Assembly: GCA_003283875.1 (NCBI GenBank)
Contig: QBXD01000007.1
Location: 1-47,917, forward strand
Direction of reading: 5' to 3'
DNA: 47,917 nucleotides
DNA from: SAR116 cluster bacterium AG-321-A13
Lineage (GTDB): Bacteria > Pseudomonadota > Alphaproteobacteria > Puniceispirillales > Marisalimonadaceae
Shown piece after piece: positions 1 through 47,917 of the stretch. The notes under the pieces were generated by a model. It saw only the letters and a program-made list of their open reading frames with translations, was not told where the DNA came from and did not search any database. Every line of letters begins with the position of its first letter. Positions within the stretch are counted from its first letter, which is position 1. Both the position numbers and the translations under genes were made by a program.

Positions 1-1
1 A

Positions 2-751
2 AGTAATAAAATTAAAGCCTATGATGCAATCGATAAAATTAGTGATAAGTGTAAATTTTTAATCACATCCTTACCTTCTGAGACTAGTTTAATAAATGTT
101 GCTAAATCACTGTCCAAAAATGATAAATTGATCATTATTGAAACCTCTACTTTGCCTTTAGATTGTAAGTTAGAAGCAAAAAATATTTTGCGAGAAAAGA
201 GCATAACAATTTTTGATGCTCCTTTATCAGGTAATAGGATAGCAGCTTTAGAGGGAAATCTATCTGCATATTTGAGTGGCTATAATAAAAATAAAAAGGA
301 AATTCAAAAAATTTTAGAAATTTTTTGTCAAAAAGTCACTGATGTTGGTGATTTTGGTAATGGGACAATTATGAAGTTGATTGGTAACATATTAAATTTA
401 GTACATAACGCAGTTTCAGCAGAGGTTATAGGATTGGGTATTAAATCTGGTCTAGATCCTAAAATAATCCACGATGCAATATCAGGTACATTCTCATCAT
501 CGGGAGTTTTTGAAAATAGAGGTAAATTAATGGTTGAAGAAGATTATGATAAAGAAGGCATGAATTTTTCAACTCCAATTAAAGATTCTGCTTTTATTAC
601 TGATTTATCTAAAAAATACATGATGCCATTACCAATCTATCAAGTAGCACTTCAATATTACTATGCTGCAGTTGCTCAAGGATATTTTAGTAAAGATGCT
701 GCATCTGTATTAAAAGCAATAGAGAATAACGCAAATATTAAAAGAAATTAA
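2..751 (+). CDS. 3-hydroxyisobutyrate dehydrogenase-like NAD(P) oxidoreductase, 5'-truncated
   Basis: This is a beta-hydroxyacid dehydrogenase, a family that oxidises 3-hydroxyisobutyrate or related hydroxyacids with NAD(P). The frame is open from base 2, so the gene is cut by the window edge. A TTG at 128 opens the longest start-to-stop ORF, but in-frame upstream codons encode a plausible Rossmann segment (KFLITSLPSETSLINVAKSL), so 128 is not the true start. Visible family signatures are the substrate-binding stretch DAPLSGNRIAALEGN and the catalytic block GNGTIMKLIGNILNLVHN, where the Lys and Asn are the usual active-site residues. The N-terminal GxGxMG dinucleotide motif must lie outside the window. 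It sits upstream of a TRAP operon on the same strand. A complete paralog lies at 5944-6819. The true substrate cannot be told from sequence. Confidence 0.88.
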   Translation, partial: SNKIKAYDAIDKISDKCKFLITSLPSETSLINVAKSLSKNDKLIIIETSTLPLDCKLEAKNILREKSITIFDAPLSGNRIAALEGNLSAYLSGYNKNKKEIQKILEIFCQKVTDVGDFGNGTIMKLIGNILNLVHNAVSAEVIGLGIKSGLDPKIIHDAISGTFSSSGVFENRGKLMVEEDYDKEGMNFSTPIKDSAFITDLSKKYMMPLPIYQVALQYYYAAVAQGYFSKDAASVLKAIENNANIKRN

Positions 752-752
752 A

Positions 753-1001
753 TTAATTTCTTAAATTATTCTGCCACAATTTATACAATTCTGTAAAATC
801 GTTGTTATCATAATTTTTGTTGACGTTTTTTAAAAGTTTATTCGTTAGTTGAATATAATTATTACTGTTTTTACTTTTATTTGAAATTGATTCAATCATA
901 TCTAAGTCTTTTTTTAAATTTTTTAAATATGAATTACCATCGAATTTATTATTAAGAATATGATTTGATAAGAGTGATACTATTATTAATAGTAAATACA
1001 A
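753..1001 (-). CDS. possible small protein with hydrophobic N-terminus, unrecognised
   Basis: An 82-codon open frame fills the whole gap between the dehydrogenase and the TRAP operon. It begins with TTG and a hydrophobic stretch (MYLLLIIVSLLSNHIL) that could be a signal anchor, followed by a hydrophilic Lys/Asn-rich tail with no recognised domain. Its stop codon lies one base beyond the stop of the converging upstream gene. This spacing recurs at several certain convergent pairs in this window and is the best argument that it is real. Against it are the TTG start, the lack of a clear Shine-Dalgarno sequence, the low-complexity composition, and a start almost touching the divergent TRAP gene. 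It could also be chance in AT-rich intergenic DNA. Confidence 0.35.
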   Translation of the reverse strand: MYLLLIIVSLLSNHILNNKFDGNSYLKNLKKDLDMIESISNKSKNSNNYIQLTNKLLKNVNKNYDNNDFTELYKLWQNNLRN

Positions 1002-1014
1002 TGTGAGGATTAAA

Positions 1015-1491
1015 TTGACTAACTTCTTAAAAAAAACACCTGAGTATTTACAATCAATTGCCGCTATATGGCTTATTCTTGTTGCCCTTACAATTTTTGC
1101 AGAAGTAACGTTTCGAAACTTAGGTATTTTTCTTGGTGCAGATCAAATTGTTCAAAATTCTGTACCTGCGATAGTTTTTTTACAAGTACCATTCGCTATC
1201 GCATCTGGAGCAATGTTGAGAACAACGCTTATTTATGATTTTTTTAAAAGTAGAGGCAAAAAAGTAATAAATATAATTTCTTATTTAATAGGAATAATGT
1301 TGTTCTTAGGTATAGCCGTTGGGGGTTGGACAGATATGATAAAAGGATGGGAAATCGGAGAGTATCAAGGTATAGGAGCAATTGAATTTCCAGTTTATCC
1401 TATAAGAACAGTAATAATTTTTTCTTCTATTATAGTTGTATTTATTTATTTATCTTTAATTTTCAAATCATTTTCATCAAAAAATAATTAA
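1015..1491 (+). CDS. dctQ: TRAP transporter small permease (DctQ family)
   Basis: This is the small membrane subunit of a tripartite ATP-independent periplasmic importer, which pairs with the large DctM subunit. Four hydrophobic segments are visible, and the stretch EVTFRNLGIFLGADQIVQNS between the first two is typical of the family. The frame could start at GTG 1003, but that codon has no Shine-Dalgarno. GAGG at 1005-1008 lies six bases before TTG 1015, giving a protein starting MTNFLKKTPEYLQS, so I chose 1015. About 158 residues is normal for the family. It is followed after 13 bases by the large permease and then by the binding protein, so it is the first gene of a three-gene operon. The substrate cannot be read from this subunit. 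Confidence 0.85.
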   Translation: MTNFLKKTPEYLQSIAAIWLILVALTIFAEVTFRNLGIFLGADQIVQNSVPAIVFLQVPFAIASGAMLRTTLIYDFFKSRGKKVINIISYLIGIMLFLGIAVGGWTDMIKGWEIGEYQGIGAIEFPVYPIRTVIIFSSIIVVFIYLSLIFKSFSSKNN

Positions 1492-1504
1492 TAAAGGCTA
1501 AAAA

Positions 1505-2821
1505 ATGGGTATAGATCTAGACACATTAATGATTTTGACTCTCATTGGAATGTTATTAGCAATATTTTCTGGCGTTCACATTGCCCTTGCTCTTGGAGCA
1601 ACAGCAATGATTGGGACATATTTTATATTCGAAGATATGTACATGGCTGCAAGTCAAGTAGGTGGAGCAGCTTATGAACTAATTCGTGATCATATATTTA
1701 TGACAATTCCTTTGTTTGTTTTAATGGGAGACTTCCTATCCCGGAGTGGAGCTGCAGGAGATTTGTATACATTAATTAATAAAGGTCTGAAAGGTGTCCC
1801 AGGCAGATTAGGAGTTGCAACAGTAACTGGTAATGCTGCATTTGCTGCTGTAACCGGAACATCCATAGCGTCAGCAGCAGCTTTTTCTAGGATTGCTTGG
1901 CCTGAGATGAAAAAAGCAGGTTATGATCAAAAGCTTGCCGTAGGTTCTATAGCGGGAAGTGCATGTTTAGGGATGTTAATACCCCCGAGTGTTTTATTAA
2001 TTGTTTGGGGAATTATAACTGAAGACTCAATAGGTAAACTTTTTGTTGCAGGCGTAATTCCTGGTATTATTTTATCTCTTATGTTTGCTTTTTATAACTT
2101 TTCGAAGGCTGTTATTGATCCAAAACTTGCTCCAGAACCTGACAGTATAGGCGATACAACTTCACTCACAACTAATCAGATTATTTCTGGTATGTCTATA
2201 GTTGGTCTCATTTTTGTTGTTCTTGGAGGCATATGGGGAGGTATATTTACACCAACAGAGGCTGCAGGAATGGGTGCACTTGCAAGCTTTTGCATTGCAA
2301 TTTTCAAGGGTATGAGGTGGAAAGGTATTGTAGAGTCGGTAATAGATGCTGGAAAAACTTCTGCTCCTATAATGATACTTTTAATTACCGCCGGAATGTA
2401 TTCAAGATTTCTATCATTGTCAGATATAGATTCAGTTATAGTTGATGCAATGACATCAGCGGGTCTAAATAGCATTATGATTTTGGTTATGATGGTTGTC
2501 ATTTGGTTAATATTAGGTATGTTGCTTGACTCCATCTCGATAATTTTACTGACTGTGCCTCTATTTATTTTACTTGCAGGTGACATGAATCCTTATGCTT
2601 TTGCAATTTTTGGAATTTTAGCAATAGAAGCAGGTTTACTTACACCACCTTTTGGTCTTATAGTTTACACAGTTAAGGGCGTGTTAGCCGCTGGCGGGGA
2701 TAATGTATCACTCGGATCAATATTTAAGGGTTCAATACCCTATTGGATAATGATGCTTATCGTAATGTTGTTAGTTGCATTTTTCCCAGCATTGGCTAGT
2801 TGGCCTACACAATTTGTTTAG
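1505..2821 (+). CDS. dctM: TRAP transporter large permease (DctM family)
   Basis: This is the ion-coupled transport subunit of the TRAP system, which moves the substrate delivered by the binding protein across the inner membrane. At 438 residues it has the usual family length and is hydrophobic throughout, with about a dozen membrane segments. Recognisable family stretches include FMTIPLFVLMGDFLSRSG near residue 70, the serine/alanine-rich loop TGTSIASAAAFSRIAWPEM, SACLGMLIPPSVLLIVWG, and IFTPTEAAGMGALASF in the second half. The near-symmetric repeat of such loops matches the inverted-repeat architecture of ion transporters. It lies between the small permease and the binding-protein gene, all on one strand. 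Confidence 0.95.
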   Translation: MGIDLDTLMILTLIGMLLAIFSGVHIALALGATAMIGTYFIFEDMYMAASQVGGAAYELIRDHIFMTIPLFVLMGDFLSRSGAAGDLYTLINKGLKGVPGRLGVATVTGNAAFAAVTGTSIASAAAFSRIAWPEMKKAGYDQKLAVGSIAGSACLGMLIPPSVLLIVWGIITEDSIGKLFVAGVIPGIILSLMFAFYNFSKAVIDPKLAPEPDSIGDTTSLTTNQIISGMSIVGLIFVVLGGIWGGIFTPTEAAGMGALASFCIAIFKGMRWKGIVESVIDAGKTSAPIMILLITAGMYSRFLSLSDIDSVIVDAMTSAGLNSIMILVMMVVIWLILGMLLDSISIILLTVPLFILLAGDMNPYAFAIFGILAIEAGLLTPPFGLIVYTVKGVLAAGGDNVSLGSIFKGSIPYWIMMLIVMLLVAFFPALASWPTQFV

Positions 2822-2858
2822 TAAAAACGTGGGGTTAAATACTAAACTTAACACTACC

Positions 2859-2866
2859 TAAGGAGG
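2859..2866 (+). promoter_or_regulatory. very strong Shine-Dalgarno for the TRAP binding protein
   Basis: The sequence TAAGGAGG, continuing as AAAACATG, gives a near-perfect ribosome binding site five to eight bases before the dctP start at 2872. It is one of the strongest in the window. This fits the need to make far more periplasmic binding protein than permease from one transcript. Confidence 0.8.
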
Positions 2867-2871
2867 AAAAC

Positions 2872-3972
2872 ATGATTAGGTATTTTAAAAAAGCTATACC
2901 ATTAAGCATACTAGCTTCTGGTATAATTGCATCTGCATCTATTGCAGATACATTTACATTAAGGGTTGGATCAGGTCATCCATCAAAGCCAACAGCTTAT
3001 GTTACTAATATGGAAAAAGTATTAGTTCCTAATATCAAAAAAAGAGTAGCTGCTGAAACAAGTCACAAAGTTAGAATTATCGAAGCATATGCAGGTAAGA
3101 TTGCTAAAGTTCATGAAACACTAGAAGCCGTTGAAAAAGGTCTTCTAGACATTGGTTCCTATTGTGTTTGTTTTGAAACTGCAAAACTATTACCTTGGAA
3201 CTTTGATTATTTTGTTCCTTTTACTACAACCAATTTAGAAACTAATTGGGCAGTTAAGCATAAAATACTTAAGCAATTTCCGCAGCTAACAAAAATGCTT
3301 GAAGATAAATACAATCAAAAATTCATAGCGATGCAAGGTTTTGATGACTACGGTCTTGGTACAGTAAAGCAATGGAATAAAGCAAGTGAACTTAAAGGTG
3401 TAAAAGTTATAGCTGCTGGACCAAACTTACCTTGGGTATCATTGTTTGGGTCTATTCCAGTTACATCCACACTTCCGACCATGTATAATGACTTGGCGAC
3501 TGGGGTTGCTAAAGGTGTTATTATTTTTCCATCAGCTCATGCTGGAGGATTTAAGTTTTATGAGCAAGCGCCTTATTGGAAAGTTATTGGTTTTGGAGCA
3601 ATGGCTCAAACAATCACAACTATTAACTTAGATACAATGAAAAAATTACCACCTGAAATAGTTAAGATAATTATGGAAGAGGCAGTAAATTATGAGAAAG
3701 CTGCTGTAAAAGATGGTCAACAAAGATACCAAAAAGGTCTTACAGATTTGGTTAAGCTAGGAAAGAAAAAAGGTATCAATGATGCAGTGACTTATTTACC
3801 TGTTTCTGAGCAAAAGATTTGGGCAGAAACTATTAAAGATTGGCCTAATTCAAGAGCAAAAGATATTACAAAAGATTATGGTATGGATGGTGCCGCTCTA
3901 ATGAATGCTTACATGGATGAAATGGAAAAAACAGGCCATAAATTTCCAGTACGTTTTAAAATTGGCGGATAA
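2872..3972 (+). CDS. dctP: TRAP transporter substrate-binding protein (DctP family)
   Basis: This is the periplasmic receptor that captures the solute for the DctQM permease. A Sec signal peptide is visible: a basic start, a hydrophobic core around residues 9-22, and a likely cleavage after SASIA. The mature protein begins TFTLRVGSGHPSKPTAYV, matching the first strand of DctP folds. Length (366) is typical. In most family members the stretch after ELKG reads K-(I/V)-R, and that Arg clamps the substrate carboxylate. Here the sequence is ELKGVKVIAAGPN with no Arg. A Cys-x-Cys in GSYCVCFET is also unusual. Both hint at an atypical ligand. It is the last gene of the operon, directly followed by a terminator. 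Confidence 0.93.
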   Translation: MIRYFKKAIPLSILASGIIASASIADTFTLRVGSGHPSKPTAYVTNMEKVLVPNIKKRVAAETSHKVRIIEAYAGKIAKVHETLEAVEKGLLDIGSYCVCFETAKLLPWNFDYFVPFTTTNLETNWAVKHKILKQFPQLTKMLEDKYNQKFIAMQGFDDYGLGTVKQWNKASELKGVKVIAAGPNLPWVSLFGSIPVTSTLPTMYNDLATGVAKGVIIFPSAHAGGFKFYEQAPYWKVIGFGAMAQTITTINLDTMKKLPPEIVKIIMEEAVNYEKAAVKDGQQRYQKGLTDLVKLGKKKGINDAVTYLPVSEQKIWAETIKDWPNSRAKDITKDYGMDGAALMNAYMDEMEKTGHKFPVRFKIGG

Positions 3973-3992
3973 TTAACTAAATACTTAACTAT

Positions 3993-4022
3993 AAAAGACG
4001 ACCAATTTGGTCGTCTTTTTTT
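3993..4022 (+). terminator. rho-independent terminator of the TRAP operon
   Basis: A GC-rich inverted repeat, GACGACCA / TGGTCGTC, with a three-base loop is flanked by A4 on the left and an unbroken T run on the right. It lies 20 bases after the dctP stop, so it should end the dctQMP transcript. Confidence 0.92.
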
Positions 4023-4034
4023 TAGGACTATTTT

Positions 4035-4268
4035 ATGAAAAAAGAAAATTTTATGCTGTATTTTTCAACTTTTATTTCTGGCGTATTAATTACTATGTTT
4101 ATAAGCGCTTTAGTAACTTATTTAGCTATTTCAGATATAAAAGTTTTTTTTGAAGTATGGCCAAAAAACTGGTTTTATGCAGCTTTAGTTGCTTTCCCTA
4201 CTATATTATTTGTAAGACCAATTTCAGTTAAAATATCTAATGAAGTTTCTAATTTTATTTATAAATAA
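4035..4268 (+). CDS. DUF2798 family small membrane protein
   Basis: A 77-residue protein with two predicted membrane helices, around residues 8-30 and 47-64, separated by a short loop (SDIKVFFEVWPKNWFYAAL). The pattern of helix, Trp-containing loop, and helix ending in a prolined LFVRPISVKI segment matches the DUF2798 family, for which no function is established. AGGA at 4024-4027 serves as ribosome binding site. It lies just past the TRAP terminator, so it needs its own promoter or read-through. Its stop is one base from the converging cyclase-family gene. Confidence 0.8.
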   Translation: MKKENFMLYFSTFISGVLITMFISALVTYLAISDIKVFFEVWPKNWFYAALVAFPTILFVRPISVKISNEVSNFIYK

Positions 4269-4269
4269 A

Positions 4270-5022
4270 TCAGTCCAGTATTCCTACAACCCTAACAAAA
4301 CCTGCTGATCCATTTTTAATTTTAAATGGAAATGCTGATATTGTAAAACCAAAATCTGGCAATTTATCTAAATTGGCTAATTTTTCAATATGTGAATAAC
4401 CCGTAACCATTCCAGCTCTATGGCCTTCCCAAATAAGTGATGCGTCTTTGGTTTCCTTATATTTTTCTGCGGTATGAACAAACGGCGCATCCCAACTCCA
4501 AGCATCAGTCCCAGTAACCCTTACTCCTTGATCAAGTAAAAAAAGTGTTGCTTCTTTTCCAATACCACAACCTTTCGATAAGAAATCATCTTGTCCGTAT
4601 CTTTCTCCTGCAGAAGTGTTAACTAAAACTATATCAAGTGGTTTTAAGGTATATTTAATTTTTTTTAATTCCGCACTTAAATCGTTTTTTGTTAAAACAT
4701 AACCGTCATCATAAGAGCGCAAATCTAACTTAACACCATCACTAAAACACCATTCTAATGGTATTTCATCTATTGTAACGGCTCTTTCTCCATTATTCAT
4801 GGTGGAATGATAATGATATGGGGCATCCATATGTGTGCCGTTATGTGTGCTAACAGTTATTGTTTCCATAGCCCAACCTTCGCCTCCCGGCAAATCTGAT
4901 TGTTTTAATCCAGGAAAAAAGCTTGTCATTTCCTCAGCTGTTTCTTGATGATGATGATATTTAACCTTCGGTAACATAAAGTCAGGATCAGATTTTATTC
5001 CCTGTTGCAAACTTACTGACAA
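4270..5022 (-). CDS. cyclase family hydrolase (kynurenine formamidase-like), start disrupted by A10 tract
   Basis: This is a metal-dependent hydrolase of the cyclase family (PF04199), whose members open amide, formamide or lactone-type bonds. The signature metal site HNGTHMDAPYHYH is complete, and the C-terminal ISAFPFKIKNGSAGFVRVVG is typical. The frame as given can only start at TTG 5020-5022 (MSVSLQQGIK). Family members normally begin with an IDLS strand, and in-frame codons just upstream encode exactly FIDLS, but an in-frame TGA at 5041-5043 blocks them. An ATG with a good Shine-Dalgarno (GAGGG) at 5042-5044 runs into ten A residues and is out of frame by one. Nine A residues would restore MKKKFIDLSVSLQQG. 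Last gene of the minus-strand operon with YciI-like, cupin and dehydrogenase genes. Confidence 0.87.
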   Translation of the reverse strand: MSVSLQQGIKSDPDFMLPKVKYHHHQETAEEMTSFFPGLKQSDLPGGEGWAMETITVSTHNGTHMDAPYHYHSTMNNGERAVTIDEIPLEWCFSDGVKLDLRSYDDGYVLTKNDLSAELKKIKYTLKPLDIVLVNTSAGERYGQDDFLSKGCGIGKEATLFLLDQGVRVTGTDAWSWDAPFVHTAEKYKETKDASLIWEGHRAGMVTGYSHIEKLANLDKLPDFGFTISAFPFKIKNGSAGFVRVVGILD

Positions 5023-5031
5023 ATCTATAAA

Positions 5032-5041
5032 TTTTTTTTTT
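5032..5041 (-). repeat. A10 homopolymer directly after a start codon
   Basis: Read on the minus strand, the sequence is ATG followed by ten A and then TTTATAGATTTG. The tract lies between a well-placed start codon and the cyclase-family reading frame and puts them out of phase by one base. It could be a contingency tract, a transcriptional slippage site or a sequencing error. Confidence 0.85.
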
Positions 5042-5051
5042 CATCACACCC

Positions 5052-5351
5052 TCAATTTAAATTATTAGACAAATTATCTACTCTCTTATTAAAAGGTGAA
5101 ATTGTAATTTCATCCCATACGCCAGCTTTATATATTGGATCATTAATCTGAAAATCTTTTATTTCTTGAATAGTTTCAGCTTCTACCATAAAAAAAGAAC
5201 CATTCATTATATCGCCTGCTTCATTAGTCAATGGACCAGATATAAGTGTTTTAATTGGATTCGTTGATAAATACTTTCTGTGTTCGTCAATTACATCCAT
5301 TCTTTTTTTAAAAGAATTTGGCTTATCTTTACATAATATAACCCAGATCAT
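5052..5351 (-). CDS. YciI-like family protein
   Basis: A 99-residue protein of the YciI fold (PF03795), a ferredoxin-like alpha/beta dimer found in many catabolic operons, mostly of unknown role. One characterised relative acts as a muconolactone-isomerase-like or dehydrochlorinating enzyme. The sequence starts MIWVILCKDKPNSFKKR, has the conserved EHRKYL helix with the His often regarded as catalytic, the GPL loop, and ends with the DPIYKAGVWDEITISPFNKR strand typical of the family. It is transcribed between the cupin (19 bases upstream) and the cyclase-family gene (7 bases to its likely ATG), so it probably works in the same pathway. Confidence 0.85.
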   Translation of the reverse strand: MIWVILCKDKPNSFKKRMDVIDEHRKYLSTNPIKTLISGPLTNEAGDIMNGSFFMVEAETIQEIKDFQINDPIYKAGVWDEITISPFNKRVDNLSNNLN

Positions 5352-5370
5352 TTCAAAACCTTAATGCTAT

Positions 5371-5934
5371 TTAGTTATTGGTAGTCTCAAATTGTTTTAT
5401 TCTTTCATATGCCAAATCTGTAAATTCAGCCTTGGGTGCATTTCCAGCAATAACTACAAGCAAGAGATGATCCTTATCATCTTCACCTTCTGTTACATTC
5501 ATAAAACGCCTAGAACAACCAGGTGGGAATGATATTACATCACATGGGCCTAGATCTACGTGCTCAAGTTCATCACCTTCATTCCACTCACATCTCCATT
5601 TGCCTGTTATTGGCATAAAAGTTTCATTAGTGTCATGATTATGCATCAAAGGACCCTTTCCAGGTTTACATCTACAAAAACCAAGATTAAAGCCTTCAGA
5701 TATATTTATAGCAGGCATCTGTGCATTATCATTACCAAGCGGTGATACGTGCTTGCTATCACCCTTTGGTGGCTCAAATCCAATAATATTAATTAACTCT
5801 CTAGTGCATTCTGGAAGTTTACTATCTGGCAAACCTAATTTAGAACCACTCTGATTGGAAAAAAATGCAATTCTTTTATCCATATCTTCTCTTGATAATG
5901 TTTTTATCTCTGGAAGTTTTGTTTCTGTTTTCAT
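5371..5934 (-). CDS. cupin domain protein
   Basis: A 187-residue protein with one cupin barrel in its second half. Cupin motif 1 is visible as GPLMHNHDTNETFMPITGKW, with the two His and the Glu that bind the metal. Motif 2 is DVISFPPGCSRRFMNV, where the usual final His is replaced by Phe, so the metal site would have three ligands. The first 75 residues have no assignable domain. GGGGATT precedes the ATG. It lies in an operon with a 3-HIBADH-like dehydrogenase, a YciI-like protein and a cyclase-family hydrolase, so a small-molecule catabolic enzyme such as a dioxygenase or isomerase is likely. The reaction cannot be named. Confidence 0.83.
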   Translation of the reverse strand: MKTETKLPEIKTLSREDMDKRIAFFSNQSGSKLGLPDSKLPECTRELINIIGFEPPKGDSKHVSPLGNDNAQMPAINISEGFNLGFCRCKPGKGPLMHNHDTNETFMPITGKWRCEWNEGDELEHVDLGPCDVISFPPGCSRRFMNVTEGEDDKDHLLLVVIAGNAPKAEFTDLAYERIKQFETTNN

Positions 5935-5943
5935 AATAATCCC

Positions 5944-6819
5944 CTATTTATTATTAATTTTTAGTTGTTCAAAAATTGCAGCAGTATCATATGTTATTGG
6001 AATATTATCTTTAGATTGATTATACAAAGCAGCAGCAGCGTCAAAAGTTGGAGAAATCATGCTATTATGTTTTAAAAAATTACTGATAACATCAATATCT
6101 TTTAAAAATATTCTCATAGAAGCAGTTGCAGGTTCATAATCTTCACTTATCATCAATGGCATCCTTTTATCCAGCATTACAGATGTTGCAGCTCCTTCAT
6201 TAAGTACTTCATAAATCTTTTGGCTATCTAGCCCCACCTTTTGGCCTAATAATAAAGCTTCTGCAGTTACTGTATTATGAACTGTTACTAATAGATTAGC
6301 TAAAATTTTAAACTTAATGCCGTTACCAAATTCACCAACAAAGATATTTTTCCTAGCAAAACTGTCAAAAATATCTTTACAGTCATCAATTATCTTTTCA
6401 CTTCCACTTGACATTACAACAAGATCTTTTGTTTTGGCTTGTGCTCCGGTACCACTCACAGGCGCATCTATAAAGAAAATATTTAGTTTTTCTAATTTAT
6501 TTTTGGCGTCTAATTTGTCTTCAAGAGATATTGTATTCATGTCAATAATGACTTTTGGATCTGTAAAATAATTACAATTTTCTATTTCATTTATAACATT
6601 ATGAAAAATAGGAACAGTTGGCAAACTTAATATAATCACATTGCTTTTTTCAAGTAAATCATTGATATTATTTAATAATATACCTCCATATAATGTAAAA
6701 GAACTCGAGTTTTTTTTATCTGGATCAATACCAAAAACTTTGAAATTATTTTCAAGTAAATGCTTTGCATATTCACCGCCCATAGCGCCAAGGCCTATTG
6801 AACCTATAATCTTTGACAA
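5944..6819 (-). CDS. 3-hydroxyisobutyrate dehydrogenase-like NAD(P) oxidoreductase
   Basis: A complete beta-hydroxyacid dehydrogenase of 291 residues. The Rossmann motif IGSIGLGAMGGEYAKHL lies at the N-terminus, with an Asp (FGIDPD) after the second strand that favours NAD. The substrate-binding stretch DAPVSGTGAQAKTKD sits near residue 115, and the catalytic block GNGIKFKILANLLVTVHN carries the active-site Lys. The start is TTG at 6817-6819, preceded by a purine-rich GGGGGAA ribosome binding site. No ATG upstream would preserve the family start. It is the first gene of a minus-strand operon (dehydrogenase, cupin, YciI, cyclase) and resembles the truncated gene at the window start. Possible substrates include 3-hydroxyisobutyrate, tartronate semialdehyde or a pathway-specific hydroxyacid. 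Confidence 0.92.
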   Translation of the reverse strand: MSKIIGSIGLGAMGGEYAKHLLENNFKVFGIDPDKKNSSSFTLYGGILLNNINDLLEKSNVIILSLPTVPIFHNVINEIENCNYFTDPKVIIDMNTISLEDKLDAKNKLEKLNIFFIDAPVSGTGAQAKTKDLVVMSSGSEKIIDDCKDIFDSFARKNIFVGEFGNGIKFKILANLLVTVHNTVTAEALLLGQKVGLDSQKIYEVLNEGAATSVMLDKRMPLMISEDYEPATASMRIFLKDIDVISNFLKHNSMISPTFDAAAALYNQSKDNIPITYDTAAIFEQLKINNK

Positions 6820-6962
6820 GGCAATTCCCCCAATTATCTTAATTTAACTTTACCTCAATATATAAGATAATTAAATCATACTTTCTGATAGACTTCATAA
6901 AAAATAATCATTTAATATTTTTTGATCAATATTTTATATTATAATTTTAAGGAGTTATTAAT

Positions 6963-8060
6963 ATGGAAATTGGTTTTTTTACTATGCCTATTCATCCGAT
7001 AGATAAAGACTATAAAAAAACTTTATCAGAAGATCGTGAAGCTTTTTTGTTAGCAGATAGAATAGGTTTTTCAGAAGCTTATTGTGGAGAGCATGTTACA
7101 GATTCAGCCGAAAATATTACCTCTAGTGCTCTTTTTATAGCATCTTTGGCAAGTGATACTAAAAATATACGTCTAGGAACTGGCACTGTAAATATGCCTA
7201 ACTCTCACCCTGCAGCTATTGCAGGTCAAATTGCAATGTTAGATCATATGCTTGATGGTCGTTTAAATTTTGGAATAAGTCCAGGCGGTCTTGCTTCAGA
7301 TGCTGAAGTGTTTGGAAACCTTGATAGAGACAGAAATGAGATGTTTGTTGAATGTATTGATATGGTTCTAGAAATTTGGAAAAGAGAAGCCCCTTATAAT
7401 ATCAAGGGAAAGTATTGGAATGTTTCTACTGAAAGAACTCAAATGACTGAAATTGGTCAAGGGATAATGCAAAAGCCTCTACAAAAACCATATCCTCCAA
7501 TTATTTGTACTGTTGTTGCTCCTTTTTCAAAGGGTCTAGTCGCCGCTGCTGCCCGTGGATGGCAACCTATATCTGCTAATTTCTTACTCCCCAAATGGGC
7601 TAAAACTCATTGGCCTAGCTATGTACAAGGCTGTGAACAAAGTGGATTAGAAGTAAATTCAAAAAATTGGAGAGTCGCAAAGTCAATTTTTGTTTGTGAA
7701 GATAGAAATAAAGCTAAAGAATATGCCCTAGGAAATGGCAGTCCTTATGTTTTTTATTATAAACAATTACTAACAAAAATGTTGAAACATGGAAGAGCTA
7801 ATTTATTTAAAGAAGATCAGGACATGTTTGATAGTGATTTAAAATTAGAGGATATATGTAACAAATTAATTTTATACGGTTCTGCTGATGAAGTTGCTGA
7901 CAAAATACTAGAATTTAGAGAAGAGGTTGGTGATTTTGGAACTTTGTTATATGCTGGTCATGATTGGGCAGATGTTGATTTAGCTAAAAAATCTATGGAG
8001 TTAATGGCTGAAAAAGTAATGCCTAAAATCAATGATAATATTAAGATTGCTGCTGAGTAG
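6963..8060 (+). CDS. LLM class flavin-dependent oxidoreductase
   Basis: A 365-residue luciferase-like monooxygenase, a TIM barrel using reduced FMN and oxygen to oxidise or cleave small organic molecules. Typical segments are MEIGFFTMPIHP, the EAYCGEHV helix, LASDTKNIRLGTGTVNMP around residues 75-85, and the LDGRLNFGISPGG turn that contacts flavin phosphate. The set resembles the limonene/pyrimidine (RutA) branch, but substrate assignment is not safe. AAGGAG at 6949-6954 fixes the ATG. It opens a plus-strand run with an alpha/beta hydrolase, VOC protein, cyclase-family hydrolase and FAD monooxygenase spaced 7-25 bases apart, most likely one operon. A separate flavin reductase, usually needed to supply reduced flavin, is not seen in the window. 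Confidence 0.92.
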   Translation: MEIGFFTMPIHPIDKDYKKTLSEDREAFLLADRIGFSEAYCGEHVTDSAENITSSALFIASLASDTKNIRLGTGTVNMPNSHPAAIAGQIAMLDHMLDGRLNFGISPGGLASDAEVFGNLDRDRNEMFVECIDMVLEIWKREAPYNIKGKYWNVSTERTQMTEIGQGIMQKPLQKPYPPIICTVVAPFSKGLVAAAARGWQPISANFLLPKWAKTHWPSYVQGCEQSGLEVNSKNWRVAKSIFVCEDRNKAKEYALGNGSPYVFYYKQLLTKMLKHGRANLFKEDQDMFDSDLKLEDICNKLILYGSADEVADKILEFREEVGDFGTLLYAGHDWADVDLAKKSMELMAEKVMPKINDNIKIAAE

Positions 8061-8068
8061 GATATATT

Positions 8069-8863
8069 ATGCCGAATATTTCTATAGAGAATGGTAATTT
8101 TTTAAATGTTAAAATAGATGGCGATAAAAATTTACCAAAAGTAATCCTATCGAATTCTTTAGGAGCTGATACACGCATGTGGGATCTTCAGGTTGAGGCA
8201 TTAAAGAATAAATTTTGTGTAATACGTTATGATAAAAGAGGTCATGGTAAAAGTAGCCCTGTTGAAGGACCATATTCTTTTGAAATGCTTGAAAGTGATG
8301 TAATTACAATTTTAGATGAACTTGAAATTGAGAAAGCTCATTTTGTAGGACTTTCAATTGGTGGAATGACATCGTTAGGCTTAGCTTTAAAACAACAAAA
8401 TAGATTTAATAAAATTATTTGCTGTGCGGCAAGAGCTGACATGCCACCTTCAATGAAAGAAACTTGGGATCAAAGAATTAGCGTAGTTAAAGACAAAGGT
8501 ACTAGTGGAGTAGTTGATGGCTCCATTGAGAGATGGTACAGCGAAGATTTTAATAATAATTCTGCTAACGATGAGATGATCAATATGTCTAAAAATATGA
8601 TAAGTAACACTTCTACAAATGGTTACGTTGGTTGTTGTGAGGCTATAAAAACACTTGATTATTTGAAAGACTTATCAACTATAAATAAAGAAATGTTATA
8701 TATATCAGGTGAGAATGATATGGGAGCTCCAGCTATGGCTATGGAAGAAATGTCTCATCTTACTCCTAACAGTAAATATATTTGCATTCCTGGCGCAGCT
8801 CATATTCTCAATATAGAAGCATCAGATTTAGTAAATGAAGCTATTCTCAATTTTTTGAATTAA
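8069..8863 (+). CDS. alpha/beta hydrolase, 3-oxoadipate enol-lactonase (PcaD)-like
   Basis: A 264-residue alpha/beta-fold hydrolase with all three catalytic residues in the expected order: Ser96 in GLSIGG, Asp217 in SGENDMGAP, and His245 in PGAAHILN. The opening VILSNSLGADTRMWDLQVEAL and YDKRGHGKSS resemble the enol-lactonase PcaD, which opens a lactone formed after aromatic ring cleavage. Deformylases and C-C hydrolases of other ring-degradation routes share this fold. It lies eight bases after the luciferase-like monooxygenase and before a VOC protein, so it probably hydrolyses a ring-opened or lactone intermediate. No cap-domain peculiarity stands out. Confidence 0.9.
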   Translation: MPNISIENGNFLNVKIDGDKNLPKVILSNSLGADTRMWDLQVEALKNKFCVIRYDKRGHGKSSPVEGPYSFEMLESDVITILDELEIEKAHFVGLSIGGMTSLGLALKQQNRFNKIICCAARADMPPSMKETWDQRISVVKDKGTSGVVDGSIERWYSEDFNNNSANDEMINMSKNMISNTSTNGYVGCCEAIKTLDYLKDLSTINKEMLYISGENDMGAPAMAMEEMSHLTPNSKYICIPGAAHILNIEASDLVNEAILNFLN

Positions 8864-8885
8864 ATAAATAATAAAGGAAAATATT

Positions 8886-9302
8886 ATGGCCATTAAAACA
8901 TTTGAACACGTACTTATATTAGCAAATGACGTTGAAAAAACTAAAGATTTCTATGTAAATATTTTGGGGTTAGAAGTTGGATACAGACCAGACTTTCCTT
9001 TTAAAGGATATTGGCTTTATCTAAAAGAAAATAAAAAAGCAGCTTGTATCCACTTAGCAATGAGAAAACAGGATACTGGTCAAGACTATTACATAGGTAA
9101 AAAAGATGATGTTAAGTCTGGTTCTGGTGCAATTGATCATGTTGCTTTTAATGCTGACGACATTGAAGGAATGAAATCTAAATTAGACAAAATTTCTATG
9201 GAATATACACATAGAAAAGTTCCTGGGTTTCCACTTGAACAGCTGTTTATAGATGATCCTGATGGTGTTAAAGTTGAGTTAAATTACGCCACATCTGATT
9301 AA
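8886..9302 (+). CDS. VOC family (glyoxalase/dioxygenase superfamily) protein
   Basis: A 138-residue vicinal-oxygen-chelate protein. It has the paired beta-alpha-beta pattern: FEHVLILANDVEKTKDFYVNILGLEVG for the first module and GAIDHVAFNADDIEGMKSKL for the second. Possible metal ligands are His at FEHV, His in DHVAF and Glu near the end (KVELNY), an H-H-E set. VOC enzymes include glyoxalases, epimerases and small extradiol dioxygenases. Being in the middle of an oxidative catabolic operon makes a ring-cleaving or isomerising role attractive, but this is inference. AAAGGA at the upstream edge provides the ribosome binding site. Confidence 0.87.
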   Translation: MAIKTFEHVLILANDVEKTKDFYVNILGLEVGYRPDFPFKGYWLYLKENKKAACIHLAMRKQDTGQDYYIGKKDDVKSGSGAIDHVAFNADDIEGMKSKLDKISMEYTHRKVPGFPLEQLFIDDPDGVKVELNYATSD

Positions 9303-9325
9303 AAAATTATTTAAGGGAGAATTAA

Positions 9326-10294
9326 ATGCCTCATAAGTATGATGAAAAAATGTTTGATATTAAACATTTAAGAAAAACAGCTGAAAAACTTAAGAATTGG
9401 GGACGCTGGGGGCCAGATGATGAAATTGGAACTTTAAACTTTATAACTCCTGAAAAAGTTGTGGACGCCAGTAAGCTTATAAAAAAGGGAAAGCGTTTTA
9501 GTTTAGGATTAAATTTTGATAGACATGGTCCTCAAAAAGGAAGCTGGGGTAACAGGTTTAATCCAATTCACTTAATGCTTGCCACAGGTACAGATGCAGT
9601 TGCAGGTAGATTTGATGATTTTGGATTGAGATATGCTGACGATATGATCTCTTTACCACTTCAATGTGCAACTCAATGGGATGCATTGGCTCATATTTTT
9701 TATGATGATTATATGTGGAATGGATATGATGCAAAATTAGTCGACAGTGATGGTGCCCAAAAGAATGGCATAGAAAAAGTTCGAGCTGAGATGGCTGGAA
9801 GAGGTGTATTATTAGATGTTGCAAGATGGGCAGGAGTAGATTTTTTTGAAGATGGAATTGCTATTACTTCAGACGATTTGGATGAGTGTGCCAAATCTCA
9901 AAATGTTGAAATAAAACAAGGTGACTTTGTTATTGTGAGAACTGGTCAGATGGAACAAAGATTAGATTGTGGTGAATGGGGAGGATATGCTGGAGGCGAT
10001 GCTCCAGGATTAGCCTTTGACACTGCAGAATGGATTTATGATAAAGAAATAGCAGCCATTTGTACTGACACATGGGGCTGTGAAGTTAGACCAAATGAGA
10101 CTAAAGATGCCCAGCAACCATGGCATTGGGTTGTAATTCCTATGATTGGTATAACTATGGGTGAAATATTTTATTTAAGAGATTTAGCTGCAGATTGTAG
10201 TAATGATAAAGTCTTTGAATTCTTTTTCTGTGCGCCTCCTCTGCCAATCACTAAAGCTGTTGGATCACCAATAAACCCTATGGCAATAAAATAA
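9326..10294 (+). CDS. cyclase family hydrolase, long form
   Basis: A 322-residue member of the cyclase/kynurenine-formamidase family in its longer subtype. The metal motif reads QCATQWDALAHIFYDD (Gln113 to His123), the variant common in this subtype, where the first His of the HGTHxDxxxH signature is replaced while Asp119 and His123 remain. The N-terminal block WGRWGPDDEIGTLNFITPEKV is a hallmark of the long form. Bacterial relatives are usually annotated only as cyclase family, with some acting on amides or formylated compounds. It is spaced 23 bases after the VOC gene and seven bases before the FAD monooxygenase. The shorter paralog at 4270-5022 keeps the full HGTHxD motif, so the two probably act on different substrates. 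Confidence 0.9.
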   Translation: MPHKYDEKMFDIKHLRKTAEKLKNWGRWGPDDEIGTLNFITPEKVVDASKLIKKGKRFSLGLNFDRHGPQKGSWGNRFNPIHLMLATGTDAVAGRFDDFGLRYADDMISLPLQCATQWDALAHIFYDDYMWNGYDAKLVDSDGAQKNGIEKVRAEMAGRGVLLDVARWAGVDFFEDGIAITSDDLDECAKSQNVEIKQGDFVIVRTGQMEQRLDCGEWGGYAGGDAPGLAFDTAEWIYDKEIAAICTDTWGCEVRPNETKDAQQPWHWVVIPMIGITMGEIFYLRDLAADCSNDKVFEFFFCAPPLPITKAVGSPINPMAIK

Positions 10295-10301
10295 ACCAAG
10301 C

Positions 10302-11510
10302 ATGACGCATTCTGCTACAATAATTGGCGGCTCTATGGCTGGATTGTTTGCTGGTAATGCTTTACGTAAAAAAGGATGGGACATTTCTATTCATGAAAAG
10401 GTCCCTGTTCCATTATCAGGGCGAGGAGCTGGAATAGCTACATATGACGAGTTAGCTGACTTAGTTTTTAAATCTACTGGGAATAATAATGTTTTGGGTA
10501 CTAGTGCAAAGTCAAGAATTTCGTTGGACCAAAAAGGTAAAATTATAGCTAGTTACGACTACCCACAAGTCTATACAAGTTGGCAATATTTATTTTCTAT
10601 ACTCAGAGAAAAAATTGATAATAAAAATTATTTTATGGGTGACGACTGTACTGAGATTCATCACGGAAAAGAAAAAGTAACTGCAGTTTTTAATAATAAA
10701 AAAGAAAAACAATCTGATTTAATAATTATAGCTAATGGAATTAGATCAGAACTTAGAAGTTATGTAGACAATAAAGCCTCTCCTCAGTACGCAGGGTACG
10801 TAGGATGGCGGGGCGTAGTATATGAAGATCAACTGTCTCAGGAATCTTTAGAGACGCTTTCTAATTATTTTATAGTTGTTTTACCTTATAACCAACAAAT
10901 TGCTGCTTATCCGATTGCAGGTGAAGGTAAGGATCCTTTTAAAAAAGGAAATAGAAGAATTAATTGGATTTGGTACAAACCCGCTAATACAAAAGATTTA
11001 AAATCTCTATTGTTAGGTAACTCTGGCCAACAATTCGTGGATAGTATACCTCCTAATGAAATACGTGATCAAATTGTCAAAGATTTATTTAAAGAAGCAG
11101 AAGATAAGCTTCCACCTCAATTGATTGAATTAGTATTAAAAACCTCACAACCTCTTATTCAGCCTATTTTTGATCTTGAAAGTGATAAGATGCTCAATAA
11201 AAGAGTGATTACTATTGGTGACGCCGCATTTACGGCAAGGCCCCATGTAGGAATGGGTGTTACAAAAGCAGCTTTAGATGCGTCTAGTTTATCAGAATAT
11301 CTAAAAGGTGATGGTTATTTAGAAGAATTAACTGAATGGGAAGCATCTAGAGTTAAAAGTGGGAAGTTTCTTGTAAATAGAAGTAGGTTGTTAGGCAGAT
11401 ATCTCTCAGAACCTGAAAAAAAAGAAACACTTATAATGCCTGATGTTACAGATGTACTAAAAGATACTGCCATCAGCTTGAAAGACATCAAATCTGATTC
11501 AAGAAATTAA
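10302..11510 (+). CDS. FAD-dependent monooxygenase, 2,6-dihydroxypyridine hydroxylase-like
   Basis: A 402-residue class A flavoprotein monooxygenase. The FAD-binding GxGxxG equivalent is ATIIGGSMAGLFAGNALRKKG, followed by the subtype stretch PLSGRGAGIATYDEL. The second FAD motif is VITIGDAAFTARPHVGMGVTKAAL near residue 305, with the conserved Gly-Asp. This pattern is closest to 2,6-dihydroxypyridine 3-monooxygenase-type enzymes rather than salicylate hydroxylase, because the GDAAF(T/V)ARPH form is seen there. The family hydroxylates activated aromatic or heteroaromatic rings with NAD(P)H and oxygen. It ends the plus-strand operon and faces a molybdenum hydroxylase, the two enzyme types that act in turn in several N-heterocycle pathways. 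The substrate is not proven. Confidence 0.88.
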   Translation: MTHSATIIGGSMAGLFAGNALRKKGWDISIHEKVPVPLSGRGAGIATYDELADLVFKSTGNNNVLGTSAKSRISLDQKGKIIASYDYPQVYTSWQYLFSILREKIDNKNYFMGDDCTEIHHGKEKVTAVFNNKKEKQSDLIIIANGIRSELRSYVDNKASPQYAGYVGWRGVVYEDQLSQESLETLSNYFIVVLPYNQQIAAYPIAGEGKDPFKKGNRRINWIWYKPANTKDLKSLLLGNSGQQFVDSIPPNEIRDQIVKDLFKEAEDKLPPQLIELVLKTSQPLIQPIFDLESDKMLNKRVITIGDAAFTARPHVGMGVTKAALDASSLSEYLKGDGYLEELTEWEASRVKSGKFLVNRSRLLGRYLSEPEKKETLIMPDVTDVLKDTAISLKDIKSDSRN

Positions 11511-11535
11511 ATATAATTAATTAATTTAAAAAAAA

Positions 11536-11565
11536 TAATTAAAGTATTGTTTTAATTAAATTTTT
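11536..11565. terminator. AT-only hairpin between convergent genes, weak terminator candidate
   Basis: TAATTAAA and TTTAATTA, separated by seven bases, form an AT-only stem flanked by A and T runs. It sits at the junction of the FAD monooxygenase and the converging molybdenum-hydroxylase operon, overlapping the latter's stop. Its stability would be low, so this is tentative. Confidence 0.3.
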
Positions 11566-13949
11566 CCAAGTGCCCTTAATATTTTTTCTGGGGTAATTGG
11601 CTGCGAGACAACCTCTTTCCCTAGCTGGTTCAAAGCATTATTAATTGCATTCATTATAACTGCTGGCGCACCACCTGTTCCTGCTTCACCAGCTCCTTTA
11701 GCTCCAATAATGCTCCTTCCAGAATTTGTGGTAACATGATCTACAATAATATCAGGCATTTCATATGCCATAGGCACTAAATAATCAGCCATAGTTGCAT
11801 TTTGCATATTACCCTGGTCATCATAGACACACTCTTCGAAAAGAGCACCACCTATTCCTTGAATGACACCTCCTCTAATTTGTTCTTCAACTAATTTTGG
11901 ATTAATTTGTGTTCCACAGTCTTCAACAGCCCAGAATTTATCTATTTTTATAATGCCAGTGTCCTGGTGAATAGAAACTTTACAACCCATAGCACTATTA
12001 GTAAAAACAAAAGGGATTCCCTCAATTAGAAAACTGGCAGTGGCCAACAATTCAGGGTTAGTTCCCTTAGGAAGTTCATGGCCTCTATAATATACTGTCT
12101 CAGCTAATTGTTGTAGAGTTATACCCTCACCTCCATTTTTTCTAATTACAGTATTGTTTTCAACGTCCAATGAATTTTTATCAGTTTGCATAATTGCAGC
12201 TGCAATATCTAATATATTGTCTTTAAGAGTTCTTGCTGCCTTTAGTACTGCCTCACCGCCAATTCCTGCTCCTCTTGATGCCCATGTACCACCACCATAA
12301 GGAGTTGCATCAGTATCACCTAAAGTGACCCTTACAGAGTCCATGGAAACACCTAGTTGGTCCGCAGCTATTTGTTTCATAATAGCCTCGGTACCTTGCC
12401 CTTGTTCTGTAATAGATGAAGACAGATGAATTGCACCAGAACCTTCTAGTCTTATTGATGCTCCGTCTTGAGAAGATATATGAGCGCCTCCAACACCATA
12501 AAATAAAGGACTAGGGTTAGTAACTTCACACATACTAATTACCCCATAACCAGAAAGTACATTTTTGTCTAAGTTTGCTATCTTTTCTTTTTCTATTTCC
12601 TGTATATTCATCATAGTTAATAATTTATCCATCGAAGCTTGATGTGATAAATCTTCTAAAGGTACTCCAGATGGAGTTTTATTTGGATAAGCATTATCAG
12701 GAATAAAATTCTTCTTTCTTATTTCAGAAAGACCAATGTCAATTTTATTTGCAGCCTTGTCTATCAAGGCTTCTGTAATAGCGACAGCAATAGGGTGACC
12801 AACTGCTCTATATTGACACATTGGCGTTTTATTTTGAAAAACAACAGTCCCCACTGCTTTATAATTTGGAATAACATAAGGGGCACCAGATAAATTCAAT
12901 ACTTGATTTGTCTCAATGGCAGACGTTCTTGGATACATACTAAATGGACCTATACCACTCAAGTCATTTATTTCCATCGCTAATATTTTGCCTTCTTTAT
13001 CAATTCCTAACTTTCCACTTATTTTATGACAACGTGCATGAATATCAGTTGTAAAACTCTCTAATCTATCTGCAATAAACTTTATTGGACGTCCTAACTT
13101 TTTAGAAATTGCAGCCACAGCCATTTCATCAGGATATACATGAACTTTAATACCAAAAGACCCACCAACATCTCTACTTACTATTCTGACTAAACCTTCA
13201 TTTATTTCTAAATGTTTAGCTATAATATGCTGCATCATGTGTGGAGCTTGACCATTATGATAGATTGTTATCTTACCTTCTGCTTTATTCCAGTCAGCCA
13301 CAATACCTCTAGATTCTAGCGTAACACCAGTATGTCTAGCAAAATCAAGTGTTGTTTCTACTACTGCATGAGATGTTTCAAAAGCCTGATTTACGTCACC
13401 TTGATTAACAGTCCTTGTCCAAAAAAGATTACTTCCCAACTCGGGATGAATAATTACAGCATTATCATCTAAAGCAGTTTCCATATCTACTTGAGCATCT
13501 TTTTCTTCCCAATCAACTTCAATTAGTTCCAATGCGTCTTCAGCTTGTGCCCTATTATTTGCTATTACAACAGCAATAGGTTCTCCCTGCCATCTTACAA
13601 TTTTCTCCGCTAACGGTGTCTGTTCAGGAGATCTCATTTCTCCTAAATGACCTAATGTGCCTACCCAAGGTGTACAATATTCATCTATTTCTTTAGATGT
13701 ATAAACATCAAATACACCAAGTGATGTTTTGGCCTCTTCGACGTTTATTGACTTAATTTCAGCGTGAGCAAAGGGCGATCTTAAAAATGCAACGTGTAGC
13801 ATTCTCGGCAAAACTAAATCATCAACAAACTGTCCACCACCTTCCAAGTGTTTTTTTGCATTTTCTCTTGGTAAACTTCTTCCTATATAGGAATTTGGTC
13901 TGTCCATAGATCCTAACTTTGGATTTTGATTTACTTTAATATCGTCCAT
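11556..13949 (-). CDS. molybdenum hydroxylase large subunit (CoxL/XDH family molybdopterin-binding)
   Basis: The 797-residue catalytic subunit of a xanthine-oxidase-family enzyme, which hydroxylates a ring carbon or aldehyde with water through a molybdenum-cytosine/pterin cofactor. Seen in order are the aldehyde-oxidase domain start SYIGRSLPRENAKKHLEGGGQFVDDL, the Mo-binding GGSFGIKVHVYPDE, the active-site loop MCQYRAVGHP around residue 378, GQGTEAIMKQ, and the catalytic Glu in GAKGAGEAGTGG near residue 753. True form I CO dehydrogenase needs AYRCSFR in the loop, which is absent, so this is not CO dehydrogenase. The genes run FAD subunit, 2Fe-2S subunit, large subunit on one strand. Substrates in the family include purines, nicotinate and other N-heterocycles, and aldehydes. 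Confidence 0.93.
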   Translation of the reverse strand: MDDIKVNQNPKLGSMDRPNSYIGRSLPRENAKKHLEGGGQFVDDLVLPRMLHVAFLRSPFAHAEIKSINVEEAKTSLGVFDVYTSKEIDEYCTPWVGTLGHLGEMRSPEQTPLAEKIVRWQGEPIAVVIANNRAQAEDALELIEVDWEEKDAQVDMETALDDNAVIIHPELGSNLFWTRTVNQGDVNQAFETSHAVVETTLDFARHTGVTLESRGIVADWNKAEGKITIYHNGQAPHMMQHIIAKHLEINEGLVRIVSRDVGGSFGIKVHVYPDEMAVAAISKKLGRPIKFIADRLESFTTDIHARCHKISGKLGIDKEGKILAMEINDLSGIGPFSMYPRTSAIETNQVLNLSGAPYVIPNYKAVGTVVFQNKTPMCQYRAVGHPIAVAITEALIDKAANKIDIGLSEIRKKNFIPDNAYPNKTPSGVPLEDLSHQASMDKLLTMMNIQEIEKEKIANLDKNVLSGYGVISMCEVTNPSPLFYGVGGAHISSQDGASIRLEGSGAIHLSSSITEQGQGTEAIMKQIAADQLGVSMDSVRVTLGDTDATPYGGGTWASRGAGIGGEAVLKAARTLKDNILDIAAAIMQTDKNSLDVENNTVIRKNGGEGITLQQLAETVYYRGHELPKGTNPELLATASFLIEGIPFVFTNSAMGCKVSIHQDTGIIKIDKFWAVEDCGTQINPKLVEEQIRGGVIQGIGGALFEECVYDDQGNMQNATMADYLVPMAYEMPDIIVDHVTTNSGRSIIGAKGAGEAGTGGAPAVIMNAINNALNQLGKEVVSQPITPEKILRALGKI

Positions 13950-13959
13950 AATTTACACC

Positions 13960-14436
13960 TTAATTAATTTCGTTAATAGATTCTTCAATTGCATCTACAA
14001 TTGACTGGTAACCAGTACATCTACAATAATTCCCAGAGATTTCTGATCTTATTTCATCTCTACTTAACTTTTTTTTAGAAGATATTATTTCTTTAGTTGT
14101 CATAAGCATTCCTGGAGAACAAAAACCACACTGAAAAGCATTGTGTTTTAAAAAATTATTTTTAACTTTTTGCATAACTTCGTCATCAAAACCCTCTACA
14201 GTAGTTATAGACGAGCCATTGGCTTGTGATGCAAGGACAAGACATGACCTGACTGCCACACCATCCATTTCAATCGTACATGCCCCACATGCACCCTGCT
14301 CACATCCTAAATGTGTTCCAGTTAAACCTTGAGACCTTAAATAATCAGCTAAATGTTGTCTTGTTGGAACGGTTACATCGTCAAAATTCTCTCCATTTAC
14401 AGAAAAAGATATGTTTACTGAATTTTTAGCCGACAT
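13960..14436 (-). CDS. molybdenum hydroxylase 2Fe-2S subunit (CoxS-like)
   Basis: The 158-residue small electron-transfer subunit. The N-terminal plant-type ferredoxin domain has its cluster Cys in GCEQGACGACTIEMDG, with a further Cys in RSCLVLA. The C-terminal helical domain has the second cluster pair CGFCSPGML and CRCTGYQ. All eight cluster cysteines are visible. Electrons from the molybdenum centre pass through these clusters to FAD in the neighbouring subunit. The ATG starts directly after the FAD-subunit stop, and the large subunit starts ten bases after this gene's stop, so all three are probably co-translated. Confidence 0.95.
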   Translation of the reverse strand: MSAKNSVNISFSVNGENFDDVTVPTRQHLADYLRSQGLTGTHLGCEQGACGACTIEMDGVAVRSCLVLASQANGSSITTVEGFDDEVMQKVKNNFLKHNAFQCGFCSPGMLMTTKEIISSKKKLSRDEIRSEISGNYCRCTGYQSIVDAIEESINEIN

Positions 14437-15294
14437 TTATCTCTCCAATTTATTTAAAATCTTATTAATAAGTATTGTTGCCAAATGTAACTTCATTTCT
14501 GAACTGCTATTCAAGTCACCTGCAAAATCTATTTCAGATGCCAAAGATTTTTTTAATTTTTCATAATCATATCCGTTATCTATTACTAATCTTGCCGTAT
14601 TTTGTGCAACATTAGGTTTATCACCTGTTGCAAAGTAAACGAGATCAAGATTATTGATTTTAGATTGATCAAGTTCTACTTTTGCCATTAAACCTGCCAT
14701 AGCATAATCACCATGACGACGACAGACTTCATCAAAAATTAGATGTTGATTATGACTTAAAAAAGGATAACGAATAGCTGTAAGAATTTCATCTGACTTT
14801 AAGTCAGTTTCAAAAAGTCCAAGGTAAAAATCTTTTGCGTTGACAATTCTTTGACCTGATAATCCTGATAGTACTATTTCTGCATCCATTGCGACGGCAA
14901 ATGCTGGCAGTTCAGCTGCAGGGTCACCATAGGCTATGCTACCACCATGAGTACCCTTATTTCTTATAGCTGCATGAGCAACCATTTTTAAAATATCAAC
15001 TAAACACGGGTATTTTTCACGAACTAGATCGTTATTCATTACATCTGAATGTGTTGCTAAGGCTCCAATATTTATGAAATCACCTTCAATTTTAATTTCG
15101 TTTAAATTATTAATTTTAGAAATATCAATTAAACAACTTGGACTAGAAAGTCTCATATTTAAAGCTGGGAGAAGTGACTGTCCACCAGCAAGTATGACTG
15201 CCTCATCATCTTCAGACTTGTATTTTATAGCATCTTCAATATTTTGTGCTTCAAAATAAGAAAAATCTGGTGCCTTCATTTCTATTACCCCCAC
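14437..15294 (-). CDS. molybdenum hydroxylase FAD-binding subunit (CoxM-like)
   Basis: The 285-residue FAD subunit of the three-part hydroxylase. The FAD motif VILAGGQSLLPALNMRL is at residues 33-50, the second flavin motif is AAIRNKGTHGGSIAYGDPAAELP near residue 110, and the C-terminal CO-dehydrogenase flavoprotein domain is present (FATGDKPNVAQNTARLVI). The protein passes electrons from the iron-sulfur subunit to an acceptor. It is the first gene of the operon. The frame begins MGVIEMKAPDFSYF, and the Met at residue 6 (MKAPDFSYF) is an equally good start. Confidence 0.93.
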   Translation of the reverse strand: MGVIEMKAPDFSYFEAQNIEDAIKYKSEDDEAVILAGGQSLLPALNMRLSSPSCLIDISKINNLNEIKIEGDFINIGALATHSDVMNNDLVREKYPCLVDILKMVAHAAIRNKGTHGGSIAYGDPAAELPAFAVAMDAEIVLSGLSGQRIVNAKDFYLGLFETDLKSDEILTAIRYPFLSHNQHLIFDEVCRRHGDYAMAGLMAKVELDQSKINNLDLVYFATGDKPNVAQNTARLVIDNGYDYEKLKKSLASEIDFAGDLNSSSEMKLHLATILINKILNKLER

Positions 15295-15449
15295 TAGAAA
15301 ACAATATGTAAATATTTAATCATTAATCATTAATGGTATCAATAATTATTAAATCATATTTAATGATTTTACATATTTTAATTTATCATTTCAAATTAAC
15401 ACTTAATGTTTTATTGTTTGATTGTTCAATGAATTTCCGGGGGTATAAA

Positions 15450-15899
15450 ATGAGTGATAATGTAGTTCATATGAAATTAGACGGGTCTTCAAAAAGCCAT
15501 TCCAGGGCTGACATAATAGCAAGAGATGTTGAAAGTGTCATTGACGAACCTATTGCCAGAGGTGGCACTAACTTAGGCTTATCTCCAACTGAAACTCTTG
15601 TATCATCTTTACTGGGTTGTACAAACGTTATTACCCACAGAATAATGGACAAATTGGGTTTTACGATTAATAGCTTAGATATAAAATCTAAGACTCTTTT
15701 TAATAAAGACGGTGCTAGTTTGGTACAAGAAGTTGATATACCATTTCCTGAAATCACTTTGGATATAGATATATCAACAGATGCTTCAGAAAATGAATTA
15801 ATTGAAGTAAAAAAACAATTAGCTATGTACTGCCCTATTGGAAAAGTTATTAGAAATAGTGGTACAGTTATTAATGAAAATTGGAATAAAATTAACTAG
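15450..15899 (+). CDS. OsmC family protein
   Basis: A 149-residue OsmC-fold protein. Both reactive cysteines of the family are present: Cys57 in SSLLGCTNV and Cys128 in AMYCPIGKVI, the pair that reduces organic hydroperoxides in OsmC/Ohr enzymes. The open frame extends back to 15333, but those codons encode a random-looking hydrophobic stretch. The ATG at 15450 has a G-rich ribosome binding site (GGGGG at 15439-15443) and starts MSDNVVHMKLDG, so I chose it. It lies next to the deacetylase gene on the same strand and is divergent from the molybdenum hydroxylase, so it may protect against peroxide made by flavin enzymes. YhfA-like members have other, unknown roles. Confidence 0.87.
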   Translation: MSDNVVHMKLDGSSKSHSRADIIARDVESVIDEPIARGGTNLGLSPTETLVSSLLGCTNVITHRIMDKLGFTINSLDIKSKTLFNKDGASLVQEVDIPFPEITLDIDISTDASENELIEVKKQLAMYCPIGKVIRNSGTVINENWNKIN

Positions 15900-15908
15900 A
15901 GTAAGTTA

Positions 15909-16790
15909 ATGAACAGACGAGATAGATTACATCACCAACCTATAATAAACAGACCTAAATTATACTTAAAAAATAATAAAAAAATAATTTTGTGGGTTAT
16001 AGTAAATCTTGAAGTGTGGGATCCAGATTTACCACAACCTAGAAATATATTACCTCCTCCTATGAATGTCCCAATGTTACCCGACTTGCCTAATTGGTCA
16101 TGGCATGAATATGGAATGAGAGTTGGCTTTTGGAGAATGTTTAAAGCTCTTAAGGATAGAGGCATCCCTTCAACTTTAGCTTTAAATGCAACTGTAGTAG
16201 ATCATTATCCCGAAACGGTTGAAGCAGCAATGAAGGAAAATTGGGAACCTATGGGTCATGGATATATTCAGAGGCCAATGCACAAGGTCGAAAATCAATT
16301 TGTAGACATAAAGTCAGCTATTAAAAAAATTGAGGGCTTTACTAAGCAAGTCGTTATTGGCTGGGAAAGTCCAGGACTAACTGAAACTAATGATACATTA
16401 GATATCTTATCTGATAATGGTATTAAATATACAGCAAATTGGCCTGTAGATGACTTGCCACAAGACTTAAAGGTTAAAAGTGGTAAGAGGATGATAACAC
16501 TACCCTATCCAATTGAAATTAATGATGTGGTTATGACTTCTGTCCAGGTTCATAAATCTGATGAGATTTTTACAAGAGGAAAATTACAATTTGATAGACT
16601 GTATAAGGAAACAGAAGAAAATACTAAGATAATGGCTATAAGTGTTCATCCTTATCTAACAGGAGTTCCCCATAGAATTGGTTTTTTTGAGAAGTTATTA
16701 GATTACGTCTTAGAACATGATGATGTTGAAATAATGACAGGTAAAGATATTTACAATTGGTATACAGAGCAGATTCCAGAGAATTCTTAA
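15909..16790 (+). CDS. polysaccharide deacetylase family protein, PuuE-like
   Basis: A 293-residue NodB-fold protein of the group that contains PuuE, a cofactor-free allantoinase, rather than sugar deacetylases. The first motif is NLEVWDPDLP in place of the TFDDG metal site, the second motif is MGHGYIQRP, and the stretch MRVGFWRMFKALKDRGIPST is shared closely with the paralog at 40402-41325. It has no signal peptide, so it is cytoplasmic and probably acts on a small amide or imide ring, not on a polymer. It follows OsmC by nine bases. Its gene ends one base from the converging ydcF-like gene. Confidence 0.86.
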   Translation: MNRRDRLHHQPIINRPKLYLKNNKKIILWVIVNLEVWDPDLPQPRNILPPPMNVPMLPDLPNWSWHEYGMRVGFWRMFKALKDRGIPSTLALNATVVDHYPETVEAAMKENWEPMGHGYIQRPMHKVENQFVDIKSAIKKIEGFTKQVVIGWESPGLTETNDTLDILSDNGIKYTANWPVDDLPQDLKVKSGKRMITLPYPIEINDVVMTSVQVHKSDEIFTRGKLQFDRLYKETEENTKIMAISVHPYLTGVPHRIGFFEKLLDYVLEHDDVEIMTGKDIYNWYTEQIPENS

Positions 16791-16791
16791 A

Positions 16792-17535
16792 TTAATAAAT
16801 AATGTTATAATATAACCTTCCTATATTTTCTCTTATAAACCTTGAAGTTTTGTTTAGTGATCCAATATCTGGAAGAAATGATAAAAGAGTAATATTTCTA
16901 TTTTGATATTTAAAATCTACTGGATATGGAATTACATTAAATCCCTGCTTTTCAAACAAATATTTGGATCTGTGCATATGAAAAGCTGACGTTACTAGTA
17001 TGATAGAGGAATTATTTGGAATAAGTTTTGTAACAGCAATACTTTCTTCATAAGTATTTTTGACTTTGTCTGTAACTAAAATCTCACCTGGTACAGATAA
17101 GGATATTGCCTTATCCTTAAGAATAAAACCCTCAGGCTTCCAATTCTCAGTCCACGGTAATTGACCCGCTGTAAATATTAACTTATTTGCTTTCTGTTGT
17201 TTAATTAAATCTATACCTGCAAAAAAACGATCTGGATCTGAAAATTCATAAGTTGAATACTTTTGATCACCTACTTGATGAAGCATTCCACTTAGCACAA
17301 CAACAGCATCATTCTCTTTTACAAAAGATATAGGTATTGGCTTGTATGGGGATTCCAACTTTTGAGCAAGATAATTACCTACAAAAGGATTCGTAGAAAT
17401 TAATAGAATTAATAAAGATAAAAAAACATAAAATTTTCTTCGATTAAAGAAAAAAATGATTAATAGGATTAGCACAATTCCTAAAGGAGACAAAAAGAAA
17501 GGTAATATTTTGTGCAAATAAATCAAATATAACAA
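16792..17535 (-). CDS. YdcF/ElyC family DUF218 membrane protein
   Basis: A 247-residue protein with two N-terminal membrane helices (about residues 9-28 and 33-48) and a C-terminal DUF218 domain. Visible family features are AVVVLSG, the SDPDRFFAG helix, LIFTAGQLPWTENWKPEG, and VTSAFHMHRSKYLFEKQGFNVIPYPVDF near the end. SanA/ElyC relatives are linked to envelope integrity and peptidoglycan precursor metabolism, but the reaction is not established. The TTG start has no obvious Shine-Dalgarno and the first residues are uncertain. It follows phoB on the same strand after 47 bases. Confidence 0.83.
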   Translation of the reverse strand: MLYLIYLHKILPFFLSPLGIVLILLIIFFFNRRKFYVFLSLLILLISTNPFVGNYLAQKLESPYKPIPISFVKENDAVVVLSGMLHQVGDQKYSTYEFSDPDRFFAGIDLIKQQKANKLIFTAGQLPWTENWKPEGFILKDKAISLSVPGEILVTDKVKNTYEESIAVTKLIPNNSSIILVTSAFHMHRSKYLFEKQGFNVIPYPVDFKYQNRNITLLSFLPDIGSLNKTSRFIRENIGRLYYNIIY

Positions 17536-17582
17536 CTATTTAAGTTATAATATAAATCAACTATATCATATTAGGGTGGAAT

Positions 17583-18284
17583 TTAAATAGTTTTATTTGT
17601 TAACAACCCATAGCCGCCGTCACGTACTGTCCTTATTGGATCTAAATTATCATCAGAGACAGATTTTAAAGATTTTCTTAAACGGCTCATATGAACATCA
17701 ACAGTTCTTTCTTCAACATACACTCCATGACCCCATACTTGATCTAAAAGATTACCCCTTGAAAAAACATGGCCTGGACGTTCCATTAATAATGAAAGTA
17801 ATTTAAATTCTTTAGGACCTAATTTTACATTTTTATTATGATATGCAACAGTCATTTCACTTAAAGAGAGTGTCAAACCATTATGTTGTAAAACATCATT
17901 TACAAGTGAAGGTTTAGAACGTCTTAACAAAGCTTTAACTCTTGAAATAAATTCTTTTGGAGAAAATGGTTTAGATATGTAATCGTCTGCCCCAGTATCT
18001 AAACCAAGAGACTTATCTGAGTCTTCGCTTCTAGCACTTAAAATTATTATAGGTATTTGTTTGGTTTCAGATCTAGATCTTAGAGTTCTGCATACATCAA
18101 TGCCAGACATTTTTGGCATCATCCAATCTAAAATTATTAAATCAGGAGAATGATTTTCAATCAACTCAATAGCCTCTTTGCCATTTGTAGCTTTGATAAT
18201 AGAATACCCAGCATTAGTTAAATTGAAGGACATCAACTCTAATTGATTAGGCTCATCATCTGCTATTAAAATGTTTGCATTCAT
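17583..18284 (-). CDS. phoB: phosphate regulon response regulator PhoB
   Basis: A full-length 233-residue OmpR/PhoB-family regulator. The receiver domain has the acidic pair in LIADDEPNQLEL, the phosphoacceptor Asp in LIILDWMMPKMSG near residue 54, and Lys in SKPFSPKEF. The C-terminal winged helix has LLMERPGHVFSRGNLLDQVWG and ERTVDVHMSRLRKSL, the recognition helix typical of PhoB. It activates phosphate-starvation genes when phosphorylated by PhoR. Here phoR and a phosphate permease lie upstream on the same strand (phoR-pit-phoB), and phoB is followed by a DUF218 gene. It is the only transcription factor recognised in the window. Confidence 0.92.
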   Translation of the reverse strand: MNANILIADDEPNQLELMSFNLTNAGYSIIKATNGKEAIELIENHSPDLIILDWMMPKMSGIDVCRTLRSRSETKQIPIIILSARSEDSDKSLGLDTGADDYISKPFSPKEFISRVKALLRRSKPSLVNDVLQHNGLTLSLSEMTVAYHNKNVKLGPKEFKLLSLLMERPGHVFSRGNLLDQVWGHGVYVEERTVDVHMSRLRKSLKSVSDDNLDPIRTVRDGGYGLLTNKTI

Positions 18285-18364
18285 GTTGAATTCATATCTT
18301 TAAATAAAGCTATATGATTTTTTATTTCTTTAATACCAATTTTTTAAACTTATGAAATTAATAT

Positions 18365-19816
18365 TTATAAAGAAGTTATGCTTAATAAATAATAAATAGT
18401 ACCTGCAATTGTTGCTGATGCAGGGACTGTTATTATCCAAGCAGCACCGATTGAATATGCAAAGTTTCTTCTAACTAATTTCCTTTTGGCTCTTGAAGTT
18501 GATGATGTGTTTCTTTCTGGATTTTCTCTAAACTCTCTTAAAAAACCAATTCCAAAAATAGCCCCTATAGCGATATGTGTAGAGCTAACAGGCAACCCTA
18601 GAGTTGTAGCGATTAGAACTGTAATTGCTGAAGATAAAGCTACGCAGTAAGCTCTAGGTGCATTTAATCTAGTTATTTTTTGACCTACTGTATTTATTAA
18701 CTTAGGGCCAAACAACAATAGTCCTAAAGCAATACCTATTGCTCCAATAACCATCACCCATAATGGAATAGACACTTTTGCAGCAATACCTTCATTTGGT
18801 GTGAATGTGCTAACTATTGCAGCAAGTGGACCTACAGCATTAGCTACATCGTTAGCACCATGAGCAAAACATAGAAGCGCAACACCAAAAAGAAGAGGTA
18901 AATGAAATAATTTATAAATATCTTTTTTCTTATTTTCTAAAGATTTAACTTTATTTTTTATATATGGCTTAGAAAGAAAATATGCCAACATCATAAAAAT
19001 AACAGTGTATAAATAGACTTCATAAATACTAAATTTGTAAATTTTTTTGAGCCCTTTTAGAGCCATGTATGCTGTAAAAGCACCAGCCATCAAAGAAATT
19101 AAAATTGGAACCCATTTAGTCGCGGCTTTTCTTTTATCTTTAACATTTAAAATTTTTACAATTATTAAGTATAATAATAGCGCAGCTACCATACCCCCAA
19201 AAACAGGAGAAATAACCCAACTAGCTGCTATAGCAGCCATTGTACCCCAATTAACAATCGAAGCTCCCGCTACTGTTAGACCTGCTCCAAGAATACCACC
19301 TACAATGGAATGTGTTGTCGATACTGGTGAATTAAAAAAAGTTGCTAAATTTATCCAAAGAGCAGCAGCTAATAATGCACTTAACATTAGATATCTAAAA
19401 TCTGTTGTAGTTACAGAATCTCCTGGTGATATTATGCCCTTAGAAACAGTGCTAACCACATCTCCTCCAGCCAATAACGCACCAGAACTTTCACAAATTG
19501 CTGCAATAACAACTGCAGTACCCACAGAAATAACTTTTCCACCTACTGCTGGTCCCATATTGTTAGCAACATCATTTGCACCAATATTAAGCGCCATATA
19601 TCCACCAACCATTGCAGCAGCAACTAAAATAAAAGTTTGCTCGCTTCCTAAAGAAATATATTGCTCAACAATCACTGCAACTAATATTAAAAAAATTGCT
19701 GCTATGCCTAATAATATTAAGAATTTTTTTTGTTCGATTAATTTGCCTTGGGAATAAGCTAATCGCCTTAGATCGTTAACGTATCTGTAATCTGTTTTAT
19801 TAGTATTATTATTCAC
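18365..19816 (-). CDS. pit: inorganic phosphate transporter, PiT family
   Basis: A 483-residue PiT-type ion-coupled phosphate carrier. The family's duplicated signature is present twice: GANDVANNMGPAVGGK in the N-terminal half and FAHGANDVANAVGPLAAIV in the C-terminal half, plus the paired PVSTTHSIVG and PVSSTHIAIG loops. About eleven membrane helices are visible, with a cytoplasmic loop after the middle. A 30-residue charged N-terminal extension precedes the first helix. PiT carriers have lower affinity than Pst and also pass arsenate. The gene sits between phoR and phoB, with gaps of 67 and 80 bases. No pstSCAB or phoU is seen in the window. Confidence 0.94.
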   Translation of the reverse strand: MNNNTNKTDYRYVNDLRRLAYSQGKLIEQKKFLILLGIAAIFLILVAVIVEQYISLGSEQTFILVAAAMVGGYMALNIGANDVANNMGPAVGGKVISVGTAVVIAAICESSGALLAGGDVVSTVSKGIISPGDSVTTTDFRYLMLSALLAAALWINLATFFNSPVSTTHSIVGGILGAGLTVAGASIVNWGTMAAIAASWVISPVFGGMVAALLLYLIIVKILNVKDKRKAATKWVPILISLMAGAFTAYMALKGLKKIYKFSIYEVYLYTVIFMMLAYFLSKPYIKNKVKSLENKKKDIYKLFHLPLLFGVALLCFAHGANDVANAVGPLAAIVSTFTPNEGIAAKVSIPLWVMVIGAIGIALGLLLFGPKLINTVGQKITRLNAPRAYCVALSSAITVLIATTLGLPVSSTHIAIGAIFGIGFLREFRENPERNTSSTSRAKRKLVRRNFAYSIGAAWIITVPASATIAGTIYYLLSITSL

Positions 19817-19883
19817 TGAGCAACCCCTTAATATTTATTATGAAATCGTCTTAAATGTTAAATATTACGTTTTTATTACAGTT

Positions 19884-20921
19884 TTAATTTATTATTGGAA
19901 AAGTGATTGAGAAGTTTGTTTCTTCATTAGGAATGCTGTTTATAGATAATTGTGCTCTATGCTTGATTAGAATATGCTTTACAATTGCTAAGCCAAGACC
20001 AGTACCACCTATTTTCCTTGACCTTGCTTTATCAACACGAAAAAATCTCTCAGTAAGCCTTTCAATATATTTATCAGGTATTCCTTCTCCACTATTAATA
20101 ATACTGACTTTGATCTCTTTATTTTTTTCCTGTTCAATCCTCACTATGACATTAGTATTATCAAAACCATATTTGATGGCATTTTCTAATAGATTTATGA
20201 ATACTTGGTTAATTTCATCAATATCTCCGCTTATAAAACAATTTTTTTTAGGATCATCTCTTAAGTCGTCAATTAATATTTTATTTTCTTCTTTTAACCC
20301 TTTTTCATTAATGGATAAAATAATATGTTTGATTGGGTCTATAAGTGAAATAGTTGTGTTAGGTGTAATATGTTCTTCTGTTTCAACTTTTGACAAAGAT
20401 AAAATATCATCTATTAATCTATTCATTCTTTTAGATTCTTCATCCATTATTTTTAAGAACTTATTCCTAGTTTCTTCGTCTTTTACGTTGCCACTTAATA
20501 AAGTTTCTATAAATCCAACAAGACTAGTTAGTGGCGATCTTAGCTCATGACTTACATTAGCTACAAAATCACGTCTTACTTTTTCAAGATTTCTTTGTGA
20601 TGTCATATCAAGAAAAAGAATTGCAAATAAATTATCTTCAATTTTTTTAACTTTTATTATTAGAGATCTTTTTAATATGTCACTTGTTTGAAAGTGAAAT
20701 TCTTCATTTAAATTATTTTTTTGGTTACTTTCTTCTAGATTTTTAAATTCAGCAATTTCTATAAATTCATAAATATTTCTGTTATTTAGTTTTTTATTTA
20801 GAAATTGCCTGGCTACATCATTAGATGAAATTATAAGACCACTTTCATTGCATAATATCAGACCATCTTCTAAAATTTGACTTAAATTATCAATATTTGA
20901 TGGTATGTTTATATTATTCAT
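19884..20921 (-). CDS. phoR: PhoR-type sensor histidine kinase without membrane segments
   Basis: A 345-residue histidine kinase. Residues 1-110 form a PAS-like sensor (LEDGLILCNESGLIISSN). The dimerisation box DFVANVSHELRSPLTSLVGF carries the phospho-His near residue 126. The ATPase domain shows the N box NQVFINLLENAIKYG, the G1 box NSGEGIPDKY and the G2 box GGTGLGLAIVKH. This order and the LRSPLTSLVGF form match PhoR. PhoR proteins normally have one or two N-terminal membrane helices, but none is seen here. An in-frame TGA lies directly upstream of the ATG, so no longer N-terminus exists. It heads the row phoR-pit-phoB, divergent from the GAPDH/arsJ pair. Confidence 0.87.
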   Translation of the reverse strand: MNNINIPSNIDNLSQILEDGLILCNESGLIISSNDVARQFLNKKLNNRNIYEFIEIAEFKNLEESNQKNNLNEEFHFQTSDILKRSLIIKVKKIEDNLFAILFLDMTSQRNLEKVRRDFVANVSHELRSPLTSLVGFIETLLSGNVKDEETRNKFLKIMDEESKRMNRLIDDILSLSKVETEEHITPNTTISLIDPIKHIILSINEKGLKEENKILIDDLRDDPKKNCFISGDIDEINQVFINLLENAIKYGFDNTNVIVRIEQEKNKEIKVSIINSGEGIPDKYIERLTERFFRVDKARSRKIGGTGLGLAIVKHILIKHRAQLSINSIPNEETNFSITFPIIN

Positions 20922-20950
20922 TCAATAGAAATCCTTGAATATTAATAAAT

Positions 20951-20984
20951 CTGTAATGATTATGATGTAAATAAAGCTTATAAT
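20951..20984 (+). promoter_or_regulatory. candidate promoter with partial Pho-box-like element
   Basis: In the 125-base region between phoR and the GAPDH gene, CTGTAAT at 20951-20957 matches six of seven bases of the Pho-box half-site CTGTCAT. It is followed by ATGATGT at 20962-20968, a poor second half at the expected 11-base step. A consensus TATAAT lies at 20979-20984, ten bases further on, as in PhoB-activated promoters. The second half-site is weak, so this is a hypothesis. Confidence 0.3.
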
Positions 20985-21046
20985 ATTTTAACGAAACATT
21001 AAATAATTTAAATTGAGAATAAAGATTATGATTAGTAGGACAAAAA

Positions 21047-22045
21047 ATGACTAATATAGCCATTAACGGTATAGGTAGAATAGGTAAGTTAGTTTTAAAA
21101 TTACTTATCCCAAATAATTATAAAGTAACATATTTAAATGAACTTAATGGAAATCCTTCTTCTCTATTACACAGTCTAGAGTTTGATAGTATTCATGGTA
21201 AATGGGACGCTAGCTTTAAACTAGATAATGAAAAAATTTCAATTAACAAAAAAAATATTCAATCAACGTTCCAAAAAAATATTGAAAACTTAGATCTAAA
21301 CAACATTGATATTTTAATCGATTGCACTGGGGCACATAATAACTCGTCAGATTTAAAAAAATATTTTGACAAAGGTGTAAAGAAAGTTGTTGTATCAGCT
21401 CCTGTAAACGAGGAAAACATTGCAAATATAGCTTATGGTGTTAATCAAAACATATATAACCCAAATAAACATAATATAATTACAGCAGCAAGTTGTACTA
21501 CCAACTGCATAGCCCCTATTATTAAAGTAATACATGAAAATATAGGCATAGTTCACGGCTCTATAACAACAATTCATAATTTAACAAATAGCCAAACATT
21601 AGTTGATATTCCCCAAAACAATCTTAGGAGGGCCAGGTCTGCAGTTAATAACTTAATTCCAACAACTACTGGATCTGCCAAGGCTATTTCACTTATATAT
21701 CCTGAACTCAAAGGTAAGTTAAATGGCCATGCCGTAAGAGTACCTTTATTAAACGCATCCTTAACTGACTGCGTCTTTGAAATGAAACGTCCTGTTAATG
21801 AAAACGAAGTCAATACCATGCTTAAAAACTCAAGTGAAAATGAACTTAAAGGTATTCTTGGATATGAAGATCGTCCATTAGTATCAACTGACTTTGTTAA
21901 TGACCCAAGGAGTTCAATAATAGACGCCCTATCAACAATGGTAATAAACAAAACTCAATTAAAATTATATGCTTGGTATGATAATGAATGGGGATATGCA
22001 AACCGATTAGTCGATATTGTTGGTATGGTTAGTAAAACTATTTAA
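21047..22045 (+). CDS. ArsJ-associated glyceraldehyde-3-phosphate dehydrogenase
   Basis: A 332-residue GAPDH-fold enzyme: Rossmann start NIAINGIGRIGKLVLKLL, catalytic Cys150 in AASCTTNCIAP, His177 in TTIHNLTNSQ, and the C-terminal LYAWYDNEWGYANRLVD. Residues that differ from glycolytic GAPDH, such as LNELNGN in place of NDL and HNLTNSQ in place of HAYTNDQ, plus its place two bases before arsJ, point to the arsenate-resistance paralog. That enzyme uses arsenate in place of phosphate to make 1-arseno-3-phosphoglycerate, which ArsJ exports. AGGA at 21037-21040 sets the ATG. The divergent neighbour is the phosphate sensor operon. A separate glycolytic gapA would be expected elsewhere in the genome. 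Confidence 0.88.
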   Translation: MTNIAINGIGRIGKLVLKLLIPNNYKVTYLNELNGNPSSLLHSLEFDSIHGKWDASFKLDNEKISINKKNIQSTFQKNIENLDLNNIDILIDCTGAHNNSSDLKKYFDKGVKKVVVSAPVNEENIANIAYGVNQNIYNPNKHNIITAASCTTNCIAPIIKVIHENIGIVHGSITTIHNLTNSQTLVDIPQNNLRRARSAVNNLIPTTTGSAKAISLIYPELKGKLNGHAVRVPLLNASLTDCVFEMKRPVNENEVNTMLKNSSENELKGILGYEDRPLVSTDFVNDPRSSIIDALSTMVINKTQLKLYAWYDNEWGYANRLVDIVGMVSKTI

Positions 22046-22047
22046 AA

Positions 22048-23283
22048 ATGATTAAAACACTAAATAATAATGAAGTCTCTTTTGTTCTGGTAACATTATC
22101 TTACTGGTTCTTTATGCTTACTGATGGGGCATTAAGAATGTTAGTTCTCCTTCATTTTCATATACTAGGCTTTAGCCCACTTCAATTAGCATATTTATTT
22201 TTATTATACGAATTCTTTGGCATGGTAACGAACCTGACAGCAGGATGGATTGCAAGAAAAATTGGTTTAAATATTACACTATTTAGTGGGATGATTTTAC
22301 AAATAGTTTCATTATTACTTTTAACTCAAGTTGATAAAAGTTGGAGTATAACCTCATCAGTTATTTTTGTTATGGTTACACAAGGTTTGTCTGGTATAGC
22401 AAAAGATCTAACTAAAATGAGCTCTAAAAGTTCTGTAAAATTATTAGCGCCAGATAAAAATAACAAATTATTTCAATGGGTTACATTAATGACTGGATCT
22501 AAAAACGCAGTTAAAGGATTTGGCTTTTTACTTGGGTCAATTCTGCTTTCTTTTTTAGGCTTTCAATCGTCTTTGATATTAATGGCCGGATTACTTTCAA
22601 TAATTTTAATACTCGTTTTTGTTTATTTAAATAATGATTTTTCAAAAATTAAAAAAGATTTAAAATTTTCTGATGTATTTTCAAAAAATAAAAATATTAA
22701 TTACCTTAGCTTTGGAAGAGTTTTTTTATTTGGAGCCAGAGATACATGGTTAGTTGTTGGACTTCCAGTATTTTTATATTCTATGATGTCTGACGGATCA
22801 ATTGACGCTAATAAAAAAGCATTCTTTGTCATTGGAACATTCATGGCTGTATGGACTATTTTTTATGGCTTTGTACAAGGTGTAACACCTAAAATCTTAT
22901 CTCAAAATGAACCACTTGGTAAGCAAACAAAGTATTGGGCTAGTTTGCTCATAGGCGTCCCAATTATATTGATATTATTAAGTTTATATTTTGAAGAGTA
23001 TAAGCTTTATATAACTATATTTTTTCTTTTCATTTTTGGATTTGTGTTCGCTGTAAACTCATCATTACATTCTTTTTTAATATTAAAATATACAGATAAA
23101 AACAGAGTAACACTTGATGTAGGCTTTTATTATATGTCCAATGCTTTTGGAAGGCTTATAGGCACTTTATTGTCAGGATTATCGATACAGTTTGGGGGAT
23201 TTTTAACCTGTATTTTTATTACAGCATTAATGCTTGCCTTAAACAGACTGTCGATGGAAAAGCTGGATTTAAAAAATATATAA
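22048..23283 (+). CDS. arsJ: organoarsenical efflux MFS transporter ArsJ
   Basis: A 411-residue, 12-helix major facilitator. The first third carries the characteristic ArsJ stretch GALRMLVLLHFHILGFSPLQLAYLFLLYEFFGM, followed by NLTAGWIARKIGLN and QGLSGIAKDLTKMSSKSSVK. ArsJ is known to export 1-arseno-3-phosphoglycerate, which then breaks down outside to arsenate. Its only known partner is an adjacent GAPDH, found here two bases upstream. No arsenate reductase arsC, arsenite pump or arsR is in the window, so resistance here appears to follow only the non-reductive route. Confidence 0.9.
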   Translation: MIKTLNNNEVSFVLVTLSYWFFMLTDGALRMLVLLHFHILGFSPLQLAYLFLLYEFFGMVTNLTAGWIARKIGLNITLFSGMILQIVSLLLLTQVDKSWSITSSVIFVMVTQGLSGIAKDLTKMSSKSSVKLLAPDKNNKLFQWVTLMTGSKNAVKGFGFLLGSILLSFLGFQSSLILMAGLLSIILILVFVYLNNDFSKIKKDLKFSDVFSKNKNINYLSFGRVFLFGARDTWLVVGLPVFLYSMMSDGSIDANKKAFFVIGTFMAVWTIFYGFVQGVTPKILSQNEPLGKQTKYWASLLIGVPIILILLSLYFEEYKLYITIFFLFIFGFVFAVNSSLHSFLILKYTDKNRVTLDVGFYYMSNAFGRLIGTLLSGLSIQFGGFLTCIFITALMLALNRLSMEKLDLKNI

Positions 23284-23291
23284 TTTAAATG

Positions 23292-24302
23292 TTAATTGAA
23301 GGTTTCTACATCAATAGATTTTTTAGATAAACTTGATTGATAAATAGCTTCTAAAACAGCGATATTTTGAAATTTTTCAATATCTTTAAATATATATTCA
23401 TCTTCTTTATTAATTGCATCTACAAAATTATTAATATTAGCAGAAACTGTGTCCGTCCAATCAAAATTTTCCTCTTTAACAGATCCGTCATTCATTACAA
23501 TCTTCATAAATGAAGGTCCAGGAGTATCCGGATGTGAACTATCAACTAATTCTACCCATCCATTCTCTCCCCATATAGTTATCCTTTGATAATGAGGTGT
23601 TTTAAGAATTGCTGTGATTTGTGTACTTAGACCAGATTTATGATTAAGACTTGCTGAAACAACATCGCCTGTTTTGTACTTAAGTGCTCTTTGTGCAGTT
23701 GAAGCAAACACACTTTCTACAGGACCAAACAACCATATCATTAGATCAGTTAAATGCACTCCCATCCCAGTCATACCAGCTGCAGGTGCATATTGTGGAT
23801 CTGTACGCCAATTATCTAATGGAAGATTTGCTAATTTATTATGACTAAAATGCCCTTCAGCAAACATAATGTTACCCAAAGAGTTGTTATTTATTATTTC
23901 TTTAAGTTTTTGCCATCCTTTTTCAAAACGTCTTTCATGGCCAACCCCGAGTATGACTTTATTCTCATTACACATATCAATCATTTTTTTTACTTCTAAT
24001 GATATTAAAGACAGAGGCTTTTCACAGAAAACATGAACACCCAAGTTTGCTACTTTTATAGTTTGATCCATATGAAATGAATTAGGAGTACAAAGTATTA
24101 TTGCATCTATAGTTTGTTCATTAAAAGCATCGTCAAAATTAGAAAAAATTTTTAAGTTTTTGTCATCTGCAAGTTTAAGTGCATCTTCATCAGGATAAGG
24201 ATCAATTAAGTTAACTATCTTCACCTTAGACGATGAAGATAGTCTATTAATCATAACTTTTCCCCACCAACCTAAACCTGCAATTGAGACTTTAGTTTCC
24301 AA
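23292..24302 (-). CDS. Gfo/Idh/MocA family oxidoreductase
   Basis: A 336-residue NAD(P)-dependent dehydrogenase of the glucose-fructose oxidoreductase family, which usually acts on sugars, inositols or related polyols. The dinucleotide motif is VSIAGLGWWGKVMI at the start, ILCTPNSFHMDQT follows near residue 70, and the catalytic-Lys motif is CEKPLSL at about residue 94. The C-terminal domain has AAGMTGMGVHLTDLMIWLFG with the usual His-x-x-Asp. It starts with TTG. It is the last gene of a minus-strand group with a GST and quinone oxidoreductase, spaced 15 bases apart. The substrate is unknown, and no sugar transporter is adjacent. Confidence 0.9.
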   Translation of the reverse strand: METKVSIAGLGWWGKVMINRLSSSSKVKIVNLIDPYPDEDALKLADDKNLKIFSNFDDAFNEQTIDAIILCTPNSFHMDQTIKVANLGVHVFCEKPLSLISLEVKKMIDMCNENKVILGVGHERRFEKGWQKLKEIINNNSLGNIMFAEGHFSHNKLANLPLDNWRTDPQYAPAAGMTGMGVHLTDLMIWLFGPVESVFASTAQRALKYKTGDVVSASLNHKSGLSTQITAILKTPHYQRITIWGENGWVELVDSSHPDTPGPSFMKIVMNDGSVKEENFDWTDTVSANINNFVDAINKEDEYIFKDIEKFQNIAVLEAIYQSSLSKKSIDVETFN

Positions 24303-24317
24303 CTTATCTTTTTTTCT

Positions 24318-24956
24318 TTAAGGGGATGGAATCAATTGATCATTTTGAGGCACAAGCCAACCTTTTTGTACAGCAGGCCTATCCATCATTTCCTTATACC
24401 ACCTGGTGACATTAGGAAATTCATTTAAATCAATTTCTTGCCAATCAAATCTTGCTGTCCAAGGCCATATGGAAATATCAGCAATACTATATTTCTTACC
24501 AGCTATATATGGATTTTCACTAAGACGCTTATCCATAACACTATATAATCTTCTGGCTTCTTTTGAGTATCTTTCTTCAGCATATGATGACTTACCTTTG
24601 TTGTATTTGACAAAGTGATGAACCTGACCAAACATAGGCCCTACTCCTCCCATTTGCCACATGAGCCATTCTATTGTCCTATAATATTCATCAGTATTTG
24701 ATTTATTTATTAGCGTTCCACTTTTTTCAGCTAGATAAATTAAAATAGCACCTGATTCAAAAAGTGAGTAATTATTATTATCTCTGTCAATGATTGCAGG
24801 TATACGATTATTTGGTGAAATTTCTAAAAAATGAGGTTGGAATTGTTCATCTTTTCCAATGTTTATAGGAAAAACATTATAATCAATTCCAGTTTCTTCT
24901 AGCATTATAGACACTTTCCTACCGTTAGGTGTCTGCCAACTATATAGATCTATCAT
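24318..24956 (-). CDS. glutathione S-transferase, YfcG-like disulfide-bond oxidoreductase
   Basis: A 212-residue GST. The N-terminal thioredoxin fold begins MIDLYSWQTPNGRKVSIMLEE, where TPNG replaces the catalytic Ser/Tyr in the YfcG/YghU-type subgroup, and NNRIPAIIDRD is the cis-Pro glutathione site. FESGAILIYLAEK is the usual SNAIL-type motif. The C-terminal helical domain has GKKYSIADISIWPW. YfcG-type enzymes reduce disulfides with glutathione. AAGGA precedes the ATG. It lies 15 bases after the quinone oxidoreductase gene, so a shared role in detoxifying quinones or oxidised products is plausible. Confidence 0.9.
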   Translation of the reverse strand: MIDLYSWQTPNGRKVSIMLEETGIDYNVFPINIGKDEQFQPHFLEISPNNRIPAIIDRDNNNYSLFESGAILIYLAEKSGTLINKSNTDEYYRTIEWLMWQMGGVGPMFGQVHHFVKYNKGKSSYAEERYSKEARRLYSVMDKRLSENPYIAGKKYSIADISIWPWTARFDWQEIDLNEFPNVTRWYKEMMDRPAVQKGWLVPQNDQLIPSP

Positions 24957-24971
24957 TATTTAATCCTTATT

Positions 24972-25955
24972 TTAAAGTGTAATTACAATGCCACCTTTTG
25001 TTTTTCTGCCTTCAAGTAAGTTATGAGCTTCAACAATTTTTTCTAGCGGCATTTTATCATGAATAGCTACTTTTAATCGTCCATCTGCAATTCTGCTGTA
25101 GAGTTGATAAGAAGCATCATTATATTCCTCTCTATTTGCAATATAAGTGAATAAGGTAGGCCTTGTTACAAAAAGAGAGCCCTTAGCAGATAGTAAAGCT
25201 AGATTAAAATCAACTATTGGTCCCGATGCCTGACCAAATAATGCCCATAATCCCCTTGGTTTAAGGCAATCCATTGAACCTGGAAAAACAGACTTAGCTA
25301 CACTATCGTATACTACGTCGCATTTTTTGTTGTCTGTAATAGACATTACTTCAGCTACAAAATCGTTGTCATTATAATCAATAACATGATGATAACCGGC
25401 TTTTTTAGCTGCTTCTGCTTTTTCTGGGCCACCAACAGTTCCGATCATAGTTGCACCTATTTCACGTCCCCATTGCCCCATTAATTGACCAACACCTCCT
25501 GCAGCTGCGTGAACCAATGCTGTCATGCCACTTTCTAACTTAAATGTTAAATGAAGCAAATAGTGAGTGGTTAAACCTTTTAGTGTACTTGCGACGACAT
25601 CATGATCATTAACATCCACTTTAAGTTCAACTGCATGAGCTGCATTTATCAGAGCGTACTCTGCATAAGCTCCAACAGGAGTAACATATGATACTTTATC
25701 ACCCTCTTTTAAGAAGTTGACATCTTGTCCAACGGAATGAATGTGACCTACACCTTCAGAACCAGGTATTTTAATCTTTTCCTGATTAGGCCATGGATAT
25801 AGTCCACTTCTGAAATATGTATCTAAATAATTTAGTCCGATAGCAATATTTTTTACGACAATTTGGCCTGGACCTGGAGACGGAATATCTGTCTCTACAG
25901 GACGCATATTTTCCGCAACACCAAAATCTGTAAGCTCAATAACTCTTTGTTTCAT
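24972..25955 (-). CDS. qor: NADPH:quinone oxidoreductase, zinc-free MDR family
   Basis: A 327-residue medium-chain reductase of the quinone oxidoreductase type. It has the GroES-like start PGPGQIVVKNIAIGLNYLDTYFRSGLYP, PGSEGVGHIHSVG, and the nucleotide-binding ALVHAAAGGVGQLMGQWGREIGA around residue 145, followed by the NADPH-favouring region. The Cys/His zinc ligands of alcohol dehydrogenases are missing, as expected. It reduces quinones or conjugated carbonyls in one-electron or hydride steps. A G-rich ribosome binding site (GGGGGG) precedes the ATG. It is divergent from sodB, with which it shares a 131-base region, so both may respond to redox stress. Confidence 0.92.
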   Translation of the reverse strand: MKQRVIELTDFGVAENMRPVETDIPSPGPGQIVVKNIAIGLNYLDTYFRSGLYPWPNQEKIKIPGSEGVGHIHSVGQDVNFLKEGDKVSYVTPVGAYAEYALINAAHAVELKVDVNDHDVVASTLKGLTTHYLLHLTFKLESGMTALVHAAAGGVGQLMGQWGREIGATMIGTVGGPEKAEAAKKAGYHHVIDYNDNDFVAEVMSITDNKKCDVVYDSVAKSVFPGSMDCLKPRGLWALFGQASGPIVDFNLALLSAKGSLFVTRPTLFTYIANREEYNDASYQLYSRIADGRLKVAIHDKMPLEKIVEAHNLLEGRKTKGGIVITL

Positions 25956-26086
25956 AAACCCCCCCTAAATTATTTACAAAGAAAGCATTACATTTTATAA
26001 ATATTAAAATCAATATTTTATAATTAATTAACTTGTAAAATTTATAATTATAATTATCTCTACTATAAACTATTCAGGAGAATTAA

Positions 26087-26686
26087 ATGAGTTTAGTACT
26101 TTCAGACCTCCCTTACGCCATAGATGCTTTATCTGATCATGGCATGAGTAAAGAAACAATGGAATATCATCACGATATTCATCATAAAGCCTATGTTGAT
26201 AATGGAAACAACCTATTAAAAGGTACCGAGTGGGAAAATAAAAGCTTAGAAGAGATTATTGTTGGGACTTATGATTCTAGTAATGTTGCTCAAAGCGGTA
26301 TTTTTAATAATGTATCTCAACACTGGAACCATGAACAATTTTGGCAAATGATGGGTCCTTCAAAGGTTAGCATGCCGTCTGAATTAGAAAACGCTATAAC
26401 AAGCTCTTTTGGAAGTGTTGATAAATTTAAGGAAGATTTTTGTAACGCTGGTGCAACACAATTTGGTTCAGGTTGGTGTTGGTTAGTTAAAGATAAAGAT
26501 GGCAGCTTAAAGGTAACTAAGACAGAAAACGGTGTTAATCCTGTTTGCTTTGGACAAACAGTATTATTAGGATGTGATGTATGGGAGCATTCTTACTATA
26601 TTGATTTTAGGAACAAAAGACCAGTATACTTAAAGAATTTTGTAGATAATTTAGTTAACTGGGAAAATGTTGCATCTAGACTTTAA
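26087..26686 (+). CDS. sodB: superoxide dismutase, iron type
   Basis: A 199-residue Fe/Mn superoxide dismutase. Metal ligands are His28 in MEYHHDIHH, the His in SQHWNHEQFW, and Asp and His in CDVWEHSYYIDF. The Gln in NVSQHWNH just before the second His is the position used by iron enzymes. Manganese enzymes carry their Gln later, next to the GWCWLV block, so iron is favoured. There is no signal peptide, so it is cytoplasmic. AGGAG lies close before the ATG. A strong terminator follows directly after the gene. Confidence 0.95.
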   Translation: MSLVLSDLPYAIDALSDHGMSKETMEYHHDIHHKAYVDNGNNLLKGTEWENKSLEEIIVGTYDSSNVAQSGIFNNVSQHWNHEQFWQMMGPSKVSMPSELENAITSSFGSVDKFKEDFCNAGATQFGSGWCWLVKDKDGSLKVTKTENGVNPVCFGQTVLLGCDVWEHSYYIDFRNKRPVYLKNFVDNLVNWENVASRL

Positions 26687-26694
26687 AAAGTTTT

Positions 26695-26733
26695 AATTAG
26701 AAGGAACTTAATGTAGTTCCTTCTAGTTTTTTT
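26695..26733 (+). terminator. strong rho-independent terminator after sodB
   Basis: A 14-base stem, AATTAGAAGGAACT pairing with AGTTCCTTCTAGTT with one G-U step, closes over a six-base loop and runs into T7. It also covers the stop codon of the converging dioxygenase gene. An A-rich flank on the other side could let it act on both strands. Confidence 0.93.
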
Positions 26734-27556
26734 CCATAATAATATCAAAATTTAAATAATAGCATTTTTGATTATTATCCTCATCGAAACCTTCATCTAA
26801 TTCCCTTATTAAACTCTTCTTCACTGCAAAAACAGTATCACTCTCTAAATATTTATCACCGTCTATGAATACGTGAGTTACTAGATCTTTGTAGCCTTCA
26901 GCTTTAACCATAAAGTGGATATGTGCAGGTCTATATGGGTGTCTATCCAAATTATTTAAAAGATCTCCTACAGGACCATCAACAGGGATTGGATAATATT
27001 GTGGTTTTACTGTTCTAAATAAATAAGATCCATCTTTAAGGGATGATAAAGTAGCTCTTAAATCAACTACATCACCATCTTTTTGAACATCATATAAACC
27101 GTCAGGACCTGATTGCCAAACTTCAATTGATGCTCCTGGTATTGGATTTTTATCTATATCCATAATATTACCTAAAACTATACAGCTATCTCCTACAACA
27201 CTTTTAGCTATATTTTCACCGTTAGTAACCTTCGGCGACGGTGTATGAAATGGTCCTAAAACGGTAGTCTCAGTTTCATCCTTCGACTTGCGATTATTTA
27301 TAGCATCTAGTAACATTGAAACTCCCAAGACATCAGATAAAAGTATAAATTCCTGTCTTCTATCATCACATTTTTGACCTGTTTTAGTTAAAAACATAAT
27401 TGCCTTCATCCATTCATCTTCTGTTGGTTCAACTTCTTTTACAAATTGATGCAAATGGGTAATAATAGAGTTCATTATCTGCTTAAGTCTTTTGTCTTTT
27501 ATTTTTGCAAAACTGCTTAAAACAGCATCAGTTGCATTATTTTCATTGAAATCCAT
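26723..27556 (-). CDS. intradiol ring-cleavage dioxygenase, hydroxyquinol 1,2-dioxygenase-like
   Basis: A 277-residue non-haem Fe(III) dioxygenase. The N-terminal helical domain (IKDKRLKQIMNSIITHLHQFVKEVEPTEDEW) is the catechol/hydroxyquinol dimerisation domain. The four iron ligands are visible as Tyr in DGLYDV, Tyr in KPQYYPIPVDGP, and two His in RPAHIHFMV. The ETTVLGPFHTPSP motif is characteristic of this group. It cleaves a hydroxylated benzene ring between two hydroxyls to give a muconate or maleylacetate. No maleylacetate reductase is next to it. It stands alone on the minus strand between two plus-strand genes, and is the clearest evidence in the window for aromatic ring cleavage. Confidence 0.92.
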   Translation of the reverse strand: MDFNENNATDAVLSSFAKIKDKRLKQIMNSIITHLHQFVKEVEPTEDEWMKAIMFLTKTGQKCDDRRQEFILLSDVLGVSMLLDAINNRKSKDETETTVLGPFHTPSPKVTNGENIAKSVVGDSCIVLGNIMDIDKNPIPGASIEVWQSGPDGLYDVQKDGDVVDLRATLSSLKDGSYLFRTVKPQYYPIPVDGPVGDLLNNLDRHPYRPAHIHFMVKAEGYKDLVTHVFIDGDKYLESDTVFAVKKSLIRELDEGFDEDNNQKCYYLNFDIIMEKN

Positions 27557-27643
27557 AAATTATCTCCCATTGAATTTATGTTTAAAATGTTAAAATATTA
27601 TTTATGATTTAAAATATTAGTAAAGTTTTTAATGGAGTTTTAA

Positions 27644-28525
27644 ATGAAGACTTGTTTGGGTATTATTGGCGGATCAGGACTATATGATTTAAAAAGTCTT
27701 GAGAAGACTAAATGGATTGATGTAACAACTCCATGGGGAGAACCCTCTGATCAAATCCTTTCAGGAGAAATAAATGGATTACAAATTTATTTTTTGCCAA
27801 GACATGGAAGAGGTCATTATCATTCCCCATCAACTGTCCCTTATAAACAAAACATCTTTGCGCTTAAAAAGTTAGGAGTAACAGACATTTTATCAGTGTC
27901 AGCTTGTGGAAGTTTAAGAGAAGATTTAGCACCAGGTGATTTTGTACTTGTAGATCAGTTCATAGATAGAACTTATTTAAGAGACAAAAGTTTTTTTGGT
28001 AAAGGATGTGTTGCACATGTCAGTTTAGCTCACCCAACCTGCAACAAATTTAGTGACATAATCCTTAAAATAGGTAAAAAAATTAATATTAAAATTGTTT
28101 CAGGTGGTACCTATATGACTATGGAGGGTCCTCAATTCTCAACCTTAGCTGAATCAAAACTTTATAAAGATAACTGGAAATGTGATGTCATTGGTATGAC
28201 AAACATGCCTGAAGCAAAATTGGCAAAAGAAGCTGAAATATGCTACGTATCTTTATCAATGGTAACAGATTTTGACTGTTGGCACCCTGACCATGAGTCA
28301 GTAGAAGTTTCCGATATCATTAAAACTCTAACAGAAAACTCTTCTAAAGCTCAAAAAATAATAGAAGCTTTACCTGACTTCTTGAAATCAGACAGAAACC
28401 TTTGTGGCTTAGGTTGTAATAATGCATTAGATAACGCTATTATTACTGCTCCTGAAAAGAGAGATAAAGATTTAATTCAAAAGTTAGACGTTATTCTTGA
28501 AAGAATAAATCAATTAAAAATTTAG
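27644..28525 (+). CDS. mtnP: S-methyl-5'-thioadenosine phosphorylase
   Basis: A 293-residue nucleoside phosphorylase of the MTAP type. It has LGIIGGSGLYDLK at the phosphate site, LPRHGRGHYHSPSTVPY, GGTYMTMEGPQFSTLAES, and VIGMTNMPEAKLAKEAEICY. The purine-site TDFDCWHPDHE has the Asp pair expected for adenine, and so for methylthioadenosine rather than guanosine. It splits methylthioadenosine, a by-product of SAM use, into adenine and methylthioribose-1-phosphate. apt follows nine bases on to recycle the adenine. mtnA is encoded convergently 3 kb away to process the sugar. Confidence 0.93.
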   Translation: MKTCLGIIGGSGLYDLKSLEKTKWIDVTTPWGEPSDQILSGEINGLQIYFLPRHGRGHYHSPSTVPYKQNIFALKKLGVTDILSVSACGSLREDLAPGDFVLVDQFIDRTYLRDKSFFGKGCVAHVSLAHPTCNKFSDIILKIGKKINIKIVSGGTYMTMEGPQFSTLAESKLYKDNWKCDVIGMTNMPEAKLAKEAEICYVSLSMVTDFDCWHPDHESVEVSDIIKTLTENSSKAQKIIEALPDFLKSDRNLCGLGCNNALDNAIITAPEKRDKDLIQKLDVILERINQLKI

Positions 28526-28533
28526 GAAGATAA

Positions 28534-29064
28534 ATGGATAAAATTAAAAATGCTATAAGAACGATACCTGACTTTCCTATAGAAGGTATAATGTTTCGTG
28601 ATGTTACAACTTTGTATTCTAACCCTGAGGCAATGAAAGAGGTTATTGATTTAACTTGTGATTACTGGAAAAATAAAGGCATAACTTGTGTTGCTGGTAT
28701 TGAAGCAAGAGGCTTTATAACGGGAAGTATTATTGCAAATACTTTATCTCTGCCTTTTATTCCTATAAGAAAGAAAGGTAAATTACCACATGATACTTTA
28801 AGTCAGGAATATCAACTAGAGTATGGGACAGCGACTATTGAAATACATACGGATGCTATGAACAAAAATGATAATGTCTTAATAGTTGACGATTTAATAG
28901 CAACTGGTGGAACTGCCGTCGCAAGTATCGAGTTAATTCATAAATTAGATGCCAAAGTTAGTGGCTGCACATTTATTATTGATTTGCCAGAGTTAGGAGG
29001 GAAAAAGAAGATCGAAGACAAAGGAATTGAAGTCCAATCACTTTGCGATTTTGAAGGTCATTAG
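28534..29064 (+). CDS. apt: adenine phosphoribosyltransferase
   Basis: A 176-residue purine phosphoribosyltransferase, normal length for Apt. It begins IRTIPDFPIEGIMFRDVTTLYS, typical of Apt, has GIEARGFITGSIIANTL, and carries the PRPP-binding motif VLIVDDLIATGGTAVAS near residue 112. It converts adenine and PRPP to AMP. It follows mtnP by eight bases, so adenine released from methylthioadenosine is captured at once. The stop lies two bases from that of the converging aldolase/dehydrogenase gene. Confidence 0.95.
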   Translation: MDKIKNAIRTIPDFPIEGIMFRDVTTLYSNPEAMKEVIDLTCDYWKNKGITCVAGIEARGFITGSIIANTLSLPFIPIRKKGKLPHDTLSQEYQLEYGTATIEIHTDAMNKNDNVLIVDDLIATGGTAVASIELIHKLDAKVSGCTFIIDLPELGGKKKIEDKGIEVQSLCDFEGH

Positions 29065-29066
29065 TT

Positions 29067-31121
29067 TCATCTTAAACTAGCCTCAATATTTCCTCCATCA
29101 ACTGTAAGAACATGAGCAGATGTTCTTTCGCTTTTAGCTAATGATAAAAATCCTTCAGCCACATGTTTTGCTTCAACTTCTTTTGAGAGTAAATTACCGC
29201 TCATATATTTGTTTTCGTCAATTCCTCTACTTTTGGACCTGCTTTTAATCATTTTAGGTGTCAGTAAACCAGATCTTATTTTATCTGCGTTAACACCATT
29301 CACGCTTATATCAAATTCTCCTAATTCTAATGCTAATTGTTTTAACAAAAACATTAGGGTTGCTTTTGGCAATCCATATGCACCAAAATTTTTGCCTGGA
29401 TTTACGGCTTGCTTCGAAACATTAAAAAGAATTTTTCCACCAACAGATTGATTGATAAAAACTTTAGATACCTCTTTTGCAAGGTTTAAATGTGCAAAGA
29501 AATTTAATTCAAAACTTGTTTTTAAGTTTTCTATTTTAAGATTTAAAATTGAAGACTCAAAAGCATATCCAGCATTTGAAATCAGAATATCAATTCCACC
29601 AAATTTCTCCAAACAAGTATTAATTATTTTTTTTGATGCATTAGAATTTGTAAGATCAGATTGAAAACATACACAATTATTATTCATTAATTTTTGCGTT
29701 TCTTTAAGATTTTTAATATCTTTATCAACTAAAAATAAGTTGGCTCCATTTAAATTAAATAATCTAGATATTTCTCTTCCAATTACACCAGCTGCGCCAG
29801 TTATTATTACAGTTTTACCCTTAATCATAGAAGGTGAAGACTTTTTAATTTTTGCTTGTTCAAGAGACCAATATTCTATATCAAATTGATCTTTTTCTTT
29901 AATTGGAAAATAACCACCAAGAGCTTCGCCTTTATTTATTACTTGTATGTTTTGGACAGCAATATCTGCAACAAGTGATGCCCCTTTTTTATCTCCTCCT
30001 ATCCCTATCAAACCAATGCCAGGAGCCCAAATAACATTGGGATTAGGATTTAACATTTTTAATTTATTTTTAAATCTTTTTTCGTTTCGTTTAAAGTAAC
30101 TTACATATTCGTTTCGAAAATTATCTAGCTTAGTTATTATTTCTTTTTTATCAAAATTTTTTGATAAAACTAGAGGATTACCTTTAATCCTTATAACATG
30201 ATCTGGAGAAGCTACACCACGTTTTGATAATGTATGAATATCTTTATTCATTAAAAAATTATTTATTTCTTTGTCATTTCTAATATCGAGTGTCGGGACA
30301 AAGTTATAATCTTTACTATACTTTTGAATATTTCCTCTAATTTCAGACAAAAAGTTTAATTTTTTACAATTTAGAGTTTTAATTTTTAAACCAACATAAT
30401 GTTGCTTTTGTAAATTTTTATTGATCCATTTTTCAACTTTATTGGTATGCCTAATAACTCGATCATAAGACTCCTTAGCAGAATTTCCCCAAGTAAAATG
30501 ACCATGATTTAAAAGCAATAAACCTTCACAATTTTTCTGACAATCAAAAATATCGGCTGCTTTTTTTGCTAAATCAAACCCAGGCATAATATAGGGAACA
30601 ATAGCTAACTTCGTACCAAAAATTTCTTGAACAATTTTTTTATAGTCAGGTAAGTTAGCTAAGACCAAAAATGGCGTTGCATGAGTGTGGTCAACAAATT
30701 TATGAGGTAAAAATGCATGTAGGAGTGTCTCAACAGAAGGATTTGGCGATGTGGATTTTAACAAGTTAGACCTTTGTTGATTGACCATATCTTCATCTGA
30801 TAAATTTTTTAATTTTCTGAGTTCTAAAAGTGGAGACAACTTGATTGCAGGCAAGCCCTCAGCTTCTATTGTTTCAAGATCCCATCCTGATCCTTTTACA
30901 CATATTACATCTATATATTCATTAAAAATATTTTTTATCTTAGTTTTGCAAGATGTATTTCCTCCTCCATGCATAACTAAATCTGGAACTGAACCTATTA
31001 ATCTGGATGTATAAACTCTTGATCCTAAATCAACTCCATATTCCGATTTTCCTAAAGGATTTATAAATTGTTGTTCACTTTGTTCATTCCAAAAGTTTTT
31101 ATACATGTTATATATTACCAT
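29067..31121 (-). CDS. class II aldolase / short-chain dehydrogenase fusion, proposed methylthioribulose-1-phosphate aldolase
   Basis: A 684-residue two-domain enzyme of the rhamnulose-1-phosphate aldolase/dehydrogenase (RhaD-ADH, YuxG) type. Residues 20-400 are a class II aldolase with VMHGGGNTSCK, the metal-binding DHTHATPF near residue 144, and LLLNHGHFTWG. Residues 430-684 are an SDR with TGAAGVIG, SNAGYA, catalytic Ser in NVSKQ and YGLPK near residue 580. In rhamnose use it would cut a ketose-1-phosphate to DHAP plus an aldehyde and oxidise the aldehyde. Here no rhamnose gene is present and it overlaps mtnA by 14 bases, so methylthioribulose-1-phosphate is the likely ketose. The start may be ATG 31121 or ATG 31106 (MYKNFWNEQS). 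Confidence 0.88.
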   Translation of the reverse strand: MVIYNMYKNFWNEQSEQQFINPLGKSEYGVDLGSRVYTSRLIGSVPDLVMHGGGNTSCKTKIKNIFNEYIDVICVKGSGWDLETIEAEGLPAIKLSPLLELRKLKNLSDEDMVNQQRSNLLKSTSPNPSVETLLHAFLPHKFVDHTHATPFLVLANLPDYKKIVQEIFGTKLAIVPYIMPGFDLAKKAADIFDCQKNCEGLLLLNHGHFTWGNSAKESYDRVIRHTNKVEKWINKNLQKQHYVGLKIKTLNCKKLNFLSEIRGNIQKYSKDYNFVPTLDIRNDKEINNFLMNKDIHTLSKRGVASPDHVIRIKGNPLVLSKNFDKKEIITKLDNFRNEYVSYFKRNEKRFKNKLKMLNPNPNVIWAPGIGLIGIGGDKKGASLVADIAVQNIQVINKGEALGGYFPIKEKDQFDIEYWSLEQAKIKKSSPSMIKGKTVIITGAAGVIGREISRLFNLNGANLFLVDKDIKNLKETQKLMNNNCVCFQSDLTNSNASKKIINTCLEKFGGIDILISNAGYAFESSILNLKIENLKTSFELNFFAHLNLAKEVSKVFINQSVGGKILFNVSKQAVNPGKNFGAYGLPKATLMFLLKQLALELGEFDISVNGVNADKIRSGLLTPKMIKSRSKSRGIDENKYMSGNLLSKEVEAKHVAEGFLSLAKSERTSAHVLTVDGGNIEASLR

Positions 31122-32205
31122 AAGATAATTTTTTCAAATTTTGCAATGAAGCATAATTTGCATCAAATATTCCATGTTCGGTAATTAACCCTGATACTAA
31201 TCTTGAAGGTGTCACATCAAATGCAGGATTTCTGCTTTTTGTTCTTTCTGGAGCTATATCAACTTTTATGATGTTATTTGAAGTATCTCTACCTTGAACA
31301 TAATTAACTTCACTTGGATCCCTCTCCTCAATAGGTATATTCTTAACACCATCTTTAATATTCCAATCAATGGTTGAAGATGGTAAGGCAACATAAAAAG
31401 GAATATCATTATCATAAGCTGATAAAGCCTTTAAATAAGTTCCAATTTTATTACAAACGTCACCATTGGACGACGTTCTGTCTGATCCTACTAATACCAA
31501 ATCAATCTCATTATGCTGCATTAAATGACCACCAGCATTATCAACAATAAGATCGTGACTTATATCATTATGAGATAATTCCCAAGTTGTTAATTGTGCC
31601 CCCTGGTTTCTAGGTCTGGTTTCATCAACAAAAACATGAATGTTCGCGCCTTTTTCTTTAGCATAATATATTGGGGACGTAGCTGTACCCCAATCAACAG
31701 TAGCTAGCCAACCAGCATTACAATGAGTTAATATATTTATTTTATCATTATTCTTTTTATTAATTATATTTTTAATTATTTCATAACCATTTTTACCTAT
31801 TTGGTTATTAGATTGAATGTCCCTTTTAAGAATATCCTTTGCTTTACCTAATGCTATCTCTGCTCGATTGTCTTGATCAGCTTTAATTAACAACTCATAC
31901 ATAATTTTAACTGCCCAGTGTAAATTTACAGCTGTTGGTCTTGTCGATAATAATATTGATTTCGTTTCTTCTAACGATTTATCTGAACTATCATACTGCA
32001 TTGATTTAGCAAAACCAAAAGCTGCCGTAACTCCTATCAAAGGTGCACCTCTTACCCACATATCTCTAATTGAAACGGCAAAATCATTAATTGTTGTAAG
32101 TTCTACAATTTTAAATTCATGAGGTAGCCATCTCTGATCAATTATAAAAACTCGATTATCTTTTTCAATCCATATTGAAGTGTATTTTTTTCCATTTACA
32201 TTCAT
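31108..32205 (-). CDS. mtnA: S-methyl-5-thioribose-1-phosphate isomerase
   Basis: A 365-residue eIF2B-type aldose-ketose isomerase. It has MWVRGAPLIGVTAAFGFA, the catalytic-Cys motif ILTHCNAGWLATVDWG near residue 165, DETRPRNQGAQLTTWEL, and the Asp-containing LVGSDRTSSNGDVCNKIGTYLKAL. It converts methylthioribose-1-phosphate, made by MtnP, to methylthioribulose-1-phosphate. GGAG lies a few bases before the ATG. The aldolase/dehydrogenase gene overlaps its end, suggesting translational coupling. The next enzymes of the classical salvage route (MtnB, MtnC, MtnD) are not in the window. Confidence 0.94.
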   Translation of the reverse strand: MNVNGKKYTSIWIEKDNRVFIIDQRWLPHEFKIVELTTINDFAVSIRDMWVRGAPLIGVTAAFGFAKSMQYDSSDKSLEETKSILLSTRPTAVNLHWAVKIMYELLIKADQDNRAEIALGKAKDILKRDIQSNNQIGKNGYEIIKNIINKKNNDKINILTHCNAGWLATVDWGTATSPIYYAKEKGANIHVFVDETRPRNQGAQLTTWELSHNDISHDLIVDNAGGHLMQHNEIDLVLVGSDRTSSNGDVCNKIGTYLKALSAYDNDIPFYVALPSSTIDWNIKDGVKNIPIEERDPSEVNYVQGRDTSNNIIKVDIAPERTKSRNPAFDVTPSRLVSGLITEHGIFDANYASLQNLKKLSYGNI

Positions 32206-32280
32206 TATAACTCCGTCTAAATATGAATTTTTATCATGTTTTATTTTAAAATTAAATTATAAATTAGGTTAGAATTATTT

Positions 32281-33429
32281 TTGACATATTTAGTTCCACA
32301 TTCACCTTCAAAAAAAATAGTTTTGAATAATTCAGGATTATTAAATGGACTTAAATTCTTGGTCAAAGATATGTGTGATATCAAAGGTTTTAAAACTTCG
32401 TGTGGAAATCCTGATTTTTTTAATAATTGTAATCCAGCTAATGATTATGCCCCATTTTTAAAAAATATCCTTAATGAAGGAGCAAGTTTAAATGGTATTA
32501 CAGTATGTGATGAGTTCTTTTACTCTCTAATAGGTGAAAATAAGTATTACGGCACACCTGTAAATCTTAATGCACATGGTTGCGTTCCTGGTGGATCTAG
32601 CTCAGGGTCAGCAGCTGCTCTTACTACTGATCTTTATGATTTTTCTATAGGTTCTGATACAGGTGGCTCAGTAAGAATACCAGCATCTTTTTGTGGTTTA
32701 ATTGGAATGAGGCCAACTCACAATAGAATAAACACGAAAGGAGTTTATCCAATGGCTCCTAGCTTTGATACAGTAGGTTGGTTTGCTAATAATGAAGAAA
32801 TTTTTCAAAAAGTTGGGGATGTACTATTAGATAAAATGAATAAATCAGATGTTACTTTTAAACAATTTGTTATTGCAGAAGATCTCTTAGAACTTTGTGA
32901 TGGAGAAGTCCAAGATAATTTTAATAGTTATATAAAGAATAATTTACCAAGTATTGATAAAAATCGTTTATCTAAAATAAGTAAAGATATTATTGCTGAT
33001 AATTTTAGGATTCTTCAAGGTAATGAAGTTAAAACAAATATTATTCCTTGGATAGAAAAGAATAAACCTAAGATATCTCCTGAAATTAAAAGTAGAATTG
33101 ATATGGCTTCTAAAATTACAAACATAGAAGTTAATAAAGCTCTAGCATTTAGAGAAAACCTTATAGATGAAATTAAAAACTCTTTACCAGAAGGTACTAT
33201 AGCAGTGTTTCCTACAGCTCCATTTTCTGCTCTTAAAAGTGGCCAAGATGACGAGAGTTTAGGTTCTTTTAGAAAAAGATTGATGGAACTAACATCAATT
33301 GCAGGCATGACCTCAAGACCACAAATATCAATACCAAAGTTAAAAGATAAAACTGGTCCTGTGGGTATTTCGTTATTAGGATGGCAATATAGCGATGAAA
33401 TATTATTGAATAAATTAGTAGAAATTTAA
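32281..33429 (+). CDS. amidase signature enzyme, AMI1-like
   Basis: A 382-residue amidase signature hydrolase. The Ser-Ser-Lys triad is visible: Lys29 in LKFLVKDMCDIKG, the cis-Ser in GSDTGGSVRIPASFCG, and the nucleophile region GGSSSGSAAAL. The early Lys, the TSCGNPDFF stretch and DTVGWFANN closely follow the short AMI1-type amidases, whose plant member hydrolyses indole-3-acetamide. The C-terminal region is shorter than in GatA, so it is not the tRNA amidotransferase. The start is TTG at 32281 without a good Shine-Dalgarno, and no Met suits better. It precedes a carboxymuconolactone-decarboxylase-like gene by 12 bases. The amide substrate is unknown. Confidence 0.88.
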   Translation: MTYLVPHSPSKKIVLNNSGLLNGLKFLVKDMCDIKGFKTSCGNPDFFNNCNPANDYAPFLKNILNEGASLNGITVCDEFFYSLIGENKYYGTPVNLNAHGCVPGGSSSGSAAALTTDLYDFSIGSDTGGSVRIPASFCGLIGMRPTHNRINTKGVYPMAPSFDTVGWFANNEEIFQKVGDVLLDKMNKSDVTFKQFVIAEDLLELCDGEVQDNFNSYIKNNLPSIDKNRLSKISKDIIADNFRILQGNEVKTNIIPWIEKNKPKISPEIKSRIDMASKITNIEVNKALAFRENLIDEIKNSLPEGTIAVFPTAPFSALKSGQDDESLGSFRKRLMELTSIAGMTSRPQISIPKLKDKTGPVGISLLGWQYSDEILLNKLVEI

Positions 33430-33441
33430 AAAGGATATAAA

Positions 33442-34020
33442 ATGACACGAATTAAAGACTGGAAAGTAGAAGATTTAACTAGTGAACAAAAAGAAATTCA
33501 TGATGCTATCATTAATGGTCCTAGAGGTCATGTTGTTGGGCCATTAAGAGTATGGTTAAATAATCCTGGACTTGCTAGAAGTGCTCAAACTGTTGGTGCA
33601 TATGCAAGATATGAAACTTGCTTATCAAAAGGTTTATCTGAACTTGCTATAATCGTAACAGGAAGAGTTTGGTCTTCTGCATTTGAATGGGAGCATCATG
33701 CACCCCTCGCTATTGAAGGAGGCATTGATCCAAAACATGTTGAAACTATTTCGCTTGGTAAAAAACCAATCTTTGAAAATCCAGAACAAAATGCAGTATT
33801 TGACTTTGCAGCAGAGGCTAATATTCTCAAAAATGTTTCTGACAACACGTACAAAAGACTTGTTGATTTACTTGGAGAAAATGCAGCAATTGATATAGTC
33901 GGCATTTGTGGCTATTACAGTTTGATATCTATGACACTTAATGTATTCAAGGTCCCTAATGACACCGACAAATGGCCACTACCAGAAGTAATAGATTTTT
34001 CAGAAATGGTAAAAAGCTAA
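33442..34020 (+). CDS. carboxymuconolactone decarboxylase family protein
   Basis: A 192-residue all-helical protein of the CMD/AhpD fold. The family core ETCLSKGLSELAIIVTGRVWSSAFEWEHHAPLAIEGGI shows the Glu and His cluster (EWEHH) but not the CxxC of AhpD peroxidases. It is therefore closer to the decarboxylase-like branch, whose founding member acts after protocatechuate ring cleavage. AAGGA precedes the ATG. It is co-directional with the AMI1-like amidase. Its stop overlaps that of the converging mmsA by four bases (34017-34020). Confidence 0.87.
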   Translation: MTRIKDWKVEDLTSEQKEIHDAIINGPRGHVVGPLRVWLNNPGLARSAQTVGAYARYETCLSKGLSELAIIVTGRVWSSAFEWEHHAPLAIEGGIDPKHVETISLGKKPIFENPEQNAVFDFAAEANILKNVSDNTYKRLVDLLGENAAIDIVGICGYYSLISMTLNVFKVPNDTDKWPLPEVIDFSEMVKS

Positions 34021-35513
34021 CTATTACTTGGAAAGGTATATTGCGCTCCTGTATGTTGACCTGAAGGCCACCTTCCAGTCACAGTCTTCAGTCTTGTGTA
34101 GAACCTTACTGCTTCCATACCATATACTCCATGCCCACCAAAAGCAGATCTTTTCCAGCCTCCAAAAGAATGATAAGCAACAGGAACAGGAATAGGCACA
34201 TTAATTCCTACCATTCCAATTTGACATTCATTTGCAAACTTTCTTGCAACTCCACCATTTGAAGTGAAAATGGCTGTTCCATTACCGTATTCATGCTTAT
34301 TTACTATATCAAGAGCGTAATCGAAAGTGTCTGCTCTTACCATTGATAAGACAGGACCAAAAATTTCTTCCTTATAAATAGACATATCCGTTGTAACATT
34401 ATCAAAAAAGGAACCGCCGATGAAAAAACCATTTTCATAACCTTGAAGTTTCAAATTTCTTCCATCTACAACCAAGTTAGCCCCCTCATCAACACCCTGG
34501 TCGATATATCTTTTAACTTTTTGTAAATGATCAGAAGTAACCAATGGACCCATTTCTGAATCAGGATCAAGTCCAGGACCTATTTTTAAATTTTCAATCT
34601 TAGGTTTAACTATCTCTTTTATCTTATCGCCTGTGTCTTTACCTACAGGAACTACAACTGAGATTGCCATACAACGTTCACCTGCAGATCCAAAAACAGA
34701 ACCCATAATAGCATCTCCTACCATCTCCATATCAGCATCTGGCATAACGACCATATGGTTTTTTGCACCACCCATAGCCTGAACTTTTTTTCCATATTTA
34801 GCTGCTTCACTGTAGACATACTGAGCAATAGGTGTAGAGCCAACAAAGCTTACACCACTTATGTCCTTATGTTGTAAAATAGCATCAACAGTATCCTTCC
34901 CACCATTAACCATATTAAGCACTCCAGGAGGGATGCCGGCTTCGAGAACTATTTCAGATAGCAATCTAGTTGAACTTGGATCTCTTTCTGATGGCTTAAG
35001 TATAAAACAATTTCCACATGCAATGGCTACTGGAAACATCCACATTGGAACCATTATAGGAAAGTTGAAAGGTGTAATTCCAGCACATATTCCCATTGGT
35101 TGATAATCAGACCAACTATCTATTGCCCTTCCAACATTACTTGTATAATTGCCTGCTAAGTGATTAGGAATACCACAAGCAAACTCTACAACCTCTAATC
35201 CCCTGCCAATTTCCCCCAGTGCGTCATCAAAAGTTTTACCATGTTCTTGTGAAATAAGTTTGGCCAATTCATTTTGTCGTAATTCTATGATTTCCTTTAA
35301 CTTGAACATCTTTCTAGATCTAACTAACGGTGTCATACTTGACCATTCAGGGAAAATATTTAGAGCTGACTTAACTGCTTGATCAACACAATTTGCAGTT
35401 CCTGAGACAACACGCGATATCTCTTCACCTGAGGCTGGGTTGTATATAGGTGTAGAAGATAAATTTGGAAAATCAGCATTCTGCCCATTAATTAAATGAT
35501 CTACAAGTTTCAT
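34017..35513 (-). CDS. mmsA: CoA-acylating methylmalonate-semialdehyde dehydrogenase
   Basis: A 498-residue aldehyde dehydrogenase of the MmsA type, which turns methylmalonate or malonate semialdehyde into propionyl- or acetyl-CoA with NAD. It has the MmsA-typical FNFPIMVPMWMFPVAIACGN and the substrate-loop stretch GERCMAISVVV with catalytic Cys near residue 284. QEHGKT is near residue 95, and FTSNGGVARKF near residue 420. It serves valine, thymine and inositol breakdown. 3-Hydroxyisobutyrate dehydrogenases, its usual upstream partners, are present at 2-751 and 5944-6819 but far away. AGGAG sits before the ATG. Confidence 0.93.
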   Translation of the reverse strand: MKLVDHLINGQNADFPNLSSTPIYNPASGEEISRVVSGTANCVDQAVKSALNIFPEWSSMTPLVRSRKMFKLKEIIELRQNELAKLISQEHGKTFDDALGEIGRGLEVVEFACGIPNHLAGNYTSNVGRAIDSWSDYQPMGICAGITPFNFPIMVPMWMFPVAIACGNCFILKPSERDPSSTRLLSEIVLEAGIPPGVLNMVNGGKDTVDAILQHKDISGVSFVGSTPIAQYVYSEAAKYGKKVQAMGGAKNHMVVMPDADMEMVGDAIMGSVFGSAGERCMAISVVVPVGKDTGDKIKEIVKPKIENLKIGPGLDPDSEMGPLVTSDHLQKVKRYIDQGVDEGANLVVDGRNLKLQGYENGFFIGGSFFDNVTTDMSIYKEEIFGPVLSMVRADTFDYALDIVNKHEYGNGTAIFTSNGGVARKFANECQIGMVGINVPIPVPVAYHSFGGWKRSAFGGHGVYGMEAVRFYTRLKTVTGRWPSGQHTGAQYTFPSNS

Positions 35514-35589
35514 TTGTGCTCCTAATAATTTTCAATAATAATAAGATTAATAATATGGACTATAGTGCAGAAAACTTAATTAAAGTAAA

Positions 35590-36135
35590 TTGAAAGTTTT
35601 TTTTTACGTGAATAAAATTGCTTCAGAAATAATTAAATATAGAGTTACCCACCTAGAAATGAAGAACCGTCCACACTTTGATTGGCCAAAGACACTGAAA
35701 CATAAATTAACTATTTTAAAAGCTGAAAATATTCCTTCTTGGTATTTTTTATTTTTTTACAAACAGGTTGGAAAAAATTATTACTGGACTGACTGGCTTA
35801 ATAAGACTGACAAGGAAGTTAACGATTTTGTAAATGATAAAAATGTAATATTTTACACTCTTATTAAGGATGGATGGCCAGTGGGTTTCTTTATGTTAGA
35901 TTACAGAAAAATTAATATCTGTAATTTGAGCTTTTTAGGACTTGTTGAAGAAGCAATAGGTATTGGTTTAGGAGAATATCTTTTAAAAACAGCTATTTTA
36001 ACAGCTTGGGACAGCAAAAAAATAGACACTTTAACTGTAAACACGTGTTCACTTGATCATAAAAGAGCTTTACAACTATACCAAAAAAATGGTTTTTCAC
36101 CTGTTGAATTTAAAGATTTAAAAAAATATGTTTAA
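35590..36135 (+). CDS. GNAT family N-acetyltransferase
   Basis: A 181-residue acetyltransferase. The acetyl-CoA site is seen late as LVEEAIGIGLGEYLLKTAILTAW, followed by NTCSLDHKRALQLYQKNGFSPVE, the typical C-terminal alpha/beta pair of GNAT enzymes. The first 60 residues are not conserved with any family I recognise. The start is uncertain: TTG 35590 lies before a T9 run, and GTG 35608 (VNKIASEII) is an in-frame alternative. The stop codon overlaps that of the converging deacylase in TTAA (36132-36135). Substrate unknown. Confidence 0.83.
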   Translation: MKVFFYVNKIASEIIKYRVTHLEMKNRPHFDWPKTLKHKLTILKAENIPSWYFLFFYKQVGKNYYWTDWLNKTDKEVNDFVNDKNVIFYTLIKDGWPVGFFMLDYRKINICNLSFLGLVEEAIGIGLGEYLLKTAILTAWDSKKIDTLTVNTCSLDHKRALQLYQKNGFSPVEFKDLKKYV

Positions 36136-37625
36136 TTAATGAAATTTTTTCCAGGAAGAAACATTCCTGGTCTGTTGTTGGTTGCCCCATCGTTCTCCCA
36201 AACTACTTTTCCGTTTACAAACACACTTTCAATACCTTCCGAATGAAGCTTTGGTGATTTATAAGAAGCTTTATCAATAATTGTATCTGGGTTAAATATC
36301 ACTAAATCTGCATAGTTACCTACATCTATTGTACCTCTAGATTCAAGTCCAAAAACCTCAGCGCTTTTACCAGTCATTTTATAAACAGCTTCCTCAAGTG
36401 GGAATAGTTTCATTTCTCGAGAATATTTTCCTAATACTCTAGGAAAAGTTCCCCAGAGACGTGGATGAGGATGTCTATCACCAGGAATACCGTCAGAGCC
36501 TATCATTGACCCTGGAAACATAAGTATTCTATTTAAATCTTCATCATCCATCTGAAAGTATATAGCTCCAGCTGGATAGAGCTTATCAATTGTTTTATCT
36601 ATACTTAAACCAAATTTTACTGATAAATCATTCAAATCTTCACCAGATATATCTGGATAATTATCTGACCAAGTTACTAAAACCTTGTCTGCTCTTTTTA
36701 CAAAGCTTTTAAGTAGCATAGTCGAACTAGCTGTGTAAGGGTAACAATCTAGGTCAAGAAAATTATCTTTTTTAGCTTCTTCAATCAGCTTAAGAGTAGT
36801 TTTACTTTTTCCCCAATTTTCTCTTCCTGCACATTTATGATGTGAAATTACAGTTCTTACCTTTGTTGAAGATGATATTTTAATAGTTTCATTAACTGAT
36901 TTAATAACATCAATAGCTTCATTTCTCATGTGTGTAGTAAAAACCCCATCAAATTCTGGTAAGATTTTAGCTAATTCAATAATCTCTGAGGTAGGTGCGT
37001 CATTTGCTGCGGGATATGCCAAACCAGTTGATAATCCAATTGAACCATCTTCCAGAGCTGTTTTTAAACAGTCTACCATTTTATTTATTTCATGCTTGCT
37101 TGCAGGCCTTTCAAACTCACCATTCATTGCCTCTACTCTTAACATTGAATGCCCCGTTAAAAGAGCAACATTTACAGTACTAGGTTTATCTTCGAATTCA
37201 GTTCTATAATCCTTAACTCTTGGAAATCTAAAAACATCTGACTTTCCTAAGAGTGCTATTGGCGCTGGAACATCACCCTTATAACTAAATGGTGCTAAGC
37301 TAATACCACAATTACCTGCTATACAAGTTGTTACGCCCTGACTGATTTTTGAAGACATTGTTGGATCTAAAAAAACATTATCATCATCGTGCGTATGAAC
37401 ATCTATAAATCCTGGTGAAATAATCTTATTTTCTGCATCTAATGTATATTTAGCGCTAAAATTAGATAAGAAATGATTTTCTGACGGATCTCTTACGTCT
37501 CCATTCTCAGGAGGGAAAACACCAATTATTTTACCATTATCAATAACAATGTCAGACTTAAATTTTGGCGCGCCAGTACCATCTATAACTTCGCCATTCT
37601 TAATATGAACATCATAAGTATGCAT
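36132..37625 (-). CDS. N-acyl-D-amino-acid deacylase (D-aminoacylase) family amidohydrolase
   Basis: A 497-residue metal-dependent amidohydrolase. Visible marks are VIDGTGAPKFKSDIVIDNGKIIGV, the HTHDDDNVF metal site, GNCGISLAPFS with the Cys ligand typical of D-aminoacylases, GLSTGLAYPA, TTHMRNEA, ISHHKCAG, and MIGSDGIPGDRHPHPRLWGTFPRVL near the end. The family removes acyl groups from N-acyl-D-amino acids or related ureido compounds. A TTG start at 37643 is possible, but ATG 37623-37625 has AAAGAG upstream and begins MHTYDVHIKNGEV like its relatives, so I used it. No racemase or peptide transporter is adjacent. Confidence 0.9.
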   Translation of the reverse strand: MHTYDVHIKNGEVIDGTGAPKFKSDIVIDNGKIIGVFPPENGDVRDPSENHFLSNFSAKYTLDAENKIISPGFIDVHTHDDDNVFLDPTMSSKISQGVTTCIAGNCGISLAPFSYKGDVPAPIALLGKSDVFRFPRVKDYRTEFEDKPSTVNVALLTGHSMLRVEAMNGEFERPASKHEINKMVDCLKTALEDGSIGLSTGLAYPAANDAPTSEIIELAKILPEFDGVFTTHMRNEAIDVIKSVNETIKISSSTKVRTVISHHKCAGRENWGKSKTTLKLIEEAKKDNFLDLDCYPYTASSTMLLKSFVKRADKVLVTWSDNYPDISGEDLNDLSVKFGLSIDKTIDKLYPAGAIYFQMDDEDLNRILMFPGSMIGSDGIPGDRHPHPRLWGTFPRVLGKYSREMKLFPLEEAVYKMTGKSAEVFGLESRGTIDVGNYADLVIFNPDTIIDKASYKSPKLHSEGIESVFVNGKVVWENDGATNNRPGMFLPGKNFIN

Positions 37626-37773
37626 TAATAAGCTCTTTATCAAATTACTTTTAATAATAGTATATTACATTTAATTATAAATAAATTCTATACTTACTAG
37701 ATCGAAAGAGATTAGTTTGTATAAATGACATTAATGTAATATTGTTTGTATTTTATAATCTTGGGAGGATTAT

Positions 37774-38355
37774 ATGTCTTCATTATTAACAAATTTAAGA
37801 AGTGCAGTCATTACTGGATTTGTATTAGCATTTATTTTAATTTTCTTTTTGGCACAAGGCTCATTTGATCAAACAGCTTTTAATATGTGGCTATTAAGGT
37901 GGTTTCACGTTGTAGCTGCTATAATGTGGGTTGGTATATTATATTACTTTAATTTTGTACAAATACCTAATATGGCCAAGATCCCAGATGAACAAAAACC
38001 AGCTATTAGTAAAGTTATTGCCCCAGCTGCATTATGGTGGTTTAGATGGGGTGCAGTCGCTACAGTTTTGTCCGGTTTGATTTTAGCTCACTTAAATGGT
38101 TATCTTCATGATGCAATGACATTTTCTGACGGACAATGGCCAATAGGTATTGGCATGTGGCTTGGAATAATAATGTTTGTGAATGTTTGGGCAGTAATAT
38201 GGCCTAATCAAAAAAAAGCTTTAGGTATAATTCAAGTCGATGCAGAGACTAAAGCTAAAGCAGCAAAAAAGGCAATGTTATTTTCAAGAAAAAATGTAAT
38301 ATTATCTATTCCCATGTTAGTAGCCATGACAGTAGCTCAAAACAGCTTTTCCTAA
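37774..38355 (+). CDS. urate hydroxylase PuuD-like membrane protein, lacking cytochrome domain
   Basis: A 193-residue membrane protein with about five helices. The stretch MWLLRWFHVVAAIMWVGILYYFNFVQIPNM matches the N-terminal membrane domain of PuuD-type urate oxidases (Urate_ox_N), including the His in RWFHVV. Classical PuuD is over 400 residues and ends with a cytochrome c domain with CxxCH. This protein has neither, ending with VAMTVAQNSFS after its last helix. GGGAGGA directly before the ATG is a strong ribosome binding site. It may be a short stand-alone form of unknown activity rather than a working urate oxidase. Two PuuE-like proteins elsewhere in the window make a link to purine breakdown worth considering. 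Confidence 0.8.
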   Translation: MSSLLTNLRSAVITGFVLAFILIFFLAQGSFDQTAFNMWLLRWFHVVAAIMWVGILYYFNFVQIPNMAKIPDEQKPAISKVIAPAALWWFRWGAVATVLSGLILAHLNGYLHDAMTFSDGQWPIGIGMWLGIIMFVNVWAVIWPNQKKALGIIQVDAETKAKAAKKAMLFSRKNVILSIPMLVAMTVAQNSFS

Positions 38356-38367
38356 TTATATTTAATT

Positions 38368-38394
38368 AAGGGGTATTTTTTAAAAATACTCCTT
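38368..38394. terminator. 13-bp hairpin between convergent genes
   Basis: AAGGGGTATTTTT pairs with AAAAATACTCCTT through 13 positions with one G-U wobble, around a single central T, so the innermost pairs open as the loop. It lies between the stops of the PuuD-like and tenA genes (38355 and 38398). The tail after the stem is AT-rich but not a pure T run, so it may work as a two-way terminator of moderate strength. Confidence 0.6.
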
Positions 38395-38397
38395 ATA

Positions 38398-39069
38398 TTA
38401 TTTCATTGCCATATTCCAAAAATCTATTTCAAGAAGAGTTGACTTATTAAAAATTTTATTAACTTTTTGCCATTTGTAAGTGCCTGCAAAATCGTCTCCT
38501 AATCTTAAAATAAATGCTTTGTCTATTAAATTAGCTACATTTTTGCACACGTCTTGGTATTCGTTGCTAGAATATGTCTGTATCCACTTTTGATACATAT
38601 GCGTTTTTGGATTACTATTTTTATAGTAAATACCAATTTCACCATAACCAAGCACACATGGAGCAAGAGATGATAATAAATCTAGCAAATCACCTGAATA
38701 ACCAAGCTCTAATACATATCTAGTATAGGCAATATTTTGATTTTCTTCATCAGCATTTTCTAAATCAGATTTTGATATTCCATAATTTGCACACAGGCTA
38801 ATATGAAGTTCCATTTCAAAATTTATTAAGTCATTTACTGTGCTAGCTGCTATTTTCATTTCTTCAAGATTATCCGATTTCAAAATAGCTAAAGCCCAAG
38901 CTTTAGAGAATTGAATTAAAAATAAATAATCTTGGGTTAAATAATTTAAAAATTTTTCTTCTTTGAGGGAATCGTTTGATAATTTGTTAACAAAATCATG
39001 CTTAGTGTATAGAAGCCAATTTTTTTTATGGTTTTCTTTTAAATGGTTAAAAATATTTCCATACGACAT
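38398..39069 (-). CDS. tenA: TenA family aminopyrimidine aminohydrolase (thiaminase II)
   Basis: A 223-residue all-helical TenA-family protein. The catalytic Cys lies in SSLAPCVLGYGEIG near residue 137, the canonical position. Other family positions are the DYLFLIQFSKAWALAIL helix, the acidic EMELHISLCANYGI, and YSSNEYQDVCKNVANLID toward the end. TenA splits the amino group from aminopyrimidines so that degraded thiamin can be reused. There is no thi operon or TPP riboswitch in the short upstream region, and the gene diverges from an amidase. The context of amidase, PuuE-like deacetylase and ABC importer suggests uptake and hydrolysis of an amide-bearing precursor, by inference. Confidence 0.9.
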   Translation of the reverse strand: MSYGNIFNHLKENHKKNWLLYTKHDFVNKLSNDSLKEEKFLNYLTQDYLFLIQFSKAWALAILKSDNLEEMKIAASTVNDLINFEMELHISLCANYGISKSDLENADEENQNIAYTRYVLELGYSGDLLDLLSSLAPCVLGYGEIGIYYKNSNPKTHMYQKWIQTYSSNEYQDVCKNVANLIDKAFILRLGDDFAGTYKWQKVNKIFNKSTLLEIDFWNMAMK

Positions 39070-39116
39070 ATAAAAATTCCCTTTATAAATATTTTTATTA
39101 ACAATAGGTTAAAAAG

Positions 39117-40376
39117 ATGAATAGCGTTAATAAGTCAGTTTTAAGAGTAAATAAGTTTTTTAAGCAATTAAAAAATTATACTACTAATAAAATTATTATA
39201 CATACTGATAGAAAAAATGCCTTAATTGAATCAAGCATTTCCGACAAGAGATTTAATAAAATTTCTAAAATTGACGGAGAATTATTTGTTGTAAAACCAA
39301 ATATTAGGGTTGAATCCTTTCCCTATACTGGAGGAATTAAAGAATATGAAAGCTCAATTTCTCTAACCGATGATCCAATAATTACAAATATAAAAAAAAA
39401 TGGAGGAATAATAATAGCTTCTACAAACATGGATGAAGCAGCTTTTGGAGGAGATACGTCTTCCAGTTTTTATGGAAGATGTATAAATCCTATCAACAAG
39501 AATTTATCTGTTGGAGGTTCATCTGGAGGATCTGCAGCTGCTATATCTGCTGGTATTGTAAAATATTCAATAGGCACAGACACAATGGGATCTGTAAGGA
39601 TTCCAGCTTCATATTGTGGTATAGTGGGTTACAAGCCTTCATCATTAATATGCTCTAACAGAGACTTAATTTTATTAAGTGACACATATGACACAATTGG
39701 TTTTATGTCAAATAAAGTAAATAATATCAGTAATATATATGTTTTAATTAGTTATTTAAATTATAAAAAAAGTGAAATCAAAATTAAAAATAAAGAGATT
39801 AAGTGTATAGTCCCGACTCAAGTTTTGGAAGGTAATATTAAGCCCAATGTATTAAAAGATTTTAAATTAACAATCTCAAAACTGAAAAAAAATAACATAA
39901 ACATAGTAATTAAAAACTTAGATTTTTGGTCTCCAAATTTTCACAGAAAAGCACTTTTAAAAATTGTTGAACACGAAGGAGCAAAAAATTTAAATGAATT
40001 AATTGATAACGACAAAAGTCAAATTACTGATAATTTAAGGAAAAATCTACTCTACGGCAAAAATATCAAAAGTAAGGAAATACAAACTATTAAATTTGAA
40101 CTAAACAAATTAAAAAATAAAATTGAATTATTATTTGACGATTATGATTTAATAATCACACCAACTACACCTCAAAATTCATTTAATATTTCTGATAAGA
40201 CCCCAGAAAATCAGGCTAACTTTACATGCCTTGCTAACATTGCCGATCTTCCATCACTATGTTTACCTTTTTACCTTAAAAATAAACAACCATCTTCACT
40301 TCAACTAATTAGCTCAAATATGAATGATGAGTTATTAATAGAAATATCTTCTGTTTTTGAAAAAATATTGCAATAA
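39117..40376 (+). CDS. amidase signature enzyme
   Basis: A 419-residue amidase signature hydrolase. The triad is visible as Lys in LFVVKPNIRV near residue 60, cis-Ser in GTDTMGSVRIPASYCG, and the nucleophile in GGSSGGSAAAIS. TNMDEAAFGGDTSSSFYG resembles GatA/AtzF-like enzymes, but gatB or gatC is not nearby. The Lys/Asn-rich middle section (residues 200-330) is poorly conserved. It overlaps no neighbour and is followed 25 bases on by the PuuE-like deacetylase. The two share a direction opposite to tenA. The amide substrate is unknown, and the enzyme differs clearly from the AMI1-like amidase at 32281-33429. Confidence 0.88.
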   Translation: MNSVNKSVLRVNKFFKQLKNYTTNKIIIHTDRKNALIESSISDKRFNKISKIDGELFVVKPNIRVESFPYTGGIKEYESSISLTDDPIITNIKKNGGIIIASTNMDEAAFGGDTSSSFYGRCINPINKNLSVGGSSGGSAAAISAGIVKYSIGTDTMGSVRIPASYCGIVGYKPSSLICSNRDLILLSDTYDTIGFMSNKVNNISNIYVLISYLNYKKSEIKIKNKEIKCIVPTQVLEGNIKPNVLKDFKLTISKLKKNNINIVIKNLDFWSPNFHRKALLKIVEHEGAKNLNELIDNDKSQITDNLRKNLLYGKNIKSKEIQTIKFELNKLKNKIELLFDDYDLIITPTTPQNSFNISDKTPENQANFTCLANIADLPSLCLPFYLKNKQPSSLQLISSNMNDELLIEISSVFEKILQ

Positions 40377-40401
40377 TAACTTTTTGTGAAAGGTTAAGTA
40401 A

Positions 40402-41325
40402 ATGTGGCCTAATCCCAGAGTTCCCCATGAACTTTCTTCTAATAGAAAAAAGCTTTCGCCTCCTGATGGAAAGTCTTTAATCGTACACACAGTTATGAAT
40501 ATTGAATATTGGCCATTTGATAAAAATATGCCAAGAGGAATACTACCTCCACCTCATGGAAAATCTCCTGATCCACCTGATTTACCAAATTACTCTTGGG
40601 TAGAATATGGAATGCGAGTTGGATTACCAAGACTGTTTAAGCTTTTTGCTGAAAATAACATACCAGTTTCCGCTTTTATAAATGCGCAAGTAGCTGACAT
40701 CTATCCAAAAGCTTTTGACGAAGTTTGCAAACTAAATTGGGAATTAGTTGGCCATGGTTGGTTTCAAGAATCCTTGAGAGTTGCAAAAGATGAAGAACAT
40801 GTAATCAAAAAAAGTTTAGATTTATTAAGAAAATTATCTGGGCAGCCAGTTAGAAGTTGGTTTGGTCCAGCAGGTGGGGAAACTGAAAAAACTCCTGAGC
40901 TTTTAAAAGAGAATGGAATTGAGTTTTTACATGACTGGTTGATTGACGAACTACCTTGTTGGATGAGAACAAATTTAGGGCCAATCGTTGCAATGCCTTA
41001 CACGTTTGAATTAAATGATGTTCCAATTTGGACTGTTCAAAATAACTCTTGTGATGAGATGAAAAAAAGAGTTGATGCAACATTAAATATATTTGATGAA
41101 GAAAAGCTTTATAATGCCAAGATCATTACGCTTGCCCTACACCCACACATAGTTGGGGTACCTCAAAATTTTTATTATTTAAAGAAAATAATTGAGGATT
41201 TAAAGAAAAGAGACGACGTTATTTTTATGACTTCAAGTCAAATTGGTGATTGGTTTGTAAAAGAAGATGGCACTAATGGTGAAAACCTAAAGCCATTTCT
41301 TGAACAACCACCTGACTGGAACTAG
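40402..41325 (+). CDS. polysaccharide deacetylase family protein, PuuE-like (paralog)
   Basis: A 307-residue cytoplasmic NodB-fold protein of the PuuE group. Motif 1 is NIEYWPFDKNMPRG in place of TFDDG, motif 2 is LVGHGWFQE, and SWVEYGMRVGLPRLFKLFAENNIPVSAFINA parallels the 15909-16790 protein. Near the C-terminus, ITLALHPHIVGVPQN keeps the conserved His that lies in the active site of this fold. PuuE opens the hydantoin ring of allantoin without metal, so a ring-amide hydrolysis is the best guess. AAAGG precedes the ATG. Its TAG overlaps the TAG of the converging ABC ATPase gene in CTAG (41322-41325). Confidence 0.87.
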   Translation: MWPNPRVPHELSSNRKKLSPPDGKSLIVHTVMNIEYWPFDKNMPRGILPPPHGKSPDPPDLPNYSWVEYGMRVGLPRLFKLFAENNIPVSAFINAQVADIYPKAFDEVCKLNWELVGHGWFQESLRVAKDEEHVIKKSLDLLRKLSGQPVRSWFGPAGGETEKTPELLKENGIEFLHDWLIDELPCWMRTNLGPIVAMPYTFELNDVPIWTVQNNSCDEMKKRVDATLNIFDEEKLYNAKIITLALHPHIVGVPQNFYYLKKIIEDLKKRDDVIFMTSSQIGDWFVKEDGTNGENLKPFLEQPPDWN

Positions 41326-42410
41326 CCTTCATGAACAAGAAAATCTTCTAATCTCCAACTTAACATTACATAATCATTTACGTTAATATTACTTACTTCA
41401 TCATGTGATCTAACTTGAATTTCTTGATTATTATTTAATAAAACAAGATATCTTACAAATTGGCCTAAAAAAATTATCTCAGTAATTTTACCTTTAATCG
41501 CTTTGTTTTCTTGAGGTTGTTTTGACACTTTTAATTTGTCAACTTTAATTGATTCAGACTTTATCGACAAACTAACATCCTGGCCTTTATTAATTTTATA
41601 ATTTTTGTTGACAACCTCTATTTTATCAATTTCTATATCAATTAATATTATCGATTTGTTGATATCTATAACTTTGCCGTTAAATATATTTTTCTCTCCA
41701 ATAAACTCTGCTGTAAATTTTTTCTTTGGATTACTATAAATTTCCTTAGGTGTCCCTTGCTCAATCATTTCACCATCAGCAATGATAGCTATTCTATCTG
41801 CAACTGACATAGCCTCTTCTTGATTATGTGTTACGTGAACGAAGCTAATACCTACAGTTTTTTGAAGTCTTTTTAATTCTATGCACATATCTTTTCTAAG
41901 TTGGGCGTCTAAAGCTGAAAGAGGCTCATCAAGCAGCAAAACATCATTTTCTAATATAAGTGCTCTAGCCAACTGTACTCGTTGTTGCTGCCCACCAGAT
42001 AGCTCATGAGGCTTTCTTTTAGATAGACCAGTAAGCCCAACTAAATCCATCATTCTACTTACTTTATTTTCAATAATGTTATTTTTAATAGATTGTATTT
42101 TTAAACCATATCCAATATTTTCAGAAACACTCATGTGAGGAAATAAAGCAAAGCCTTGAAATACCATCGAAGTAGGTCTTTTATCTGGGGGTAAATTATC
42201 TACATTTTTGCCTTTAATATCAACCGATCCACTATCTGGTCTAATAAAACCTCCAATTGATCTCAATAGTGTAGTTTTACCTCCACCACTTGGACCTAAC
42301 AATACGAAATATTCACCATCTGCTATGTTAAGATCAACGTTTTTTAATGCATAAACATCACCGTATGTTTTTACTAAATTTTTAACTTCAATTGCATTTG
42401 TTTGAGACAA
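41322..42410 (-). CDS. potA: ABC transporter ATP-binding protein, spermidine/putrescine type
   Basis: A 362-residue ATPase with TOBE-type C-terminal domain. Walker A is GPSGGGKTT near residue 41, the Q-loop is in VFQGFALFPHMS, the signature is LSGGQQQRVQLARAL, Walker B is VLLLDEPLSALD, and the switch His is in VHVTHNQEEA. The fold and TOBE domain match PotA-like importers. The frame extends to TTG 42422, but TTG 42410 has GGAG six bases upstream, giving MSQTNAIEVKNLVKTYG, so I chose it. It is the last gene of the importer operon. Confidence 0.93.
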   Translation of the reverse strand: MSQTNAIEVKNLVKTYGDVYALKNVDLNIADGEYFVLLGPSGGGKTTLLRSIGGFIRPDSGSVDIKGKNVDNLPPDKRPTSMVFQGFALFPHMSVSENIGYGLKIQSIKNNIIENKVSRMMDLVGLTGLSKRKPHELSGGQQQRVQLARALILENDVLLLDEPLSALDAQLRKDMCIELKRLQKTVGISFVHVTHNQEEAMSVADRIAIIADGEMIEQGTPKEIYSNPKKKFTAEFIGEKNIFNGKVIDINKSIILIDIEIDKIEVVNKNYKINKGQDVSLSIKSESIKVDKLKVSKQPQENKAIKGKITEIIFLGQFVRYLVLLNNNQEIQVRSHDEVSNINVNDYVMLSWRLEDFLVHEG

Positions 42411-42425
42411 AATTTTCTCCAAAAT

Positions 42426-43316
42426 TTATTTACTAGGTTCTTTAACAGCTCTTGTGATTTTTTCCAGTTCATCTGTCTTAACTGCTGTGACTATTAAAAT
42501 TATTGATACAATTATTATTGCTACTAAGCTAACTATTGAGGCCATTGCATAAGATTCTTCAGACATTCCTGTATTTAACATTTGTGAAATCAATACTGAT
42601 GTAAATGTATCGAAGCCACCTTTAAGAAGACTTGTTCTTGTATATTCATTAAAAGTTAAAATAACAACAAAAGCGCAAGCACTAAAAACTCCAGCTCTAA
42701 TTTGAGGAAATTCAACTTCCCAAAAGGCTCTCCATGCTGAAGCACCTAAATCTCGAGCGGCTTCAGTTTGTTCAACTCTGTAACGAGCCATAGTAATCAT
42801 TATCACAACAAAAACATATGGCAGTGTATATACGATCAGACCAATTACTGCAGTCATTATGCCAAGATCAAACCATGATTCTAGAGCGTATATACCTGTA
42901 TATTCTGCAATCATAGTAAAAAATTTATTGAGATTTTTGAAAAAAACCAACAAAGCTGACCCTAAAATATCTGCTGGAACAAATAGTGGAGAAAGAAGAA
43001 TAAAGACAATCCAAACTTTTTTTGTGCTTTGTTTATATAATTTTGCTGACATCAATCCAAATGGGATGACTATTGGTAAAGTTATAAAAGCCAATAACAT
43101 CGTCCAACCTAAAGAACCAATTAATTGCCTGTCAGAAAATACACTTTCATACCATTGAAATGTAAAAATATAATATTTTGCTCCAAAACCTAATTCATTA
43201 AAAGATATGTAGACTGTATAGAATGTTGGCGCCATTAAAATAAAAACAGCAAATGACAGCCAGCCCCATTTTAAAGCCAATTTCCATTTTGGTTGAAAAT
43301 CATCTCTTAAAGACAT
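42426..43316 (-). CDS. potC: ABC transporter permease, PotC-like
   Basis: A 296-residue inner-membrane permease with about six helices. The cytoplasmic EAA loop that contacts the ATPase is seen as TEAARDLGASAWRAFWEVEFPQIRAGV near residue 190. It pairs with the permease encoded just upstream, whose stop overlaps this ATG by one base (TAATG), so the two are translationally coupled. It is assigned to the PotC position from operon order and the short N-terminus. The ligand is not determined by this subunit. Confidence 0.9.
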   Translation of the reverse strand: MSLRDDFQPKWKLALKWGWLSFAVFILMAPTFYTVYISFNELGFGAKYYIFTFQWYESVFSDRQLIGSLGWTMLLAFITLPIVIPFGLMSAKLYKQSTKKVWIVFILLSPLFVPADILGSALLVFFKNLNKFFTMIAEYTGIYALESWFDLGIMTAVIGLIVYTLPYVFVVIMITMARYRVEQTEAARDLGASAWRAFWEVEFPQIRAGVFSACAFVVILTFNEYTRTSLLKGGFDTFTSVLISQMLNTGMSEESYAMASIVSLVAIIIVSIILIVTAVKTDELEKITRAVKEPSK

Positions 43317-44164
43317 TAGCTAATTGGCTCCAATAATTTTGTTAAATTAAACAATTTATGCCCTAAATATAAAAGTCCCATTAGTGTAAACATCATTATA
43401 GCGCTTACTGCCATTGCAAGAGGGAAATCTAACGCAATAATTGCTTGAGTAGCTATTAAACCTGCGTTAACTGATCCAGGCCCACCCAAAATAGTAGGTA
43501 TTAATGCGATGCCAATACCGTTAACAAAAATAAAAACACTTCCTGCAAATAACCCAGGTGCTGCAAGTGGTAGCAAAATATCTTTGAACATTCTTCTTCT
43601 ATTTACACCTAAATCTGAACAGACCTCAAAGATATAATTTGGAATTGCTTCTAAAGCCAAAAAGGTAGAAAAAATCATAAATGGTAAAAATGATACAATC
43701 TCTCCAATAACAACACCTGTTGGTGTAAAGACAAACACTGAAAAAGGAGTATCAATTAGATTAAGATCCATTAAAAAAGAATTCACAACTCCATTCCTTG
43801 ACAAAATCGGTCTCAAAGCAAAAATTCTAATGATCTCTGAAACCATGAAAGGCAGGATAAATAATAGCATAACTCTATGTTGAGCAACTTTTTTGACTCT
43901 TCTTCTTATAAAAATTGCTATAGGAAACCCTATAAAGAATGCGCATACAACAGATATTGATGAGTGTAACATTGAGGAAATAAAATTTTCTAACCTTGAT
44001 GAAAAGAAAAAGTTTTCATAAGAAAATAGAGTAAACGCAGGCTCCATCCAAAACATTGTTCTTTCAAATACACTCCAAACTACAGTCAGCATTAAAGGTA
44101 AAACAAAGAAAATTACCATAAATATTACAGGTGTTTTAAATAGAAGATTGCTTTTAGAAATCAT
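43316..44164 (-). CDS. potB: ABC transporter permease, PotB-like
   Basis: A 282-residue permease with about six helices, beginning with a long hydrophobic segment (TPVIFMVIFFVLPLMLTVVW). The EAA-type loop is FEVCSDLGVNRRRMFKDILLPLAAPGL near residue 185. It follows the binding-protein gene after 60 bases that hold a perfect hairpin and precedes the second permease with a one-base overlap. Together these give a four-gene importer in the order binding protein, PotB, PotC, PotA. Confidence 0.9.
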   Translation of the reverse strand: MISKSNLLFKTPVIFMVIFFVLPLMLTVVWSVFERTMFWMEPAFTLFSYENFFFSSRLENFISSMLHSSISVVCAFFIGFPIAIFIRRRVKKVAQHRVMLLFILPFMVSEIIRIFALRPILSRNGVVNSFLMDLNLIDTPFSVFVFTPTGVVIGEIVSFLPFMIFSTFLALEAIPNYIFEVCSDLGVNRRRMFKDILLPLAAPGLFAGSVFIFVNGIGIALIPTILGGPGSVNAGLIATQAIIALDFPLAMAVSAIMMFTLMGLLYLGHKLFNLTKLLEPIS

Positions 44165-44183
44165 TTTTAGCCAAATATAATTA

Positions 44184-44204
44184 CAACCCTGCTACGCAGG
44201 GTTG
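44184..44204 (-). other. intercistronic hairpin between binding protein and permeases
   Basis: CAACCCTGC and GCAGGGTTG form a perfect nine-base stem around TAC, in the 60 bases between the binding-protein stop and the first permease ATG. No long T run follows on the minus strand, so it is more likely an RNA-stability element or partial attenuator. It would raise binding-protein mRNA over permease mRNA. Confidence 0.75.
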
Positions 44205-44224
44205 CAAATAAGTTAATTTAAAAT

Positions 44225-45391
44225 TTAGGCAGCTTGTACTTTTGCCCACCAATCTTGATACGCCCTTAACTCTTTAGGATACAAATTTTGCCAAGAATTA
44301 CCTTTAACAGCCATTCTATCTGCTTTATTTTTAAGCCTTTGAGCTATGACAGCTTTCTTATTAGCATCAAAATCACTTGGATTTGCTTCAACATATTCAT
44401 TAACGCCAGTCATTTGAGGTGTAAAACCTAAATTAGCAAGGGTTCTTGCACCAAACCATGGAGATAAGTAAAGATCCATTAGTTTATAAAAACTGTCTTC
44501 TTGACCTCTTTGCTTTCCACCTTTAGTCAGCATCCAAACGTTATTCCAGGTTTGATGACCTTCTTTCATAGTTCCGTAATGAATGTCGGCCCCTTTCTTC
44601 GCAGCAATTACAGCTATTGGCTCCCAACATGACGAAACTAAAACCTCTTCACTTGCTAACAAGTCAACGCCGTTACCAAATCCATCCCAAAAAGTTCTAA
44701 ACTGACCTTTCTTTTTTTGATCAATTAAAAACTGACAAACACCTTTTACTTCAGACTTAGACATATCAGAGGGATTAACAATGTCCTGTTTACCAGATTC
44801 TTTCAAATAAACTGCTGTAGTAGTTAGTGTTGGACCAGAATCATTCTGCATTGCAGCATAACCTTTAAACTGACTGTCGAAAAGAGCATCCCAAGTATTA
44901 ATGTCAGCTCCAACCTTTGATTTATTATAGGCCATAGAATCAGCATTAGAAATATAAGGAACGCCTACAACCTCGCCTTTTTTATTTCTAATTGTATTAG
45001 CAGCAACATTTCCTTCGTTATATTCTGGTATTAAATTTTTCCAGTTTTTAATCTTAGATACATCCAAAGGTACGATTGCTTTATTATCTGACATTGCATC
45101 TTCTTGACCACCACCATTATCAGTAATCGCATCATACAGTTTTTGACCATCACCAACAAAAAACTTTTGAATTGCTTGATCTGCAGATCCACTTTTAGCA
45201 GAATAAACAAGAGGAACCCCTGCTTGCTTTCCCATTTCATCCCATGTTTTTGTAACTTTAGCTACTCCAATTGTCCAAATTTTAAGTGGATCAGCTGCCA
45301 TTGCTTCCATTATAAATGATTGACTCAAAGATGCGGAAGCAGCTACCAAAGCACTATTTTTAAGAAAAGTACGTCTTGTTGACTTATACAT
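44225..45391 (-). CDS. ABC transporter substrate-binding protein with Tat signal, PotD-like
   Basis: A 388-residue extracellular solute-binding protein. The N-terminus is a twin-arginine signal: MYKSTRRTFLKNSALVAASASLSQSF, with the RR-x-F-L core, so it is exported folded. The mature part begins near ADPLKIWTIGVAKVTKTWDE and has the WDALFDSQFKGYAAMQNDSG stretch typical of the spermidine/putrescine-like group. The longer frame starts at TTG 45418, but ATG 45389-45391 has GGAG seven bases before it, so I chose it. It heads the importer operon. The Tat route is less common for this family, and the ligand is not evident. The lack of clear acidic diamine-binding residues that I can name keeps polyamines unproven. 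Confidence 0.9.
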   Translation of the reverse strand: MYKSTRRTFLKNSALVAASASLSQSFIMEAMAADPLKIWTIGVAKVTKTWDEMGKQAGVPLVYSAKSGSADQAIQKFFVGDGQKLYDAITDNGGGQEDAMSDNKAIVPLDVSKIKNWKNLIPEYNEGNVAANTIRNKKGEVVGVPYISNADSMAYNKSKVGADINTWDALFDSQFKGYAAMQNDSGPTLTTTAVYLKESGKQDIVNPSDMSKSEVKGVCQFLIDQKKKGQFRTFWDGFGNGVDLLASEEVLVSSCWEPIAVIAAKKGADIHYGTMKEGHQTWNNVWMLTKGGKQRGQEDSFYKLMDLYLSPWFGARTLANLGFTPQMTGVNEYVEANPSDFDANKKAVIAQRLKNKADRMAVKGNSWQNLYPKELRAYQDWWAKVQAA

Positions 45392-45458
45392 ATAATAACT
45401 CCATATTTGATTATGCAATTACTTAAACAGTTTAACTAATTAAAAGCAAAAGAAACAA

Positions 45459-45472
45459 GTTAACCTGTTAAC
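45459..45472. promoter_or_regulatory. palindromic operator candidate GTTAAC-CT-GTTAAC
   Basis: Two copies of the palindrome GTTAAC separated by two bases lie in the 135-base region between the divergent importer operon and the MmgE/PrpD gene. A related AGTTTAACT occurs at 45429-45437. The symmetric layout in a divergent promoter region is typical of a repressor site. No cognate regulator is in the window, so it remains a candidate. Confidence 0.35.
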
Positions 45473-45526
45473 ACTTAAAATTAATGCTTTCTAATTGAGC
45501 AAAATAAATGAAGGTTAATTTTAACT

Positions 45527-46882
45527 ATGATTGAAGATTTTCTTAATCAATTAAATAAAATACCTGCTGCAAAGACTTTAAAAAAGGCTAAATTAGAAAT
45601 TATTGATTGGATTGGATACTCTATTGCTGGGACACGAACGAGGCAAGCAAGGCCTTTCAAGAATCTACAAAATATTCTTCCAGAAGGAAATTCTCTTAAT
45701 TTATTTAGCAGAAAACAACTAAATGTATTTGACAGCGCTTTTATAAACGCCTCTGTTGGAAACATATTAGAACTTGATGATGTACATAGAACATCAATTA
45801 TTCACCCAGGCGACACTATAATACCGGCTGCAATTGCTGCCTCTAACTCAACTAATATTGACGCATACAATTTTCTTAGAGCAATAATAGTTGGTTATGA
45901 AACAGCCATAAGAATGGGAAAATGTTTAGGAGTAGATCACTACAAAATATTTTATTCTAGCGCTACATGCGGAGTATTTGGAGCAGCAGCTGCCTCTAGT
46001 TATATTTTAAATTTTAAAAATAAATTGGATATACAACTCCAAAATTTGAATAGATCAATTCAACTTTCAACCATGACCTCATCTGGTGTTTGGCAATGTA
46101 GAAAAGGAGATGGAGAAGCAAAGCAGTATGCTCTAGCTAATGCGTCAAGAGCTGGTATTACTTCTGCTCTTTTAGCACAGAATAATGCCAAAACTCCTAA
46201 AGATATGATTGAGGGTGAATTAGGTTTCTTAAAAGGGTTTTCAAAAAAAGTTGATTATTATGAATTAATAAAAAGTGACGATGGTCACTTAATAAACGAA
46301 GTTAGTAATAAACCATGGGCAGCATGCAGACACAGCCATCCAGTAATTGGCGTCGCCTTAGATATAAAAAAAGAGATTAAAGATAAAAACCTCAAAATTG
46401 AAAATATAGATAAAATAGAGATAGAAACTTATCAAACTGCAATTGATTTTTGTGATAAAAATAATCCTCAAAATAATGTTGAGGGTAAATTTTCACTACA
46501 ACATTGTTGTGCATTATCCTTGATGTATGAAAATATCTTAGAAGATTATTTTGAAGATGAAGTTTTAAAAAATAGTATAATAAAGAAAATAAGAGATAAA
46601 ATTAGATTATTCTCTAATAATGAAATGACTAATAATTTTCCTGAAAATTATTCAGCATCATTAAAAGTTATATTTAAAAATGGAATCACTCTAAATAAAT
46701 TTAATACAGCTGCCAAAGGAGACCCTGAAAACCCAATGACAGATAAAGAAATATGTGATAAGGCAATCAATTTAATTAGTATTAAGAATTGTAATCTATT
46801 AATAGAGCAAATAATTAATACAGATGAAGCAAATGATCACGGCCCTATGACTTGGTTTGATGATCTTCAAGAAATAATTTAA
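45527..46882 (+). CDS. MmgE/PrpD family protein
   Basis: A 451-residue member of the 2-methylcitrate dehydratase/iminodisuccinate epimerase family. Family stretches are LELDDVHRTSIIHPGDTIIPAAIA near residue 80, VGYETAIRMGKCLG, WQCRKGDGEAKQYALANASRAG with the basic residues of the active site, EGELGFLKGF, and KPWAACRHSHPVIGVALDI. No prpB, prpC or acnB is nearby, so the methylcitrate cycle is unlikely and another dehydration or isomerisation is probable. A short out-of-frame ATG at 45508 overlaps the start, so the Shine-Dalgarno (AAGG) is distant. It is followed by a cupin and a TIM-barrel gene in one direction. Confidence 0.9.
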   Translation: MIEDFLNQLNKIPAAKTLKKAKLEIIDWIGYSIAGTRTRQARPFKNLQNILPEGNSLNLFSRKQLNVFDSAFINASVGNILELDDVHRTSIIHPGDTIIPAAIAASNSTNIDAYNFLRAIIVGYETAIRMGKCLGVDHYKIFYSSATCGVFGAAAASSYILNFKNKLDIQLQNLNRSIQLSTMTSSGVWQCRKGDGEAKQYALANASRAGITSALLAQNNAKTPKDMIEGELGFLKGFSKKVDYYELIKSDDGHLINEVSNKPWAACRHSHPVIGVALDIKKEIKDKNLKIENIDKIEIETYQTAIDFCDKNNPQNNVEGKFSLQHCCALSLMYENILEDYFEDEVLKNSIIKKIRDKIRLFSNNEMTNNFPENYSASLKVIFKNGITLNKFNTAAKGDPENPMTDKEICDKAINLISIKNCNLLIEQIINTDEANDHGPMTWFDDLQEII

Positions 46883-46897
46883 ATTAAGGAGATCTGC

Positions 46898-47272
46898 ATG
46901 TTTAAAGAAGCTTTTGATTTCACAAAATTAGATATTGAAGAGGGTTGGGAATTAGCACCTGGGGCAGGTCCTGGTATTGAAATGAAAATGTTATCAGGTA
47001 GCCTTGATGAACATAATAAAATTGGGGTAAGAACCCGTTTAATAAGATTTTTGCCAGGCTCGTTTAATACAGAAGTATTCGTTCATGATTATTGGGAAGA
47101 AGTTTACATGATAAAAGGTTCAATAACTTTGGGGAATGACAAACCTGGGAATGAGAGGATAACAACAAATAGTCCCGCTTATGCATGTAGACCTCCAGGA
47201 ACCAACCATGGTCCTTTTAGGTCGGATGAAGGCTGTATGTTTCTTGAGATACAATATTATCATAATAGTTAA
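46898..47272 (+). CDS. small cupin domain protein, ChrR-like
   Basis: A 124-residue single-domain cupin. The two motif regions are EVFVHDYWEEVYMIKGSITLG, with a His and two Glu, and YACRPPGTNHGPFRSDEG, with the second His, giving a likely metal site of His, Glu and His. AAGGAGA before the ATG is a strong ribosome binding site. It lies 15 bases after the MmgE/PrpD-like gene and six bases before a sugar-isomerase-like gene, so the three probably form one operon. The reaction is unknown, though similar cupins act as isomerases or dioxygenases on sugar-derived acids. Confidence 0.87.
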   Translation: MFKEAFDFTKLDIEEGWELAPGAGPGIEMKMLSGSLDEHNKIGVRTRLIRFLPGSFNTEVFVHDYWEEVYMIKGSITLGNDKPGNERITTNSPAYACRPPGTNHGPFRSDEGCMFLEIQYYHNS

Positions 47273-47278
47273 AAAAAA

Positions 47279-47917
47279 ATGAAACATAACTATATAGAAT
47301 TACTAGATAATAATTTATCAGTTAATAGTTATTTATGGCCAAACGATAGAAATCCATTTGAATTTATAGAATTAATAATAAAATCTAGAATTAAAAATAT
47401 TGGTTTACATACTGATTTTATAAATAATTTCGGAGTTAATAAATTAAAACAGGAACTTACTTTAAATAAAATCAATGTTACAAGCATTAACTCGGTTGGT
47501 TATTTCACTGATCCTTATTACTTTAAACAAAATGAAAAAGTATTACAAATTGCTAAAATATTAAACCCTGACCTTGTATGCCTTATTACAGGTGGGGTAA
47601 TGGGTGGACCTAACACTATAAGTAATGAATTTACATTAGATATTGATAAAATAGATATTGAAGGTATAAGAAAAGAAACCTGTCTAAAAATAATTTTATT
47701 ATTTGAAGAAGCTTCAAAGTTTAATTTAACACTTGGGCTAGAACCTATTGGAAGTTGGGAAATTTTAAAAAAAGGACACTTTAATTCAATAGCAAGTTGT
47801 TTGAAGTTAGTTAAAAATTATAACCACAGGGTAATAATTGACCTCTATCATAGCTTTGCTGACATTGATTTAGATACTTTTTTAAAAAAATCTCCAAAAT
47901 TAGGTTTGCTACAATTC
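47279..47917 (+). CDS. sugar phosphate isomerase/epimerase-like TIM barrel, 3'-truncated
   Basis: An open frame from ATG 47279 runs 213 codons to the window end without a stop, so the gene continues outside. The product resembles xylose-isomerase-like TIM barrels (AP endonuclease family 2): SRIKNIGLHTDF for an early strand, VTSINSVGYFTDP, LNPDLVCLITGGVMGG, then FNLTLGLEPIGSW with a metal-ligand Glu and IIDLYHSFADIDL with the Asp and His of the metal site. Such enzymes isomerise or epimerise sugars and hydroxyacids. It follows the cupin by six bases and probably acts in the same pathway as the MmgE/PrpD protein. The substrate is unknown. Confidence 0.82.
   Translation, partial: MKHNYIELLDNNLSVNSYLWPNDRNPFEFIELIIKSRIKNIGLHTDFINNFGVNKLKQELTLNKINVTSINSVGYFTDPYYFKQNEKVLQIAKILNPDLVCLITGGVMGGPNTISNEFTLDIDKIDIEGIRKETCLKIILLFEEASKFNLTLGLEPIGSWEILKKGHFNSIASCLKLVKNYNHRVIIDLYHSFADIDLDTFLKKSPKLGLLQF

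Follow-up and report, generated by a model that had tools for sequence, protein, structure and literature searches.

SAR116 is one of the most abundant groups of heterotrophs in surface seawater. It is, to our knowledge, largely an open question which bacteria use nitrogen heterocycles such as homarine, trigonelline, nicotinate or vitamin breakdown products. The window analysed here, a stretch of 47,917 nucleotides from the alphaproteobacterium SAR116 cluster bacterium AG-321-A13, holds a block of flavin monooxygenase, molybdenum (Mo) hydroxylase and hydrolase genes, which raises the question of what compound their products act on. The initial annotation had placed this block at positions 6963-16790 and had seen in it the logic of N-heterocycle breakdown. 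All of its genes were found there as described, with intact ORFs and confirmed families. The left boundary, however, was drawn too short, because the conserved unit begins at 1003 with the genes of a TRAP importer; these genes (1003-3972) and a minus-strand run (4270-6819) had been missed. The full unit of about 17 genes (1003-16790) comprises the importer, the Mo-hydroxylase, two flavin monooxygenases and ring- or amide-opening hydrolases:

1003..1491, +, dctQ, TRAP small permease (PF04290; syntenic in SAR116 loci)
1505..2821, +, dctM, TRAP large permease (TIGR00786, 277.9 bits, above the cut-off of 268.45; syntenic in SAR116 loci)
2872..3972, +, dctP, TRAP solute-binding protein (PF03480; syntenic in SAR116 loci)
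4270..5022, -, short PF04199 cyclase/hydrolase, isatin hydrolase-like (PDB 5NNA match)
5052..5351, -, YciI-like protein (PF03795)
5371..5934, -, cupin-like protein (sub-threshold PF07883; HxH(x)3E motif at 98-104 by alignment)
5944..6819, -, beta-hydroxyacid dehydrogenase, HIBADH/threonate dehydrogenase-like (PF03446 and PF14833)
6963..8060, +, luciferase-like (LLM) flavin monooxygenase (PF00296)
8069..8863, +, alpha/beta hydrolase, PcaD/RutD-like (GLSIGG nucleophile motif)
8886..9302, +, VOC protein (PF00903)
9326..10294, +, long PF04199 cyclase (PDB match 5IBZ, an uncharacterised protein)
10302..11510, +, class A FAD monooxygenase, 2,6-dihydroxypyridine hydroxylase type (NF005566)
11556..13949, -, Mo-hydroxylase large subunit (loop QYRAVGHP, catalytic Glu755)
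13960..14436, -, Mo-hydroxylase 2x[2Fe-2S] subunit (PF00111 and PF01799; cysteine motifs)
14437..15294, -, Mo-hydroxylase FAD subunit (PF00941 and PF03450)
15333..15899, +, OsmC-like protein (PF02566)
15909..16790, +, PuuE-like cyclic amide/imide hydrolase (PDB matches PuuE 1Z7A/3CL6)

Genes within the plus-strand run at 6963-11510 and the minus-strand run at 11556-15294 are spaced by 0-23 bp, and the two runs are convergent, with 45 bp separating their stop codons. Scans of the locus for promoters and terminators gave no meaningful excess over shuffles. The true start of the OsmC gene is probably at about 15450, since its relatives align from about that position.

Conserved synteny in related genomes had been proposed as a check on the block, and the same gene order, from the importer to the PuuE-like gene, recurred in about 20 SAR116 loci of four genera, with protein identities of 51-100% and an order far beyond chance. 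The long cyclase is better conserved than any other gene here, at 91-92% between genera in most of the loci. Together with the FAD monooxygenase it was either present or absent in 56 of 58 genomes of the family (both markers in 22, neither in 34; Fisher p 9e-14), and in the 2 discordant genomes the marker matches sit near contig ends.

Both diagnostic enzymes, the FAD monooxygenase and the Mo-hydroxylase, have N-heterocycle enzymes as their closest characterised relatives. The FAD monooxygenase scores 389 bits against a cut-off of 333 for the NF005566/PRK07236 subfamily, and its top PDB match by sequence is 2VOU, 2,6-dihydroxypyridine hydroxylase (DHPH; E 3e-37), although the two proteins share only 26-28% identity. 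The predicted fold (model pLDDT 67.6) also ranked 2VOU at the top, with an E value of 3e-27 compared with 1e-22 for the next match. By family and by nearest structure, the predicted enzyme is therefore of the 2,6-dihydroxypyridine 3-hydroxylase type. The candidate metal ligands of the VOC protein (H8, H56, H85 and E131) are retained, in alignments, in VOC proteins adjoining related FAD monooxygenases. The pairing is not universal, since the small gene that follows the FAD monooxygenase gene in Agrobacterium and Bosea encodes something other than a VOC protein (13-17% identity).

The three Mo-hydroxylase proteins show the L, M and S organisation of quinoline 2-oxidoreductase (Qor), with MoCo, FAD and 2x[2Fe-2S] domains. 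The closest solved relative of the large subunit is Qor itself (1T3Q), and Glu755, within a GAGEA motif, aligns with the catalytic Glu of both Qor and CO dehydrogenase. The PuuE-like protein matched PuuE (5e-35) ahead of HpPgdA (1e-20) in a PDB profile search. It missed the PuuE allantoinase cut-off by far (TIGR03212, 119.5 versus 424.6 bits); given this and an HpxO score of 97.6 against a cut-off of 500 for the monooxygenase, we rejected an allantoin/urate route. For the hydrolase at 8069-8863, the designation PcaD-like holds in the sense of PcaD/RutD-like and not as PcaD (3-oxoadipate enol-lactonase) itself, with 240.8 bits against the TIGR02427 cut-off of 255.85. The LLM protein, whose nearest PDB match is the diketocamphane monooxygenase 4UWM, scored under all LLM subfamily cut-offs. 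Relatives of its gene are adjoined by a flavin reductase gene, and the host genome encodes flavin reductases and XdhC chaperones elsewhere. Molybdenum cofactor genes are carried by SAR116 genomes (PMC8547437). In the minus-strand run, the short cyclase has an intact HNGTHMDAPYH motif, the dehydrogenase scores under every equivalog cut-off, and the model of the cupin-like protein was of low confidence (pLDDT 56), with no informative structural match.

Outside SAR116, pairings of the Mo-hydroxylase with the PuuE-like gene and with the FAD monooxygenase/VOC genes recur in unrelated lineages. PuuE-like relatives with 49-53% identity adjoin Mo-hydroxylase genes in other lineages. Clusters of family f104 link the Mo subunits with the PuuE-like gene, long cyclase, TRAP genes (dctP relatives at 39-44% identity) and cupin, as well as OsmC in one genome. 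As in the SAR116 island, an OsmC gene adjoins the Mo FAD-subunit gene in locus L105. Family f95, Burkholderia and Paraburkholderia have VOC-FAD monooxygenase genes linked with those for a Mo-hydroxylase.

The gene set looks like an undescribed route for a small N-containing ring compound. Given the synteny, the independent linkages, the enzyme relatives and the precedent of fungal nicotinate catabolism, breakdown of an N-heterocycle is the best supported reading, and we consider it reasonably probable that the locus is an accessory island for catabolising a small N-heterocycle, probably a carboxylated one. Gene content, conservation, linkage and enzyme families were observed directly; we infer the substrate class, the step order and every reaction. 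The TRAP system would import the compound, and the Mo-hydroxylase would add a carbonyl oxygen at a ring carbon adjoining the nitrogen. The FAD monooxygenase and its VOC partner might then hydroxylate the ring further, after which the PuuE-like protein and the two PF04199 cyclases, as putative cyclic-amide/imide hydrolases, would open the ring and de-amidate it. The ring-opening product may be processed by the LLM monooxygenase, for which a reductase encoded elsewhere in the genome would supply FMNH2, and by the PcaD-like hydrolase; the HIBADH-like dehydrogenase would lead to central metabolism. More tentatively, part of the SAR116 population might possess an undescribed marine route in which Mo-hydroxylation and class A and luciferase-type flavin monooxygenases ready an N-heteroaromatic carboxylate (for example a pyridine carboxylate or betaine) for hydrolytic opening of the ring by an imidase-type reaction. 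The logic proposed initially is supported in part, by synteny, nearest enzymes and recurrent linkages, with no single pathway named for the block genes by equivalog models. No ring-cleavage dioxygenase of the known pyridine routes was identified within the block. The Mo-hydroxylase, LLM and PuuE-like proteins score far under every equivalog cut-off, so that their substrates could lie outside N-heterocycles.

The five ORFs at 6963-11510, initially described as a five-gene plus-strand run, do not form an indivisible unit, because some SAR116 genomes that have another gene set in place of the rest of the island keep the LLM and alpha/beta hydrolase genes, or the hydrolase gene alone, at the same site. 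This site adjoins ycdF-phoB, and its neighbours include a flavin reductase gene as well as genes for a HisD-like protein and an SDR; the latter two could belong to a separate module, perhaps for sulfopropanediol use, rather than to the pathway. The island may therefore be composite, with two or three unrelated catabolic modules for different substrates side by side (LLM and alpha/beta hydrolase; VOC-cyclase-FAD monooxygenase-Mo-PuuE; minus-strand cyclase-cupin-dehydrogenase), and a relic in locus L140 shows that replacement has taken place at this site. We nevertheless regard such an arrangement as unlikely, given that all parts stay together in every SAR116 locus with the FAD monooxygenase whose length allows a judgement, and that the LLM gene is independently linked to moLSM, PuuE-like and flavin reductase genes in the alphaproteobacterial genus g270.

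On another reading, the island would break down a carboxylate of carbocyclic aromatic or terpene-like type: the Mo enzyme would be an aldehyde oxidoreductase, and a carbon ring would be opened by the FAD monooxygenase, VOC and PcaD-like proteins. This would accommodate the PcaD-like hydrolase, the diketocamphane monooxygenase as nearest match of the LLM protein and the position of the Mo genes after pcaCHGBD-like genes in locus L116. Glyceraldehyde dehydrogenase, moreover, was the best NCBIfam match for all three Mo subunits, though under the cut-off. The PuuE-like and two PF04199 hydrolases would have no obvious task in the absence of C-N bonds, however, and Qor is the best solved relative of the Mo enzyme and DHPH the best fold of the FAD monooxygenase, which makes this reading rather improbable. 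CO dehydrogenase is reportedly common in SAR116 (PMC8547437). SAR116 coxL annotations might suggest a form II CO-dehydrogenase-like energy locus, and the large subunit can be aligned with CoxL from end to end. We rejected an aerobic CO dehydrogenase because the AYRCSFR loop reads QYRAVGHP, with Ala382 in place of the Cu-binding Cys, and the TIGR02416 score is 433 against a cut-off of 991; an energy locus of this kind is extremely improbable. Annotators should be cautious in this respect, as the CoxL-like gene of this island is not a CO dehydrogenase.

The island is strictly linked, patchily distributed and equipped with an importer of its own. It is a testable candidate for marine N-heterocycle use, and the FAD monooxygenase and long cyclase can serve as marker genes for metagenomes and metatranscriptomes.

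Literature searches on homarine and trigonelline yielded no gene set for comparison with the island. An LLM flavin monooxygenase and a hydrolase act on N-heteroaromatics in the RutA, pyridine PyrA and tetramethylpyrazine TpdA routes, which the island resembles by enzyme class but from which it differs in the sub-cut-off, diketocamphane monooxygenase-like nature of its LLM protein. Riboflavin/lumichrome catabolism (PMC12746152) likewise has a cluster that combines an N-heterocycle Mo-hydroxylase with hydrolases and a cupin; we rejected this route, as the SAR116 block is without P450, Rieske and TPP decarboxylase genes and differs in architecture. The Paenarthrobacter nicotine pathway (DHPH, 2VOU; Mo ketone dehydrogenase Kdh, 7DQX) shares an NF005566-family FAD monooxygenase, a three-subunit Mo-hydroxylase and an alpha/beta hydrolase with the island, whereas the SAR116 Mo large subunit is nearer to Qor than to Kdh and the other island genes are without counterpart. 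With the complete nicotinate nic/hxn pathway only the logic matches, there being no NicX-type dioxygenase or OYE reductase among the annotated block genes. In the hxn route of Aspergillus nidulans, a Mo-hydroxylase and two pyridine-acting FAD monooxygenases precede HxnM, a cyclic imidase related to PuuE/HpPgdA; a dehydrogenase and an amidase are further likenesses (PMC9304392). HxnV and HxnX belong to other FAD monooxygenase families, and the SAR116 island has in addition the LLM and VOC proteins, two PF04199 cyclases and a TRAP importer.

The gene order of the proposed catabolic block is kept across SAR116 genera, in line with the synteny check proposed in the initial annotation, and runs dctQMP, cyclase–YciI–cupin–dehydrogenase, luciferase-like monooxygenase (LLM)–hydrolase–VOC–cyclase–FAD monooxygenase, moLSM (Mo-hydroxylase large, 2Fe-2S and FAD subunits) and osmC–puuE, followed by ycdF and phoB. 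The limits originally assigned (6963-16790) were too short, in that the conserved unit also takes in the upstream TRAP genes and a minus-strand run:

1003-1491, +, dctQ, TRAP transporter
1505-2821, +, dctM, TRAP transporter
2872-3972, +, dctP, TRAP transporter
4270-5022, -, short cyclase, isatin-hydrolase-like
5052-5351, -, YciI
5371-5934, -, cupin
5944-6819, -, beta-hydroxyacid dehydrogenase

The short cyclase retains the motif HxGTHxDxPxH. A partial second beta-hydroxyacid dehydrogenase gene (2-751), cut by the contig start, lies upstream of the TRAP genes.

An ORF check of the window found all ORFs named in the initial annotation intact and in place, and their family labels agreed with Pfam and NCBIfam, with PcaD and PuuE being exceptions in that their bit scores fell below cut-offs. 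The block encodes a Bac_luciferase protein (LLM), an alpha/beta hydrolase, a glyoxalase/VOC protein, a long cyclase (PF04199), an FAD monooxygenase of class A, the three subunits of a Mo-hydroxylase, OsmC and a PuuE-like protein. The hydrolase scores 240.8 bits against TIGR02427 (PcaD), slightly under the cut-off of 255.85; the FAD monooxygenase passes NF005566/PRK07236 (389 versus a cut-off of 333), and the PuuE-like protein stays far under the allantoinase cut-off. No fitting NCBIfam equivalog was found for the Mo-hydroxylase, LLM or PuuE-like protein. Spacing within each gene run is 0-23 bp, and the two runs are convergent. Given that the alignment of relatives begins there, the true start of OsmC is probably at ~15450.

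Protein identity at the most distant loci, some syntenic SAR116 loci being incomplete at contig ends, was lowest for the FAD monooxygenase (51%) and highest for the long cyclase (91-92%). All near-identical named loci belonged to SAR116 or unclassified alphaproteobacterial or proteobacterial genomes, as did all FAD monooxygenase matches in an alignment scan of the genome collection, which relied on two peptide patterns that more divergent relatives would escape. The FAD monooxygenase and the long cyclase were each matched in 23 of 58 family genomes and occurred together in 22; two genomes were discordant, both with matches near contig starts, and the remainder had neither (Fisher p 9e-14, which overstates independence, given the relatedness of the genomes and the incompleteness of many of them). 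The direct evidence for linkage is the same-site comparison of genomes that possess phoB and lack the block.

At three such loci (L142, L143 and L147), LLM and the alpha/beta hydrolase, then ycdF–phoB, occupy the block site. The neighbours there are a divergent flavin reductase gene and genes for a HisD-like dehydrogenase, an SDR and an IlvD-type dehydratase. At L146 and L140, the hydrolase still adjoins the flavin reductase, and both loci also have a Mo-hydroxylase of two subunits. Beside this alternative gene set, L140 (7786-9217) carries a PuuE-like gene interrupted by two stop codons, osmC truncated at the N terminus and the ycdF tail in duplicate, a relic of island replacement in a SAR116 genome. 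From these gene sets and the relic we conclude that VOC–cyclase–FAD monooxygenase–moLSM–osmC–puuE is swappable as one segment and that LLM and the hydrolase form a separable module; their survival in block-less genomes calls for a revision of the single indivisible run originally envisaged. The HisD-family dehydrogenase and SDR of L142 (13357-15437) are 64-67% and 49-53% identical, respectively, to proteins adjoining long cyclases in family f104 and Rhizobium leguminosarum.

Partial gene sets were found outside SAR116. In an alphaproteobacterial genus (g270; four genomes, 7.2-8.8 Mb), moL (55%) and the genes for the remaining Mo subunits run divergently from LLM (62-64%) and PuuE-like (50-53%) genes; at the one annotated locus (L100), genes for a flavin reductase and an acyl-CoA-dehydrogenase-like protein follow downstream. 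Family f104 has dctPQM, cupin, moS/moM, a PuuE-like gene (49-52%), as many as three long cyclases in tandem (62-65%) and, at locus L105, OsmC, with moL sited elsewhere in those genomes. Three such cyclases in tandem, 62-65% identical to the single SAR116 one, are encoded at L096 (8245-11466) of a 2.3 Mb alphaproteobacterium. Family f95 combines moMSL with VOC and FAD monooxygenase (37-39%). Burkholderia and Paraburkholderia plasmids carry VOC–FAD monooxygenase with cytochrome c/2Fe-2S/Mo genes some kb further (cytochrome c only in the examined part of one stretch), and Cupriavidus has the pair by itself; in Agrobacterium and Bosea, the gene adjoining the FAD monooxygenase is not a VOC. Alignment of the paired VOCs revealed common residues H8, H56, H85 and E131, which may be metal ligands. 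Of the arguments from gene context, the strongest is the pairing of Mo-hydroxylase and PuuE-like genes, which recurs in three lineages.

The best solved relative of the FAD monooxygenase by sequence was 2,6-dihydroxypyridine hydroxylase (2VOU, 3e-37; 26-28% identity), which also led a Foldseek search with a moderate-confidence model (pLDDT 67.6; E 3e-27 versus 1e-22 for the next protein). The Mo large subunit, whose nearest relative is quinoline 2-oxidoreductase, retains the catalytic Glu (755); its loop QYRAVGHP, invariant among g270 orthologues, stands at the position of AYRCSFR in CO dehydrogenase, so that the Cu-ligand Cys is replaced by Ala. Residues 64-284 of the PuuE-like protein align with PuuE. 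The block contains no flavin reductase for LLM; two Flavin_Reduct and two XdhC/CoxI proteins are encoded elsewhere in the genome, as is a second LLM paralogue (G000:C58:1655-2734; 292 bits to the LLM profile).

Elsewhere in the window, another PuuE-like hydrolase (40402-41325), which shares 35% identity with that of the block, lies with thiaminase II (TenA, TIGR04306 at cut-off), an amidase-signature protein and an ABC importer at 38398-45418; these genes may constitute a block of their own for the breakdown of pyrimidine or thiamine. An intradiol ring-cleavage dioxygenase (26723-27556; Dioxygenase_N and Dioxygenase_C) is encoded close to glutathione S-transferase-like and quinone oxidoreductase-like genes.

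The enzyme families are all known, and the novelty is their combination. No matching gene set was found in the open-licence papers searched (preprints excluded), and a description elsewhere is possible; the main text of a SAR116 phylogenomics paper (PMC8547437) lacks the terms aromatic, nicotin- and heterocycl-. In the most economical reading, each SAR116 step of which we infer, the Mo-hydroxylase would oxidise a ring carbon adjacent to nitrogen, the FAD monooxygenase would hydroxylate the ring further, and the PuuE-like protein and/or the cyclases would hydrolytically open the resulting cyclic amide or imide. A similar combination of Mo-hydroxylase, FAD monooxygenases and PuuE-related hydrolase operates in nicotinate catabolism of Aspergillus nidulans, in which the Mo-hydroxylase HxnS and the FAD monooxygenases HxnX and HxnV act before HxnM, a cyclic imidase related to PuuE/HpPgdA (PMC9304392).
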